Of a stretch of DNA of 64,000 nt, positions 1-64,000 are shown in pieces. Each line of letters opens with the position of its first letter. Within the stretch, counting starts at the first letter, position 1. Below the pieces are notes generated by a model that was not told where the DNA came from, ran no database searches, and saw only the letters and a program-made list of their open reading frames with translations. The DNA comes from Parietichytrium sp. I65-24A (lineage: Eukaryota > Sar > Bigyra > Thraustochytrida > Thraustochytriidae): assembly GCA_012862575.1 (NCBI GenBank), contig BLSF01000031.1, forward strand, positions 248,001-312,000, in the 5' to 3' direction. The translations under genes and the position numbers were made by a program.

Positions 1-422
1 CGTTCGAAGAGTGTGAGAGGGAGACAACAGAGACAACAGAGACAACAGAGACAACAAAAACAACAGAGACAACAGACGCGCAGCTCGGCTCAAAGTGGCG
101 TCCAATAGTTGGCTGTTGTCTTATTGGCTGTTGGTCATTGGTTATTGTTTATTGGCTGTTGGCTGTTGGCAGCACGTGGAGAGTGCAGGGAAGAAGAGCT
201 TGGCTCGACAAAGTTAGTCGGTCCTTTGATCCGGCTCTGCCCTGCTGCTGCTGCAGTGGCGGTCGTGGGAGCGGGTGGTAGTAATCTCCGCATTGTGCAT
301 TGTTTTCAGTCGCACATTCGCGGTATTCGCGGTATTCGCGGTATTCGCGGAGGTGTTGGAGTTTGAAGATTGGAGATTGGAGGTTGGAGGTTAGAGAGGT
401 GCAGAAAGAAGGCAGAAGAGAA
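1..422. repeat. Short tandem repeats upstream of DRC11
   Basis: This segment precedes the first credible ATG of DRC11 and holds three low-complexity blocks. A 9-bp GAGACAACA repeat runs from about 20 to 76. An imperfect repeat around TTGGCTGTTG runs from about 110 to 172. Three to four copies of GGTATTCGC lie at about 316-350. The DRC11 frame stays open through the last block, but only from non-ATG codons, so it is probably leader rather than coding sequence. Confidence 0.7.
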
Positions 423-3071
423 ATGGCCAACTCAACGTACGATCTCAAGTGGCAGGAGGCCATGGCGGAGCTGAATGAACAGCTGCACCTGGAGGATCCC
501 GAGCAAGGCTCACAGCCTTCCAGTGGCACACCGAGCCTGGGCGAGGCAATGCAGCACTGGTCCGCGCTCTACATTCGATATCTGGACATCTTGCGCAAGC
601 TGGAGGCTTGCTACGACGGAATGCTGCACCCGCAGAAGCGCATCGACGTGAAAATGATTATGGAGCTCGTGATGAGCCGCGTGCTGGAGATTAAGCAGAA
701 CATCGTCAAGTGGAACCCCGTGCACCCTTCGCTAGTGGCCGACGGCTGCAACGGCCCGCTGCCGTGGGAGTACGTCAACTTTGACGATATTCTCGTGGAC
801 CTCAAGCTGCCGCCCAAGACGCTGGAGGTGCCCATCCCCAGGTACTTTACCGAGGAGAACGCGGACATGCAGAGCAAGCGGGACATGCTCGTAGAGGCCC
901 TGCGGAGCGCGAAACTGGAGGCCGAGGAGACCCTCGTGGTGGAGCAAGACAAAGCCGAGCGCCTCGCGGCCAAACCCCTCATTGAGATGACCATCGAGGA
1001 GGCAATCGCTTGCATCCAGCAATGCGAGCGGGGCAGGCAGGGTCTGGTGCGAGGGCAGCTCGTACAAACGCTGGCCAACGAAGAAGCCATGAAAAAGGCC
1101 TTTAATCGGCCGGAAACATTTAGCCTCGACCCGGAGATCGCAGCAGCGAACATCCAAAGGCTATACCGCGGCAACGTGTCAAGGAGAAAGGCACTGCAGG
1201 AGCGTGACCGCGAGCTCGCCTTCATCGGCATGAAGCGGTCGAGCCAGTGGGAGAATGTTGAGGCTAAACGGGCCGAGGAAAAGCGCTCCGAGGACCTTAA
1301 CCATGCGAGGACAAGACGGAAAGCAGAGCAGAAGGAGAACGAGGACGCTTACTCCCAGGCGCTCATCGACCTCCATGGCACTGTTTTGGAGGAGGAAGGC
1401 CCGGACATGAGAGAGCGCATGATGGACGAACGCAGGGCGTGGTTCACGGACGAGCTTGGCAAAGGTATCTTCCCGGAAGACTTGGCAAACTTTTACCTCA
1501 TGAAAAATCCCCCCGCGGAGCCAGAAGTCGCCGAAGCGGAGAAAGGCGGCAAGGGGAAGAAGGATGACAAAAAGAAGGGTGGGGACGCCAAGGGAAAAGG
1601 AAAAGGAAAGGGCAAAGAAGAAGAGGTAGAGGTCGAAAAAATCCCTGCGCTTTCCGGCCCCACAATGTTTTCTGGAACTCTGAGGGAGCTTCTCGGGCGG
1701 TACGAGGACGTTTGGCTCGACCGTAACGAGGCTGACAACTTTCAGCAAAAGCATGACGTCGACCTCGCCAAGAATGTTGTTCGTCCTAACGTTGAAGAGG
1801 AAGTCCGCGAGAACGTGGACAAAATGCTCGTATTGCAACTCCAAAACTTGAAAGCTCAACTCGAAGCCGCAGCAAGTGGCGGAAAGAAAGGAAAGAAGAA
1901 AGGGAAAAAGGACAAGAAGGGGAAAAAAGGAAAGAAGGGCAAGAAAGACAAGAAGGGCAAGAAAGGCAAGCCACTGCCTGGCCAAAAGCAGTGCGCAGAT
2001 CTCAGCTTGGAGGACATGTTGTCCCACCTGGTGAGTTACAAGGTGATTAACAAGCCACAAAAGGATGCACTCGTCTCCAATCTTTTTGGGGCGTTCAACT
2101 ACCTTGGTTCGGCTTATCAGCAACATTCTGAGGTCAAGAATGCTGCCGGAGATTGGGTGCCGCAGGATCCTTCCGTGTCACAGGTTAGGCAGGCGTTTAC
2201 TGAGAGCATTGTTCTGCCATTGGGTTGTTCTTTTCTGCGCATTACCGCACCGTACGCCAAGTCCGTGCTGTTGTACGGTCCAAAGGGCTCGGGCAAAACG
2301 CTTCTTGCCCAAGCTGCAGCGAACCATACGAATGCCTTGTTCCTGAACATTTCCCCTGATGTGCTTAATGAGTTGCCAAAGGACCTTCGCGAGTCGAAAG
2401 GAGGGCCAGCAAAGCTTTTGCACATGGTGTTTGAGGTAGCCCGCCAGCCTGGCTTTGGCCCAGCAGTAATATATGTCGACCAAATTGAGAAGATTTTTGT
2501 TGGGAAGAAAAAGGGTGCCGGAAACACGGACGCTGCAAAATTCCGAAAAGACCTAGTCACGTATGCCAATAGTCTCAAGCCGGAGGAGCGCGTAGTACTT
2601 ATTGGGTGCTCGAGCGAGCCTTTCAACATCCCAGAAGGCGAGTTGAAAGATATTCGACTTGTCTTCCACAAGCAGTTCTTCCTGCCTTTGCCCGACTATG
2701 CTTCACGAGTCCAACTTTGGAGAGTTTTTCTGGAGCGCGCCTTTGCAAAGATGGAGATGGACCTGCCAGACAGTATGGACATCAGCGCTCTCGCCATGGT
2801 CTCAGAAGGGTATTCTGCGGGAGCCATCAACTTGGCTGTGAATAAGACTTTATCAGAGAGGCGCATGGCGACGTTGAAGACTCGGCCTCTTGGAGAGACT
2901 GATTTTATTACTTCGCTCTCTACTGAGGAATGCATCTACGCTGAAGACAATGTCAAGTTTCAAGAGTTCACTGCTCTCATTACAGGACTCCGAGACCGCC
3001 GCGCAAAGATCCGCGAGCTTCAAGAGGGTGGGGGCGATGGTAAAAAGGATGCAAAGAAAAAAAAGAAGTAA
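423..3071 (+). CDS. DRC11: Dynein regulatory complex subunit 11 (IQ and AAA domain protein, IQCA1-like)
   Basis: The 882-residue product resembles IQCA1/DRC11, an axonemal protein of the nexin-dynein regulatory complex that tunes ciliary beating. An IQ motif lies at about residues 240-262 (IQRLYRGNVSRR). Two lysine-rich linkers, at about 373-406 and 486-518, separate the helical N-terminal half from a C-terminal AAA module. The AAA module has a clear Walker A (GPKGSGKT, near 620) and a Walker B-like strand (VIYVDQIEK, near 682) in which the usual acidic pair is D-Q. I chose the ATG at 423 because the open frame extends upstream only through near-cognate codons and tandem repeats. The gene is intronless, ends in a lysine tail and converges on the kinase gene 262 bp away. 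Loss of the Walker B glutamate suggests weak or absent ATP hydrolysis (inference). The family call is strong; axonemal location is family knowledge. Confidence 0.9.
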   Translation: MANSTYDLKWQEAMAELNEQLHLEDPEQGSQPSSGTPSLGEAMQHWSALYIRYLDILRKLEACYDGMLHPQKRIDVKMIMELVMSRVLEIKQNIVKWNPVHPSLVADGCNGPLPWEYVNFDDILVDLKLPPKTLEVPIPRYFTEENADMQSKRDMLVEALRSAKLEAEETLVVEQDKAERLAAKPLIEMTIEEAIACIQQCERGRQGLVRGQLVQTLANEEAMKKAFNRPETFSLDPEIAAANIQRLYRGNVSRRKALQERDRELAFIGMKRSSQWENVEAKRAEEKRSEDLNHARTRRKAEQKENEDAYSQALIDLHGTVLEEEGPDMRERMMDERRAWFTDELGKGIFPEDLANFYLMKNPPAEPEVAEAEKGGKGKKDDKKKGGDAKGKGKGKGKEEEVEVEKIPALSGPTMFSGTLRELLGRYEDVWLDRNEADNFQQKHDVDLAKNVVRPNVEEEVRENVDKMLVLQLQNLKAQLEAAASGGKKGKKKGKKDKKGKKGKKGKKDKKGKKGKPLPGQKQCADLSLEDMLSHLVSYKVINKPQKDALVSNLFGAFNYLGSAYQQHSEVKNAAGDWVPQDPSVSQVRQAFTESIVLPLGCSFLRITAPYAKSVLLYGPKGSGKTLLAQAAANHTNALFLNISPDVLNELPKDLRESKGGPAKLLHMVFEVARQPGFGPAVIYVDQIEKIFVGKKKGAGNTDAAKFRKDLVTYANSLKPEERVVLIGCSSEPFNIPEGELKDIRLVFHKQFFLPLPDYASRVQLWRVFLERAFAKMEMDLPDSMDISALAMVSEGYSAGAINLAVNKTLSERRMATLKTRPLGETDFITSLSTEECIYAEDNVKFQEFTALITGLRDRRAKIRELQEGGGDGKKDAKKKKK

Positions 3072-3093
3072 TTTAACGGGTTCACTCTTTTTA

Positions 3094-3099
3094 AATAAA
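3094..3099 (+). terminator. Polyadenylation signal AATAAA of DRC11
   Basis: A canonical AATAAA begins 23 bases after the DRC11 stop codon and is followed by GT- and T-rich sequence, as expected for a cleavage and polyadenylation site. Confidence 0.6.
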
Positions 3100-3333
3100 A
3101 GATATACATACGTTGTTGTTGTTTTTTCAATTGCCGAGCTTTTCGACAATCCACTCAGTTTTATACACAGGCATTGGAGAATAGAAGAAGAAGAGTAAAG
3201 TTATGCGTCCATTGCAGTTCGTAAGCTCACAAGTGCTTCACAGCACCCGCAGTTGATGTTGTCCTCGGTGTCAGTGCACCAAGAGAGTAATATATATGTT
3301 TCATGCGGCTTTCCTGCGTTGCATCTGTACAGT

Positions 3334-5841
3334 TCAAAAAATCACGTCCCACATCTTGGGCGGCAGGGAGATGTATGGTGCAGAATCAGGCCGGGTTAGA
3401 GGCGATGGGGCCACTGTTCTCGTGCTGTCAGTAGTGTTTACTGCTAGTAGAGGGGGGGGAAGCGGCAGCTCCGTGTTGCTGCACATAGATGGCGGCGGAG
3501 CAACCTCGCAGCTCTTTGACCGTGGCAGTGCAGATACGGAGTTTGTGGCTGCCAGTATCTTCGAGGATGCCACACAAGAAAAAATAGTATCTGGCGGAGT
3601 AACATCCCTTTTCAGGAATTCCTCCCAACACACACCCTGAAGAAAAGGCTCCTCTCGGCAACTTGAGGAAAAGGAGGCCTGTTGTGAATCAAAGCCTACG
3701 CGCTTGCTGGGGTTTGGGTGTAAAAGCTTTTTGACGAGGTCGACAAAGTTCTTATCGTCGACCTTGCCTTCGAGCCTCGAGAAGATTCGGTTGGATGGGT
3801 ATTTGGAGCAGTAATCGCGATGCTCAGTTCTCAAGCTTGCCATGCTCTTCGCCTCAAATGGAAACGACCCGGTGGCTACTTCGAAGAGGAACACGCCCAA
3901 GCCCCACCAATCGACAGAGCAGTTATAACCGCCGAGAGTCAGTACTTCGGGAGCCAAAAACGTAGGAGTTCCGCAGAGCGAATATGTCCGGCCACCCGAA
4001 GCGAGGTCTTTGGCGAGCCCAAAGTCAGTGAGGCGCAAGTAGCCATCGACACAAAGGAGGCTGTTTTCAGGTTTAATGTCTCTGTACACAACGTTCTGGT
4101 TGTGCAGGAACTCCAGGGCAAGAACCAATTGCGGGGTGAAAAAGCGAAGCTCTTCTAGTGACAAGGCCTGGTTTGGTCGTTCTACGATCAAATCGAAAAG
4201 GTCGCCTCCGAGACCTGCTTCCAGCAGCAAATAAATATGTTGCTCGTCACGGAACGAGCGAATAAAGTTGGTAATGAATGGGTGCGATCCGAGCTTCTCC
4301 ATGATGGTTCTCTCGCTTCTGGCGCGAGACTCTTGACGTTTCGCGACGATTCGACTCTTGTCCATTGTCTTGAGAGCAAACACTGTGTTGCTTTCTTTGT
4401 GTCGGACCAATGAGACAGTTCCAAACGCGCCGTGCCCAAGCTGCTTGATGGTTTCTAGACTAGACAAAGTAAAAACCATTCCGCTCTTGCGCTTGTGAGG
4501 TGACTGCGCAACTGCTGGCCAGCGCGAAAGCTTAGAGCCTGGCTTCATCAGGACCGAAGGGCAGGATGCGCATCTGGCCAACGTTTTGTTGATCAGGGCC
4601 CCCTCGGAAGGTTCCGCGACCTCCAGAGGCTGGAGCTTTTGCAAGAACTGGAGCTGCTTGCCGGTCTTCCGAAACGACGCGTAGCCAGTCGGGGTTAGGA
4701 ACATCTGCTTTTTGCTGCCGTCAATCTCAACTTGAAACTCGCTCGACTCTGTCGGCAGAGATCTCTTCTTGAGCAGCCGTTTGCAGATCTCCGTCTTGGG
4801 TGAGACAGAAGGGATGATGGCCCCATTTCCAAATTTGATCATGTCCTCTGTAGAAAGATGTTTCACAAGCTTCACCGGTAAATCGCCAGCCGCAGCCCCT
4901 TCGGCTGCAGAAGACATTGCAGCGGCGCATTCACTGCAGCAAGCTTCACGGCTCGCCATGCTGTCGGGATCTCTTGAGACATTTGAAGGATGGCTAAGTA
5001 CAAGGAGACAAGTGTCTGACTCGGCGGCAAGCCTCAAGGAAAACTTGTCGTTTTTCAGCAGCGAAGAGAGAGGCATGGTGTGTCCGATCTCCAGCCTGCC
5101 CACGCTCTTTTGTACGTCGTGGTGATATTCATCAGTCTGCTTGAATACGAGCGCGCCTTGGGTTACAAATAAAGTTGCGTTTGCAAAGAGATGCGCGCCG
5201 TGACCTTGGAGTTGCCGCCTCGGGGAGACGGGCTTGCCGTCAGTGACGCAGGTCTTGAAAAACGCACTTGCCGCAAGCTCAGTGCCTTTAGCAACCTTAA
5301 CTTGCGACGAGGCGGCGGCGACTTGCCGCGCCACGTGCTCAGAGCCCAGTTCTGCAAAGTCGAGCGTGGACGGCAAAAGGCCGGAGACAAAATGGATCCT
5401 CAACTCCTCGAGTATTGCGTCCTTATTGACGCACCCGGAAATAGATGACTGGAAAGCGGAGAGGTCGAAGGAGAGCAACACAGACTTTTCCGACGCCACA
5501 ATGTCCCTGGACGCGCAAGTTTGTCCGTCAAGCACGAGCGTCTCTTCCCCAAAATAATCCCCGGCCGAAAACCGCCAAAGCACCTCGCCGTCCCGCTGCA
5601 ACATGAGCAAGCCCTTCACTCCGCCGTCTCTCAGCACTCCAAATGCCTCGCCACTGACCATGAAGAACAGTTTCTCGTTCGCCGTGCCGTGGCGAAGCAG
5701 CACCTGCCCTTTGTCAGCGGTCACCACCGAGCAGTGTCTCTCCAGCTCATTCCAGTCTGCCCTCCCAAACACCTCGTGCTCCTGCATCAGCCTCGTCATG
5801 CACTCGCACAGCTCGCTCTCCGCATCGTGAGCGCAATCCAT
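3334..5841 (-). CDS. Cyclic-nucleotide-dependent protein kinase-like AGC kinase (PKG/PKA type)
   Basis: The 835-residue protein starts at the first ATG in frame (5841); codons further upstream are reached only from TTG. A cyclic-nucleotide-binding fold lies at about residues 27-122, with the FGEE start of a phosphate-binding cassette near 95. A second, very divergent beta-roll region follows to about 310. The kinase domain spans about 456-735 and has all hallmarks: GHGAFGTV glycine loop, FALK lysine, YRDIKPEN catalytic loop, DFG, and an activation segment reading LCGTPTFLAPEV. An AGC-type tail follows. The N-terminal regulatory plus C-terminal catalytic order is that of PKG. Oddities: the first cassette lacks an arginine at the expected position, and the second binding domain has no recognisable cassette. 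Activation by cGMP or cAMP therefore cannot be assumed. No intron is needed. Confidence 0.85.
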   Translation of the reverse strand: MDCAHDAESELCECMTRLMQEHEVFGRADWNELERHCSVVTADKGQVLLRHGTANEKLFFMVSGEAFGVLRDGGVKGLLMLQRDGEVLWRFSAGDYFGEETLVLDGQTCASRDIVASEKSVLLSFDLSAFQSSISGCVNKDAILEELRIHFVSGLLPSTLDFAELGSEHVARQVAAASSQVKVAKGTELAASAFFKTCVTDGKPVSPRRQLQGHGAHLFANATLFVTQGALVFKQTDEYHHDVQKSVGRLEIGHTMPLSSLLKNDKFSLRLAAESDTCLLVLSHPSNVSRDPDSMASREACCSECAAAMSSAAEGAAAGDLPVKLVKHLSTEDMIKFGNGAIIPSVSPKTEICKRLLKKRSLPTESSEFQVEIDGSKKQMFLTPTGYASFRKTGKQLQFLQKLQPLEVAEPSEGALINKTLARCASCPSVLMKPGSKLSRWPAVAQSPHKRKSGMVFTLSSLETIKQLGHGAFGTVSLVRHKESNTVFALKTMDKSRIVAKRQESRARSERTIMEKLGSHPFITNFIRSFRDEQHIYLLLEAGLGGDLFDLIVERPNQALSLEELRFFTPQLVLALEFLHNQNVVYRDIKPENSLLCVDGYLRLTDFGLAKDLASGGRTYSLCGTPTFLAPEVLTLGGYNCSVDWWGLGVFLFEVATGSFPFEAKSMASLRTEHRDYCSKYPSNRIFSRLEGKVDDKNFVDLVKKLLHPNPSKRVGFDSQQASFSSSCREEPFLQGVCWEEFLKRDVTPPDTIFSCVASSKILAATNSVSALPRSKSCEVAPPPSMCSNTELPLPPPLLAVNTTDSTRTVAPSPLTRPDSAPYISLPPKMWDVIF

Positions 5842-8562
5842 CGAACCGCCCTTTCGCTTCTCTGCCCTTCCTTCCACTGCTGGCCCGGGCTCAGGTCCAC
5901 TCTCAACACTCTCCACACTCTCAACACAATCAACGCACTCAACGCACGCAGCACTACGCAACTTTGCGGCTCTGCTCTTTTCCTTCCTTCCTTCTTTCCT
6001 TTCCTTCGTTCTTTCTTTCTGTCTGTCTGTCTGTCTGTCTTTCTGTCTTTCTGTCTTTCGATCTCTTTCTCTTTCTCGTGCTTGCCTTCCTGGACTCGAT
6101 CAGCGCGCAGTTTGCTTTCGTCTTTACTCTCTACTCTCTACTCTCTATTCTCTCCTCGAATCTGCTCTCGTTCTTGCTCTTGCTCTTCTTGTTCTAAGGC
6201 CTCTCTCTTTCCTCTTGCTGGCAGCGAGACAAGGAAAGAAAGAAAGAAAGAAAGAAAGAAAGAACGAATGAATGAACGAATGAATGACAACAATGAAACA
6301 ATGAATGAAAAAGAGCGAGCATGAAAGAATGAATGAAACAATGAAACAATGAATGCATGAAAGATTGAAAGTAAGAAATAAGGGTAGCAGAGGAGGTAGT
6401 GGGTGCGAAAAGTCTCGGTCGTTTTGTCAGTTGGTGGCGTCGGTCTTTTCCCGGCTCGATGGGTCGTGACCGAGCTGTTCGAGAGCTGTTGGCTTGCCTT
6501 TTCTTCTGTCTCTCCATGTCTCTCCGAGGCTTTTGCGTTGATGTTGCCGCCTTGTCCGTCCGTGCGACCGGCTTACTGCTTATAAGATTGTTTGTTTCTG
6601 TTGACTAGTTTGTCGCCAGCTTATCGTGATTCCCGAGATCCCAGATCGCTTTCTGTGCTCGCTTCAAAAGCTATGCATTTCGCGCGACTGCACTGCTTGC
6701 AATTCACGAGCCATGTCATTAAGTTGACGCTCATCCTTGCAGTTCGTTGGCTTGCTCTCTCGTACACGAGCGGAATTCCCGACGTTGCTCTGTGCAGTAG
6801 ATAGTTGTCGCCGGGTTTGTTGCACAATTGGATTGCCTGAAAATTGTTCTTTCTCTCTTTCTTTCGAGAGGCCGAGACTTGGAGGACTCGGAAGGGCTTG
6901 CACGTAATCGTTCGATCGCAGAACAACTGATACACAAAATGTCACTTCCATCACCAACAAATTTCATTGCATTGCATTGCAAATGCAAGTGCAAATGAAA
7001 ACGAAAATCAAACTTCTCAAGGTTCAAGTTCATTCCAGCCATACCGGATTTATTTATTTATGTGTGTCCATCTCATCTTGACCGGCCCTTAGTCTCCCAC
7101 TACCTCTTGGGCTAATGCATCCTGACCACTTTCTCCGCCTCTCATAGCACTAATTTACAGAATGGTAGGAGCTCGCCAGCGCTTTTGGTAGAACGGATTC
7201 CGATTTCAGACAACTGGGACATTATCGATGGACTCAGCCGAAACATTAATATTTCAACGCACAAATGCACACGTGCGCGACGGCTACAAGAGCTAGACAC
7301 GAAGTACAAGGCATTAGTGTTTCGCGTAAGTCGTGGGATTGGTAAGTCTCCTTCGGAAGAGAAGGCAAAAAAGAGTTATCGAAATTTTGGCCATAATAGT
7401 TCGACGAGAATCGTCCTCTTGGCAAGCGAAAAGAGCATGCTTCATTGTTCATGAAGCGTTTATGAAGCGCGCAATGAGAAGATGGGCGGCAACTTGCGTG
7501 TGCTTTCCAAGTGACATGCCGTGATCAGGCTTCAAGGCTTCACCATGGGTATCACACCTTTTGCGGAAATCTTACTTTCAAAATTCGCATCGGTTTGGGT
7601 TTCCGATCCCTGGATCTCGCGCAATCGACCGCAGTGAAGTGAAAGGACTTCGCAGTTCATTTAGCCAGGCCAGGTAAAGGAGTACGGGAAGGATTTTGGA
7701 CATCCCAGGCAATTCGAACATTCCTGTGACAGGTAGATTAAGGGTGCGGCAACTGCTGCGAAGACTCAAGCGAAAAGATTGAAGCTGGAAAAAAAAAAAA
7801 AAAAAAAGAGAGACTACTTCGAGCCTTCAAACCCTTCGGGCAATCCAAGCTAAGCGTGTCGACGAATATACATCACCGCATGCCGACTTCATTCGAGGCC
7901 GAAGCAGTGAAGGACACCCCGACTTGTATGACTTATGAATTTGTATCTGATAATTCCTTTTTTTGATACTTGAGCGGTCAATTAGCAATCAAGATTGATT
8001 CTGTTCAGATTGCCTCCGAAGCGCGAGCTCATTACGATCGAGTGAGAGGCTTCGACAGAGTGGGATGCGACGCGATTTGAAGAACTCGCTATGCGTTGAA
8101 GGGATAGTATCGTCAAACCGTTGCGAGTCCATGCATGTGTTCCATAAAGAGATCCTCTTCAAGTTGCAGAGCTTGGTATGCCGTCGGCCGGGCGTGAGGA
8201 TCATCACCCATAGGCTTCAAAATCAGAGCATTGCAACCACTGGTCTCTTCCTTCCAGCATCTGCCTCAGAATACTTCCGGAAGCGTCCGTGTCATAAAAG
8301 TGTGGCGGAACGACCGCGGCTTCTCCAGCTGAAAACTTAGCTACTAAGAGTTCCAACTTTTTGAGACTTTTGATTGAGCCCGAGTAAAAGTAAACGTCTA
8401 TTATCAATGTGACACAGGAGTTTGTTGTTTTTAAAATGTAAATTGTGAAAAAGGTAAAAGGCGAGCGAAACTTGCTCGCTCGGGACAAGTATTTCAGGCT
8501 TCCTAGTCGTAACGATATTCCAGAAAGGCACGGTTAGTTCAGAGGTTCGTGCATGGACGAAT
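5842..8562. repeat. Intergenic region with simple repeats; no gene recognised
   Basis: Upstream of the kinase gene lies a pyrimidine-rich tract on the + strand: TCAACAC-type repeats at about 5900-5950, then TTCC, CTGT and CTTT runs at about 5985-6070 and CTACT runs near 6120-6150. GAAA repeats follow at about 6230-6262, and GAATGAAT-type repeats run to about 6360. An A homopolymer sits at about 7790-7807. CAAATG-type repeats occur near 6960-7005. Several frames of 60 to 107 codons are open in this stretch, but none resembles a known family or has convincing splice structure. I see no gene here. Confidence 0.6.
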
Positions 8563-10896
8563 TTAAGCGGCTTCCTGCTCGGTGCCGTTGGCCTCAGCCA
8601 TCTTAACGTCCTCGTCGTCAACAAGATCCAATGGCTCGTTGGCCTTGAAGCTTCCGCGAGGCTCCGGGTCAGCGGTGCCGCGGACGTCGTAGCTTCCTAC
8701 AACAGAGTATGGAACGAAAACGTCTTTGCTCTCGTACATGGCATCGATGATGTCAATGTACTTGTCAGCCACGACGGAGCGCTTAAGCTTGAGGGTCGCG
8801 GTGAGCTCCTCGGTGAATACAGAAAAGTCAATTGGAAGAACGGTAAACTTCTGAATAGCAGCAGCGTTGCTTGGAGTAACATCTCCGTTGGCTGCGGTGG
8901 CCTTGAGAGCGGCGGTAACAGCCTCCACAAACTTTGGGTTCTTGGTAGCCTCCTCGATGGTCTTGCCGAACTCCTTGGCAGGGCCATCAAGCTCGTTGGT
9001 TCCTGGGAGCTCTCCTGTTGCGCCAACGGCCTTGAGGGAGATGAGAGCCACGTTGAATTTGCGCTTGTCTCCGAACATCATGATGTTAGAGATAAATGGG
9101 CAGAGCTTCTTCATCTCGTCCTCAATTGGAACTGGGGCAATGTTCTCACCTCCAGCGCCGATAATCAGCTCCTTGTAACGACCGGTGATGCGGATCATTC
9201 CAAGCTTGCTGATAGCTCCCTTGTCCCCAGAGTGCAACCAGCCCTCCTCATCAATAGCCTCAGAGTTCTTCTGAATGATCTCCTCAACGTGCTCCTGGCC
9301 GAGCTTTGGGTTGCTCAAGTAGCCCATCATGACGTGGCGGCCGCGAAAGCAGATCTCACCCTGTTCGGCCTCAGAGGCATGGAAGACGTCCTTTGCGCGA
9401 GGGACCTCGGTCTTTTGGCCGTTCTCCTCAACTTTGAAGCACTTGACCTCGACTCCAGGAATCTCATATCCGACAGTTCCCCACTGAGCACAATCAGGGG
9501 TCATCCAAGTGGTTGCACCAGTGGACTCGGACATTCCGTAAACTTCATTGATCTGAATTCCAAGAGATCCAAAGTAGCTGAGGGTCTCCTTGGTCATTGG
9601 CGCAGCACCAGCGAAGGCGAACTTGCACTTTGCGAGGCCGAGCTTCTTCTTGATCTTGTTGAGGAGGACGCTGTAGGTTCCGTACATGAATGGCTTCTTG
9701 CCGCTCTGTCCAATCTGCATCTCGAGGGAGTACTGAAGACCCTTCTTCTTTGCAACCCCAGCAATCTTCTTTGCGAGCCCCTTGGTGGTAGCACCGATGG
9801 CCTGGAGCTTCTCAGCAATCTTCTCCCACACGCGAGGAACTCCAAGAAAGATCGTTGGCTCGATAGCAGCGAGACGCTGTCCGAGGGTACCGGTCTTGAG
9901 GTCATACACACGAGCAAAGTTGGAGGACATCCATCCCTTGGTGTAAGCGGTGAGCACAATTGGTGCAACGACATCGACAAGCATACCAGCGACATGGGAA
10001 AGAGGAAGGTAAGAAATGAGGCGCTCCTCTTCTGCCTTCTGCCCGATGTTTGCAAGTGGCAGGACAGTGTTGGACTCGAATGCCAAGTTGTCGTGGCTGA
10101 GCATGACAGCCTTTGGCCTTCCAGTTGTTCCGGAGGTGTAGATCAATGCACAGCAGTGGCCTGGCTTGATGTCTTCGATGCGCGCGTCCAACTCCTGGTC
10201 TGGGACTTCCTCTCCCATGCGAAGGAGCTCGCTAAAGGACAAGGTGCGGCACACGGTGCCATCCCCGCGGACAATGTCGGCGCCAGCGTCGCAAGCCCAG
10301 CAAACGATAGCCTTGAGATATGGGAGGTCGTCGATCACCTGCTTAAATTTGTTGAAGGCGCTCTCATTCTCCACAAATGCGATGGAAGCATTGGAGTGGT
10401 ACGACTTGAACTGAACCTGGTCAGCGCTGTCGGATGGATAGATACCAGCGACCTTACCACCAGCAAAGATGGCAGACATCTGGCCGATGAACCACTCAGG
10501 AGAGTTGAAGCCGAAGACGTTGACAGCATCGTGCTGCTCGAGTCCGAGCTTCATGATACCCTTGGCAGCCTTGCGGGTATCCGCGAGGTACTGCTTCCAG
10601 GTCCACGACTTCCACTGCTCCAAAGGCAGAGCGTCTGGCGCACGCTCTCCCTTCTTGAGCGGTGGCATGTTCTCAGTGCGCAGTGCGATCTTGGATCCCT
10701 TCTTCTTGGCAGCCATGTTGAACATGTCGATGAGGGTCTTGGAAGGGCTCACGTCCTTGGACGCGAATCCGGTCTCTGCGAAGAACACCTTGTGCATGCC
10801 ATCAGCTTCATGGTTCCAAAATGGGCCGTTCTCCGGGTCGTACTTGACGTAGTCCGACGGCTTGTTCTTTGGTGCGTGTGCCATAGGTTTCACCAT
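8563..10896 (-). CDS. Long/very-long-chain acyl-CoA synthetase, bubblegum (ACSBG) type
   Basis: The 777-residue enzyme activates fatty acids to acyl-CoA through an acyl-adenylate and feeds lipid synthesis or beta-oxidation. The AMP-binding signature YTSGTTGRPKAVML is near residue 251, the YGMSE adenine motif near 449, HSGDKG near 556, and the hinge motif GRYKELIIGAGGENIAP near 573-590. The GGEN(I/V)xPVPIE stretch is characteristic of the bubblegum subfamily. Two close ATGs (10896 and 10884) could start translation; I chose the first. Codon use is strongly biased, which leaves a 557-codon open frame on the opposite strand at 9232-10905 that I treat as a shadow. No introns are needed. No signal peptide or clear membrane segment is visible, so association with the ER or lipid droplets is only inferred from the family. 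Confidence 0.92.
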   Translation of the reverse strand: MVKPMAHAPKNKPSDYVKYDPENGPFWNHEADGMHKVFFAETGFASKDVSPSKTLIDMFNMAAKKKGSKIALRTENMPPLKKGERAPDALPLEQWKSWTWKQYLADTRKAAKGIMKLGLEQHDAVNVFGFNSPEWFIGQMSAIFAGGKVAGIYPSDSADQVQFKSYHSNASIAFVENESAFNKFKQVIDDLPYLKAIVCWACDAGADIVRGDGTVCRTLSFSELLRMGEEVPDQELDARIEDIKPGHCCALIYTSGTTGRPKAVMLSHDNLAFESNTVLPLANIGQKAEEERLISYLPLSHVAGMLVDVVAPIVLTAYTKGWMSSNFARVYDLKTGTLGQRLAAIEPTIFLGVPRVWEKIAEKLQAIGATTKGLAKKIAGVAKKKGLQYSLEMQIGQSGKKPFMYGTYSVLLNKIKKKLGLAKCKFAFAGAAPMTKETLSYFGSLGIQINEVYGMSESTGATTWMTPDCAQWGTVGYEIPGVEVKCFKVEENGQKTEVPRAKDVFHASEAEQGEICFRGRHVMMGYLSNPKLGQEHVEEIIQKNSEAIDEEGWLHSGDKGAISKLGMIRITGRYKELIIGAGGENIAPVPIEDEMKKLCPFISNIMMFGDKRKFNVALISLKAVGATGELPGTNELDGPAKEFGKTIEEATKNPKFVEAVTAALKATAANGDVTPSNAAAIQKFTVLPIDFSVFTEELTATLKLKRSVVADKYIDIIDAMYESKDVFVPYSVVGSYDVRGTADPEPRGSFKANEPLDLVDDEDVKMAEANGTEQEAA

Positions 10897-13800
10897 CTTG
10901 CCTGATCTGTTGTGTGAGCTGTGCTCCCCGCTGCTCTCGACTGGCCAAAAAACTGTAAACTCTGCACACAAACAACAACAACGACCGAACGAGCGCTGGG
11001 ACTTGGCCTCCGCTGTCTCTCTGCAAAGCACCGACTTGACGGACTGTGAGTTTTGGGTCTGCTCTCTACGTGCGACTTGGCTCTACACCGCTACGTTGAC
11101 CCTATCCATTCCCCCTTCACATGCTTTACGTCTCGAGTACTGTACTGTACTGGGCGCCACCACATCCACAACACCTAAGCTTACAGCAGTTGCCTGCCAT
11201 CTTGCATGCACACCCCTTCCTCTCCAAGCGGCTTGTCATTCCTCACTTTCTCTCTCTACTTGAGTAAACTCACTCTCGCTTTCTTTCTCTCTCCTCTCTC
11301 GCAGTCATGGCATTCCCTTGCAAGTTGCGCTTCTTGAAGATGACTTTACAGTATAGAACAAATCGACAAATCGATGCAAGACAAGCTGCGTGTGTAAAGT
11401 AGTAGTAACCTCGAGTACTGAGTACATATGTCGTCAGGCTCGGGCTCCCTCACTCACTCACTCGCTCCCTCACTCTCTCTCTCTCTCTCTCTCGCTTGAC
11501 CCGCTTGAAAAGTTTACATCTTGGGCATTCATGTGTTGTCTCAGACTAATTCGGACCAAGTTACACCAAAACGCGCTCGTCATTCCCAGTCACCGTGCAT
11601 AATATATAATATATATACGTGTACACATATAAGTTATATATAACCTTGATCAACCTTGGTGCACAAACCACAACAAAGACGAAAGGCTCGTGAAAGCAGT
11701 TTCCCCAGTCTGTTCATCCTGTTCAAGAGCGCTCATCTTGCCAGTCAAAAGTAGTCTCAATCAGAATAAGTCCATCAACATGCAAAATGCAAAATGCAAA
11801 ATGCAGTCAATGCAGTCAACAGGCACTTATTACCAAGCCACTACCAATTGGGGTAACGTTTCCATAGGCCTATTTAGCTATGGCGCTAATGTAGCTGGCG
11901 AGTAAGAGGGTCTTAGCAAGAAGCGCGGAAGATGCACACCCTTCTTAGCCTGCAACGTAGTTCAGAGAGAGACGGAGAGATAGAGAGAGAAAGTCACAGA
12001 CTAAGTTGTCAGAGTAAATTCAGTTTGTTCTATTTAGTACAAACTAATTCATTTTCATCATTCTCATTCATTCTGAGGCGCGAAAGTACATTGCACTCTC
12101 TCACAACGCGTTTTACTATGTTTCACTCACGGAGCTGTCAGAGCATTTTCTCGAACGAACGGGTGGGTGCACCAGTGTCCAGCATAGCCCTTTCCTGTAA
12201 CGAGGAATAGCGAAACGCGTGGCCGACTCTGTGAAACGAGAGAAACGAAGACCCCACAACTTTCTCCTTATGGTTATTCCCATTCAGCACTCTATCTCCT
12301 ACCACTTCCCTATCCAATCTCGCACACCTTACGTCGCACCCACCAGATCGCTACCCATAACCATAAGCTAGAGGCGGGAGTGTACTAGTACCTGGGCGCT
12401 GTTATCGCGGGTTATACTTCTTATTTGGGTAGTAAATATTAGCGCGTAGCTAGTATTGCTCGGCTGTTAGCGGCACAGGGATAACAGGAATCAGATATCA
12501 TGGGAAACTTCTAGTACAGGTGTATCCTTGTAGTAAGAGTACGTTCGTAGGAGAAGAGTGGAAAGGTGTGCAAAACGTAGTTCGTTAGTGGAGCGAAACC
12601 GTAGGACTGGCGAATTCACAGTGCACGAGTTCAAAATTTGAGCTTTTGAGCGACTTTTTTTTGGCACGCTATCATGATGGTGTAGTTGATTGCGGAGAGA
12701 GAGAGAGCAAGTTGTAGGCAATTACTGATCGTTGGCATTCCTTGACGACGGCAAAACTGCGTTCGGAGTGTTGGAGAAAGTTGGAGCACTGTGATTGGTG
12801 GCTTGACGATTCACGGGGAGACCATCATCGAACGTATTTCCCCCATTCGCTCCACCTAAAGTCAAGTAAAAAATCTTTTCAGACTTGAGGAATTTCACTA
12901 ACTCCATAGCTCGAAGGGTTCAAAGGCTTCTAAACATGCATGAAAGCAGCAAGAAAATTGAAATCAGAATAATTTAAAGTTATAGATATTGCAGCTGCTA
13001 ACTCAAAAAAAATATGAAATGGGAGAATATATATACAAATATATTTAGGACGAGAAAGGCTTTGCCTTCATTCTCGGCGGACCTCCCAACTATGGAAATC
13101 TCAGGGTCAGCGGAAGATGGAAGGGTCCGTGCCAACGTGATCCCTCTTTGGCAGCGGCTTGGTTGAAACAGGCAGTGCGCTCAGTGCGCTTCCAAAATAA
13201 CCTGCCATTGTTCAGAATTTACAGTTCAAAATTCAGAATTCAGAATTTATTCAGAACTCACTCTCAGGACATAACAATTGGCCCTGAGAAAAGAAGAGGA
13301 GCTTTAGTTACATCTGGCTCGCTCGAGCTCTCGCAAGCACAGTCAGCTCTTGTAAAGGATGTAATGAATGGAACTCTTGCGAAAGCATTCGGCAGTTCCA
13401 ACAGCAGCGCTCGGATGAACCCGAACAGAGTGGACCAGAAGCGGTTGGTAAGTGCTCTGTGCTCTGGCTTCCGGGCACCCCATGGGCAAAGCCTCTCTGG
13501 CTCTTCGAAGCTCTTCTGTTTCTTTGTTTTGCCGCAGTTAAAGTTTTTGTTTGCCTGTCCTGCCCTGTCCAACCGTGATTGTACAACTCGAACCGCACAC
13601 CTTTTTATGCGGCAAAGTCAGACCCAAATCTTGTCGCAGTTTGGGAAGAGGTCATAGACCCCGCACACGACAACTGCTACTCCAGAGCGGCGCTGATGCC
13701 AGCGGAAGCTGTATGTATCACGCAGCGAACTCGCCAATCAAGCGAAGCGAGGAAGTACAGTACGAGGTCAAGGTAACAAGGTACAAGCACACGACTGCGG

Positions 13801-16282
13801 CAGCGCTTACTGTAGCACATGCCCGTGAAAAAAGTTGTGAAATCGCCCGGCAAGCCTTACGCCACACAACCTCCTTGTGCCGCTACGCACCTCCTGCAAG
13901 GCACGGCCAGTGGGGCTAGTGGGGGCGAGTGTGCGCCATTGGCGCTTCTGTTCTAGTAGCATCCTCCACGAACGTCAAAGCGGTACATGTATGCACAAGT
14001 CCTGCAACTTAGTTTCCGACGCCGAGCTCATCTGAGCTCCTTCAAGAAAAGGCTGTGAAATCGCTTTGCAGAGGTCGCTCGCTGGGCCTTGTGCGCTGGT
14101 ACTGAGTACTGACTGTCAGTACCTTCACTTCAGCTCCTCAAGTTCGCGGCTCAGTCAACCAAACGTAGACGTGACGTTCCTGTGAGGAGTGCTTACTCGA
14201 GTGCTCTCGCAAAGCAAGTTCAAATGCAAATGCAAATGCAAATGCGACGATGTAGGGAGAGCTCGCACACTCCGACACATTGTTACCCTTTTAGCGACAC
14301 CTCCTCCTCCTCCAGCATTGCGGCTTTGCGATTGCTTGTCGTTCTGACATGATTTGAATGATTTGACTGTGACTCTGTGCACTTGCTGGCAGTGAATCCC
14401 TCTTTGTCTTTCTGACTGTGACTGTGAATTCATTCATCCTGGTACAGTCAGATTTCTTTGATTTTAATTTGGAGCACGAGCGCGCACGAGCTCCGAGAGG
14501 GTGTCCCGTGTAACGCGTAGGAGATGGACAAGTTTTGGCACCGTCAAAGCGCGGCCAGCCGCCAAGTCGATCAAGCCCCTCATGTCCCGCAAGCCCGGCG
14601 TCTGTATGAAAGAATGAAAGAATGAACGAATGAAAGAAGAAGAGAGGCGCAGTTTTGTGGTCTCCGAGGAACATCGAATAGTTTAGATGTGATCTGAGTG
14701 ATTTGGCATGATTTGGCAAAACCGGGCCTCTTTTTGTTTTTCCACAAGTCAACAAAGAGAAGCTTGAGATGACTTTATCTCTTCCACAGTCTACGTTTCC
14801 TCTGTTCAATTGTGAAACAGAGTGACAATAGAGCTCAGAATGTGGTCTGATGTTTTGCAGGCTGGTCTGACTGGTCTGGTCAAAAAGGTCAAAAGTGAAA
14901 AGTGCCCAAAAGTGATGAACAAAAGTAGATACCCTCGACAAAAAAAACAAAGACGAAGAGTTCTGTCGTTCGTTTTGGTGTGTACTCTGTCTCTCTGGTA
15001 AGGTTGAGGTGTCCAAACCAACCAAGACTGGCGAGAGGGAGTAACGTCACCTTCTCATCCACTGTCTTGCGTCACTATCATAGCATTGTATAGTATTTTA
15101 CTTATACATATATGACGCTATCTTCCAAGCTTGCGTTATTCCAAGTGCGGTACGTTCCTGCTACTACAGGCCTGCTGGGTTACCCAGAGATACCCAGAGC
15201 GTAAAAAGGATTAGTCGTTGTTCACCATTTATTATATGGTATCTCGCACAATAGAGTCGCGCCAGATAAGAGGTTAGTAAACCTTGGATTTCGAGGCTCT
15301 ATTGCTCTGGCTAAGAGATCCCACGGCACTGTGCAATTCTCGTCACATCCAGTCTCTCGTTACGCGATGCAGCTCCAGCCGCTTAACCAGAGCGACAATT
15401 CTCGCTTGACCCCGGACTTCTCTCAATCAATTACCTACAGCCGTATCTAGCCGATAATGTCCCGAACATCGGAGCGAGATGGAGGACTTTGGTCTCTGGT
15501 TAGCAAAGGTGCCCGAATGTCAAAGAGAACGATTTCGTTCAGAGTTGAAACAGGAAACGGAGACTACGGAGACGAGAAGCAAAAAGAAGGACGGCAAAAA
15601 ACTACGTTTGCATAATAGAAGAAAATCGGCGAAGAGTGCAGCGCAGGAAATTTGCTGCAACGATACGGGCGAGCATCGGCGGGACGTCTCGGAACGGATC
15701 ACGGGAAGAAAGCGAGGAAACCGGGAGAGATCTGCCCAGCCACGAACTCACAGTCCGTATCGAATTTTCTCGCCAGAGGTCGGCATTTCCGCGCGCACGT
15801 TGGCTTGCGTTGCTATTGTTGCTGTTGCTGCTGTTGTTGCTGCTGTGGAGACCGTCTTTGCTTGGAAGCAAGCTCGCGAGCACGTGCGATTCTCGATTTG
15901 TCACCGGCTCTGTGACTGGGATAATTTGTATTTTGGTCTTCTTCCATAGTCGTGTATTTGCCAAGCTCCTTGCTCTGCGGTGCTTGGCCCAGAAAAAAAG
16001 ATAGAGAGAAAACGAAGAAGACGTCATCGACGGTCTGACGTTTAGTTTCTTTCGTTGGACTTTCAGTCTGCATATTCATCTGATTTGAGCAGAGGACCGT
16101 TGTACTCGTGGGGGATCTTGTTCGATCCGTTCTGCTCTGCTCTGCTCTGCTCGTGGTGCTCACGCTATCCTCTCGCGCGAGGTTGCATCGTTGAGCACGA
16201 GGTGGGAGACGTTTGGGGCCAACAAGGGAAAAGTTTGGGCTCGCGGGCGCGTGGTTTGTCGCTGGAGTTACAATCACAAAGG
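10897..16282. other. Long intergenic region (5.4 kb); one weak spliced-gene candidate
   Basis: No confident gene is visible. Simple sequence includes a CT run at about 11453-11492, TATA runs near 11602-11640, three AAAATGC copies near 11780-11805, four AAATGC copies at about 14222-14246, a CTGTTG run at about 15812-15848 and an 8-bp-arm inverted repeat at about 14099-14124. A possible three-exon gene (13415-13447, 13618-13710, 13816-13956) would encode 88 residues. Its splice phases are compatible and it carries a VWEEVIDP stretch like the first half of a WW domain, but the second WW tryptophan is absent. The longest unassigned frame (14291-15025, minus) starts only from TTG and has no family resemblance. 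Overlapping open frames at 15479-16027 on both strands probably reflect composition in the leader of the Ras gene. Confidence 0.5.
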
Positions 16283-17131
16283 ATGCTGTCGACGGATAAC
16301 GACACATTCCGGGTGTACGTCCGAAGGAACAATGATCCGGACGGCACTCGGGTGGAGCAGGTCGACATTGGCGCGAAGACCACGTTTAAAAAGTTCATGA
16401 AAGCAGCCGGAAAGAAGCTGGGCATGAAGGCCGTGAGATGCTATGTACCCACTGGCGGAGGTCACAACGAGATCAAATTTATAGACGAGCTGAAGGCGGA
16501 GGACGAGGTTGTCATTTCTGAGGGCGAGGCTTTCAACTCGGACGGCAAGGCCAAGAGTGGCCAGGAGACTATGTTCGTATCAGTGCTTGGGTGCGGAGGA
16601 GTGGGCAAGTCTGCATTGACACTACGATTCGTGAGAGATTTTTTCGTGCAGGACTGGGATCCAACGATCGAGGACGCCTATCGCAAGACTGTGGAGGCAG
16701 ACGGTCGCCTTTGCATGTTGGAACTTCTGGACACCGCCGGGCAGGACGATTTCGAGAGCTTGAGGCATCAGTGGATGATGGACAAGAACGGCTACGTGTT
16801 TGTCTACAGTGTGAACTCTCGCCAAAGTTTGGACGAGTTAGACCAGTTCTTTGAATTACACAAACAGATCAATGGCTCAGACGCCGCCAAAGTCCCTATC
16901 ATACTCGTAGCCAACAAGAAAGATATCACAGACCTCGATCCTAAGGAGAGGCAAGTCACCGTATCTGAAGGACGACGAAAGGCAGAGCAATTTGGTGCTG
17001 TCCATCTCGAGACATCAGCCGCTACTGGTGAAAATGTGAATGAAGTTTTTGAGACTTTGATTCGCGAGGTCCGTAGACGAAAGTCACCCGCGAAGCCGCC
17101 AGGGCTGGCGTCTAAATGCTGTATTTTATAG
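16283..17131 (+). CDS. Ras-family small GTPase with N-terminal ubiquitin-like/DCX-like domain
   Basis: The 282-residue product starts at the ATG at 16283. The frame continues upstream only from TTG. Residues about 5-80 form a ubiquitin-fold-like module (pattern F-V-R-N, then FKKF, LGM, RCY, and a final DEVVISEGEAF) resembling doublecortin or KHA-type beta-grasp domains. The Ras domain follows from about 98. Its motifs are GCGGVGKSA (G1, with glycine at the position of Ras Gly12), DPTIEDAYRK (G2, effector loop), LLDTAGQDDF (G3, keeps the catalytic glutamine), ANKKDI (G4) and ETSAATGENV (G5). The C-terminus CCIL is a CaaX box behind a basic RRRKSPAK stretch, so prenylation and plasma-membrane attachment are expected. 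It is closest to the Ras/Rap group by effector loop. The N-terminal extension is unusual for Ras and might act as an adaptor (inference). Confidence 0.9.
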   Translation: MLSTDNDTFRVYVRRNNDPDGTRVEQVDIGAKTTFKKFMKAAGKKLGMKAVRCYVPTGGGHNEIKFIDELKAEDEVVISEGEAFNSDGKAKSGQETMFVSVLGCGGVGKSALTLRFVRDFFVQDWDPTIEDAYRKTVEADGRLCMLELLDTAGQDDFESLRHQWMMDKNGYVFVYSVNSRQSLDELDQFFELHKQINGSDAAKVPIILVANKKDITDLDPKERQVTVSEGRRKAEQFGAVHLETSAATGENVNEVFETLIREVRRRKSPAKPPGLASKCCIL

Positions 17132-18961
17132 ACTGTATGTTGTGCCCGGATCTCAGCGGCTTTTTATACTTTGCCTCCTCCGCAAACGCCACCAGCGGTG
17201 TCATACGCACATCTTGCTTTGTCAGAAACGCTTATGAGTCAGTCTTCTGTCGCACAGGCCTTGCATGCCGGAGAGAATGAGAAGCGGTGTCTCTGGTTAA
17301 AAAATCATATGATGGTCATCTCGTAGCTTGATGTTCGATGAATACCTTGCTTGTTGAATCTATTTGGGGCTCGGTGGATCCATCCGCCCTTCGAGTTGCT
17401 TCCTCGTCCTTTATCGTTTCTTTTCTCTAATCAATCACTAACTTTCCAAGTGCACCATTAATTCTTCCTCCGGAGACCTTGCCGACTTTCGGGGCGCCAT
17501 CGTGATGGCTTTGCTCTGCTTTCGCAGGTGCTATACGCTGATGTCAGGTCGTATACTAATACCAAAAAAGGGCATGGGGTGTTTCGCTTCACAGTTCATT
17601 GACGAGGCTCTATTCTACGACAGCGCAAAATCGACTACTTTGACAGGCACTTGATTAGTGATGATGGTACACGTCCCATTTCGACTTGAAACCTCGAAGG
17701 CGCATGTGCGCTGGGAAACAACAACGACGTCCTTGGCTACTCCCATTGAGTCAAAAACTACCCAAAACAAATGCAAATGCCCACGCAAACCGGTCATCAG
17801 TGCAGTGCATACAAGACCCCTGAGAAAGAGTTGCTCAGACATCACTCAACGGTCACCACGCCTTACCCCATTCTTAATTTTACTTTTAACAACCCCATGC
17901 ATTGACGCTAGGCAAAACTTTAAATGAGCTTGGACTAACAGTAAAGTCCCACTCGGAAACGTTTACGTTACCGGTCAATTCTCACTCGTTCATCGTGACC
18001 ATGAAAACCATGAAAGGTGAGCGACTTGACCTGGGTAGTTCTATTCTCTCCGAGCCGCGAGAGCCGCCGTGGATATCGACGAAGCGAAACAGAAACTGAG
18101 AAATAAGAACTGAAAACTGCCAACTGCGAAATTTTATGTATTGTGAAAGAGCTGCTTCTGAGAGATGCGAAGTGGCGATGATTTCAAGCTCAAATTCACA
18201 ATGTCAATCTTGTTCAATTGAAAGAGAACTGACCGAGAGACCTGAGAAAACAAAATGAAAGAAGAACGAACTCGGCTGTGAACTGGCAGTGCAGAACCAC
18301 CGTGCTCTCCGGGTGGAAAGGCCCATCCTCCCATCCTCCCATGCATACATATGCATATACATCCATATACATCCATACATCTCTCTCCATCTCTGTCCGT
18401 CTAAGCTTATGTTGCATTGAGACCAGCAGGACCGACTGACTGACTATTGAAGGGGCAATTGCGAGACGCTAACCAACTCTCGAGCCTATCAGACATCACA
18501 TCACCTGCTTGCTGCCTGCTGCCTCCCTCACAGCCTTCACTAAGCCGCAGCGGAGACCAGCGCGAAGGCGAACACGAAGGCGAACACGGAGACGGAGACG
18601 GAGACGGAGAGAGTGAAAGGAGAAAGAACGATCGCTGGAGACACTTCCCCAGGCCGAGCTGCATAGCTTCATAGTCGGGAGGCTCAGAGAGAGGGAGAGA
18701 AGAAAAAGGTCTCGTGGCAGAGAGGCCCCGCCGGTGAGCGAGCTTGACCCCTGCCCATCCCTGCCCGTGGTTTTTGACGAGTGGAGCGTAAACAAGGGCT
18801 TCAAACGGACCGGGGATCGGCTCTGGCTGTCCTAGTTCGGATCAAGTGCAGGGAAGAGCGACGAGCCAGGGTTGCGAGTCGCTCAGGACGGACGAATCGA
18901 AGGCGGCACGCAGTTGATGTAGAGCCCTCCGTTCAGGTCTGGCCACGGTGGGAAGAGCAAG
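17132..18961. other. Intergenic region; no gene recognised
   Basis: About 1.8 kb separate the Ras gene from the cyclase gene on the same strand. CAAATGC copies lie near 17767-17780, CATATA-type repeats near 18345-18375 and GGAGAC repeats near 18580-18612. Frames of up to about 120 codons are open but resemble nothing known. The last few hundred bases probably contain the promoter and leader of the cyclase gene. Confidence 0.5.
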
Positions 18962-21900
18962 ATGGTGTTCAAGCCACCAACCGGAAGGCTTGCGTTCAGC
19001 AAAAGTCAGAACGCGCAGGTGCAGCAGGGGCTGCGGATCGATGTGGAGCGGCTTGCGGATATTGTGAAGAAGCAGCAAGAGATTATTGTGGAGTTTGCCT
19101 CCTGCGAGAGGAGGCCGGATGTAGCGTTACAAAGCGTAGCACTTGACCTCAGCACAAGCAAGTGGCTGCAGAACTCGTACGGTTTTGGAACACCCGATTT
19201 TAACAATTCTAAAGCGTGCGCGTTAAACAGATACGACGACGAGCTGTTTAACAGCGATTCTAATTTGGCAAAAGTCCGCGAACACACACAGAAAGATCAG
19301 TACAAAGCTATATTCTCTTGGTCATGGAACGCCTTTGCTCTGCATAGTGAAAGCCCATTGGACACCGAACGAGAGAAATCCCTAACAAAACTTGGCGACA
19401 TTGCTGTGGACTTTATACATGCCCTCGGGCTGACTGAAAATGTCTCGGGAATGAAAGACGATATCGTGTATCAAGCCGTGCGGCTCTGCTTAGATCGCCA
19501 CAGATCCCCATCAGAGAATTCTCTGCACAACGTATATTTTGCTCTTCACATACTGCACGTTGCATGTGTGACGCTAGCCCATGTGAAGGACACCGCCGAC
19601 GAGAAGAGCTCTGGAGCATCTTTACACCTACAGAAAATCGATGTGTTGGCGCTCGTCTTTGCTTGCCTCACTTTCGGAATCGACCATCCCGGGAAAACGG
19701 AGGAGTTTCTAATTCAGTCTGAGGATCCCATCGCAAGACAGTCAAGCTGGAATCGAGTGATCGGAACTCATGCTCTGAGCGAGTTCTATTCGACAGTCCT
19801 GCCAAAGTCCGACTTTGTCAAAAATTTACCTCCCGCCACGCAAAACCGTTTTCGCCACAGCCTCAACGTTTGCGTTACTGTAGCCCATCCCCTTGCACAT
19901 TGGCCGACCGTGAACAATCTCGACATGCTCACAAAGGCCATACTCGACAAGAGTCACTATTCAGCAAATACGCAGATAGACACCGAGCTCTTCACAGATG
20001 TATTTCTACAGGGCGTCTTTGCTGCAGCCATCAACAGTGCAGTTTGTAAGCCTCTCGAGCACGCAAATGCGATGGTAGGGATGCTTGGCAAGGAGTTCAC
20101 AAAGCAAAGTGAAATGGAAAAGGCCCTCGGCCTGGCGGTCAATCCGTTTACAGAGGTTTTCGAGTCTTGCGATTCTGACGAGTCGACTGCCACCGCCTTT
20201 GCAGAGCACTTTGTCGCTCTCAACTGCTGTGACTTTGCGGCTGCGCCTATTTGGATAGCGCTCATCCACCACCTGAGACTCGAGTTTCATGAGCCAGTGG
20301 CCCACCTTTTCCACAACAGAGTAAATTGGTCGCAGGCACTGCTAGAGTATGCCAAGACGCATAGTGACAAGAGCCTGTGCTCTGTTCTGGCACTCAGGGA
20401 TAACGCTTTTATGGAATCCTACGAAAGTACAAAGTATTCGCCTGAAGAACAAGCTGCAGCTCATTCGAATGAGATGGTCGCGCAGCGAAAGAGCCGAGAC
20501 TTCATCTCAATACAAGCCAGATCCTTGCGTGCCACTGGCGCTGCAGCGCAATTTTTTAGCTTACTCAGCGGTGATGCGGAAGTTCGGAAAGAAGTTGTCA
20601 AGTATGCCTTGGCAAGAAGCATTGGGTTCGTGGAGGAGCTTGCAGGAAGCGACTCCAATCACAACAGATCATCAATTGCTTTGAAGATGGCAAACCAGGA
20701 TATGCTAGGGCCTAGAGACCAGCCTGGCCAGAACACGCAAGTTGTCCCGCTGGATGCTGAGAGTTTCTCGGCAGCGAAGAAGGCATTGGAAAAGGCCAGC
20801 GAGTCATCTTCAGGAAAGCATGGAGACGGAAAGCATAACAGCAACAATCTGGTTGTCGGCTTGCCCAGGCAGTTCGTACAGCGCAAGCATACCAAGTCAA
20901 GCTCGATCCTCCGCTTGGAGCACAGGTCTAAGATGAACCGATTTCTCATCGCTGCTGTGGAACACAAGTTTACATATCCGTTCCTCACTGCACTCACCAT
21001 TTTCGCATTGTTCGGTGACGACATTAGGCTTGCAGTGTTTTCCAAAAGTGCGGACGTGGTATTTGGAACGATCACATTCATAACTCTCCTCTGCTTTATG
21101 TTTGAGATTTACGCCAAGATCATTTCCCACCCGGACTACAAGAACGGGTTTTTCTTCTGGCTCGATATCATCGCCACAATTTCTCTCATACCTGATATAC
21201 CTTTCATTTGGGAGCTCCTTCTTTCCAGCGTGGACTCGTGGTTTGGCAATACTGACGAGCTGTCTCTCACAAGGGCTGGAAGAGCTTCGCGTACTGGTGC
21301 GAAGGCAGCAAGGGTGGTTCGCATTCTTCGCTTGGTTCGACTTTTGCGAATTCTCAAGCTGTTTGAATTTTTGAATCACAAGGCGGGCAAGCAACAAACA
21401 CGTGAGGAGGAAAGGAAGGCCATTCGAGCTGACAGCAGTCGATACATCTCCAAGTATCTGATTAAACGGAGGGTGTCAAGTGTATCCGGTTCCTCAAAGA
21501 ATCTGAGAGAAATGGAGTCCAAAAACGAGCGCCAAAGCAAAGTCGGAGCAAAGCTAGCGGACCTTACCACGAGAAGGGTGATCATGGTAGTTCTGGTAAT
21601 TCTCTTCATGCTTCCGGTGATCAACCTCGATGAAGTGGATTACAGCTACATCGTCGGAGTAGGGCTCATCCATGCTGCAAGCATTCAATTTGTGAAGAAC
21701 AACGAAAAAAACGAATCGCATCTGCGGTCCTTCATAGAGTCCTTCAAGTTAGGCACGCCGAATCTGATCAACCTGACCGTGCAAGTCCTGTCTGCAGACA
21801 CTATTTTTAAAAGGAATAAGACTGAAGAAGAAGAAGCAGAGCTGCGTATTTCTGAGGTGGTCACCGTTGCGCAGGGTTGCTATAACAACACTAACAACAC

Positions 21901-23416
21901 TGCGACGGGGGAGGAGGTGGAGCTTGTCCGGCAATTCTGTTCGGTAAAAGATCCTGCAGATTCCCACCTTCTGGATTTTACCACCACAGCTTATTTCGAC
22001 AACAAAAGCTGGGAGAGCCAAAGCGCATGGAGGAATATCGCGCAGACAATTTTCATTATTACGATTTTTGGCTTCGCAACGATGATCTTCACGTACGATG
22101 CTCACGAGCTTGTGATCGCGCCCATCGAGAAAATGGTACGCATCGTTGAGGAGTTGGCAGAGAACCCTTTGACTACTTTCGAAAATGACTCTGAGGAAGA
22201 AAATGAGAGCGAGCTGGTTCGCAATGGTCGAAAGAAGAATAAATCAAAGACTCGCGGGGTGTACGAAACGGAGCTTCTCGAAAATTGCATCAAGAAGATC
22301 GGCGGCTTATTGCAAGTGGGATTCGGGGAAGCCGGCGCAGAAATCATTGCGTCCAACATGAATGGGTCCGGAGAGCTCGATCCGATGGTTCCTGGCCGCA
22401 AGATTCAAGCAGTCTTTGGTTTTTGTGATATCAGGAATTTCATGGCAACCACCGAGGTTCTTGGAGAGGAGGTCATGCTCTATGTAAACGAGATTGCAAA
22501 CATTGTCCATTCGCAGGTTAGCGCGCATGCAGGAAACGCGAACAGAAATATGGGCGACAGTTTTCTTGTTGTGTGGAAGCGGGCCATGGGCTCCTCCGAC
22601 GATTGGACTCAAATCGCGGAGAAAGCGCTTATCAGCTTTTTGAAAATTTGTGTTGAGATCAACCGGAGTTCGGAAATTGCTCAGTACAACGACAACGACT
22701 CCAAGTTTGGCCACCGACTCAAAAAAGTCGTTCCTGGCTTTCGCGTCAGACTAGGCTTTGGCTTGCACATTGGGTGGGCCATCGAGGGCGCCATCGGTTC
22801 GAACCGAAAGATTGATGCCTCATATCTTTCGCCGCACGTCAACTTGACTAGCAGGCTGGAGGAATACACAAGAATGTACGGCGTGACAATCTTGTTTTCC
22901 GGCGACTTCTACAACCTTCTTGGTGATGACGCCAAAAAGTGCTCCCGGAAGGTCGACGAAATCTTGCTGAAAGGAACACATATGCCCGTGGCACTGTATA
23001 CGTATGACTGCAATTACAAAGACCTACACACGAAGCTACAATCAATCCGGCTTAAAGGTGACGAAGTGGAGGTCCCGGCTGCGACAGACCGTCGAATTTC
23101 TTTGATTGGCCCAAGCCCTATTATTGATCATGAGAGAAACTTGGTCGAGGTTGCCAAGTCTGCCTTTCGCACGGATCTCGAGCTGAGAGCACTCCAATGG
23201 GAGCTTCCGCCACACTTTCTGCCCATTTGCCGTAAAGCTGTTGCGCTTTATTTGTGCGGCAAATGGAAAGATGCTCGCGTGTTCATGGAGGCCGCATGCA
23301 AAATGGTGCCCGACGAACAGAATGGTCCGTCAGGTTGCATTCTTCGCTACATGGAAAAGTACAACTTTGAGCCTCCAGCAGACTGGGCTGGATATCGAGA
23401 CTTTTGGAAAGCGTGA
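18962..23416 (+). CDS. Membrane nucleotide cyclase with degenerate PDE domain and voltage-sensor domain
   Basis: The 1484-residue intronless protein has three modules. Residues about 160-480 follow the class I cyclic-nucleotide phosphodiesterase layout (HN helix near 185, DHPG near 240, NPFTE near 396). However, the metal-binding residues are replaced: HNxxH becomes HNxxF, HD becomes FG, and the later aspartate becomes histidine. Next comes an ion-channel-like S1-S4 sensor (about 670-800) whose S4 is arginine-rich (RVVRILRLVRLLRILK). A membrane helix near 872-890, an extracellular segment with several N-glycosylation sequons, and a helix near 1023-1044 follow. A coil with APIEKMVRIVEELAENPL leads into a class III cyclase domain (about 1148-1342). 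Both metal aspartates (DIRNF near 1154, GDSF near 1197) and the transition-state Asn/Arg (VNLTSR) are present, so catalysis is likely. ATP versus GTP preference cannot be read with confidence. No pore loop is visible. Confidence 0.88.
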   Translation: MVFKPPTGRLAFSKSQNAQVQQGLRIDVERLADIVKKQQEIIVEFASCERRPDVALQSVALDLSTSKWLQNSYGFGTPDFNNSKACALNRYDDELFNSDSNLAKVREHTQKDQYKAIFSWSWNAFALHSESPLDTEREKSLTKLGDIAVDFIHALGLTENVSGMKDDIVYQAVRLCLDRHRSPSENSLHNVYFALHILHVACVTLAHVKDTADEKSSGASLHLQKIDVLALVFACLTFGIDHPGKTEEFLIQSEDPIARQSSWNRVIGTHALSEFYSTVLPKSDFVKNLPPATQNRFRHSLNVCVTVAHPLAHWPTVNNLDMLTKAILDKSHYSANTQIDTELFTDVFLQGVFAAAINSAVCKPLEHANAMVGMLGKEFTKQSEMEKALGLAVNPFTEVFESCDSDESTATAFAEHFVALNCCDFAAAPIWIALIHHLRLEFHEPVAHLFHNRVNWSQALLEYAKTHSDKSLCSVLALRDNAFMESYESTKYSPEEQAAAHSNEMVAQRKSRDFISIQARSLRATGAAAQFFSLLSGDAEVRKEVVKYALARSIGFVEELAGSDSNHNRSSIALKMANQDMLGPRDQPGQNTQVVPLDAESFSAAKKALEKASESSSGKHGDGKHNSNNLVVGLPRQFVQRKHTKSSSILRLEHRSKMNRFLIAAVEHKFTYPFLTALTIFALFGDDIRLAVFSKSADVVFGTITFITLLCFMFEIYAKIISHPDYKNGFFFWLDIIATISLIPDIPFIWELLLSSVDSWFGNTDELSLTRAGRASRTGAKAARVVRILRLVRLLRILKLFEFLNHKAGKQQTREEERKAIRADSSRYISKYLIKRRVSSVSGSSKNLREMESKNERQSKVGAKLADLTTRRVIMVVLVILFMLPVINLDEVDYSYIVGVGLIHAASIQFVKNNEKNESHLRSFIESFKLGTPNLINLTVQVLSADTIFKRNKTEEEEAELRISEVVTVAQGCYNNTNNTATGEEVELVRQFCSVKDPADSHLLDFTTTAYFDNKSWESQSAWRNIAQTIFIITIFGFATMIFTYDAHELVIAPIEKMVRIVEELAENPLTTFENDSEEENESELVRNGRKKNKSKTRGVYETELLENCIKKIGGLLQVGFGEAGAEIIASNMNGSGELDPMVPGRKIQAVFGFCDIRNFMATTEVLGEEVMLYVNEIANIVHSQVSAHAGNANRNMGDSFLVVWKRAMGSSDDWTQIAEKALISFLKICVEINRSSEIAQYNDNDSKFGHRLKKVVPGFRVRLGFGLHIGWAIEGAIGSNRKIDASYLSPHVNLTSRLEEYTRMYGVTILFSGDFYNLLGDDAKKCSRKVDEILLKGTHMPVALYTYDCNYKDLHTKLQSIRLKGDEVEVPAATDRRISLIGPSPIIDHERNLVEVAKSAFRTDLELRALQWELPPHFLPICRKAVALYLCGKWKDARVFMEAACKMVPDEQNGPSGCILRYMEKYNFEPPADWAGYRDFWKA

Positions 23417-24179
23417 TCCCATTGCCGGCTCATTCGGTGGTCTCTCAATTGAAACCACGTGATTGACGTGAAACAATATCTTTTATCTACTCTAGAGCTA
23501 GCTCACCAGCTCATTGCAATCACAGACAATGTACTTCATATCATCAAAGCTGTTTCTTCTCTGCTCGTAATTATCTCTCCTTTCACTCGTTTCTTCAATC
23601 AATACTATGAACCAGAAATGAACACTTTTTCTCGATGATCCTCAACTGTAAGTCGTCTCATTTTTCAAGTTCATTGAAATCTCTTCTGTCGACCAAACGT
23701 GTGCATGTATCCGAATCTGACTGTAAGTTCTGTCGAGAACCTGACACAACACCTCCAACTCGAATTTCTTTCTTGATCAACAAAATCAACAAGACCATCA
23801 GCAACATCTTATCAACTACCCTACCAGTACAACTAACGTAGTTAGTCGTTCACTCACCCATAAAACTCGCCATGACGCTTCTACCCCATAGTAATACCTA
23901 CCAAACACTATCCACCGATGATCATTCCTTTATTCTCTCCACACGCTAGGAATCGCCATCACAAACCTTAAGACAGCACGGGAGAAGGCAAGGCGGAGAA
24001 ACGGGAGCGCGGGGACTCGTCGCAGAGAGAAGGAGGAAGAGGAAGGAGAATTTCCCGAGGAACATTTCTTCTTGTGAGGTCTTGTGAGGTCTTGTGGGGT
24101 CTTGTCTTGTGAGTGGCGCGGCGATTAATTGTTTGTTGGTCGTTTTCGGGAGAGGCACAAGCAGACAAGCGCGGAGAAG
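23417..24179. other. Intergenic region before RPB11
   Basis: About 760 bases hold no recognisable gene. A TCTTGTGAGG-type repeat at about 24076-24110 lies just upstream of the RPB11 start codon and may belong to its leader or promoter. Confidence 0.5.
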
Positions 24180-24920
24180 ATGAACGCACCGGACAGAGAG
24201 GAGTCGGTTATTCTGAACGAGGACGAGGAGGTCAAGTGAGTGAGAATTGTTGTTGGATTGGTTTGCCCTCTGGTAAAGAAGAAGAAATAGAAGAAGAAGA
24301 AGAAGAAGAAGAAGTGAGTGGGGAACGGTTTCTAACGTGGAGTGGCTCGCAGGCTTGGGTACAAAGTGGACCCTAAAATTCTCAACTCGGCGAATTTTAT
24401 CCTGTGTAAGGAGGATCATACCATCGGAAACTTGCTTCGAATGTGAGTTGCTCGGAGGAAAGTGTGTCTTGTTGCGCGATTGGACTTTGTCTTTGCTGAC
24501 ATTCGGCGTTTTCGCTTTGGACTCTTTGCAGGAAATTGCTGGAGGATAGTGCCGTGCGATTTGCAGGATATCGTCACCCTCATCCGCTGGAGACTTTTAT
24601 TGAGCTTAAAATTCGCACCAACGGACAGAAGGACTCCTTGTCTGCGTTCAGGGAAGCGACTGTAGATTTACAACATGTAAGTCCATTGCGCCTCAGAGAT
24701 TGGGCGCGAGTTTAATGTTCTTCCGCCAACCTAACTCGTTCTTTCGTTGACGCATCTCAGGAGGTGAACACGCTGGAAAATCGCTTTCGAGTACGTTGTG
24801 AAATGAAATAGCGTTATTGCGCTCGGAAGACTCAGCTAACCTTTTTTTTTTCTTCGCATCACACAGGAAGCACGAGACCGCTACCATCCTGAAATTCAGT
24901 TTGATAGTATGATGCGCTAA
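24180..24920 (+). CDS. RPB11: DNA-directed RNA polymerase II subunit RPB11 (five exons)
   Basis: Five exons, 24180-24235, 24353-24442, 24532-24676, 24761-24790 and 24867-24920, join in frame to give 124 residues. All four introns (76 to 117 bp) have GT-AG ends with GTGAGT, GTAAGT or GTACGT donors. The product matches RPB11, which dimerises with RPB3 and forms the alpha-like platform for polymerase II assembly in the nucleus. Landmarks are NSANFILCKEDHTIGNLL, the FAGYRHPHPLE stretch, and the C-terminal helix with LENRFREARDRY. Length is close to the usual 115-125. Intron 1 carries a GAA repeat. The gene converges on EME1. A possible AATAAA lies at 25150. Compared with the intronless genes around it, it is intron-dense. 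Confidence 0.95.
24277..24315 (+). repeat. GAA microsatellite inside RPB11 intron 1
   Basis: An almost pure GAA repeat of about 12 units lies between the donor and acceptor of intron 1 and is followed by a second donor-like GAAGTGAGTG. Purine-rich GAA runs can act as splicing enhancers in other eukaryotes; whether this one does is unknown. Confidence 0.75.
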
Positions 24921-25149
24921 GCAAACCCTCGTCACTGCATTCCCTTCGTCACTAGTAGCACCAATGTTAAAGTGAGAGAAAAGAGTCTTTTGCTGAAGCC
25001 CTTGTCCAGCATCAAGAGCTTGCCAACCATCCCAGGCACAGACACTTTGCCGCCTGGAAACACGCGCCGCATCCGTATCAAATATCTGACAGGGTTAAAC
25101 ATCCCACGGTCATCAGTGCTCATCCGAATTCACAAATATGAAAGAAAGA

Positions 25150-25155
25150 AATAAA
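25150..25155 (+). terminator. Possible polyadenylation signal of RPB11
   Basis: AATAAA lies 230 bases after the RPB11 stop and 63 bases before the end of the convergent EME1 gene. It is the first canonical signal on this strand, but the distance is long, so the assignment is tentative. Confidence 0.35.
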
Positions 25156-25217
25156 GTACAACACATTTTTTTAAAAGGATATACTTGCTCTTCTGAGGAC
25201 ATCATCAAGACGGCGTT

Positions 25218-27402
25218 TCAAACAAGCACCAAGTTGGGATCCTTCGTTGTCATCAACCTGTACATCAACAGTGAAAGTTTGGTGCTTCTATTTGCACCGA
25301 AAATGTCTTCGAGAAGGGTTTCTTTCTCCCGCACAGAAAGATCGTCGCGCAAATACTCCAACATGAGAGAGCGAAACGTGGGGTAGCGTTGAGTAACCCT
25401 GTACGACTTGGCCTCGCTCATAAGACACTGCAGCTGTTACGTGGAAGGAAGCATATTTGTCAGCGGTTATACTCGTCCGTGAGCAAGGCAGCATTCCCAA
25501 ACTTACCTGATTGAGCCAAGTGCTTGTGATCGCTTCGCGCGTCAGAGTTCCGTTCTCATCTTCCTCGTCGAAATCGTCATTTCGTATTCGAGCAAACCTC
25601 TTGTACAGGGCTAACACATCCAAGTCACAAGGTCGCCTGTAATACAGAGAGTGCATCACTGCATTTGTGATAGAGGCTACTGTCTCGACTACTTCACAGG
25701 TGTCAGCCCCAATAATTCGCGCTTCGCAAGCGCAGGAGACGAAAACCCAGTCGAGAAGCCACGCCAAAACGTCCACATTGCAGCGTGAAAGCATAGATGC
25801 TGTGAGTGGATCAGATTTTCGAGACCTTTTCAATTCCTTGTGACGAGCATGAATGGCTTCCCGGATGCCAGGAAGAAGCAAAATAGTTTTTGGCCTTCGT
25901 TTCGTGAACTGAGACGGAGCAAGGCGCTTGGCCCTCGCAACCCACTCAGCTGTTGCAGCCTGGAGTCGATTCTTCATCAGCAGGCACGCGTCTTCTGAAA
26001 GAAGGATGTCAGTCAGCTCTTCGCCCTGTATGATGATGAGCATTGCATTACTCATGAGGCTACCAGGGTCGTCAGGATCCAACACTGGCAATTTAGAGTC
26101 TTTATCGACCAGAACAGCGTCGGGATCGCTGTGGTTGTCTGCTTTAATTAGCCGACGAAACTCGAAACAAATGAGCCCGCTGGATTGGGTTGAGATTGTT
26201 TGCATCTCTATGTCACTGGCCATGAAGTAGGCCCCAATTTCACAGCCAACCCTTGATTTGCTCAAGTTGGCTTCCATGGAGACCCGTACTTCCAGGGACA
26301 CGAATTTGCCGCTCTGAACCTGTTTGCCTATTCTCTGCTCGAGGGCGCGAGTTTTCCGCGCTTCCAAGGCTGCTTTCGCCAACATTCTTCGGTGCTCCTT
26401 CTCGTCTCGAACAGCTACTCTAGTTGCGGGACCTGGCACAGAGCTCGCCGGGGCTGCGCTCGCAATGGTTCTTGCTCTCTTCAGCGAGACGCTTGTAATC
26501 TTTTGAATCGGCGAAGCTCGAAGGCTCTGAGTTCTCTCCAACGCGACACGTTTTTTGCATTTTCCCAGCGAGAACGAGAAAAGCTCCTTGTCTTCCTCGT
26601 CCTCATCTGAAGAGTACAACCGAGTGTCATCTCCTCTAGTCCTCTCTGCAACTGAAGATCTGGCTCCACTGTCTGGTGCTCGGCCAGCGCTAGATTCTAC
26701 CATGGGGGTGAGGAGGTCGACAACGGGATGATGCTGAGAAGCAAATTCAGTTCTCGTCTCCGAAGCTTCAGGCATTTCCACATTTGCTTTCGATTCGGCA
26801 GTAGAGGAGCTTGATGCATGTCCAACAGGTCTGGCATCCATGCGAAATGCGTACTGCTCCGATTTGGATCCTTCTGGAGTCTCCATCTCCGCACTGCCTG
26901 AAAATGCGGCGACTGACCTATTTTCGCATTCTGCCACAATTTCTCCCAACCTAATGCCGCCACTCCGGCGACATTCCCCCAGCTCGACGTTCGCATGTCT
27001 GTTCGACGCAACAACCGAATGCAAATCCAAACATTGAGACGTCGCCTCATGGCTCATCTCTAACGATCGACATTCCAAACTCTGTACATTTACTCGGCCA
27101 GCGGCAACCGGAGTCTCGTCCAAAACTACCAACGCAAGTCCTCTCCGCACACAATTTCCCGGCGTTCCCGCTGCACTTGTGGAGCCACTCTCGCCACTCT
27201 CGCCACTCTCGGCATGGCCATGGACGTGCCCGCTGCCCCCCCTTCTGTCTAGAAAGCCGCCCGTGCTGGGGTGCGCGTGAGCCGCCGCGGGGGTAGATCG
27301 CGCGGGTGGCGCGAGATTCGCATCGAAAGTCCCTCCCGCGCTTCTTGGCGGTGAAGCTTCCTCGTCCGAGTCGCTGAGGAGGTCCACCACCTCCGTGTAC
27401 AT
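25218..27402 (-). CDS. EME1: EME1/MMS4-like subunit of the MUS81 crossover-junction endonuclease (two exons)
   Basis: Two exons on the minus strand, 27402-25507 and 25433-25218, give 703 residues. The 73-bp intron (GTAAGT...ACAG) is needed because the conserved C-terminus lies in another frame. EME1 is the non-catalytic partner of MUS81, which cuts branched DNA at stalled forks and recombination intermediates in the nucleus. The N-terminus holds a SUMO-interaction-like VVDLLSDSDEE, then a long low-complexity region with a second VVDLL near residue 228. A basic KEHRRMLAKAALEARK helix leads into a degenerate ERCC4-type nuclease fold (FVSLEVRVSME, CFEFRRL, LIIIQGEELTDILL). The tail, with YPTFRSLMLEYL and IYRLLT-like MYRLMTTKDPNLVL, matches the EME1 C-terminal helix-hairpin-helix region. 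No catalytic ERKxxxD motif is present, as expected for EME1. Confidence 0.78.
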
Positions 27403-28384
27403 CGCAGTTTTGTGCGAGTGACGCAGGAACGAGACTGAAGGATTATGCGATTCACAAACGATGGAAGTTTGTTCTTTCTGGGCTAGTCGAACTCTCTAGG
27501 AGCTCTAGTCGTCCCGCAACAACTTGTTGTAAGTGAGAGAATTGAAAGTTGAAAGAAAGTTGTGAGAGTTGTGAGGAGTGAAAGGGAGGCTGTGATTTTT
27601 CCGAGTGTTTTCCTATCACAAGCCGCAGTTCACGCTACATGCATCTCACCACCTTCTTCACGCTGTCTTGTATTACAGAGCAATTCATTCCCATATTTCA
27701 AAAATCATACCAGAACGGCTAACTACGCGCTAGTCCCCTCCCCACCCGATGACGTCACTATCCTTATCCATTAAATATAGCCGCATCGACCATGATGACG
27801 CGTTGATACGATAGGACCTGCATAGGAGATACCTTATAACTATCCGTTACGATTCACTCCTGCAGTGCCTGAGCCTGAGCCTGAGCATGCCAGTGTCTAT
27901 GCATGTCTATGGCAACTTTTGCGGCACGGTGAATGCGTGCGTGTGAGTGTCACTGACTGTGAGTTAGTATGTTTCGTGTAGACGTTCGATCTCACCGTCG
28001 AAGAAAGAACAGACGATAAAAGAAGAAGAAGAAGAAGAAGAAGAAGAAGCAGAAGAAGAAGAAGAAGAAGAGTGCGAAAGGAAGCCAAGTGTTCGCGAGA
28101 AGGTCGGGCGGATGATGACTTTGCCTTGCGAACAGACTTCCGTACATCTAAACTTGTACTTTTAACACACACAGAGAGAGAGAGAGTCCAATTGTGTGCT
28201 TTTTAGTCTTTACATCTCGCGAGGCTCGTGGGGTCGTGGGGTCGTGGGGTCGTGGGCTTGTGGGCGGCGCAGACTGGAGCGGGACGATCGCCAAGGGTGC
28301 AAAGTGAACAAGCTACTGCTGTGTGGGATTCCAGCAGTCTGTGGCTGGGAGGAGGATCGCGTCAGTGGGCGAAATCGGGTGGAA
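27403..28384. repeat. Divergent intergenic region with GAA and GTGGGGTC repeats
   Basis: This 1-kb gap separates two divergently transcribed genes and probably holds both promoters. It contains a GAA run at about 28021-28070 and a GTGGGGTCGTGG repeat at about 28227-28262. Other open frames here look compositional. No TATA or initiator element can be assigned with confidence. Confidence 0.5.
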
Positions 28385-29187
28385 ATGTTTCGGAAGGGAC
28401 GCAAAGCGAAGAAGGCTCAAGAAATCCGAGAACGGTGTGTAGACGAAGAGGCTTGCTTTGATGCCGTCGACAAGCATTGGGCTGACGCTGACGTGCTACT
28501 CAGTAAGTTTTTTAATTTCCTCTTGTCTTATCTCGCGACTGGAGCAGGTAACATTGAATTGACAATATTGGTTGCTTGTGAAAATTTGAAGGGCAAGTCG
28601 ACGCGGTGGACTCCATCTACGAATTGGAAAGATTAAGGCGTTCCATATTATCCGCAAGCTTTACAGATCTCGATGAAGCTTTTGCAGCTCTTCTGCAAGG
28701 AGCTGCTCCGCGAAAAAAGAGAGACAAGAGATTTGTTAAGGCGAGGATGAAACCGTACATGAGCTCGGCCACCGGACTTGACGATGACAAACTCTTGAAA
28801 AGACTTTATTATGCGGCAGCCACGTTCAGCATGTATAAACGTCATAACAAGGACCTCCGCAAGGAAATAAGGGAAGCACAACGAGATGGTTATTTGGCAC
28901 GTAAAGAGCTGAGAGAGAAAATTGATTTGGTGCAGGAAGAGATACTTCGCCTGCGCCGAGAGAACTGGTGCCATGAACAAGTTCTTCTCTGGGAGCCACC
29001 AGTTGATGCATTGAGCAAAACTGAAGAGCATAATTCGTTCGAAGTAACTACTCAAAATCCTTATTTAAAAACCGAATGGCAAACCAGCGCGCAGCAAACG
29101 GGGGGCTTTGTTCGGCTTGTCGAGGTTGTACAACCAGGCGAGGATGACCGATGTGATGTTGAAAATAACCTCTACAAAACTATTTGA
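28385..29187 (+). CDS. Unidentified coiled-coil protein (two exons)
   Basis: Exon 1 (28385-28502) ends at a GTAAGT donor. Exon 2 (28592-29187) begins after a TTTGAAG acceptor, giving 237 residues in frame. I recognise no family. The N-terminus is basic (RKGRKAKKAQ). Residues about 40-75 look helical, a basic patch (RKKRDKRF) follows, and about 115-160 form a charged coiled-coil segment rich in Arg, Lys and Glu (RKEIREAQ, then LRRENW). No signal peptide or membrane segment is visible. The acceptor lacks a strong pyrimidine tract; another AG at 28547-28548 would shift the frame, which is why I chose 28592. The gene converges on the first TmcB-like gene, with 122 bp between stops. Confidence 0.6.
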
Positions 29188-29249
29188 ACATACTGTTAAA
29201 TTGACCTGCTGGTCATGCTGTCTTAAATTTGATCAATCATTTTGTTTCA

Positions 29250-29255
29250 TTTATT
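29250..29255 (-). terminator. Polyadenylation signal of the first TmcB-like gene
   Basis: AATAAA on the minus strand lies 55 bases beyond the stop codon of the 29310-33728 gene, within the short space before the convergent coiled-coil gene. Confidence 0.5.
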
Positions 29256-29309
29256 TTTTCAAATAGCTCAATTCATGTTCTACAACTATCATAAAGTGTC
29301 ACGCATCAA

Positions 29310-32300
29310 CTACTCCAAAAGCTTTTGCAATCCTGGAATAGTCTTGAAAACATCTGGCGGAAGCATGAGAAGCACGTACTGTGCATACTTGAGCTCATTG
29401 TTGATCGCGGCAAAAGTTCTGACGAACGCAACGAATAAGATCACAAGGACTACTAAACTACAACACCACAAAATTAAAATAGTCCCAAGCGACTCCTCTA
29501 TCTCGAGAAGAACAAGTTCTAGGTATCGATCCATCGTTGCTTCAAGAACTGCGGAGAGCACCATGGTAGAATTGAAGTCCAAAGTTTCTATTTTGACCTG
29601 CTCACTGCTCACAAGTGCAGCGGTTGCACTGACTAAAACTCGCTCAAGTGCGGCCCCTTGACCCATCCCCAGATCGACGACGATTTGCATGGTTGCGTTG
29701 AATCGGCTATCGAGGCAAAGCTCGTGAAGGCATCCATTCACAAACTCATAGTTGTACAAAGTCTCATCTTCTTCGCTCGACATGAGTGCTTCGGCGAGAG
29801 GATCCTCGCTACCGTATACAAGTCTGTTGGAGATTGCATACACCTCAGAGACGGAAGTCAAGACAGCCAGCGTCTCATTGAATGCGACAGGATCGGCGTA
29901 CCAGCTCGACCATTCTGGTAGGTTTTCGTATCCTGCCAACAAACCAAGATGAATTCTGTTAAGATGTGACCACCTCTTTCCAGCTTGCAACAGAGTCGAG
30001 CTCAGGGCAATCGTGTGATCTCTTTCGATTTGGCTCCAGTAATACGTAAACACAAAGTAACCTTGCAAAAGAAACAGCGGGAATAGCAATAGAAATATGC
30101 GGCCAAGGAACCAAAGGTTGTTTAGGAAAGCATGCAGCCTCTGTGATTCTTTCTTCTGCTTTGCAAGAACTGCAGGCGGCGCTTCAGGCGAAACTTTGCT
30201 CTTTTTGAAGGAAATTTTGTTCCGAAAAGACCTATTCTTTCCACTTGCCTGGGAGTCATCGGTCTCACGAAAAGACTTTGCTCCGACGAAGGTGGCGACG
30301 CGATAGATAGCTCCAAGCTTTTGTCTTAGCGATTTGAAGCCCTCGGGCTTGCCCGCGTTCACAGCTTCCATGTGCTCTTTCACTAATCCGACTTTTGCTT
30401 CCGAGCTGCTCGCTAATCTAGAAATGAGGCCTTTAGGTAGTTCGTCCAGTGCCTTCGACATCGTCAGCTTAGTTTGTCTGATTTCAAACAACAGTGGAGC
30501 AATCTTCACTAAGCTTATAATTACAACGACAGTTCCTGTCACATTCAGCACAATGAAGTTGGTCTCCACCAGCAGATCAAGCGACGAGACGATAAAGTCT
30601 AGGTACTTGTCAGCTGATCCAACAAGTCCCTCATAAATTTCCCACGGGGCATTATTCACGAGGTACGTACAGCACACTCCACACGTCATAGTCTCAGCTT
30701 CATCCGCGAAGCATTCCGCATTAGTGATAGAGCGCAATATCGCCCTTTGAATAGATGTATTTGAATAGCCAACGTAGGGAGCAAGAAGCTGGAGAGAATC
30801 ACTGCCAGTCAAAAAGGAGTGAAGAAGTGTGGATTGTGTTGCTTCTCTCAACAGGATCTCGTCCTCTGAAGCGCGCATCAACTCAACAGTCTCTGCAACG
30901 ACATCGACGTAGAATTCTGGCGAATTGGCTGTGTCGAGCTGGTCGTCATCAATCGCTCTCCAGTAGCCTAGAGCAGCAGAATCAACTCTCGTTAAGTAGT
31001 GCAGCCGACGGAAGGTTTCGGCAATATCCTGACACGCATCAAAAACGTCATTCAGGTATGATGACTGAACGAACTTTGAAAAAGTTGCTGCGATTGCGAA
31101 GAACAGAGCCCAGAGCAGAGTACTGCGCTTGAAATGAAAGAGTCGAAGGTCCTCAAATTTAATGCGCTTGTCGACCGCTTTGTGGATCTCAGCGCCATTT
31201 GCGCCCGCCCCCTTGGAAGCCACCGATTTCTCGTCTTCCGAAGCCTTTGCTGAAGGACGTAGCTGCAGATCGTCGTCCCCGAACCTCCTGCTCTTCTTTA
31301 ACAAGCCGCTTTGAAACATCTCTTTTCTGGACTTTGTGCTCTTCGTTGACTTGAACAAACCATCGCTTTCCAAATGTTCGACCGCGCTGCTGTTCACAGA
31401 GATGATGTCCGAGTCCTCCATCTCCAGTTCTGAATCCTCCGTGTCTAGCTGTGTAAAATTGAGTAGAATGAAGGGGTCGCCTTTACGACATGTAGTCGGC
31501 TCTGGGCTAATGCTATAAGCTTCATCTTCAATCTGAATAATCAGCTCTGTATCAGCGGCTTCGTCTACGTCGTCAATGAATTGTTGCAGATCCCCAAATT
31601 CGCTGCACTGCGGAATTTTCTTCCTCAAATCAGTCGCGTGCCCAGGTTTGATATTAAATTTCTTTAACATAGAGAGAGAGGCAAAAAGAACCTTCATGTC
31701 TCTGTCAACGGCAATGAAGTCCGTCTCGGGCAATTTAACGCACTTCACAGAGATTTCTGTTCTCTCCTGAATAGAATTTGACGAAAAGCTCACTCTGACG
31801 TGGACAGCGTGACCTGCTCGATTCCTCATCCAAATAGGAACTGCAGAACTCGTCCCGATGACGGAAAAAATATCCAGCAGGCTTTCAGAGCGGGTCTCAT
31901 CGTTCGGACAGATCAACTCACTCGTTTTGTGTCCGATCAATGCATCTCGACTTACGCCTAGAATTGCAGTTATGTTGTCAGTAACTTCCAAAATGTTTCC
32001 CGTGTTCGGCCCGGAACCGACGAGAGTTATGATGGCAGCGTTTGCCCCTCCAAAGTCTGCCGTGCTTTTGGCTGCATTTTTGGCTGCAGACCTTGCGAAT
32101 CCACGTAGACTCTTGCCAAGGTTATTATCGTTAATGACCTCCTCTGCATAAAGTGCATATAGTAACAGGGCGTTCGGTGCGCTCTTGCTGATGAGAATGA
32201 GGTGCTCCAAGTGGCTCTTCGCGCTCTGCATGCTCTGATATGCTTTGCTTGCAACCAAAAACAACTCGTCTGAAGACCTTACGCGCTTGGACAGAATTTG

Positions 32301-33728
32301 CCATAGAGCATTTGCGGTCCTCAGGGAGTCCAAAATAGAGCTTTCTGCCATCTGTCGATGATGTGTGAATGCAACGTATCCAAGTGCACCTGAGGCTCCA
32401 CTTGACCGTTCCTGACTCCTCTTGTAGTACTGGAAAACGAAGAAGCTGTGATCAATTGCCAAACGCATGCTGCTTGAACGCTTCACATACTGTGAAGCAA
32501 GCACACTATTCTGACCGCAGTGATCGTACAAATTCGCGAGCTGAAGATGCAGGTACGGCGACTTGGGGAACATCGTGTCTACAATGTCGCGGTATTTGTT
32601 CTTCACGTCCTCCCAGGTTTCCCTTGATGGCCGCAAGTTGTAACGCAAGACAACCTCCGCATAATAGGGGGACATTCGCGGGTGGACAAGGTCAGAGCGT
32701 AGCCGTGACTCTCGCACTTTGACTGCGCAGGCAAGCATATAGAGAAATGGTGGAAGGCCTAAAAGCAGAGTAGCTACAGCGCCATAGTCCGTTGTGTCCT
32801 TCACTATTTCAGCGAGCAAGAGAGCAACCCCGCTCCACAGGTATGCGCCATACACAAGCACAGAAACCGTATTCATATCGGATCGATGATGAGGAAGGTA
32901 GATATAGTTGGAGAACGTCAAGAGAAAACCTGTGGAGAGCACGACTCCAACCAAAACATATGTGTTTTCCACCATGTTGAAAAGGAAGCTGAGCAGCGCT
33001 CTTATTCCAAGCGAGAGGCTTTCGAGACGCCCGTGCGCCTGGGCAAGGGCGTGTTTACTTCCTGGTTCATTTTCTATATAAACACAGGACAACACCATGT
33101 TAAAGACGACGAACGTAAAGATCAAGACCGAGACGAACCCGTTTAAGACCATCCGAAAAACTGTTCCACACTCCATGTAATCGTCCACAGGGAGATGGCA
33201 GCTGATGAAACTGAATAAGACGGTGAGAGTTGGCACGTAGAGCACAGTGGTCAAAAGTTTCATAGTCAGCTGGAGAAAGGGCAACACATTCAAGTGCAGC
33301 ACTGTCCCCGTGCTCCAAAATTGATAGCCGATCCACAAGCACAGCACGCCATTGATCAGAAGCAAAGAGCCCGTCGCGAGAAACATCAGCAGAGCGAACA
33401 AACCGCTCATATGGTTGACGAATTGGAACTCCACAAATTCAAAGGTTGGCTCAAGCGCGTGCCTGAACCCTGGCATCCATGAAAAGTCTGCGCTGCGGAA
33501 CGAGAAACCAACCATCTGGAGAAGATCAATCACCTTTATAAAATACGCATTTGCAGTGGACACCTCCCCGTCTTTCGACATCAGGTACATGAGCATGAAG
33601 AGAGAGCTCTTAAGCCTCGCCAAGATGCCCCCCCGCTTCTTCCCATGAGAAACGTCTGTGACGCCATCGTCGTCCGACGGCGCGGCGTTCAAGCCGAGTA
33701 AATTCAGCACGTTGTCGTGCTTTTCCAT
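29310..33728 (-). CDS. TmcB/TmcC-like polytopic membrane protein with PAS domain, paralogue 1
   Basis: The 1472-residue intronless protein starts at an ATG (MEKHDNVLNLLGL). An N-terminal block of about ten membrane helices (residues 30-345) is followed by a cytoplasmic helical-repeat region (about 349-545) with the signature YALYAEEVINDNNL. This resembles the repeat region of the tiny macrocysts proteins TmcB/TmcC of social amoebae and other protists. A PAS-like domain lies at about 560-680, then a charged linker. Four further membrane helices lie near 866, 1056, 1208 and 1413. They enclose two extracellular domains with paired cysteines (CGVCC; GCLHELC). Each module ends in a cytoplasmic leucine-proline motif (SKALDELPKG; LLMLPPDVF). 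A sensory or signalling role at the membrane is inferred; the ligand is unknown. It is the leftmost of three tandem paralogues. Confidence 0.75.
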   Translation of the reverse strand: MEKHDNVLNLLGLNAAPSDDDGVTDVSHGKKRGGILARLKSSLFMLMYLMSKDGEVSTANAYFIKVIDLLQMVGFSFRSADFSWMPGFRHALEPTFEFVEFQFVNHMSGLFALLMFLATGSLLLINGVLCLWIGYQFWSTGTVLHLNVLPFLQLTMKLLTTVLYVPTLTVLFSFISCHLPVDDYMECGTVFRMVLNGFVSVLIFTFVVFNMVLSCVYIENEPGSKHALAQAHGRLESLSLGIRALLSFLFNMVENTYVLVGVVLSTGFLLTFSNYIYLPHHRSDMNTVSVLVYGAYLWSGVALLLAEIVKDTTDYGAVATLLLGLPPFLYMLACAVKVRESRLRSDLVHPRMSPYYAEVVLRYNLRPSRETWEDVKNKYRDIVDTMFPKSPYLHLQLANLYDHCGQNSVLASQYVKRSSSMRLAIDHSFFVFQYYKRSQERSSGASGALGYVAFTHHRQMAESSILDSLRTANALWQILSKRVRSSDELFLVASKAYQSMQSAKSHLEHLILISKSAPNALLLYALYAEEVINDNNLGKSLRGFARSAAKNAAKSTADFGGANAAIITLVGSGPNTGNILEVTDNITAILGVSRDALIGHKTSELICPNDETRSESLLDIFSVIGTSSAVPIWMRNRAGHAVHVRVSFSSNSIQERTEISVKCVKLPETDFIAVDRDMKVLFASLSMLKKFNIKPGHATDLRKKIPQCSEFGDLQQFIDDVDEAADTELIIQIEDEAYSISPEPTTCRKGDPFILLNFTQLDTEDSELEMEDSDIISVNSSAVEHLESDGLFKSTKSTKSRKEMFQSGLLKKSRRFGDDDLQLRPSAKASEDEKSVASKGAGANGAEIHKAVDKRIKFEDLRLFHFKRSTLLWALFFAIAATFSKFVQSSYLNDVFDACQDIAETFRRLHYLTRVDSAALGYWRAIDDDQLDTANSPEFYVDVVAETVELMRASEDEILLREATQSTLLHSFLTGSDSLQLLAPYVGYSNTSIQRAILRSITNAECFADEAETMTCGVCCTYLVNNAPWEIYEGLVGSADKYLDFIVSSLDLLVETNFIVLNVTGTVVVIISLVKIAPLLFEIRQTKLTMSKALDELPKGLISRLASSSEAKVGLVKEHMEAVNAGKPEGFKSLRQKLGAIYRVATFVGAKSFRETDDSQASGKNRSFRNKISFKKSKVSPEAPPAVLAKQKKESQRLHAFLNNLWFLGRIFLLLFPLFLLQGYFVFTYYWSQIERDHTIALSSTLLQAGKRWSHLNRIHLGLLAGYENLPEWSSWYADPVAFNETLAVLTSVSEVYAISNRLVYGSEDPLAEALMSSEEDETLYNYEFVNGCLHELCLDSRFNATMQIVVDLGMGQGAALERVLVSATAALVSSEQVKIETLDFNSTMVLSAVLEATMDRYLELVLLEIEESLGTILILWCCSLVVLVILFVAFVRTFAAINNELKYAQYVLLMLPPDVFKTIPGLQKLLE

Positions 33729-35837
33729 TGCTCCGAAAAGACACCAAGACCTTCTTGGAGACTACGAAGGAACTTTCTCACTCGTCCCGAGGGCTGGTAC
33801 GGCATGGACTGCACAGCAAAGACAGCCCTTACTTGCAGCTCGCGCCAACGTCCCGTCCGGCAGCCCGCAGCTCCCGCACGTGATTTCGATGATGCGACCT
33901 CTGGCCCTGTCAACCTCAATGTCAGCGGCTCTGAAAGCCTTGTGTTGCATGTAACACAGAGCGAGAGAGTAGCGAGAGATGCCATCCGTGCGCTAGGGGC
34001 GAAACGTTCGCTTTCTTTTAGAGTCAACTTATTATGCTTATTGTGATTATCTTAGCGACTTTACCAGACCCCAGAGACCTGACTGAGATTGACTGAGGCC
34101 GGAAGCCATAGTAGCCAGAGACCGGTGGAAGGATGGACGTATTTTTGTCACGTCAATCCAAATACTTTTTATACAGCAGACTCGGAAGCATTTCCATGAA
34201 CAATGGCTGTGAGTTGAATGGCAATGCGTCTCCGTTGACGTTGACGTTGACAGTGACAGTGAAGCCGCTCGTTATGAATCTCAGGGGATTACAATTGCAG
34301 GGAGAGGTTCGTCATGCGCTCATAAACAAACGAACAAAATCTGAAATGAGTGAGTATTGAGAATGATTAAAATTCACAGGATAGACTGCGAGTGAATGGC
34401 CCTCCGGTAGTAGAGGAGCTGGTGATGGAGGACAGAGAGCTTCGAGTGCTGGCAATACTCCAACAGAAACCCAAACTCTGAACTTCGAACTCCTAACTCT
34501 GAACACCCACCGCACCCGCATTCACTGTCAAGTCGTGCTAACCAGTGGGACCAGATGAGCAAGAGGCAAATGCACCACTCGCGCGAGCTAGTAATTCGAG
34601 CACATGAATCGAAACCACCCGAGCGATGTCTATTTTCGTTTCTTTTCTGGGCAAGTTTTGCTCCATGTAAACGCTCGCTTTCAGCCCTGTTCCGAGCAAA
34701 GTCACAAGCAAAGAGTGCACATCCCCAGCGCAAGGCACCGGTGGAGTCAGATTGACAAGAGCTGAAAGATTTATTGTCAACAGTCAGAGTCACGATTGCG
34801 TGAATGAACGAATGAATGGTCAACTTACAATGTCAAGTTACCGTTACCGACAGCGGGAAGTAAGTATTGATTAACATTAGCTGTAAGTTATGGTGACAAG
34901 AGAGTCATTTCAGAGTCAGTTGCAGAAACTCTGACCGTTGAAAGCATGTTGCTCGTAGACCTGATGGAGAATGTGAGGAAGACGTGGGGGCACAGTGCTA
35001 TGTTCTGGATGCGTACGCTGTTTCGACACAAGGAATTTCGAGATGGCCAAGCTCTTCACCCAGGCCCAGGACGCCAGAAGCGCGGTGCGGGGCCTCTAAG
35101 CCCGGTTTCTTTTCCTCTCGGGTAGAGAGACCCCTCCCCACCCGCTGAGACTACGTTACGATGGGAGCGATAGGGCGAAAAATGACAGCCAACTCTGAAA
35201 GGAGATGTTTCAAGTCGGGGCAAGCAAATTAGAACGCTTGCCCAGCTCTCTGGGATGGAGAGGACGTGAGGTAATGGGCAGACTTTCCCTTCCCCACGTC
35301 ATCTTGTACTTCGGTGAAAGAATGTATGGATTGAATCGAAACGTTTCGCAAGATGGTAGTTGTGATCGACGCTTCTTATTTTTTGTCGTCGTCCACACAA
35401 AGATCTCTCATCTCCGATTTACAGTCAGTCAGTGGAATGCATCGCATGGAATGCACAGTTTTAGCAAGTTCTCTCACCTCATGAAAAGAAAACCGAATGG
35501 CGTAGACATGTTTATGAGAGTATCCAAAATCTTCTCACCCTGTGTTGTTCAAGTCGCAATAAGTGCATCCAATCAGCGTGCGACACTGAGTACATTGCAA
35601 AAGAATCAGCCAGCCGCTTGAAGCTCGACGCTATGTGCTACTTGCTCTTTTCTATTGAAAAACATTGCTGAATTTCCGATTGAGGAGATTGGGCGAAAAA
35701 TTCCACCTTGGCATCGATTCTTTGACTTGGGAAAAAAAATGCTACCCTTCCCAGACTTGTCTAAAACGATCTCAAAGTTCTGAATTCTGGTTTTAAAGTA
35801 AGAGATTTATAAGCAGTACGCATTTGCTTCACGGCTT
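33729..35837. other. Intergenic region between paralogues 1 and 2
   Basis: About 2.1 kb contain no recognised gene. Short repeats of GTTGAC and CAGTGA lie near 34236-34262, and AACTCTGAAC-type repeats near 34478-34505. Frames of up to 149 codons are open but show no family resemblance. The part next to 33729 should carry the promoter of paralogue 1. Confidence 0.5.
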
Positions 35838-38800
35838 CTAACTTGACGTGATACCCTCTTCCTCGTCCAAGAGTTTGCGGAGCTCAGGGACAGTCTGGAA
35901 CACTTCAGGCGGGAGCATTAGCAGGATGTACTGGGAATACTTCAGCTCGTTGTTGATCCGAGCAAAGAGCCTGTACACCGTGATGAATACTAGCGCGAGG
36001 CCAATCCAGAACAAGAACGACATGATAAGCACATTTGTCTCCGCTGACAGAAATTGCGTACCGATAGAGTCGGAATACAGTTCCATGGTGTACTGAATAG
36101 CAAGAGAGAAAGCGAAAGCGGCAGTGAGGCCCATGAACTCAATATCGTCTCCCCCATCTAACAAGATTCCTTCAGCTCTGTCAATAAGGCGGTCAACACC
36201 TACACCAAGTCCATACGACAAGTCTACAATCGAGGCCTCTGGATCCCCGCCGTTCAAGACAGCAAGGCATCTCGGATCGACGCACCCAGACACATACTCG
36301 ATGCTGAAAAGCTCAGGGTGTTCATCCTTATCCAGCAACCCAACTGTGCCAAGAGTATCATCTCCGTACACGATCGCCTTGGTGACCGCCCTTGCTGTCT
36401 GCAACATCTCGACCCCTTCTTCAGAAGTGTTGTATAGGGAAGGATACAAAGCATACCTCGCCCACGCTGGAGTCTTCTCGGTATCCAGCGCTGGGGTTTC
36501 GATGATGCGGTGAATGTGCTGGATATGAGACCACCTTTGTCCTGCATACATCATTGTTCTTGTTTCCTTGATGGCTTCCTCGGAGACAATCTTACTAATG
36601 AAAACGACGAGACCAAAATACCCAACCAAGCAGAGAAAAGGAAAGAGAAGTGTCAAGAGCGACTTCCAAAAATGAAAGTGAAGTCGAAACCTTTTCCTGC
36701 AAGATAATTTGGGTTTCTTGTTCCCTTTCCCAGAACGAAGCTTTTCTTTTCCGCCTTTCTTCTTGATAGCTGGAGTAGCTGGCGCAACTTTTGTCGACTT
36801 TCCTGCGCCATTGGTTGGGTCAGTGTCTGTAAATTGCGTTTTCAGCGGAGGAATGTTTGGCCTTCCATTGACTTCCTCCATCATGTCCATGTTGCTAGCC
36901 TCGTCAATTTGATTCTTCGTGCGCCCGGTTGTCTGCTGACCATTTTCGATCCTATCCATCTCCTCTTTCACCAAAATAGTCTTGGATTGGCTTCGTTTCC
37001 GAAGTTGCGTGACCATGGACTTTGGAAGTTTCCCAAGCGCCTCGCTCATAGTCTGCTTTGTGCGTCGAATCTCCAACAGAACAGGCAAAAGCTGGAAAAA
37101 AATAATGAAGACTACGAGACACCCACTGATGACGAGCGCTACGAGGTTATAATAGTCGGCTTCGTGCAGAATAGCAGCAGCGCTTTCCACGTACACCTCA
37201 CTACTCCTTAAAGCTCCTCGCAGGACCTCCCATCCGCCGTTGTTGTAGATATAGCGACAGGATATCTCGCAGCCTGTTTGGTCTTCACCGAGAAATGCCT
37301 CGCCGTTGCTTGCGAGACGCAAAATTGCCCTGCTCAACGAAGTGTCGTAGAACGTACCGTCATCCAAAAGCTCGGTGTAACTGGAAGACGTTTCCATAAG
37401 TTCTTGCTGTGCCGAGTCATAAGTTGCTGAGGAAAGCAGCTGATTGTGCAAAGTTCGGATGGCGACGGAGTCGTTGTAGACCAAGCTCGGAAGAAATTCC
37501 CGAAGCTCATCTGCTTCTTCTGTATTGAACACCAACACATTCCACTGATGATATATAGCGAGCTGCAACTCAGTTATGAGATACGCACGCTCGCTACTGA
37601 TGGAAATTACGTCGAGAATTTCAGACAACTTCGTGTAAGTTCCCTTTTGAACCACGAGGGAGGCCAGAGCGAGAGAGGCAAAAAGCATGGCGAGTATGAT
37701 GCATTGCTTTCGGAAACGATTCAGCCTGGCGTCTTCTCTCATGATGCGCCTCTCTACTACCCTATGCAAGGCACTGCCTTGACCGGACACAGCAGAACCC
37801 ATCGACTTGTTGTCGCCGAAAGAAGACTCGCTGCCGACTGATTTCTCGTCCCTCAAGCCATTCTTCGTTGACGGTGATTTTGGAAGCTCTCCGAGATTCA
37901 GCTTGCTTGCGTTTCTGGTTTGAGGTGAGCCCAGAAGAGGTTTCGATGGAGACTCGGCTGTGGCTTCCTCAGGGCCAGAATCCATGTCGGACCCGTCATC
38001 TTCAGCTACCACTAAGGTGAACTCGAACTTGATTGCAGCGACTGAACCATGAACGATTACCGGCACTGGAACGACAGTGTACGTGTCTTCATCGCCACCA
38101 GACACGCGCATCCCTTCGCGAGTATCTCTTAACTGACGAGCACGTTCAAGTTCAAACATTTCAGCAAAGTCGCCAAACACTTTCATCCCAGGAATGAGTT
38201 TGCACACGTTCGTATCCCTATTATTGAATCCCACTCCTTGTTGAAGGCTCCGTAGACCAAAGTCTCGCATAGCGCCTTGAGAGAAGAAGAGAATACAGCC
38301 ATTTGCATCCACTCCAACGTATTCAGGGGAATTTTTATCGAGAACGCATTTCCCAGAAAACTCCAGATTCCCGCTACGATCAGTACTCGCGGAGATCGTT
38401 AGCTCCAAGGGGATGGTATATCCAGCGACATGCTTCATGAACACGCTCCTCTTTGGTTGGTCGATAGAGTTTCCGCCCTCTAGATAGCGCAGCAAATAGG
38501 AATTGTGATTAGTAGAGAATGGCTCCGGGCAGAAGTTGTCGATGAGCTTGCCGATCATCTGAGATTTGTTGTACCCCGCAAGCGTAGTGATACTGTCTGT
38601 AACATCGGTAATTTGGCCAAGAGTGGCTTCGTTTCCGCTCAAGGTCACGATCGCGATAGCGTTGTTGTTGAACTCGTCTTCCCCTCCTTTGCCGCTTCGA
38701 GCAATATCTCGTGCAGTTCTCCTGAGCCTTTTCGCGAGAAGTGAATCATTCATGACTTCTTCTGCATACACCGCATAAAGCAGCAACGTTTTCGGAGAGC

Positions 38801-40355
38801 TTTTACTGATGAGAATAAGCTGATCCAGGTGAAGCTTTGCAGATGCAGTGTGCACATAGATCTTACTCGCCGCCTGGAAGAGATCATCAGCAGTGTGGGC
38901 TGGATTCGAAAGAACATTCCATAAATTGTTCACCAATCGCAAAGATTCAAGAATGGACTCTTCGGCCTTGATACGGTGCTGGTTGAATGCTACAAAGCTG
39001 TGACCACCACCTCCTGCTGACTTTTCCAGTTGTTGCCGATTGTACTGGAATATTTGAAAATTACTGTCAAATTGTTTCAAAGGCGTCGATGCTGCACGTC
39101 GGATGTATTGACTCGCCAGTAGTGTATTGTTCCCGCAAGTTTCAAAGAGATTGGCTAGACAGATATTCAAGTAAGCGGAGTGGGGAAAAGTCTCCTCAAC
39201 AATTCGCTTGTATTCGCCCTTGACATCGTCCCAGTTTGCAGTAGTTGGCTTGAGCTTAAACCGCAACACGATTTCTGCAGTTAGAGGGGATAAGCGGGGA
39301 TGCACCTCGTCATTTGCCATCCGCTGCTCGGCAACAATCACGCCAAGAATGCTTCCTATCATAATCACGGGTCCTCCCAGAAGAAAAGCTGACATGGCGC
39401 CGAAATCGCTGGTATCATTGATGATTTCGGCAAGAACAAGACAAAGCCCGGACCACATGAACAGCGAGTAGAGCGCAACGTACAGGCGGTTCATTTCCTT
39501 GCGCAAAAATGGCATGTAAGTAAAATACAACCCAGTTAGCAAGACTCCAATCACCGCGACAGTGGCTACGAGAACTTGAGGGAAGGAGTTCTTCAGAGCG
39601 GCGGAAGCAAGAACAAGTGCCAATCGAATAATATTGGCACCAGCCTCCACTCGGATTTGAACTTGACCCATTGCGTTCAGTGACTCTGGATCCCCGTCAA
39701 TGTGTAAGAATGTGGCAAGTGATACGATGAGAAGGAAAAGTGCGATCAGAAAGCCTGTAATGACCTGCAAAGCAATCCTCAACCCACCTCCATCGCAGCC
39801 AATATAGTCCGTGAGACCTGCAGAGCAGTCGTAAGCGGAAACCAGGACAGCAGCACTTGGGATAAAAACAACAGAATTCAAAATCCGAAGAATCAGTTGT
39901 AAAACGGGCATGAGGGTGAGATACTTAATCTCGCCAAGCTTGAAGGATTGATAGCAAAACCAAGATGAAATGAGGACTGCCAGACAAATCAAGATGGCAA
40001 TCGTCAAGTAAACTGCCAGTGCTGCAGCGCCCCCGGAGTCCTGGACGGTTTGAAGCGTAAGAATGTTCAAGTTTGAGCGCAACACAGAATGGAAGTCGGC
40101 ATGCCATCTAAACTCTGCAGACTGAAAGGAGTAGGAGATGAGCTGCAAGGTGGAAATGATTGACGTCAGGTAGGCCACTGGCGCGCTGACTGCTGTGTCC
40201 TTCGCGGCAAGGTGCAACAGGTTGAAGAGAGCTGTCTTCAGCTTTGTGCGAAACGACTTGGACTTTTTGGACGAAATTGTTTCGATACCGTTCTCATCGC
40301 GCTCCACCCGCTCATCCTCCAGCTTGAGGAGGTCCAGCACGCTTTCGTGCTCCAT
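35838..40355 (-). CDS. TmcB/TmcC-like polytopic membrane protein with PAS domain, paralogue 2
   Basis: The 1505-residue intronless protein starts MEHESVLDLLKLEDE and keeps the full order of its neighbours: N-terminal membrane block (to about 345), helical repeats (about 350-545, signature YAVYAEEVMNDSLLAKRLR), PAS-like region (about 560-700), acidic linker, and four C-terminal helices near 882, 1070, 1245 and 1445. The ectodomain cysteines are CEISC and GCVDPRC. The cytoplasmic motifs are SEALGKLPKS and LLMLPPEVF. A lysine-rich loop (KKKGGKEKLRSGKGNKK) precedes the third C-terminal helix. Residue matches to paralogues 1 and 3 run the whole length, so the array arose by duplication of complete genes. 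Function is unassigned beyond probable membrane sensing. The protein lacks a C-terminal cyclase or kinase domain, which some multi-domain protist receptors carry. Confidence 0.75.
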   Translation of the reverse strand: MEHESVLDLLKLEDERVERDENGIETISSKKSKSFRTKLKTALFNLLHLAAKDTAVSAPVAYLTSIISTLQLISYSFQSAEFRWHADFHSVLRSNLNILTLQTVQDSGGAAALAVYLTIAILICLAVLISSWFCYQSFKLGEIKYLTLMPVLQLILRILNSVVFIPSAAVLVSAYDCSAGLTDYIGCDGGGLRIALQVITGFLIALFLLIVSLATFLHIDGDPESLNAMGQVQIRVEAGANIIRLALVLASAALKNSFPQVLVATVAVIGVLLTGLYFTYMPFLRKEMNRLYVALYSLFMWSGLCLVLAEIINDTSDFGAMSAFLLGGPVIMIGSILGVIVAEQRMANDEVHPRLSPLTAEIVLRFKLKPTTANWDDVKGEYKRIVEETFPHSAYLNICLANLFETCGNNTLLASQYIRRAASTPLKQFDSNFQIFQYNRQQLEKSAGGGGHSFVAFNQHRIKAEESILESLRLVNNLWNVLSNPAHTADDLFQAASKIYVHTASAKLHLDQLILISKSSPKTLLLYAVYAEEVMNDSLLAKRLRRTARDIARSGKGGEDEFNNNAIAIVTLSGNEATLGQITDVTDSITTLAGYNKSQMIGKLIDNFCPEPFSTNHNSYLLRYLEGGNSIDQPKRSVFMKHVAGYTIPLELTISASTDRSGNLEFSGKCVLDKNSPEYVGVDANGCILFFSQGAMRDFGLRSLQQGVGFNNRDTNVCKLIPGMKVFGDFAEMFELERARQLRDTREGMRVSGGDEDTYTVVPVPVIVHGSVAAIKFEFTLVVAEDDGSDMDSGPEEATAESPSKPLLGSPQTRNASKLNLGELPKSPSTKNGLRDEKSVGSESSFGDNKSMGSAVSGQGSALHRVVERRIMREDARLNRFRKQCIILAMLFASLALASLVVQKGTYTKLSEILDVISISSERAYLITELQLAIYHQWNVLVFNTEEADELREFLPSLVYNDSVAIRTLHNQLLSSATYDSAQQELMETSSSYTELLDDGTFYDTSLSRAILRLASNGEAFLGEDQTGCEISCRYIYNNGGWEVLRGALRSSEVYVESAAAILHEADYYNLVALVISGCLVVFIIFFQLLPVLLEIRRTKQTMSEALGKLPKSMVTQLRKRSQSKTILVKEEMDRIENGQQTTGRTKNQIDEASNMDMMEEVNGRPNIPPLKTQFTDTDPTNGAGKSTKVAPATPAIKKKGGKEKLRSGKGNKKPKLSCRKRFRLHFHFWKSLLTLLFPFLCLVGYFGLVVFISKIVSEEAIKETRTMMYAGQRWSHIQHIHRIIETPALDTEKTPAWARYALYPSLYNTSEEGVEMLQTARAVTKAIVYGDDTLGTVGLLDKDEHPELFSIEYVSGCVDPRCLAVLNGGDPEASIVDLSYGLGVGVDRLIDRAEGILLDGGDDIEFMGLTAAFAFSLAIQYTMELYSDSIGTQFLSAETNVLIMSFLFWIGLALVFITVYRLFARINNELKYSQYILLMLPPEVFQTVPELRKLLDEEEGITSS

Positions 40356-40831
40356 CTTCAGCTACCGGTGCTCACTCACTCTTCACGTCTTCGCAGCCTC
40401 AGCCCGCGTGCCTTCCTGTTCCCTGTCTGAGCGGGGTGGCTTTTGGAGAATGAAGGCCCCCCAAACGGTAGCTTTTGACCCACAAGCTCCCACCGGTTTT
40501 ATCGGACTGCTCGAGACCATAGTACTTCGTAACCGTTTCCTTCGAGAGAGGGAGGGGTTTCTATGCGCACTTAAAGCTGTACCAACAAATACCTGAATTC
40601 AGTTTTCAACGGAGCTTATCGCCCTCTCTTGCTCTGTCTACACTGGGCCCAGTACTCACTATCGAGCCAAGGCTCTAGCTCGGACGCCTTCCAAAACTTC
40701 ACAACAATTTTTAAAATCGAATTGTGAGTGATTGCATGGGTGATTGAACTGGAGAGAGAGAGAGAGAGAGACAAGAAAGCTCAAGATTATGCGTTCCCAC
40801 GACTCCAAGGCGGCGGATCCGCTCTTGATTG

Positions 40832-40866
<35 letters not shown>

Positions 40867-42642
40867 AGAACGCTCAAGATTATGCGTCCCCACGACTCCA
40901 AGGCGCATCCGCCGCCTTGTTCTTATGAGACATGGGCGGAAATTACCTTTCCTCTCTGAACTCGGGTCCATGTCACATTGCAAATGCCACAGAAAATCGC
41001 AATCGATGACAAATTTTCTCTCGCTCGCAGCCGACCGACCGACCGACCGACCAGCCGACACCGACCGCGAGACCCAGACTTCAACAACTATGAACGACTG
41101 ACTGACTGACTGATTGCTTACCACAGCTTCACTGTCAATTGTAATTTTCTCGATCTCACATTGTTCGAATTTCTATTTTTCTGCCCTAAAATTACCGTTA
41201 CGAGCACATTCTGCCAGTGCCAGTGCGAGTCCTAGTCGTGACTTCTACTCACTTTTACAGTTTTGATTGATAATTGATAGACAACCCTCTCAGTTGTTCG
41301 TTTTCTGGGCCACTGGTTAGCTAACCTTAGTACTGCTCGTTGGCGCTTGAACAGCTACCATAGCACTGCTACTGTCTTCCTATGATGCCGTTTTACCTTT
41401 CAACTGACTTAGAAGATTTAGAACCTGAGGGCTTGAGGGCTAGAGGTGTTCGGTGGCATATATTAGGATCGAGCCATATGGANAGAGAGAGAGAGAGAGA
41501 GAGAGAGAGACAAGAACGCTCAAGATTATACGTCCCCACGACTCCAAGGCGCATCCGCCGCCTTGTTCTTATGAGAGATGGGCGGAAATTACCTTTCCTC
41601 TCTGAACTCGGGTCCATGTCACATTGCAAATGCCACAGAAAATCGCAATCGATGACAAATTTTCTCTCGCTCGCAGCCGACCGACCGACCAGCCGACACC
41701 GGCCGCAAGACCCAGACTTAACAACTATGAACGACTGACTGACTGACTGATTGCTTACCACAGCTTCACTGTCAATTGTAGTTTTCTCGATCTCACATTG
41801 TTCGAATTTCTATTTTTCTGCCCTAAAATTACCGTTACGAGCACATTCTGCCAGTGCGAGTCCTAGTCGTGACTTCTACTCACTTTTATAGTTTTGATTG
41901 ATAATTGATAGACAACCCTATCAGTTGTTCGTTTTCTGGGCCACTGGTTAGCTAACCTTAGTACTGTACTGCTCGTTGGCGCTTGAACAGCTACCATAGC
42001 ACTACTACTGACTTCCGTATGATGCCGTTTTACCTATCAACTGACTTAGAATATTTAGAACCTGAGGGCTTGAGGGCTAGAGGTATTCGGTGGCATAAAG
42101 AATAAAAAAATGTTGAACTGCAAGTGGGAATATATTAGGATCGAGCCATATGGAGCCCAAGTCGACCGTTAAAGAAACGGTCACAAGTTGAAAATGTGAG
42201 AGAAAATGTGAGTTGCACTGTGACAGAAAACATTACTGTGACTTGGTCTGGACTGCAAAATTGACGGCCTTGTGACCTGTAAGTCTAAAGTTGAACTCGA
42301 GGCAGCTGTAGATGTTTCGCTCACAGCAGGGATCAAGATTCAGATGCAGAGTGCAGAATTTACTTTTTACATTTCCTGTGAGCTGCAGTGATGAGTGACT
42401 CGCTTGGGAAATCAAATGACATCGACAGAGGTCAGAAAGAGAAACCGGGTCAGTATTTCTAATCAAAATTTGTTGTAGATGATAAATTGTCGGCAGTTGA
42501 ACACACTTTCGACTCCCATTATTAGAATTAAATATTTCTCTTCGACAAGCGGCCCTCGCTGAGCTAAAATTCTATCTGAAATTTGAAAAGAAAAAGTGAT
42601 GCCACTGAGACTTATTGGTTAGGTTAGGCTGGTCAAATTTTT
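40356..42642. other. Intergenic region between paralogues 2 and 3, mostly a tandem duplication
   Basis: No gene is recognised. The central 1.4 kb are made of a direct duplication described separately. The flanks, 40356-40750 and 42153-42642, show no repeats or family matches. Frames of 118 and 122 codons at 41382-41761 run through the repeats and the ambiguous base and are not credible genes. Confidence 0.6.
40751..42152. repeat. Tandem direct duplication of about 640 bp, plus a partial third copy
   Basis: Two nearly identical units lie head to tail, about 40837-41482 and 41484-42152. Each starts with a GA run followed by CAAGAACGCTCAAGATTAT and ends with TATTAGGATCGAGCCATATGG. The offset is 646 bases near the start and 637 near the end. 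The second unit carries about 35 extra bases before its final motif. A short third copy of only the first 85 bases lies at about 40751-40836. Copies differ at few positions, so the event is young. An ambiguous base (n) at 41483 sits exactly at the junction, inside the GA run. Confidence 0.9.
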
Positions 42643-45600
42643 CTAAGCTTTCTCAATCAGTTTTCTCAGCTCTGGGATGTTCCTGAAGACTTCGCTAGGC
42701 AGCATCAACAAGATGAATTGCGCATGCTTCAACTCGCTGTTGATGATGACAAAAATCTTGTAGATGGAAACGAAAACGAAGATGACAAGAAGCGAGAACG
42801 CTACAGTCAGAATCATAAGGACCCGGTAAAGTGCCGCAGCACCGGCAGCCAAACCATCCACGGAAATGTTGACGGATTCATGGAGAGCTCTCTCGAGAGC
42901 AGGTGAAGACCAGTATTTGAGTACCTTCACTTTGTCGCCGTCAATATTCGCATCCACCCTTTCCAACAATCTTTCCAGAGTGATTCCGAGGCCGTAATTC
43001 AAATCAGAGATTGTGTTTGGAATAGAGGTGCTTCCATCTGGCTGGTTCTCGACCATGAGATCTGTGCACTCAGGAGAGTAGCATGCAGACTCGTACTCGA
43101 TCGTAAAAAGATTGTCTGAATAATACACGTCAGCTAGGGAAGCTGTCTCAGAGTTGCCGTAAAGGATGGTGGAAGAGATTTCTCGTACTATTTCCACATC
43201 AGAAATCAGGGCTGAGGTTTCATTGTATGTTGACGGAAAATTGACAGAGCGCAACCAGTCAGGCTTCTGATGGAACTGTGAAAGGGTAAGGAAGACTTGA
43301 ATGCGGAAGACCATTGACAGCCGTTTACTCATCTGTGCCAAAGACCCAGCTTGAAGTACCTCTTCTGCGCATAGCTTTTTTCCAAGCAAAAAGACGGCAA
43401 GAAAATACCCAACTAAGAAGAACAGCGGAACAACGAGGCTGCTAAAGTTTCGTACCGAGGCTTTTACGCCATCAAAATTTGCCTTTTGACGAGCTCGCTT
43501 CTCCTTCCTTTTCGCTGCAAGCGTGCCTTTCGGGGTTTTGTCGCCATTTCGAGCAGATGGAGCAACCTTGCTACCCTTTTTGTCCCCAATGGAGAGGTCT
43601 GACCGCTGCCGAAATACACCTCCAGGATTCTCGTCATCTCCAAAATCAACTCTTCCTTTCTTTCCCTTGGATCTGGAGTAGCTCGTGGAACCGCCCTGTA
43701 TCTCATCCATTGCCTGCTTCACCAAAACGATCTTACCGTAGCTTCTTTTGCACAAGCTAGACAACATAGCGGCTGGTAACTTATGCAATGCTTTTGACAT
43801 CGCTTCCTTGGTCCGGCTGATGTCTGATAAGAGCGGCAATATTTGAATACAGATGATAATGACTACAGTAGAACCTGCAGCGACGAGCATCCCAAAGTTG
43901 AAATTGCTGACGATGTCAAGCATTTCAACGACTCGGGTTTTGTATGTTTCACTTGCTGCAAGCGCTTGATCAGCCAGCTCCCAGGCGGCATTGTTAATGA
44001 TATACTGACAGGACAGTTCACAGTCGGCTTCATCCTCTTCAAGAAAGGATTCCGCGTTCGACGCAATCCGCAAAAATGCTCTGTTCATGGAAGTTTGATC
44101 GAAATGTTTGCCGTCGACGGTATCTACTAAGAGAGTCTCGTCGTTGTAAAAGCTTACATCTCCAGCATCTAGGGAAAGGAGCGTATTGTGTAAGGTTCTA
44201 AGATTTGAAGCTTGAAGCGAAACCCTTTCACGAATGAAACCTTCCCGATAAGTTATGTTCCCCGTCGCATCTTCCTCGAATATATCGATAAAATGTGCAG
44301 CCATACCAAAGCCAATATCAAGAAGGGCAAAAGCGCGCTGCGAGCTCAGATCGATAGCTTCAATGCGCCTTTGCACTGCGCTAAACAGCTTGCCAAGTGT
44401 TCCGATGCCAAAAACAGCGAGAATGATAAAGTAGAAAACGAAAAATATGCATGCAACCCGAAATCGTGAAAGACGCCCCTCTTCTCTCTTTATCCTGTTC
44501 TCCACGCTTCTGTGCAGAGAGCTCATCCCACTCGACCTTGCAGTGCCATTTGATCCAACCGACTGATTGTCATCGTCAATAAATGAGCGGCTTCCGTAAG
44601 AAGCAAAGCTTTGACGGTCGTCATCGTCATCACCACCCTGTCGAGGGGCCACAACACCTCCCCCATGCCCCCCGTGAAGAAGTCTTGTCCGAGTACCATC
44701 GCGCTTCTTGGAAAGCAAGCCCTTGAGTGGCATTGCCTCATCTGCTTCCTCGTCTCCGCTTCCATCACCCGATCCAGAGAGATCATCGATCTCCGAGTCA
44801 ACATCTTCATCTGGCTTGGGGGTGAACGAAAGTAGCACGACGTTGAGGACTGTCTTGAAGGAGATTGGAACTGCATTCACGTAGTATTTGTCTCCGCCGT
44901 GTGCAATTATATGCGAGGCTGGTTGCAAGCTTTTCGTATCACGTATCGTTACTTCGCGGCCGCCTTGAAATTCCCGCACGCTCGTGAACATTTCCTTCCA
45001 ATCCCCAAAGACGTTAATTGCAGGAATGATTTTGCTGATTTCGACTTGCCTTGCATCAGAAGGGTCAGGGACAGACTTGAGACCAAATTCAGACATCATG
45101 TCCTCAGAAAAAAACATGACGTGACCATGTTCATTAATGCAAACATAACCGGGATCGTCGAGGACTTTAACGAGCTTGCCAGAGAACTCCAGATTCCCAC
45201 TATTATCCTGCACTGGCGTGATAAACAGCTTCATGGGCATCGTGTATCCAGCAGCATGTCGCACCCAGACCTTTCGCGATTGCGTGCTCATTGACTCTGT
45301 CTTTTCTATGTAGTTGGAGAGAAACATGGAGTGAATCCCTTCCGAGAACGGACGAGGGCACATAAAGTCAATCAACTTCCCAATCAAGTCTCCTTGGGCG
45401 AAGCCGCACACTTTGGTGACGTTGTCGCTCACCTCGGTCACGATTCCGAGGGAAGCTTCATTCCCACTGATGTTGATAATGACGCAATTTCCACTGTTGA
45501 ACTCATCCTCCACTGAGCTCTTTCCAGATTTAATCATCTCCTTACCAGCTGTACGAAGTCTCCGAGCTAGGGAGGTGTCGTTTAATACCTCTTCCGCATA

Positions 45601-47187
45601 CACGGAATAGAGGAAGACTGCTTTTGGAGAGCTTTTGCTTAGGCTGATAAGCTGATCCAAGTGTGATTTTGCGAGGTTGGAATTAAAATATATGCGGCTT
45701 GCTGCTCTGAAAAGATCTTCCGTTGATTTGCTACTTGAGCTCAGAATCTTCCACATTTCGTGAACATGTTTGATCGTTTCCAGAATTGCCGTCTCCGCTT
45801 TGTTTCGGTGGTGGGTGAAGGCGACGTAGCTCATAGCGCCTTCGTTACCACTCACTCTTTCTTGACTTTTCTTGAAGTATTGAAAAATCAGGAAGCTGTG
45901 ATCAAAGGCACGTTGCTGAAGAGAAGAAGCTCGACGAACATATTGACCAGCAAGTAACGAGTTATTGCCGCAGAACTCAAACAAATTTCCCAACACGAGC
46001 ATCATGTACGCAGAATCTGCAAAATGCATTTCCGTATTGTCTCGGATCTCATTCCTGATGGAGATCCAGTTCTCGACATTAGGCTTTAGGCGAAACCTTA
46101 AAACAATCTCGGCATGAAATGGTGACATTCGAGCGTGAATCTCTTCGTTGGCGAGTTTGGATTCCTGATAGATCGTCAAAAGCACAAGCATTGCGACGAA
46201 GACTGGCCCTCCCAGCAAAAATGCGACCATTCCGCTGTGATCCGATGTATCTCCCACCGCCTGAGCGACAGCGAGGCAAATCGCGGACCAGAGAAATAGA
46301 CCGTTGCTAGCGACATGAATTCTGTTTGCTTCAGGATGAAGAAATGGATGATACCACATGTAAGCGCAAGTGAGGCCAAGCGATATTACAAGAAGAGCTG
46401 GAATGAGCAGAACGGCGTTGGAATTGTCCAAAAATGTGAATAGCAGTACTAAAACCGTGCGAAGCAAAATGCTCACGAACTCCACTCGACCATGAATTTG
46501 TGACAGTGCGTTGGAACTCAATGGGTTGCCGTCCACGAGAAGCAGAGCGTTTATTGCGCAGAACGCAACGTGGAAAATAGTTAACAAAGAAACCAGCAGA
46601 GCCAGCACAATGTGAGCAGTTGTACTTGTACAAGAAACCCAATTCACGAAAGGCGAGTCACAGCTATGGACAGAGAGTAAAGCTGTAAGGATCGGGATGT
46701 ATAAAATTGACCCAGACAGTCGTACTGAGAGACGCAGAATCGGAAGCGGCCAGATTTGCCGGACTACTCCCGTCCGCCAGTATTGCATTGCGAACGAAGA
46801 ACAAATTACGGCCGTGCATGTAGTGATTGCCAGCGCTCCAACAGTCACTGCCGAGCTTGCTGATCCATCAGAAGTGTAAATGAACTGAAATGTTGAGATA
46901 GCTAGCTTGGGCTCCAACCATGCCAAGAAGCTAGCGTCCCAGCCTGAGCCCTCGACTTGAAACGAGTAAAACGAAAGTTGGATGGCATTGATGAAAGCGA
47001 ATAGGTACACGAAGATCCACGACGCTGAAAGTTCTTTGGTGGCCAAGTGAGTTACTGTGAATAACGTGTTGCGCAAAGCAATCTTGAGAGACTTGTGTTT
47101 GCCGCCTGAGTTCCCTCCATCTTGATCATTTTCCCCGGCTTCGTCGTTTTCCACTTTAAGCAGTGCGAGTACCTTTTCGTGAGACAT
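42643..47187 (-). CDS. TmcB/TmcC-like polytopic membrane protein with PAS domain, paralogue 3
   Basis: The 1514-residue intronless protein starts MSHEKVLALLKVEND. The N-terminal membrane block (to about 340) leads into helical repeats (about 346-545, signature YSVYAEEVLNDTSLARRLR). A PAS-like region lies at about 565-640 and a second PAS-like stretch (YVCINEHGHVMFFSEDMM) near 690. An acidic then Asp/Ser-rich linker precedes four helices near 907, 1097, 1248 and 1454. The ectodomain cysteine pairs are CELSC and ACYSPEC. The cytoplasmic motifs are SKALHKLPAA and LLMLPSEVF. It is the rightmost member of the array and lies beyond the 640-bp duplication. All three members point the same way, so each probably has its own upstream promoter. 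Confidence 0.75.
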   Translation of the reverse strand: MSHEKVLALLKVENDEAGENDQDGGNSGGKHKSLKIALRNTLFTVTHLATKELSASWIFVYLFAFINAIQLSFYSFQVEGSGWDASFLAWLEPKLAISTFQFIYTSDGSASSAVTVGALAITTCTAVICSSFAMQYWRTGVVRQIWPLPILRLSVRLSGSILYIPILTALLSVHSCDSPFVNWVSCTSTTAHIVLALLVSLLTIFHVAFCAINALLLVDGNPLSSNALSQIHGRVEFVSILLRTVLVLLFTFLDNSNAVLLIPALLVISLGLTCAYMWYHPFLHPEANRIHVASNGLFLWSAICLAVAQAVGDTSDHSGMVAFLLGGPVFVAMLVLLTIYQESKLANEEIHARMSPFHAEIVLRFRLKPNVENWISIRNEIRDNTEMHFADSAYMMLVLGNLFEFCGNNSLLAGQYVRRASSLQQRAFDHSFLIFQYFKKSQERVSGNEGAMSYVAFTHHRNKAETAILETIKHVHEMWKILSSSSKSTEDLFRAASRIYFNSNLAKSHLDQLISLSKSSPKAVFLYSVYAEEVLNDTSLARRLRTAGKEMIKSGKSSVEDEFNSGNCVIINISGNEASLGIVTEVSDNVTKVCGFAQGDLIGKLIDFMCPRPFSEGIHSMFLSNYIEKTESMSTQSRKVWVRHAAGYTMPMKLFITPVQDNSGNLEFSGKLVKVLDDPGYVCINEHGHVMFFSEDMMSEFGLKSVPDPSDARQVEISKIIPAINVFGDWKEMFTSVREFQGGREVTIRDTKSLQPASHIIAHGGDKYYVNAVPISFKTVLNVVLLSFTPKPDEDVDSEIDDLSGSGDGSGDEEADEAMPLKGLLSKKRDGTRTRLLHGGHGGGVVAPRQGGDDDDDRQSFASYGSRSFIDDDNQSVGSNGTARSSGMSSLHRSVENRIKREEGRLSRFRVACIFFVFYFIILAVFGIGTLGKLFSAVQRRIEAIDLSSQRAFALLDIGFGMAAHFIDIFEEDATGNITYREGFIRERVSLQASNLRTLHNTLLSLDAGDVSFYNDETLLVDTVDGKHFDQTSMNRAFLRIASNAESFLEEDEADCELSCQYIINNAAWELADQALAASETYKTRVVEMLDIVSNFNFGMLVAAGSTVVIIICIQILPLLSDISRTKEAMSKALHKLPAAMLSSLCKRSYGKIVLVKQAMDEIQGGSTSYSRSKGKKGRVDFGDDENPGGVFRQRSDLSIGDKKGSKVAPSARNGDKTPKGTLAAKRKEKRARQKANFDGVKASVRNFSSLVVPLFFLVGYFLAVFLLGKKLCAEEVLQAGSLAQMSKRLSMVFRIQVFLTLSQFHQKPDWLRSVNFPSTYNETSALISDVEIVREISSTILYGNSETASLADVYYSDNLFTIEYESACYSPECTDLMVENQPDGSTSIPNTISDLNYGLGITLERLLERVDANIDGDKVKVLKYWSSPALERALHESVNISVDGLAAGAAALYRVLMILTVAFSLLVIFVFVSIYKIFVIINSELKHAQFILLMLPSEVFRNIPELRKLIEKA

Positions 47188-49990
47188 CCTCGCCTATCCT
47201 CCGCAACCTCCCGTTCACCAGATTCTTTGCTCCAGAGCACCAAAGGTCCCCCGGCCGCAGCGCGAGCTCTCGCGAGGACTACCCGTGGTAACAGGGCACA
47301 GTGACCGTGCGAACTCGTCAAAGCCCGAGTTGGTCGACAAAACACTCTGAAACCAATTTAGCCAAGAGGACCTTCGAGAGTCTTGCTCACTTTCTCGCTC
47401 GCGCTCCTTCCAAACTGCGCCTCCAGGTCAGTCGCTAAGCTCAACGCCGAGTTTCGAGTCTTACTCACTCTGTCACAGCACTCTCCTCTGTATATGCGAC
47501 TGAGACAGACAGAGGCAACTTGAGCAGCAGCACTCGAAGGCAAGCTAGTCTGAGTGGTTTCTTTGCCGCATCGATGACTTGTAGGGCAGTGGATACCAAC
47601 GCAACTAACTAACTCTGAACATTTCCTGTTACCGTTACGCAACCGCACCGCCGAGCTCGGGCTCTCAGGCTCTCAGGCTGCTCAACAAATCTCATGGCCT
47701 GTGCATGCGCAGCTCACCACAGATAGTGACAATGACAATGACAAACGACAATCGTGAAATGACGAATTGCAACAAATTGTAAAATCTAAAAAGGCAATAA
47801 CAATGGCAATGACAATGACAACTGAGCACTAAAACAGCAAGTTGGTCTTAATGGATGGATGGATGGATGGATTGGTGAGTGCGTGGACGGACAGGTAGTT
47901 CGCGTTTTATTTCACTGCTGACTCATTTTCAGGAAGCGGTTGGCAAGCAAGCTCGGTCAAAGAGAGAAGCTAATGCAAGACAATTTGGGGTTTCACATAC
48001 AGGTTCCGATACCGGTACTTGATTGGAGAAAAATTATGTCGACTGGACCGAGATGCGAGCAATGCGAGCGCACTGAACGTAGGTGCCAGATAGGTGGGCC
48101 AGTGCTCTTCTGTAAAGGAGCTTAAAAGGTGTATTGCGCTTAAGAACGTGAAAGAGGCGGGTGGTGAGACAAATAATGCATCCCTCCAACTATACGTGCG
48201 CGCTGGCACCTAGCGAGCTGGTGCAGAGGCACGCGTGGGGCTTCCTTGATTCGCTGCCGCTGCGGCTTAGATGCGATGAAGAACATTTTGATTTCCCCTT
48301 GTTGTTTTACAGGTGCATAATTTACCAACTAGAAAAAAATAACAAGAAGACCAGGTTTGGTTTTGGTTGCAATGCTTGAGTTGTTTGAGACAATCTGGAT
48401 AAAGGTAGAGACTTGGGGATAATTATACCGCTGCCGCGGTTCGGTGGCGTTAGATTTGTTGTGATTGGTGAGACAGAGAGAGCGAGGGAGGGGGGGATGA
48501 ATGCGCGAGAAAACTTTGCCGAGGCAACCTTGAAAAGCTAGCCTTCAAATGCCACCCATAGCTTCCAAAGCTGCTTTCTTCATCTCACAAAGCTGGTACA
48601 TGCGGGAAGAAAAAGACCGTTCAACTGCTGACTGGCTGGGTCTGGTCTTCCTTCCCAAGACCGTTGAAGTTAATTTTGGTCCAGCTATCATCAGCTGTCA
48701 TCAGCTATCCGTGACCTTGCCTTGTGATCAGCTCAATCAGCCAGGACCGACAGTCTGAATCGAGAAATAATCCGTATTCTCACCGGCAGTATTGCAGTCT
48801 GCGCGAGGTAAAGTTCACGTAGCGGGCGATTTCTGAATTCTGAATTCTGATTATTGATTGAACAACTCGAAAAAGAAGCGAAGCAACCGTTTAGCAAGTT
48901 AGTTGTAGACTGTCGCAAGCGCAATAACCGCTGCGATCCAAGCACTGTGGCACTGGCACAGATTACTGCACGCCATTACTCTTGAGTAAATGATTTGCAC
49001 GACCTGGTCTCTGTGTCTCTCTCTGTTTCCGCACTCGCTATTCATTGACTGCTATGCGGTGACTGGCCCACCCAATCTTTTGTTCCTAAATTCTGAATTT
49101 CTGAGTTCTGATGAGAATTCCGAACAAAACAAAGCTCAGGGAAACCCGGGCCGCCAGCGATGTGAACGGACAAGAAGCCTGAGTCGTAGTACCACCATTT
49201 CGCAGATAAGACAAGTCAATTCACTTTGCCTCGCTCAAGCGTAAAAGGAAAGGCTTGCATAGGCTTGCATTGTAACTCAACCGACTTTCGTGCTGCTCTC
49301 TTGCGACACTTGCGACTGACTGACTAATCGTTTGACGTTGTTTGATTGACTGACTTTGAGACTGAAAAAACGATGTTGATCTCGAGTCCGAGTCGAGTGT
49401 AAAGAGTGTAATGCTGTACAATGAACAGCTCGCTGTTCGCTCATCGCAGCGAGCGACGGCAGGACATCTCCGACAGAAGTTCGTTCCGGAATATCTCCCC
49501 AAAATTTGTTGTTGCCTAATGTTGAACATAGACGTCCACCCGCTGCTCTCCCACCCCACAACCACCACACTTTTGCTCACTCCGACTTAATACTTACTGC
49601 GAAGGTCGGCACATTGGGTGTCCTCGCGCACAATAACTTTATCCGATTCGCCGAGGCAGCTGATTGTGGGGATATATATACATATCTATCCATCTATATA
49701 TATATATTCTGTGGCAGAAAGTCGGAAAGGTGGTTCGTGTATGTTCGTGTTAACGTTGTGAACGCCTGCAAGAGAGAAGAGCTAGACTTGCTGCGCGAGG
49801 AGTGCAAAGCATGCGCATTTTGGTTTGAAATTGACTGAAAGGAGTGGTCTTCAGAAGTGGCAGCGAAGGGTTTGCATCTATCTATCTATCCTGGCTTGGT
49901 GGCAATTCCTTTCTTCGCTCTTTGGCTTGAGGTCATACGTGGCGACGGAGCTTGGCTTGCTAATTTTGATCTAATATCAATTGAGGAAGG
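47188..49990. other. Intergenic region; short GGAT repeat and a weak spliced-gene candidate
   Basis: A GGAT repeat lies at about 47851-47872. Just after it a good GTGAGT donor (47875) and a TTTTCAG acceptor (ending 47932) define a 58-bp intron-like segment, followed by a frame open to 48125. Two other open frames overlap between 48120 and 48379. No combination matches a known family, so I do not call a gene. TTCTGAATT-type short repeats lie at about 48830-48850 and 49088-49120, and a TATA run lies near 49672-49708. Confidence 0.45.
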
Positions 49991-52174
49991 ATGATGATTG
50001 CACTTCCTGTGATCGTGGTGTCCAAGCACAGCGCTGGGCAGCGCGCTGGTGCATCTGAACACAGCGGTCAGCTGAGTCTCATATTAAATGGGAAAGGGTC
50101 CGCGAGCGAGGCGCCATTGCCAGTTGTAGACCCCTCTTTCGGAGACTCGGCGCAGCTTTTGGTTCAGATCCAGGCTGAAGATGTGTTGGAGGATCTGAAA
50201 GCGGTGATTGCTCACGAGCTTGGGCTTGGTGCGGAGAAAAGGAGCCAAGTGAGCATCTTTAGGTGGATGCCTCATGCTGGCCTTTTCAAAATCCAGAATC
50301 CGAGTATGAGGGTCTCGCTAGCTTTCCCAGAGAAGGATAGCATTTGTTTCTGTCGAGTCTCGGACCAGTCTGAGTCGCCGCCTCTCACGCTCACCGACGC
50401 CCCTGCCATAAATGCGCCACGTCCTGAATCATTGAGTAGCCGCACGGCTCATATTGAAAACGCCCCCAGCCAAGCTTCGGAACGGCGCACTACTAAGCGG
50501 AGTTTTGATCAGATCAGCGGCTCAAATCCAGGCCATCAGCAACTCTCGCATGGATCCAGCCTTCCAAAGAGACAACGTGATTTGTCTTTTGAGTATACTG
50601 CGGCGGATTTGCATAAAGCTGCTTTGAAGAGGTATTTTGCCACGAATTCTTGGCAGGCAAATCCAGCCCGAGAGCGCGCGTCCTCTTTCGCGATGAAGAG
50701 GGCGCCCGTTCCAGCTGACGCTGCACGAGCACTCTATGACGAAGCTCAAAGGGAGTTTAAAGAGCAAAATGATGTATCCGAGTCACGTACCGCTGCAGTG
50801 GTTGATGAAGAATGCGAAGGGGCTGGCACTGGAGACACTAGTGTAGAGGAAGCGGCCTCTTCCGTACAAACAGGGTTCTCAGAACTGAACGGGTCGCAAT
50901 CAAACTCCTCGCGTGTGACACGCTCACCAGAAGCTAGCCCAGCAAAAGTCCAAGTTTCTCCGGATATGGTCCGTGTGCAACGCGAGGCACCGCGAAAGGC
51001 GCCTTTGCTGTCGGACAGCGAATCTACAGATGACGAGGAGGAGAGCAATCTCCTTGAAGAGGTGCGCAAAAGTTTGAGTGAGCGCGAGTTTGTGAGGCAG
51101 CAGCAGCAGCAGCAGCAGAGTCAGCGAGGTGTAGACGAGGAAGAAAGTGTGTTAAAGAGTGATGCTCGCGAGCGGTCCATGTCTATGGCTTCACGAGGGT
51201 CAAGAAGCTCGAAGGCTTCCAAGAACAGTACTTCAAGCAAAGCCACAAATCGGACTGCTGCACTGCCTTTGCCTCAAGTTGCATCCCCGGGGGCTTCTAA
51301 ACGTCAAACTAGATCAGCTACAAAGTCGTCGAGATCAGATTCCTTGGCTTCCAACCGTTCCGGAAATGTAGTGTCTCGTGCGGCCCCGCCACCAGAACCT
51401 GCCGATCCAAAGGAGGCGGAAATGCAGAAGGGTGGGGATATGACGTCCACTTTTGTGGCATCAAAGATCACAACCCCCTCTGCCGAGGTTAGTTCTTCTG
51501 GCGAAGGAAGGATTACCCCCAGATTGTCTGCATTGACGGAGGCTGGGGAGACTCCGCCGGGTGAGCAGATAGGAGAGCACAGCTCAGAAGCTAGTAATAG
51601 GCCTGCGGAGTCGCAAAGTTTGGAAAAAGTAGGCTCGCCATCAAGAAAATCACGCGAGGCTACGGATTCTGGTGGCGCTTCGCGAACTAGGTCCGAGTCA
51701 CAGACGTCGAGGATCTCAACTGGCAGCTCGACCTCCTCTGCCAGTTCCAGCTCATCATCATCATCATCGTCGTCGTCATCGTCCGAGTCGGATGCTTCGC
51801 AATCTAAAGAGACGTCTGCGCCATCGCCATTTGCATCAGCACCGACGCAGGTGGCAACTCCTTCACCAGAAAAAGCTGACACTACCACAGTGCGCTCCGG
51901 AACCAGCAGGACAAAGTTGCATGACACCCTGGGCATCAAGTCGACCCCACAACCGTCTGCAGGACCGATACTGGAAGAGTCTGACGGCGAGTCTGATTCA
52001 GACACACCACGGGAGAGAGGAAAAGTTGCAGTGCGGGGCGGAACTCCAAAGCTAAGGGGGCTCATGGGTCGACTGGGCGCGAACAAGACCCCTCAGCAGA
52101 CTGATAGATTGCGTGTCAATCTCCGATCTAGCGGTGGTTATCCGAATCTATTTCGAAGCGGTGGCAAAAAGTGA
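49991..52174 (+). CDS. Ser-rich low-complexity protein with possible beta-grasp N-terminus
   Basis: The 727-residue protein is intronless and not assigned to a family. Residues about 1-125 look folded, with alternating hydrophobic strands (LLVQIQAEDVLEDLKAVIAHELGLG, shown only in part as LLVQIQAED; then VSIFRW and FCRVSD). This suggests a ubiquitin-like or similar N-terminal domain. The rest is low complexity: charged and Ser/Pro-rich, with a polyglutamine run near 369, a polyserine run near 587-600 and acidic SDSE-type patches (LLSDSESTDDEEES). The end is basic and glycine-rich (LRGLMGRLGANK, RSSGG). Such composition is common in nuclear or nucleolar scaffold proteins, but that location is only a guess. 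It converges on VTI1 with 266 bp between the stop codons. Confidence 0.7.
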   Translation: MMIALPVIVVSKHSAGQRAGASEHSGQLSLILNGKGSASEAPLPVVDPSFGDSAQLLVQIQAEDVLEDLKAVIAHELGLGAEKRSQVSIFRWMPHAGLFKIQNPSMRVSLAFPEKDSICFCRVSDQSESPPLTLTDAPAINAPRPESLSSRTAHIENAPSQASERRTTKRSFDQISGSNPGHQQLSHGSSLPKRQRDLSFEYTAADLHKAALKRYFATNSWQANPARERASSFAMKRAPVPADAARALYDEAQREFKEQNDVSESRTAAVVDEECEGAGTGDTSVEEAASSVQTGFSELNGSQSNSSRVTRSPEASPAKVQVSPDMVRVQREAPRKAPLLSDSESTDDEEESNLLEEVRKSLSEREFVRQQQQQQQSQRGVDEEESVLKSDARERSMSMASRGSRSSKASKNSTSSKATNRTAALPLPQVASPGASKRQTRSATKSSRSDSLASNRSGNVVSRAAPPPEPADPKEAEMQKGGDMTSTFVASKITTPSAEVSSSGEGRITPRLSALTEAGETPPGEQIGEHSSEASNRPAESQSLEKVGSPSRKSREATDSGGASRTRSESQTSRISTGSSTSSASSSSSSSSSSSSSSESDASQSKETSAPSPFASAPTQVATPSPEKADTTTVRSGTSRTKLHDTLGIKSTPQPSAGPILEESDGESDSDTPRERGKVAVRGGTPKLRGLMGRLGANKTPQQTDRLRVNLRSSGGYPNLFRSGGKK

Positions 52175-52440
52175 ATTTGTTGAGAAATCCACTCCAGTCC
52201 GTGTTTCACCAACCCATGATGAAGCATGTCCCTTTGATTCGTGATTTTTTCCACATGTCAATTATCAATTATAAAAGAACGCGTGAATCAATGTGCTTGT
52301 TAAAAGAGTTGTCTGTATATGTATATGTATATATTATATATGTGAACGCGTCATCGTTGCTCTAATTTACGGACAGGTCAACCTACGGCTCCTCGAAACC
52401 AAAAGATTGGAACTGAGTACTCAGTATCTCGTTCGCGCCA

Positions 52441-53175
52441 TTAGTTTTCGAGAGTGCTTGTCGTTGAGGCCGAAGAAGAAGACGATGAGTCTGATGTTGA
52501 AGGGGCAAGCGCAAAGTAGAAGACAAGGATAATGACGAACACCATTAGACCAATCAGAAACCACAACATAAACTTGCGCCTTGTCTCGCGTTGCCTCATC
52601 CTCCGCAGGATTTGGCTAGCTCCTCCGATGAGGCCACTGGTTGCGGTGACCCTCTCGTGAACACTGCCAATTAAAGACCTGTTCGATGCCAGGTTTTCTG
52701 AGATGCTCAGCGCAACCTCCTCAGTCTCTGCAATTGTGCGCCGTGACTCGAGCAACGATTCAGTGGACCGGTCCAGTCTAGCGGTTACCTGCTCGAATCT
52801 CGACCTGTCATCTCGTGCCTGCTGGGTAAGCATTTGATAATCCCCACCCCGCGAGCCGCTGCTGCCTCCAGCATTGCGGGATTCCAAGAGGTCTTCCCGG
52901 TCGCTCTTTTGTTGCACAGCGGAGAGCTCTTGGCGGAGCTTCTTTAGGTCCTCACGGTACGTCGCGAGTTTCTTTTTCAGCGTAGACGCGCTCGGATCGC
53001 TCCGGACCTCCACATTCATCTGCCTCAAGATGCTCTCCGCTTGACTCAGATCCACCTCGCACTTTTGCAGTGCTTTCCTGCGTTCCCTCGCATCATCTTG
53101 CGACTGCGCATCCGCCAACCCGCTGCTGACCGCCTCGGAGAGTTGGGCAAACTCAGCTTCGTACGAGGCCAGCAT
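52441..53175 (-). CDS. VTI1: VTI1-type Qb-SNARE
   Basis: The 244-residue protein matches VTI1, a tail-anchored SNARE for Golgi, endosome and vacuole fusion. Residues about 1-95 form the N-terminal helical domain (YEAEFAQL start). A SNARE motif occupies about 145-205 (ESRRTIAETEEVALSISENL, then ASQILRRMRQRETRRK). A single transmembrane helix (FMLWFLIGLMVFVIILVFYF) lies near 207-226, with a short Ser/Thr-rich lumenal tail. From the central layer residue to the last base before the membrane helix there are 37 residues, as in mammalian VTI1B. At that central layer the usual glutamine is replaced by asparagine (ASNRS instead of EQRDQ). The gene has no intron. Confidence 0.88.
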   Translation of the reverse strand: MLASYEAEFAQLSEAVSSGLADAQSQDDARERRKALQKCEVDLSQAESILRQMNVEVRSDPSASTLKKKLATYREDLKKLRQELSAVQQKSDREDLLESRNAGGSSGSRGGDYQMLTQQARDDRSRFEQVTARLDRSTESLLESRRTIAETEEVALSISENLASNRSLIGSVHERVTATSGLIGGASQILRRMRQRETRRKFMLWFLIGLMVFVIILVFYFALAPSTSDSSSSSSASTTSTLEN

Positions 53176-56100
53176 TTCTCCGACAAATCTTCACCCCGGA
53201 CAACCCTTCAACCTCAGAAACTAAGTACTCAATCCACATTCACGACTGTCAGAAACGCGAAAGATGTCATCGAAAGCGCAAAAGAAACACCCATTCCCCT
53301 CTCCAGCATGCCCCGAATCTTCTCCAACATGCAAGTCCAAGTTATTTTCCTCCGAGCGAACGTTCATCGAGTATTTCCTTGAATGCAAGTCCAAGTTGTT
53401 TTCCTCCGAACGACCGTTCATCGAGTATTTCATTGAATGAAACATGCAAGTCCAAATTATTTTCCTCCGAACGACCGTTCATTGAGTATTTCCATCAATA
53501 AAACATGCAAGTCCAAGTTATTTTCCTCCGAACGACCGTTCATCGAGTATTTCATTGAATGAACCAACCCGAAGAAATTGGCAATAATAGTGTTCATGCG
53601 AGCAAAGCAAGTCTTCTTTGATAGCTTCTGAAGCCCTCTTTCGCGCGCCATCATTCTCACCCGCCCGAACATCGCGAGGAGATTTCCTTCCCGCGTTCGC
53701 TCTTTCCGCCTTCCACTGTCCTCGCCACTCGCCACTCGCCACACGCCACTCGCCACTCTCGGAATAATTGATAAGATTACCCCCTCAATATTCCCGCGCC
53801 TGAATGTACTTACTGTATTTTGCCGATCGCTTGGCTATTTCGCCGATATCGTGCGCGAGGACGCAGGTTACGCTCGGCTCGAATGCGCCGAGTTCAGCTT
53901 GATGACGTATGTGTGATGTCATCACGAACGAGTTGTAGTTGCGGATACGAATTGTATGTCAAATATTGATTCGATATTTTGAGACGACCGGCCCGGCAGG
54001 TATGGGCATGCATGGGCAGGCAACCGGAGTGATGGAGGACTTGCATGTTCGCATGTCACAATCAAGGTCGAACAACGAGTGGACGAGGCAGTGCCTTTGC
54101 TCATTTTGTGCATGCAATGTTGGACTGGAAATGTGGACATGGCCTCCAGCGTGCCACCATCGCTTGCATGGCTTTCTTTCACTTTTTTCTAAATTCTAAA
54201 TTCTATGCTCTGGAGATTTGGGGACCGTCGTCTCATAATATCTTGCCACTGTGGCAACTGTGGCACGGGGAAATGACTTTCTGATCAGCGCCGAGTTTTT
54301 CCAGGCTTGACCTTTGGCAAGGGCAGCATACCTCTGAAGTTGGCTTGCAGTTAGCCAGAACAAAAATATCTTTTCCGCCAGAGTTTTTGAAGCGGAGACG
54401 TGGATCGCAGATGATCGCACCAGCAACCAAAGATCTGCGCGGCGCCCCACCCCAGGGAGTCTACTTTCGGATCCGACATGGTTCAAATCGAAATTCCAAA
54501 TTCAGCACCAGCCGTGAAAGCTGTAACGAACGCCTCATGCCCACTTTCGCGTGCGCCAAGAGGACAAAGTTTGGGCTTCCGGGCCGGACCTCTTCTGAGT
54601 TACGGCGATTCCGGCTGCTTCTTGGAGAGGAATGCATTCCAAACTCTATCGAACTCTTTGGTGAAGGAAGTCAAAATTGCAACACTATGAGCTCGAGGGA
54701 TCTTGAGGGTTGAAGAAAAAGATTTTTGCTATCATACCGGAGTTGCAAACGTTCACGAACACTGGATCATGACGAAGGTGATCACAGCCCGGTGTCCACT
54801 GGCGAAACTAATGAATAAACCAGCGAGCCCACCTTGCTGATGCGGAGAATGCGGAGCACGGATGGGATTCGAAAGGATAAGGAATGCCAAACCTGGGGCG
54901 CAGGAGGGCACGTGCGACGATTTTTGTGGTCAATGTATTTACCATTGTTTTCTGAGTTGGTCGCACTGGTCTGCAGACCACAAAAAACGGAATATTGCTT
55001 TCCAACATTTCAGTACACGATGGATTTCGTGTGTGTAGTCATGTGTAGTCCTGAGTTTCCACTAACTGTTATGTATCGACGAAGATCTTTCCAAACTTTG
55101 GATTATTTGGATCATTTGGATCGTTTGGATCATTTCTATCGTTTGAATCATTTGGATCATTTGGATCATTGGAGAGTCTCAAAGGTGGTGGATCCACAAC
55201 TCGATCAGTGGGTAGCCAGATCCATCTTTCCGAGTCCAAAAGAAAACATTTGGCTGGCATATGATTGGACCCACGCAATTCATGAACATAATAGCCCATG
55301 ATAGCCCTTTCAAGAGTGCATACAGTGCTCCTATAGATGACGCGAAGTGAGCCAAAATAGCGGTCCCTATCGGAGAGTATTCGACTTTTACCTGTACACT
55401 GTTCAGTGACGGGCTGTGAGCTGAAAGCTGAGCTGGCCACGGCAGGAGGTGGAGGTTGAAATTCGTTTCTTGCATTTCAATCTCAGTCGTGTTTGCTGTT
55501 TCTACTCAAGCTTGCGGATAGCACAAGTAAGTTTACTGCTTAAAGAAATTAGAAGTCAGAGAATCCACTCTCAGACTTTTCGAAGGCTCTGTACACTCAG
55601 TACTCAGTACTCACTGTCAGTACCAAGCAAGATCTTGCACCGTGAAAAAACTCAGATTTACCTGCGTCTGATAAGTGCGAGCGCTTCGTACTCCTACAGT
55701 CGCCACGATACTGACACTCTATCTAAATAGGAGTTTTCATGTCGGTTGTTAATAGGCTATACTTGTAGCAATCGAATGGACAGAGAGTAACGACATTGGG
55801 CAAGAGATGGCAAAATCTGCGAGGCCCTATAGATAGCTGTGACGGTAGAGTACTACGCTTCCATTTGATGAACAGTACACGTACGTGCTAGCAAGTTACA
55901 CAATGTACACCACCGCTACTGCCTCTCGAGATTTTGTTGCGTTACTTTTAGTGCCACTGCAATCTCTTTCTCATCAACTCAAGCCTTGATACTGAAAGGA
56001 ATGAAGGGGCGGAAAGAAATATGGCCGCGAATAGCCGTAGTCCTTCTTTGTAAGCTTTTAATTAATAGTGGATGTCGGCCAGCCTTGAAAGACGACCGGC

Positions 56101-59100
56101 GCAACGAAGTTGGCGACAATGCAGTCTTGCTCATGATAGCTTGGCGAGTGGTTGTTCTCACTGGTCGGTAGGCCAGAGTCAGCAATCTGTCTCTTGCCAC
56201 GATGGCGACAATGGCAACCGAAATTCGACAATAAAGGCGAGTCCAACCGCCTTCGCTCAGGTCACGCCGCCGCGTCACGTGCGCATTCACAAAGCTGTCT
56301 CTACACGCCCACACTACTGGGCAAGGCGTTCATCTCCGAGGAGTAAGGTCGCGCAAGCTTTCAGGTCTTACTGTTTTCGCTTCAGCATGCCAAGAAACAC
56401 GAAGGCCGCGTTGACTCCAGTGCTTGTGTGCACGAAATTGGCAAGATTACAAAACCAACAAGAAGCACGACTCAAAAAGGATCGATTAACACATGCTGAA
56501 GGCTGTCGTCATGTAGGCGAAAGAGGAAGGTGGACTAACTCGCGAAGCTTGATTGCAGCAAAGATCGCTAAACACAAAGTACGGTAATTTACAGTCAACC
56601 AGAATGCCTTAGAGTCCCGGGAGGGCAATCAACGATCAACTTTCGTGAGGCTGCTCATGACTGAAAAAGGTTGTTTGCCACTCCAATCGCTGACTTGGCT
56701 GCAACACTTCCATAGCTTTTGCCGACATCGAGCGAGTGTAAGTGATGAAGCTGCAATGTGTTACATCCCAAGTTCTTTCCAGTCAATTTATCCGAATTCC
56801 GAATAACCTTTTTTTTGCGCAGTGGGATTTTAATCACGTACCCGATAGCAGGTCGAGAGGAGCGACTGCCCACCCAGCCACAGCACCAACTTTACAACTC
56901 TAAACGATGGCCAAACGTGAGGGAGCTGCTCCCTTTTCTCGTTGTCAACTCAAGTCTCCCAAGAGACTTTCATCTGGGTCTTCGGGTACGAGTACTGAGT
57001 ACCAGAACTGACAGTGAGCAAAGTTAACTTTAAGGTCAACATCACTGCTTCCTGGACTGAGTCTTGGACTCTAGCTTTATAGCTAATGCCTTTCACAGTC
57101 GATCGTCTATGCGAACAATGACTTTTGCGAGCCACTTCCCACTGCACGGCTTTTCTGACGCGCTGTGTGAAGGCAAACTGCAAGTAAAAGCCTAACTTTT
57201 GCTTCTTGCTGTTAATTGTTAATTAATCAAGTCTCACTCTGAATTGACAGTGACTGCACGCAATCTGCGCTGTTCGTTTCTTCGTTGGTTGCACATCTTA
57301 ATTCATACTATTTATCCGCTGATTAGACTCGGTACTCGCTGTCGGTACCGGTACCGGGGTGCCGACAGAATTATTGCTTGCTTCTGCCGCGTCAGACGCG
57401 GTTTAGGTACTGAATTTGAGTACTTTGGAAATGTCCACATTTTATCTACTTGTTTAAGGGAGAAATCTTAGCACCCTGTCACACAGCCAGAGGGAGCTTA
57501 GGAGCTCTCACTCTCCTCGTTCTTTGCACTCTCCGCGCGAATTACACGTGGAATTTCACCGGTAACTTGCTATGACGCTTTCCACGACCTGCCCTCCCTC
57601 TATCGTCCTCAGTCCATGCGAGTCAGAACGCGAGCGAAAGGGAGAGAGAGATGAAGCGAGATTTGGGAGATTGAAGAAGAGTGGAAGACAAGCACAGCAG
57701 CCAACATCCTCCTCCTCATTCGCCCGTGCAATTTGGCAACTCGGCAACTTGCCCCGACCGGTAGAGTGTTGACTGCGAGTTCGTAGTATTCAGCCGCTGC
57801 CACGTTCCGCAATCAATCTTTTCTTTCCTGCGATCCTGAGCTGACGAGCGGGAAATCACAATGTATACATGCATGCGTAATTGGATGGAAAGAGCAGAGA
57901 CAAGTCCAGAGTCACGCGGCAAGCTGTAAGCAGAGTGCCATCCAACAAAGCTGAGAAAGAAAAGAATCGAAGAAAAGCAGTTTCGGCCAAACGCCCTCGC
58001 ACTTCGTCACACAAAGTCTCATCGTTCTTTATTGAGAATAATTAAATTCAACCGGTGGGAAATAATTTGGAGGCCGGTCTTGCATTCTCTGTTCAGTGTC
58101 GCTGACTCAGCCTTCACACGTTTCGCTGCCGCCAAGGCATAGGGCGACAGAAATAAGCTAGTGCGGCAACTTCTGCAGAGTCTGGAGATGTCCGGAGGCG
58201 CAGAGTCTTGACGAAAGGAACGAAGCAAGATAGGAAGCAAAACCTCGTCTCGTCCTGGACAAATTATTTCATTCATTCACAGTCAATGTTTTATGAACAT
58301 TGAGAATGATTTCAGAGTTCTGAATTCAGGTTGACTGCTCGAGGAAATCAAAGTGCAAGACGCCCTGGTCCTACATTCGCGTGCTAGCCGACACTTTGTG
58401 CTCCGATTTGACGCAACTGTGAAATTGGTAAAACCATGAACAGTTGAGTCAAAATTCGGGTATTTGAGCGAATCGCTGTCAGAATTCAGTTCAGAAGTCG
58501 CTGTCAGAAAGAAACCTACACTAAAATAATTCAAGATTTCTCTCAAGTAATGGACTTCAACAGTGTCGTCAATCGTGTTCACCGTCGATTGCTTTGATTC
58601 TTTCCGGCTGACTTTTGTAATCGAGAGATTGCAAAACTCACTCAGGAAGACATGAGAGAGAGAGAGAGAGAGGGAGAGTGCAGAGAGGGATAACAGTGAG
58701 ATCGAGACACAATGACTGAGAGGGAACTGAGAGTGAGTAACATGAAAGATTGAGAGAGTTAGAGAGAGGCGGAGAGAGAGAGAGAGAGAGAGAGGGAGAG
58801 GAGTGTAAAGGACAGGTCGTTGGACTGCAATCATCCACTTGCAAGCAAGCAATCAATCAAGAATCAATACACTATCAATACTCCCCGTCGCCTAGGACCC
58901 GCCCACTTACCTCTACCACCGACACACCAGCATCTACCAACTCGTAGCATTCCCTTACCAGTCTCCGCGTGGGAGGAAAAGGTGCTCCCGCGATTACATA
59001 GGACCACTTATTCGCCGTTACGCTTTTGGGAAAGTGGAGTGCTAGTCCAGTACTTAAGGGGTGCTATTGCGGCATGTGAGGGAAGATTAATCGCTAAGGG

Positions 59101-59972
59101 CAAGTGCGGGGAGTGCAATTGTAAGAGATTTACGGAAGGGTTTGCAAGTGCATGGGAATATTGTTGACAGTGAATGTTGACTGTGAACAATAGGAGCTAG
59201 TGACAAGGTCGTGCAACGAAAAAAGACTGTCTAGTGCTAACGCGAGTTAGCAAGATGGCAAGTTTGCATACAACGAGGGCGGTGATGAGAGTGTCGGGTG
59301 TTAGCAAAACAGCGAGCAGCAGTCTAGCTACGGAGGAAATGCGCAGTCTCAAAGGGAAAGCTGTTGGGCGTAATCACAGCCAGTTTTACGCGTCGTGGTA
59401 GGCGCAGTGCTAGGAGGCGCGTCGCTGTTTTTTGGCCTGATCGACTTTTGATCAATAGTGGATCATCGATATTACTATCGTTTTGCTTAGGAGGCGATTT
59501 GTTGTTGTTGTTAGTTGTTGTTGTTGGATGTGTGATAAATTGCAGTCATTTTGACTGAGCGAGTGAGTGAATGAATGCCAGTGAGACTGAGACAGACCGC
59601 AGATCGAGAACGTGGGTAGTACCTGAATCGTGGCAAGTCGGAGCTGCGAGTTTGAAGTTAGTTGCTGGACTGCACGTGCAGGAAACTGGACTCCGGCGCT
59701 GTGGAAAACCACAATCTTGCAAACTTGCAATCTGTCAGTCTCTCCCACGCCTCGTTCTACCCAACGAGCGAAAAGGGCGAGCTTGCAGCAGATCCTGAAC
59801 GCGACGGCGGTGACCTTTGGTTTCTTCCACTTGTTCACCGAGAACACTGCATCAGAGAGCACAAAATAGTTGCAGGAAACCAAGTCGGAAGCCTTGCTTG
59901 CTTCTTTGTACAACTTGGTGAGTCAACCTCGATTTCGGATACCACGGACAAACAACGAACGCGGGAGGCAGG
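53176..59972. other. Longest gene-poor stretch (6.8 kb)
   Basis: No gene is recognised. Besides the minisatellite at 53331-53565, the stretch has a CGCCACT repeat at about 53715-53757 and a TTTGGATCA repeat at about 55098-55175. GTACTGAGTAC-type motifs lie near 55600-55625 and 56988-57005. GA runs lie at about 58653-58672 and 58776-58800, and a TTG run at about 59497-59525. The largest unassigned frames (171 codons at 56072-56587 on plus, 189 at 58283-58852 on minus, 155 at 54834-55301 on plus) show no family features. Small multi-exon genes could be hidden here and would be missed by reading alone. Confidence 0.5.
53331..53565. repeat. Four-copy minisatellite (about 54-61 bp)
   Basis: Four copies start at about 53331, 53385, 53446 and 53507, each beginning GCAAGTCCAA and containing TTTTCCTCCGA then GTTCAT(C/T)GAGTATTTC. 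The first copy is 54 bp long and the next two are 61. On the minus strand the copies keep open frames with a recurring YSMN(G/V)RSEENNLDLH, but the 61-bp period breaks the frame, so it is unlikely to be coding. It lies close to the start of VTI1. Confidence 0.88.
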
Positions 59973-60647
59973 ATGGCGATCGATTCATATCACAACGAGA
60001 CGTGCGAAGAGGAAAGCAAATGGGAGCACCCTGACCCTGTGTTGTGCAGATCATTTGTAACAGATTGTAAATTAATCGGCCAGAAGTTCTCCAAAGGCTT
60101 CTCCAGCTATGAGGAGCAGCCTGCCGAGGTATTGCATAACAACAGCGCATTCGAGCGGGTAAACTCCTCTTCTATAAACGCGGACGGCGACCGCGTCTCA
60201 AAATCTAAGCAAATCGCTCCTCACACAATTAAGAAGCAGATCGTGGCGGAGGATCGCGCCATAATAAAGAACAGAGCTGTTGTTGTACAAAAGAATAAGC
60301 CTAGCGGTCTATCCAAGGTTCTTGAACGCAAGCGACAAGAGAACGCTCGCGCTGCTGAGGGGCACGGCCGCCTTTCGCATGAGGGCAGCTCCTCCTTTTT
60401 CTTTGATGCCAGCCTTCAGCTCTGTTCCAGCAATGGCAATTTGGACAAGAGCACCAACTTGGAGTTTCTGCAGTGTAAGCACTGCAAGCAGTTGTTTGCT
60501 TCTCTGCCGTCGCACGCTGTTTCTAATCTCAACACAATGGAGGAGTCGCGTCGCAAGTTTTGCTCTGGCGAGTGCTTTTTAACCTACTGCACACTCGCCC
60601 GTGCTGCCCAGCAGCGCGTGCGGACCTCCACGACGCCCCAATTTTGA
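59973..60647 (+). CDS. Protein with C-terminal FCS/MYM-like zinc-binding motif
   Basis: The 224-residue product starts at an ATG (MAIDSYHNETCEEE). The first two thirds are polar and mostly disordered, with a basic helical segment (SKVLERKRQENARA) near residue 115. The C-terminus holds CKHCKQLF, then FCSGECFLTYC, a C-x2-C ... C-x3-C spacing like FCS, MYM or TRASH treble-clef zinc fingers. Such fingers mediate protein or nucleic-acid contacts. I cannot name the family. The start codon is preceded by a possible 5' exon region with open frames from 59571, so a longer spliced form is possible. Confidence 0.6.
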   Translation: MAIDSYHNETCEEESKWEHPDPVLCRSFVTDCKLIGQKFSKGFSSYEEQPAEVLHNNSAFERVNSSSINADGDRVSKSKQIAPHTIKKQIVAEDRAIIKNRAVVVQKNKPSGLSKVLERKRQENARAAEGHGRLSHEGSSSFFFDASLQLCSSNGNLDKSTNLEFLQCKHCKQLFASLPSHAVSNLNTMEESRRKFCSGECFLTYCTLARAAQQRVRTSTTPQF

Positions 60648-62296
60648 ATGTACATAGGTATATGCTCACCACCCCATGTTTGTATATAAACAAAGCGAAA
60701 TTATGTTTTATTCTTATGTCTAAATTCATAACACAACTTTTCAGAAGATTTGTTTTCGGCGCTGTTGCGTTGGGTTCGACAGTACCGCGACTTGGATCCT
60801 CCCAGAGAAACCTCCTTCGTCAAATATAAAAAAGCACTGCCATGGGCTGGATTAGTATCATCGCGCCATACCTCAACTCGAAAGCTTTCGCTTTTCGGAT
60901 GTAATTTCTCTATCGATCCATGCATCGCGTATCCTATTTATGAGACGCCGTCCTCCAAAGTCTGCTCATGAAAATCGGAAGATCTGATACGTTGCTGCCA
61001 AAGGAATGCACAGTGCCGCTTGAATCACACCTTGCAAGCCAGACCGATCAAGTGGTCGAGTTCGGTCCGGTCACTGATTCCGGATTGCCAACCAAGCCTT
61101 CCACCGCCCAACTGTCAGTGCTTCGTCGATTGCTGGCCGCAAAGAGAACTTGGAGAGGACTTTAGACTCGGTCCCCTGGTCACCTCATACTCAACGAAGG
61201 CCCGTCGATAGGTGCAAATAAACATGACAAAGTGAGTCGCGCCAGTGTTCAAGAGATGGACGAGAGTCTCCTCTGCAGTTGCAGGGTTTAATGCTGCTTG
61301 GCGAGCAGATTCAGGTGGGAATTGTGTGAGCCTGGGGCATCAGGGTCGCTTCTATTCCACGAGCGGCCAGGTTTGGATAAAGTGGCGCAGCGACTGATGC
61401 AAGAGTTGTGCAGCCAAATGAGTTTAATGAGTTTGGCCATCAAGCCAGAGGAGGTAAAGACAGGTTCAGATCGGGCAAGCTTTGAAACGGAGAAGTGCAT
61501 GCACAAACAATTTCAGGTCAGGCAGAGGCGCACACAGCTTCACTTATTCTCGTTCAAAACTTTTCAAAAATGCCCGAACCCCAAGATATCTTTAGGCCCT
61601 TCTCCACCCCTATGATTATCATTAGCAGTAGTACACATCGCAGAACTACTACTGTTGATAGCGATAGCTTCAGAAGTTGGTAGCAAGGCGATAGCGATTG
61701 ATAGGAGAGAGGGAGAGAGCTCACCAGTCGTCTACTATCAATAGTAGAGGGAAACTACTATCTGTCCGGTTCTTCCGGGCTCCACGTGAAATAATTTTGT
61801 AAATAGAAATGTTCGATATTCATACCTGCATTTATGCCCGCGTTCTTGCAACTAGGCTCGGCTTTAACGAAGTTGATCCTACTCCGAACGGTCACTTGAC
61901 GGACTACTAACATCTGCAGTAGTACATAAAGTACGGCGATACACCCGCAATACATGTGGCGTTTGTTTTCTGAACTGATTGATTGAAAGTGTACTCACAG
62001 CGAGTACTCGCTGGCCAACCCTAGCGAAAGAGAGTAAAGTACTGAGTAGTAGTCTCTTCGCGCGGAGACCTCAACCAACCTGTGGAACCTGTCGGGTGGA
62101 AGGACTGAGGTGTGCCAAAGTTAACCATAGACGCTGCGTTGAAGGAGGAGCTCGAATAGTTTCATCTTGTCCGGGAGTCGCGGAGGACGAACACAGACGA
62201 TTTGGCAATTCCGAGTAGAGAACGGAAGAACGGAAAGAGTGAAACGGGATAGACTGCGGAGTGTGGTCACACTTGGGAACAAGGATAAAAGACAAG
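60648..62296. other. Intergenic region with conflicting open frames on both strands
   Basis: Between 60700 and 61620 both strands carry short open frames and splice-like signals. On the plus strand these include a GTGAGT donor near 61231 with acceptor CTGCAG or TTGCAG near 61276-61286, and a GTAAAG donor near 61455 with acceptor TTTCAG near 61516. On the minus strand an open frame at 60925-60701 ends next to an AATAAA. No reading gives a recognisable family, so I call no gene. An imperfect palindrome (CTACTATCAATAGTAG) lies near 61731-61746. Confidence 0.4.
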
Positions 62297-64000
62297 ATGG
62301 AGACCGGAGAAGAGAATTCACCACTTGCGAAAGCTTTGCGTGACCTTAGAAGTAATGATGTTGTCGAACTTGTGTAAGTCTCATCCTGACTCCTTTATGT
62401 CTGGCTGAGTCAGTCACTGACCGCATGATTGCATCCTTCTCACAGTCTTGTATCCAATCGAATCGGTGCAGAAGGAGCATCGTCGCTGGCAGAAGCGCTC
62501 AAGGTGAACACATCGTTGACCACTCTCTAGTAAGTCTCAAAGCTATGATTAGATGCACTTGAATAGGGTTATCTTTCCTTGATTACAGCGGATTCATCGC
62601 AAGTCACTGACTCCTTCCTCCCCACAGTCTTCGCAGAAATCAAATCAGTGCAGAAGGAGCATCGTCGCTGGCAGAAGCGCTCAAGGTGAACACATCGTTG
62701 ACCAGTCTCGAGTAAGTCTCAAAGCGATGATTAGATGCACTTGAATAGGGTTATCTTTCCTTGATGACTGCGGATCGTTTGGAAAGAGAACTGAATACAT
62801 GCTCTTCACAGTCTTGAGAGCAATGAAATCAGTGCAGAAGGAGTATCGTCGCTGGCAGAAGCGCTCAAGGTGAACACATCGTTGACCAGTCTCAAGTAAG
62901 TCTCAAAGCGATGATTAGATGCAAACTGAACAAGTCTATCTTTCCTGGATGACTGCGGATCAATTGAAAAGAGACTAACTGCACGCTCTTCACAGTCTTG
63001 GAGGCAATGACATCAAGGCAGAAGGAGGATCGTCGCTGGCAGAAGCGCTCAAAGTGAACACGTCGTTGACCAGTCTCAAGTAAGTCTCAAAGCGATCATT
63101 AGATGCAACTGAATAGGGTTATCTTTCCTTGATGACTGCGGATCGTTTGGAAAGAGAACTAAATGTGCGCTCTCCACAGTCTTGGCGGCTCTGACATCGG
63201 AGCAGAAGGAGCGTCTTCGCTGGCAGAAGCGCTCAAGGTGAACACATCGTTGACCACTCTCAAGTAAGTCACAAAGCGATATTTAAAATGCAAATCGAAG
63301 AAGTCTATTCTTCGTCGGCAATGCGAATTCATCAATAAATCGCTGACAGCGTCCTATTCACAGGCTTGGCGGCTCTGACATCGGAGCAGAAGGAGCATCG
63401 TCGTTGGCAGAAGCGCTCAAGGTGAACACATCACTGACAATTCTCGAGTAAGTCTCAAAGCTATGATTAGATGCACTTGAATAGGGTTATCTTTCCTTGA
63501 TTACAGCGGATTCATCGGCAAGTCACTGACTCCTTCCTCCTCACAGTATTTGCGGAAATCAAATCAGTGCAGAAGGAGCATCGTCGCTGGCAGAAGCGCT
63601 CAAGCGGAACACATCGTTAACCAGTCTCAAGTAAGTCTCAAAGCGATGAGTAGATGCACCTGAATAGGGTTATCTCTCCTTCATGACTGCGGATCGTTTG
63701 GAAAGAGAACTAAATGCATGCTCTTCACAGTCTTGACAGCAATCCAATCGAGGCAGAAGGAGCATCGTCGTTGGCAGAAGCGCTCAAGGTGAACACATCA
63801 CTGACAATTCTCAAGTAAGTCTCAAAGCGATGATTAGATGCAAACTGAACAAGTCTATCTTTCCTTGATGACTGCGGATCGTTTGGAAAGAGAACTAAAT
63901 GCGCGCTCTTCACAGGCTTGTATACAATACAACTAAGGCAGAAGGAGCATCGTCGTTGGCAGAAGCGCTCAAGGTGAACACATCACTGACAATTCTCGAG
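62297..64000 (+). CDS. Leucine-rich-repeat protein encoded one repeat per exon (5' part; runs off window)
   Basis: A first exon (62297-62373, METGEENSPLAKALRDLRS...) ends in phase 2. Nine LRR exons follow: 62446-62529, 62628-62711, 62812-62895, 62996-63079, 63180-63263, 63364-63447, 63547-63630, 63731-63814 and 63916-63999. Each is exactly 84 bp and phase 2, with GTAAGT donors and CACAG acceptors; introns 2 to 9 are 98-101 bp. Each exon encodes one 28-residue repeat of ribonuclease-inhibitor type, LxxNxIxAEGASSLAEAL then KVNTSLTxL. The last 18 or so residues are nearly constant. The first six after the leading leucine vary (VSNRIG, RRNQIS, ESNEIS, GGNDIK, GGSDIG and others). Known LRR_RI proteins are cytosolic binding scaffolds, including NLR receptors. 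No signal peptide or NB domain is seen in this part. The window ends at the first base of the next intron. Confidence 0.88.
62446..63999 (+). repeat. Tandem exon-intron repeats, 184-bp unit with a 919-bp higher-order period
   Basis: Exon plus intron form a unit of about 184 bp repeated nine times. Introns fall into classes by their 3' half. Introns 2 and 7 share GCGGATTCATCG and TCACTGACTCC. Introns 4 and 9 share GATGCAAACTGAACAAG. Introns 3, 5 and 8 share GGATCGTTTGGAAAGAG with a GCACTTGAAT/GCAACTGAAT/GCACCTGAAT start. Intron 6 is unique. The order repeats after five units, and matching exons 3/8, 4/9 and 5/10 lie 919, 919 and 920 bases apart, showing block duplication. Confidence 0.88.

Follow-up and report, generated by a model that had tools for sequence, protein, structure and literature searches.

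Animal NLRs are NACHT-based proteins whose LRRs lie C-terminal to the NTPase. In the available text on their exon structure, ribonuclease-inhibitor-type LRRs are carried on frame-preserving exons that would allow exon skipping, with two repeats per 171-bp exon in NLRP3, and exon lengths corresponding to a single repeat, i.e., 69-87 bp, are enriched (PMC6642158). For brown-algal ROCO proteins, the accessible part of the report describes one LRR (23-residue repeats) per 72-bp phase-2 exon before ROC-COR, together with exon shuffling, sites under positive selection on the concave face and additional arrays of LRRs only, with LRR-ROC-COR as the sole ROCO arrangement in these algae (PMC11378527). 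In Tetrahymena, as far as the account could be consulted, many genes consist of tandem arrays of equal 90-bp one-repeat LRR exons with introns almost exclusively of phase 2; exon shuffling together with ectopic recombination is held to account for their expansion, some arrays are fused to protein kinases, and the authors suggest a single origin of the 90-bp/phase-2 genes, in Tetrahymena (PMC6564038). In a green alga, one protein set is discussed both for its LRRs and for a KAP-type NTPase in which membrane helices are predicted, with the KAP C-terminal in a plant-type NLR-like locus and the exon-per-repeat structure unmentioned in the available excerpt (PMC7145615).

The window considered here is a whole stretch of 64,000 nucleotides from the thraustochytrid Parietichytrium sp. 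I65-24A, i.e., C31:248001-312000, where C-numbers designate the contigs of the genome (42.5 Mb, 172 contigs) and C31 is the one carrying the window. Profile TIGR02813, taken as an indicator of thraustochytrids, yielded partial matches, none of which exceeded its cut-off. At its 3' end begins a gene, hereafter gene A, in which one-repeat LRR exons precede an exon coding for a KAP family NTPase. One-repeat exons of phase 2 are common to gene A, Tetrahymena and brown algae in the texts available, whereas exon length differs, namely 84 bp (28-residue repeats) here, 90 bp in Tetrahymena and 72 bp in brown algae. The Tetrahymena account names kinase fusions, a KAP or ROC-COR-TIR fusion not being found in its accessible part (PMC6564038). 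Compared with the brown-algal arrangement, as far as it is documented in the text at hand, gene A has KAP instead of ROC-COR, while other loci of this genome have Roc and COR-A plus a TIR after COR. With animal NLRs, gene A has in common the ribonuclease-inhibitor-type LRRs, but its LRRs precede the NTPase, which is of the KAP type. The geometry and logic are common to the Tetrahymena, brown-algal and animal NLR systems, and the length, repeat type and effectors differ. Within the portions of the open-licence literature that could be consulted, no prior report was found of an 84-bp phase-2 LRR exon array with KAP or ROC-COR-TIR.

Organisation of gene A

The features of gene A are as follows.

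Window 62297..62373, + strand: first coding exon, 25 codons + 2 nt, METGEENSPLAKALRDLRSNDVVEL, ATG at 62297, phase-2 donor
Window 62446..62529, + strand: LRR exon 1, 84 bp, phase 2-2
Window 62628..62711, + strand: LRR exon 2, 84 bp
Window 62812..62895, + strand: LRR exon 3, 84 bp
Window 62996..63079, + strand: LRR exon 4, 84 bp
Window 63180..63263, + strand: LRR exon 5, 84 bp
Window 63364..63447, + strand: LRR exon 6, 84 bp
Window 63547..63630, + strand: LRR exon 7, 84 bp
Window 63731..63814, + strand: LRR exon 8, 84 bp
Window 63916..63999, + strand: LRR exon 9, 84 bp, its GT straddling the window end and read in the contig
C31:312099-312182: LRR exon 10, past the window end
C31:312290-316511: KAP exon, 3' of LRR exon 10, past the window

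The nine exons of equal length and phase that the first-pass annotation had described are present at exactly the positions it gave; each is stop-free, preceded by AG and followed by GT, with one base of a split codon at the start and two at the end, i.e., phase 2 on both sides. The extent of 62446..63999 proposed for the gene holds for these nine exons and not for the gene start, since the start exon sits at 62297-62373. Reading on past the window, as had been advised, gave the tenth LRR exon and then the KAP exon. Tandem Repeats Finder reported the gene A array with a period of 184 bp, 8.4 copies and a score of 1786, and 10 out of 10 LRR cores were framed at exactly 84 bp when exon length was not assumed. 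The phase-2 pattern (1 nt + 27 stop-free codons + 2 nt) recurs in 37/37 of the exons found on C31, these exons being deduced from the sequence. All 34 introns between LRR exons of C31 start with GTAAGT, so that, with a phase-2 donor, an unspliced intron would give an immediate in-frame TAA.

Elsewhere in the window, three tandem proteins of about 1,500 aa are encoded on the - strand (29310-33728, 35838-40355 and 42643-47187), each with a TmcB-type TPR match and two of them with a PAS match under its cut-off. A 1,484-aa frame (18962-23416, + strand) combines a cyclic-nucleotide phosphodiesterase and a nucleotide cyclase catalytic domain, while its match to an ion-transport-like region stays under the cut-off. 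Positions 53326-53563 hold a tandem array of diverged 61-bp units.

Paralogues and turnover of exons

Two paralogues of gene A are found on C31, and a similar start exon lies upstream of each of the three genes. Gene B, which is intact, comprises 18 LRR exons from C31:77652 and an open KAP frame of 1,346 codons to 85002. Gene C comprises nine LRR exons from C31:86364, its KAP part being broken by assembly joins; single-N joins, which lie outside the window among the tandem LRR-KAP genes, occur at C31:89900 and 91304 and enclose a second partial KAP copy, and the copies are probably unresolved in the assembly. Additional pieces are also present on C31. In the same genome, a second family of LRR exons was considered, amounting to 75 distinct exons (80 before duplicate removal).

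The introns had been described as nearly identical, which is wrong: the mean pairwise difference is 0.20 in gene A, 0.28 in gene B, 0.28 in gene C and 0.36 in the second family, and a difference as small as 0.01 is reached by only two intron pairs on C31. Besides the difference in exon number (10 in A, 18 in B and 9 in C), runs of introns pair with each other within genes, namely A1-A2-A3 with A6-A7-A8 and B1-B2 with B11-B12, and C3-C5 of gene C are collinear with B3-B5 of gene B. The closest relative of an intron lies in another gene in 18/34 cases on C31 and 22/58 in the second family, and in the adjacent unit in 2/34 and 9/58, respectively. From these repeated runs and the nearest-intron pattern, the arrays apparently gain and lose blocks, and this block-wise turnover would seem to match the product of unequal crossing-over or conversion between symmetric exons. 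At C17:188598, a second-family array ends in an exon whose core and acceptor are of the C31 type, which suggests either an exchange or a shared terminal exon. On C47, two units have zero intron difference and the same exon translation; on C8, three tandem units at 396737, 396923 and 397109 (186-bp spacing) likewise share one exon translation and are regarded as very recent duplications. Since these translations are unchanged, C47 and C8 give no sign of immediate hypermutation.

The KAP exon and its product

The product of the 3' exon of gene A (1,407 codons) matches PF07693 (KAP family NTPase) with an E-value of 6.5e-27 and 95 bits against a curated cut-off of 20, which places it in the KAP family. 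KAP is the sole domain over cut-off in this exon; the NACHT or NB-ARC NTPase that defines NLRs is thus not what gene A carries. Visual inspection of the translation gave a Walker A motif (AHWGAGKS) and a Walker B motif (YIDDIDR). In the 3' exon product, these motifs flank three hydropathy peaks (residues 358-376, 558-576 and 596-614), and two more come after Walker B (709-727 and 1051-1069); the hydrophobic segments between the motifs are predicted as probably membrane-spanning. The Glu/Arg-rich C-terminal tail, judged by eye, resembles a coiled coil.

Relatives from other organisms were drawn from profile libraries, PDB sequences and the literature. One bacterial KAP NTPase in phage defence goes by the name of PifA. 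In the sources as far as available, a KAP P-loop NTPase with hydrophobic segments, as in gene A, is common to Kidins220/ARMS, QatA, Tmn and PifA, Kidins220 being rich in ankyrin repeats, unlike the LRR-bearing gene A. Tmn is likewise a bacterial KAP NTPase in phage defence according to the accessible text (PMC11846954). In the defence library, the best matches of the gene A KAP product were to QatA of the Qat anti-phage system with partial cover, and the QatA profile reached 55.8 bits against a curated cut-off of 600; bacterial KAP profiles as such match gene A in part only and far under their curated cut-off. A search of PDB sequences with the KAP exon returned nothing below E 0.1.

Between paralogues, dN/dS of the KAP exon is 0.27 (A-B, 1,339 codons), 0.36 (A-C, 628 codons) and 0.46 (B-C, 629 codons). 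The KAP exon is under purifying selection, with the exception of alignment columns ~150-300, where pN is about equal to pS.

Repertoire of 84-bp LRR exons in the genome

Array stretches were picked by DNA match to gene A, by stop-broken matches or by position upstream of COR, and not by exon length. In each, LRR cores were sought without an exon-length assumption on the strand with more of them, and AG/GT was then checked at the exact 84-bp positions. This framing was found for 112 of the 125 LRR cores in 12 array stretches and for 0/61 cores at seven LRR loci of this genome with unbroken frames. Ten of the 13 failed cores fall within five ROC-COR stretches, where 21/31 LRR cores keep both 84-bp borders. 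On these predicted exons, the 84-bp exon-per-repeat design is genome-wide.

That the arrays are functionless tandem repeats, decaying or mis-assembled, is hardly credible. The single-N joins in the KAP exon of gene C and the LRR cores elsewhere lacking 84-bp borders would fit such a view, but the KAP frames of A and B are open (1,410 and 1,346 codons) and under purifying selection, splice borders were present at each LRR exon found in these two genes, and the contig stretch covering gene A contains no N.

With the best 150 candidates scored, the gene A protein query gave at least 133 matches in the genome and the second-family query at least 192, uninterrupted LRR genes included in both cases; the exon-style LRR matches listed amount to 117, forming 50 clusters on 37 contigs. 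Linkage was defined, among these listed matches, as a same-strand exon-style LRR within the 6 kb upstream. By this definition, linked LRRs precede 6/11 COR matches (two behind one C35 array), three of four KAP genes (four after merging 7 matches, a fragment of a broken copy being excluded), 6/38 TIR matches and none of 15 NACHT matches, for a chance expectation of about 0.004 per match. At C43:128742-129287, another KAP match sits in a 2,383-aa frame with none of the listed LRR matches close upstream.

Roc, COR-A and TIR_2 occur in a single open frame after 84-bp LRR exons at four loci, with the following numbers of exons.

C12: 12 LRR exons of 84 bp before the Roc-COR-A-TIR_2 frame
C107: 4 such exons
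C75: 4 such exons
C35: 3 such exons

On C4, one 84-bp LRR exon is followed by Roc/COR-A/TIR_2 over two frames, and at C88:118782-122098 two such exons stand before a frame that codes for a protein kinase domain. In these loci, the LRR exons and the downstream ROC-COR-TIR or kinase frames would belong to one transcript. The similarity to the exon-per-LRR genes of brown algae, invoked in the first-pass annotation, is actually stronger than proposed there, because 84-bp LRR exons are also found upstream of ROC-COR frames. The C88 kinase frame also has a Cys-rich, RING-like stretch, noticed by eye and not a Pfam match. At C48:318387-321245, LRR and TIR_2 matches fall in one unbroken frame of 1,429 aa, which may be an LRR-TIR gene free of introns.

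For the arrays on C8, C58, C40, C47, C42, C131, C137, C84, C129, C98 and C17, no linked domain was recognised in short flanks. Of four flank frames of such arrays compared with Pfam, three gave no match and one, on C137, a vitamin-B6 photo-protection domain that probably belongs to a neighbouring gene. Several of the arrays sampled are broken or gapped.

Variable codons and selection

Among the 37 exons of C31, codons 2, 3, 5, 7 and 26 have high amino-acid entropy, and the split junction codon is variable too; codon 4 is mostly a conserved N, codon 6 mostly a conserved I, and codons 8-25 hardly vary. In the second family, entropy peaks at codons 2, 3, 5, 8 and 26, codon 7 being mostly G. The variation said to be concentrated in the six residues after the first leucine is thus borne out at codons 2, 3, 5 and 7 and not at 4 and 6, just as the supposedly constant remainder of the exon is nearly constant over codons 8-25, with codon 26 and the junction codon departing from it. 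The variable codons are presumably the exposed positions of the LxxLxLxxNxI pattern of the LRR consensus.

The pairs compared are paralogous exons of one genome, with a shared history, and as the variable codons were first picked from the very exons under test, that choice is circular; the claim therefore rests on held-out genes, LRR-consensus positions and a silent-site control. In C31 pairs with flanking introns no more than 0.12 apart, codons 2-7 differ by 0.289 against 0.086 for the introns (15 pairs); in the second family with a cut-off of 0.10, the values are 0.278 and 0.075 (19 pairs). Under the tightest cut-offs, 4 pairs give 0.139 for the codons and 0.050 for the introns, and 3 pairs give 0.111 and 0.021. 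In independent pairs with a cut-off of 0.13, second positions of codons 2, 3, 5 and 7 differ at 10/36 sites on C31 (introns 0.081) and 17/52 in the second family (introns 0.095), against 2/23 and 4/38, respectively, for silent third positions of the conserved codons 1, 4 and 6 interleaved among them (P 0.07 for C31, 9 pairs; P 0.012 for the second family). At a cut-off of 0.2, the corresponding counts are 24/60 vs 4/38 on C31 (P 1.2e-3) and 22/68 vs 2/47 in the second family (P 1.4e-4); at the stricter cut-off, the contrast with interleaved silent sites is weak on C31. Over all close pairs, the silent rate is 0.13-0.14 at codons 1, 4 and 6, 0.11-0.12 at codons 8-24 and 0.09 in introns. Amino-acid change at the exposed codons thus runs at about three times the flanking-intron rate, with interleaved silent sites hardly raised, i.e., between paralogous exons of one genome, exposed residues are replaced faster than neutral sites. 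This excess would fit selection for diversity.

The rate check recommended at the outset for codons 2-7 gave a more divided result: pN/pS is 1.19 (1.03-1.56) in gene A, 0.84 (0.69-1.01), i.e., not above 1, in the held-out genes B and C. For the second family, whose silent sites approach saturation, it is 0.70 (0.64-0.78). At consensus-exposed positions, the values are 1.31 in A, 1.54 (1.27-2.26) in B and C and 0.81 (0.76-0.86) in the second family, pN/pS being weakly informative on near-saturated codons. Replacement relative to silent change in the second family does not clearly differ between codons 2-7 and 8-24 (Fisher P 0.77, 0.57 and 0.06 at three cut-offs).

In held-out exons, pN/pS over codons 2-7 is close to 1 or lower, as relaxed constraint would produce, the exposed LRR positions being free to vary and concerted evolution homogenising the remainder, and the variable positions are those generally tolerated in LRRs; unconstrained sites are, however, expected to change like introns and silent sites, whereas second positions of codons 2, 3, 5 and 7 change about three times as much as introns in close pairs of both families, which makes this explanation improbable. 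Very much less probable again is that local hypermutation or short-segment swapping makes the variable stretch, with selection secondary. At codons 2, 3, 5 and 7 with the amino acid unchanged, silent third positions are indeed raised in close pairs of the second family (16/58), which would allow some segment exchange, and pS over codons 2-7 there reaches 0.40 in one comparison; the count for this silent class on C31 is, however, 0/18, silent sites of the interleaved codons 1, 4 and 6 are at or slightly above the intron rate, and the C47 units and the three C8 units share their translations. Relaxed constraint and local hypermutation were both judged less likely after this comparison with introns and interleaved silent sites.

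Function of the gene A family

We consider it fairly probable that the gene A family represents germline-diversifying, NLR-like recognition receptors, most likely serving cell-autonomous non-self recognition. The protein would consist of a ribonuclease-inhibitor-type LRR domain, with one 84-bp phase-2 exon per repeat, N-terminal to a KAP P-loop NTPase. The array exons would be joined by splicing, the resulting LRR solenoid would bind variable ligands, and binding would switch the membrane NTPase as in NLR, ROCO and bacterial KAP defence proteins. Germline diversification would come from selection combined with unequal crossing-over or conversion among symmetric exons. Gene A would be one of a genome-wide set in which 84-bp LRR exons stand before ROC-COR-TIR, one kinase frame or no recognised domain. 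Read at the level of sequence, this account has as its basis modular exons, varied exon numbers, block duplications, a constrained scaffold and KAP, and fast exposed residues. The idea of a diversifying receptor locus, with which the first-pass annotation had started, is accordingly upheld within one genome by the symmetric exons, the 10/18/9 exon counts, the block duplications and the exposed-codon change above intron and silent yardsticks, and not by pN/pS over codons 2-7, which is not above 1 in held-out genes.

Arrays could also be diversified by selection for another kind of recognition, namely of mating partners or kin, in adhesion, or of prey or particles. Sequence tests reveal selection for diversity and are silent on its cause, and in the structure search LRRs of the gene A type occur in many non-immune proteins, i.e., ciliary proteins, ribonuclease inhibitor and RanGAP. 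KAP, ROC-COR-TIR and kinase downstream of the arrays are more typical of defence signalling than of these other roles, so that such an origin of the diversity is unlikely, if with some weight.

Going further than NLR-like receptors diversified in the germline, a common pool of swappable 84-bp LRR exons might be recombined in the germline, perhaps also by alternative splicing or within cell lineages, onto at least three chassis, i.e., KAP membrane NTPase, ROC-COR-TIR and protein kinase, as a combinatorial recognition system of a small-genome protist, having evolved in parallel to those of Tetrahymena and brown algae; this is a speculative extension, on which we place only limited credence.

Two exon families of this single genome show replacement in excess of intron change. 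As a further case of one-repeat LRR exons with its own length, type and effectors, the present one would make repeated origin by the same route likelier, and testable. With KAP, ROC-COR-TIR and kinase behind the arrays, it would offer a direct route to asking if exon turnover serves to diversify the immune receptors of a protist.
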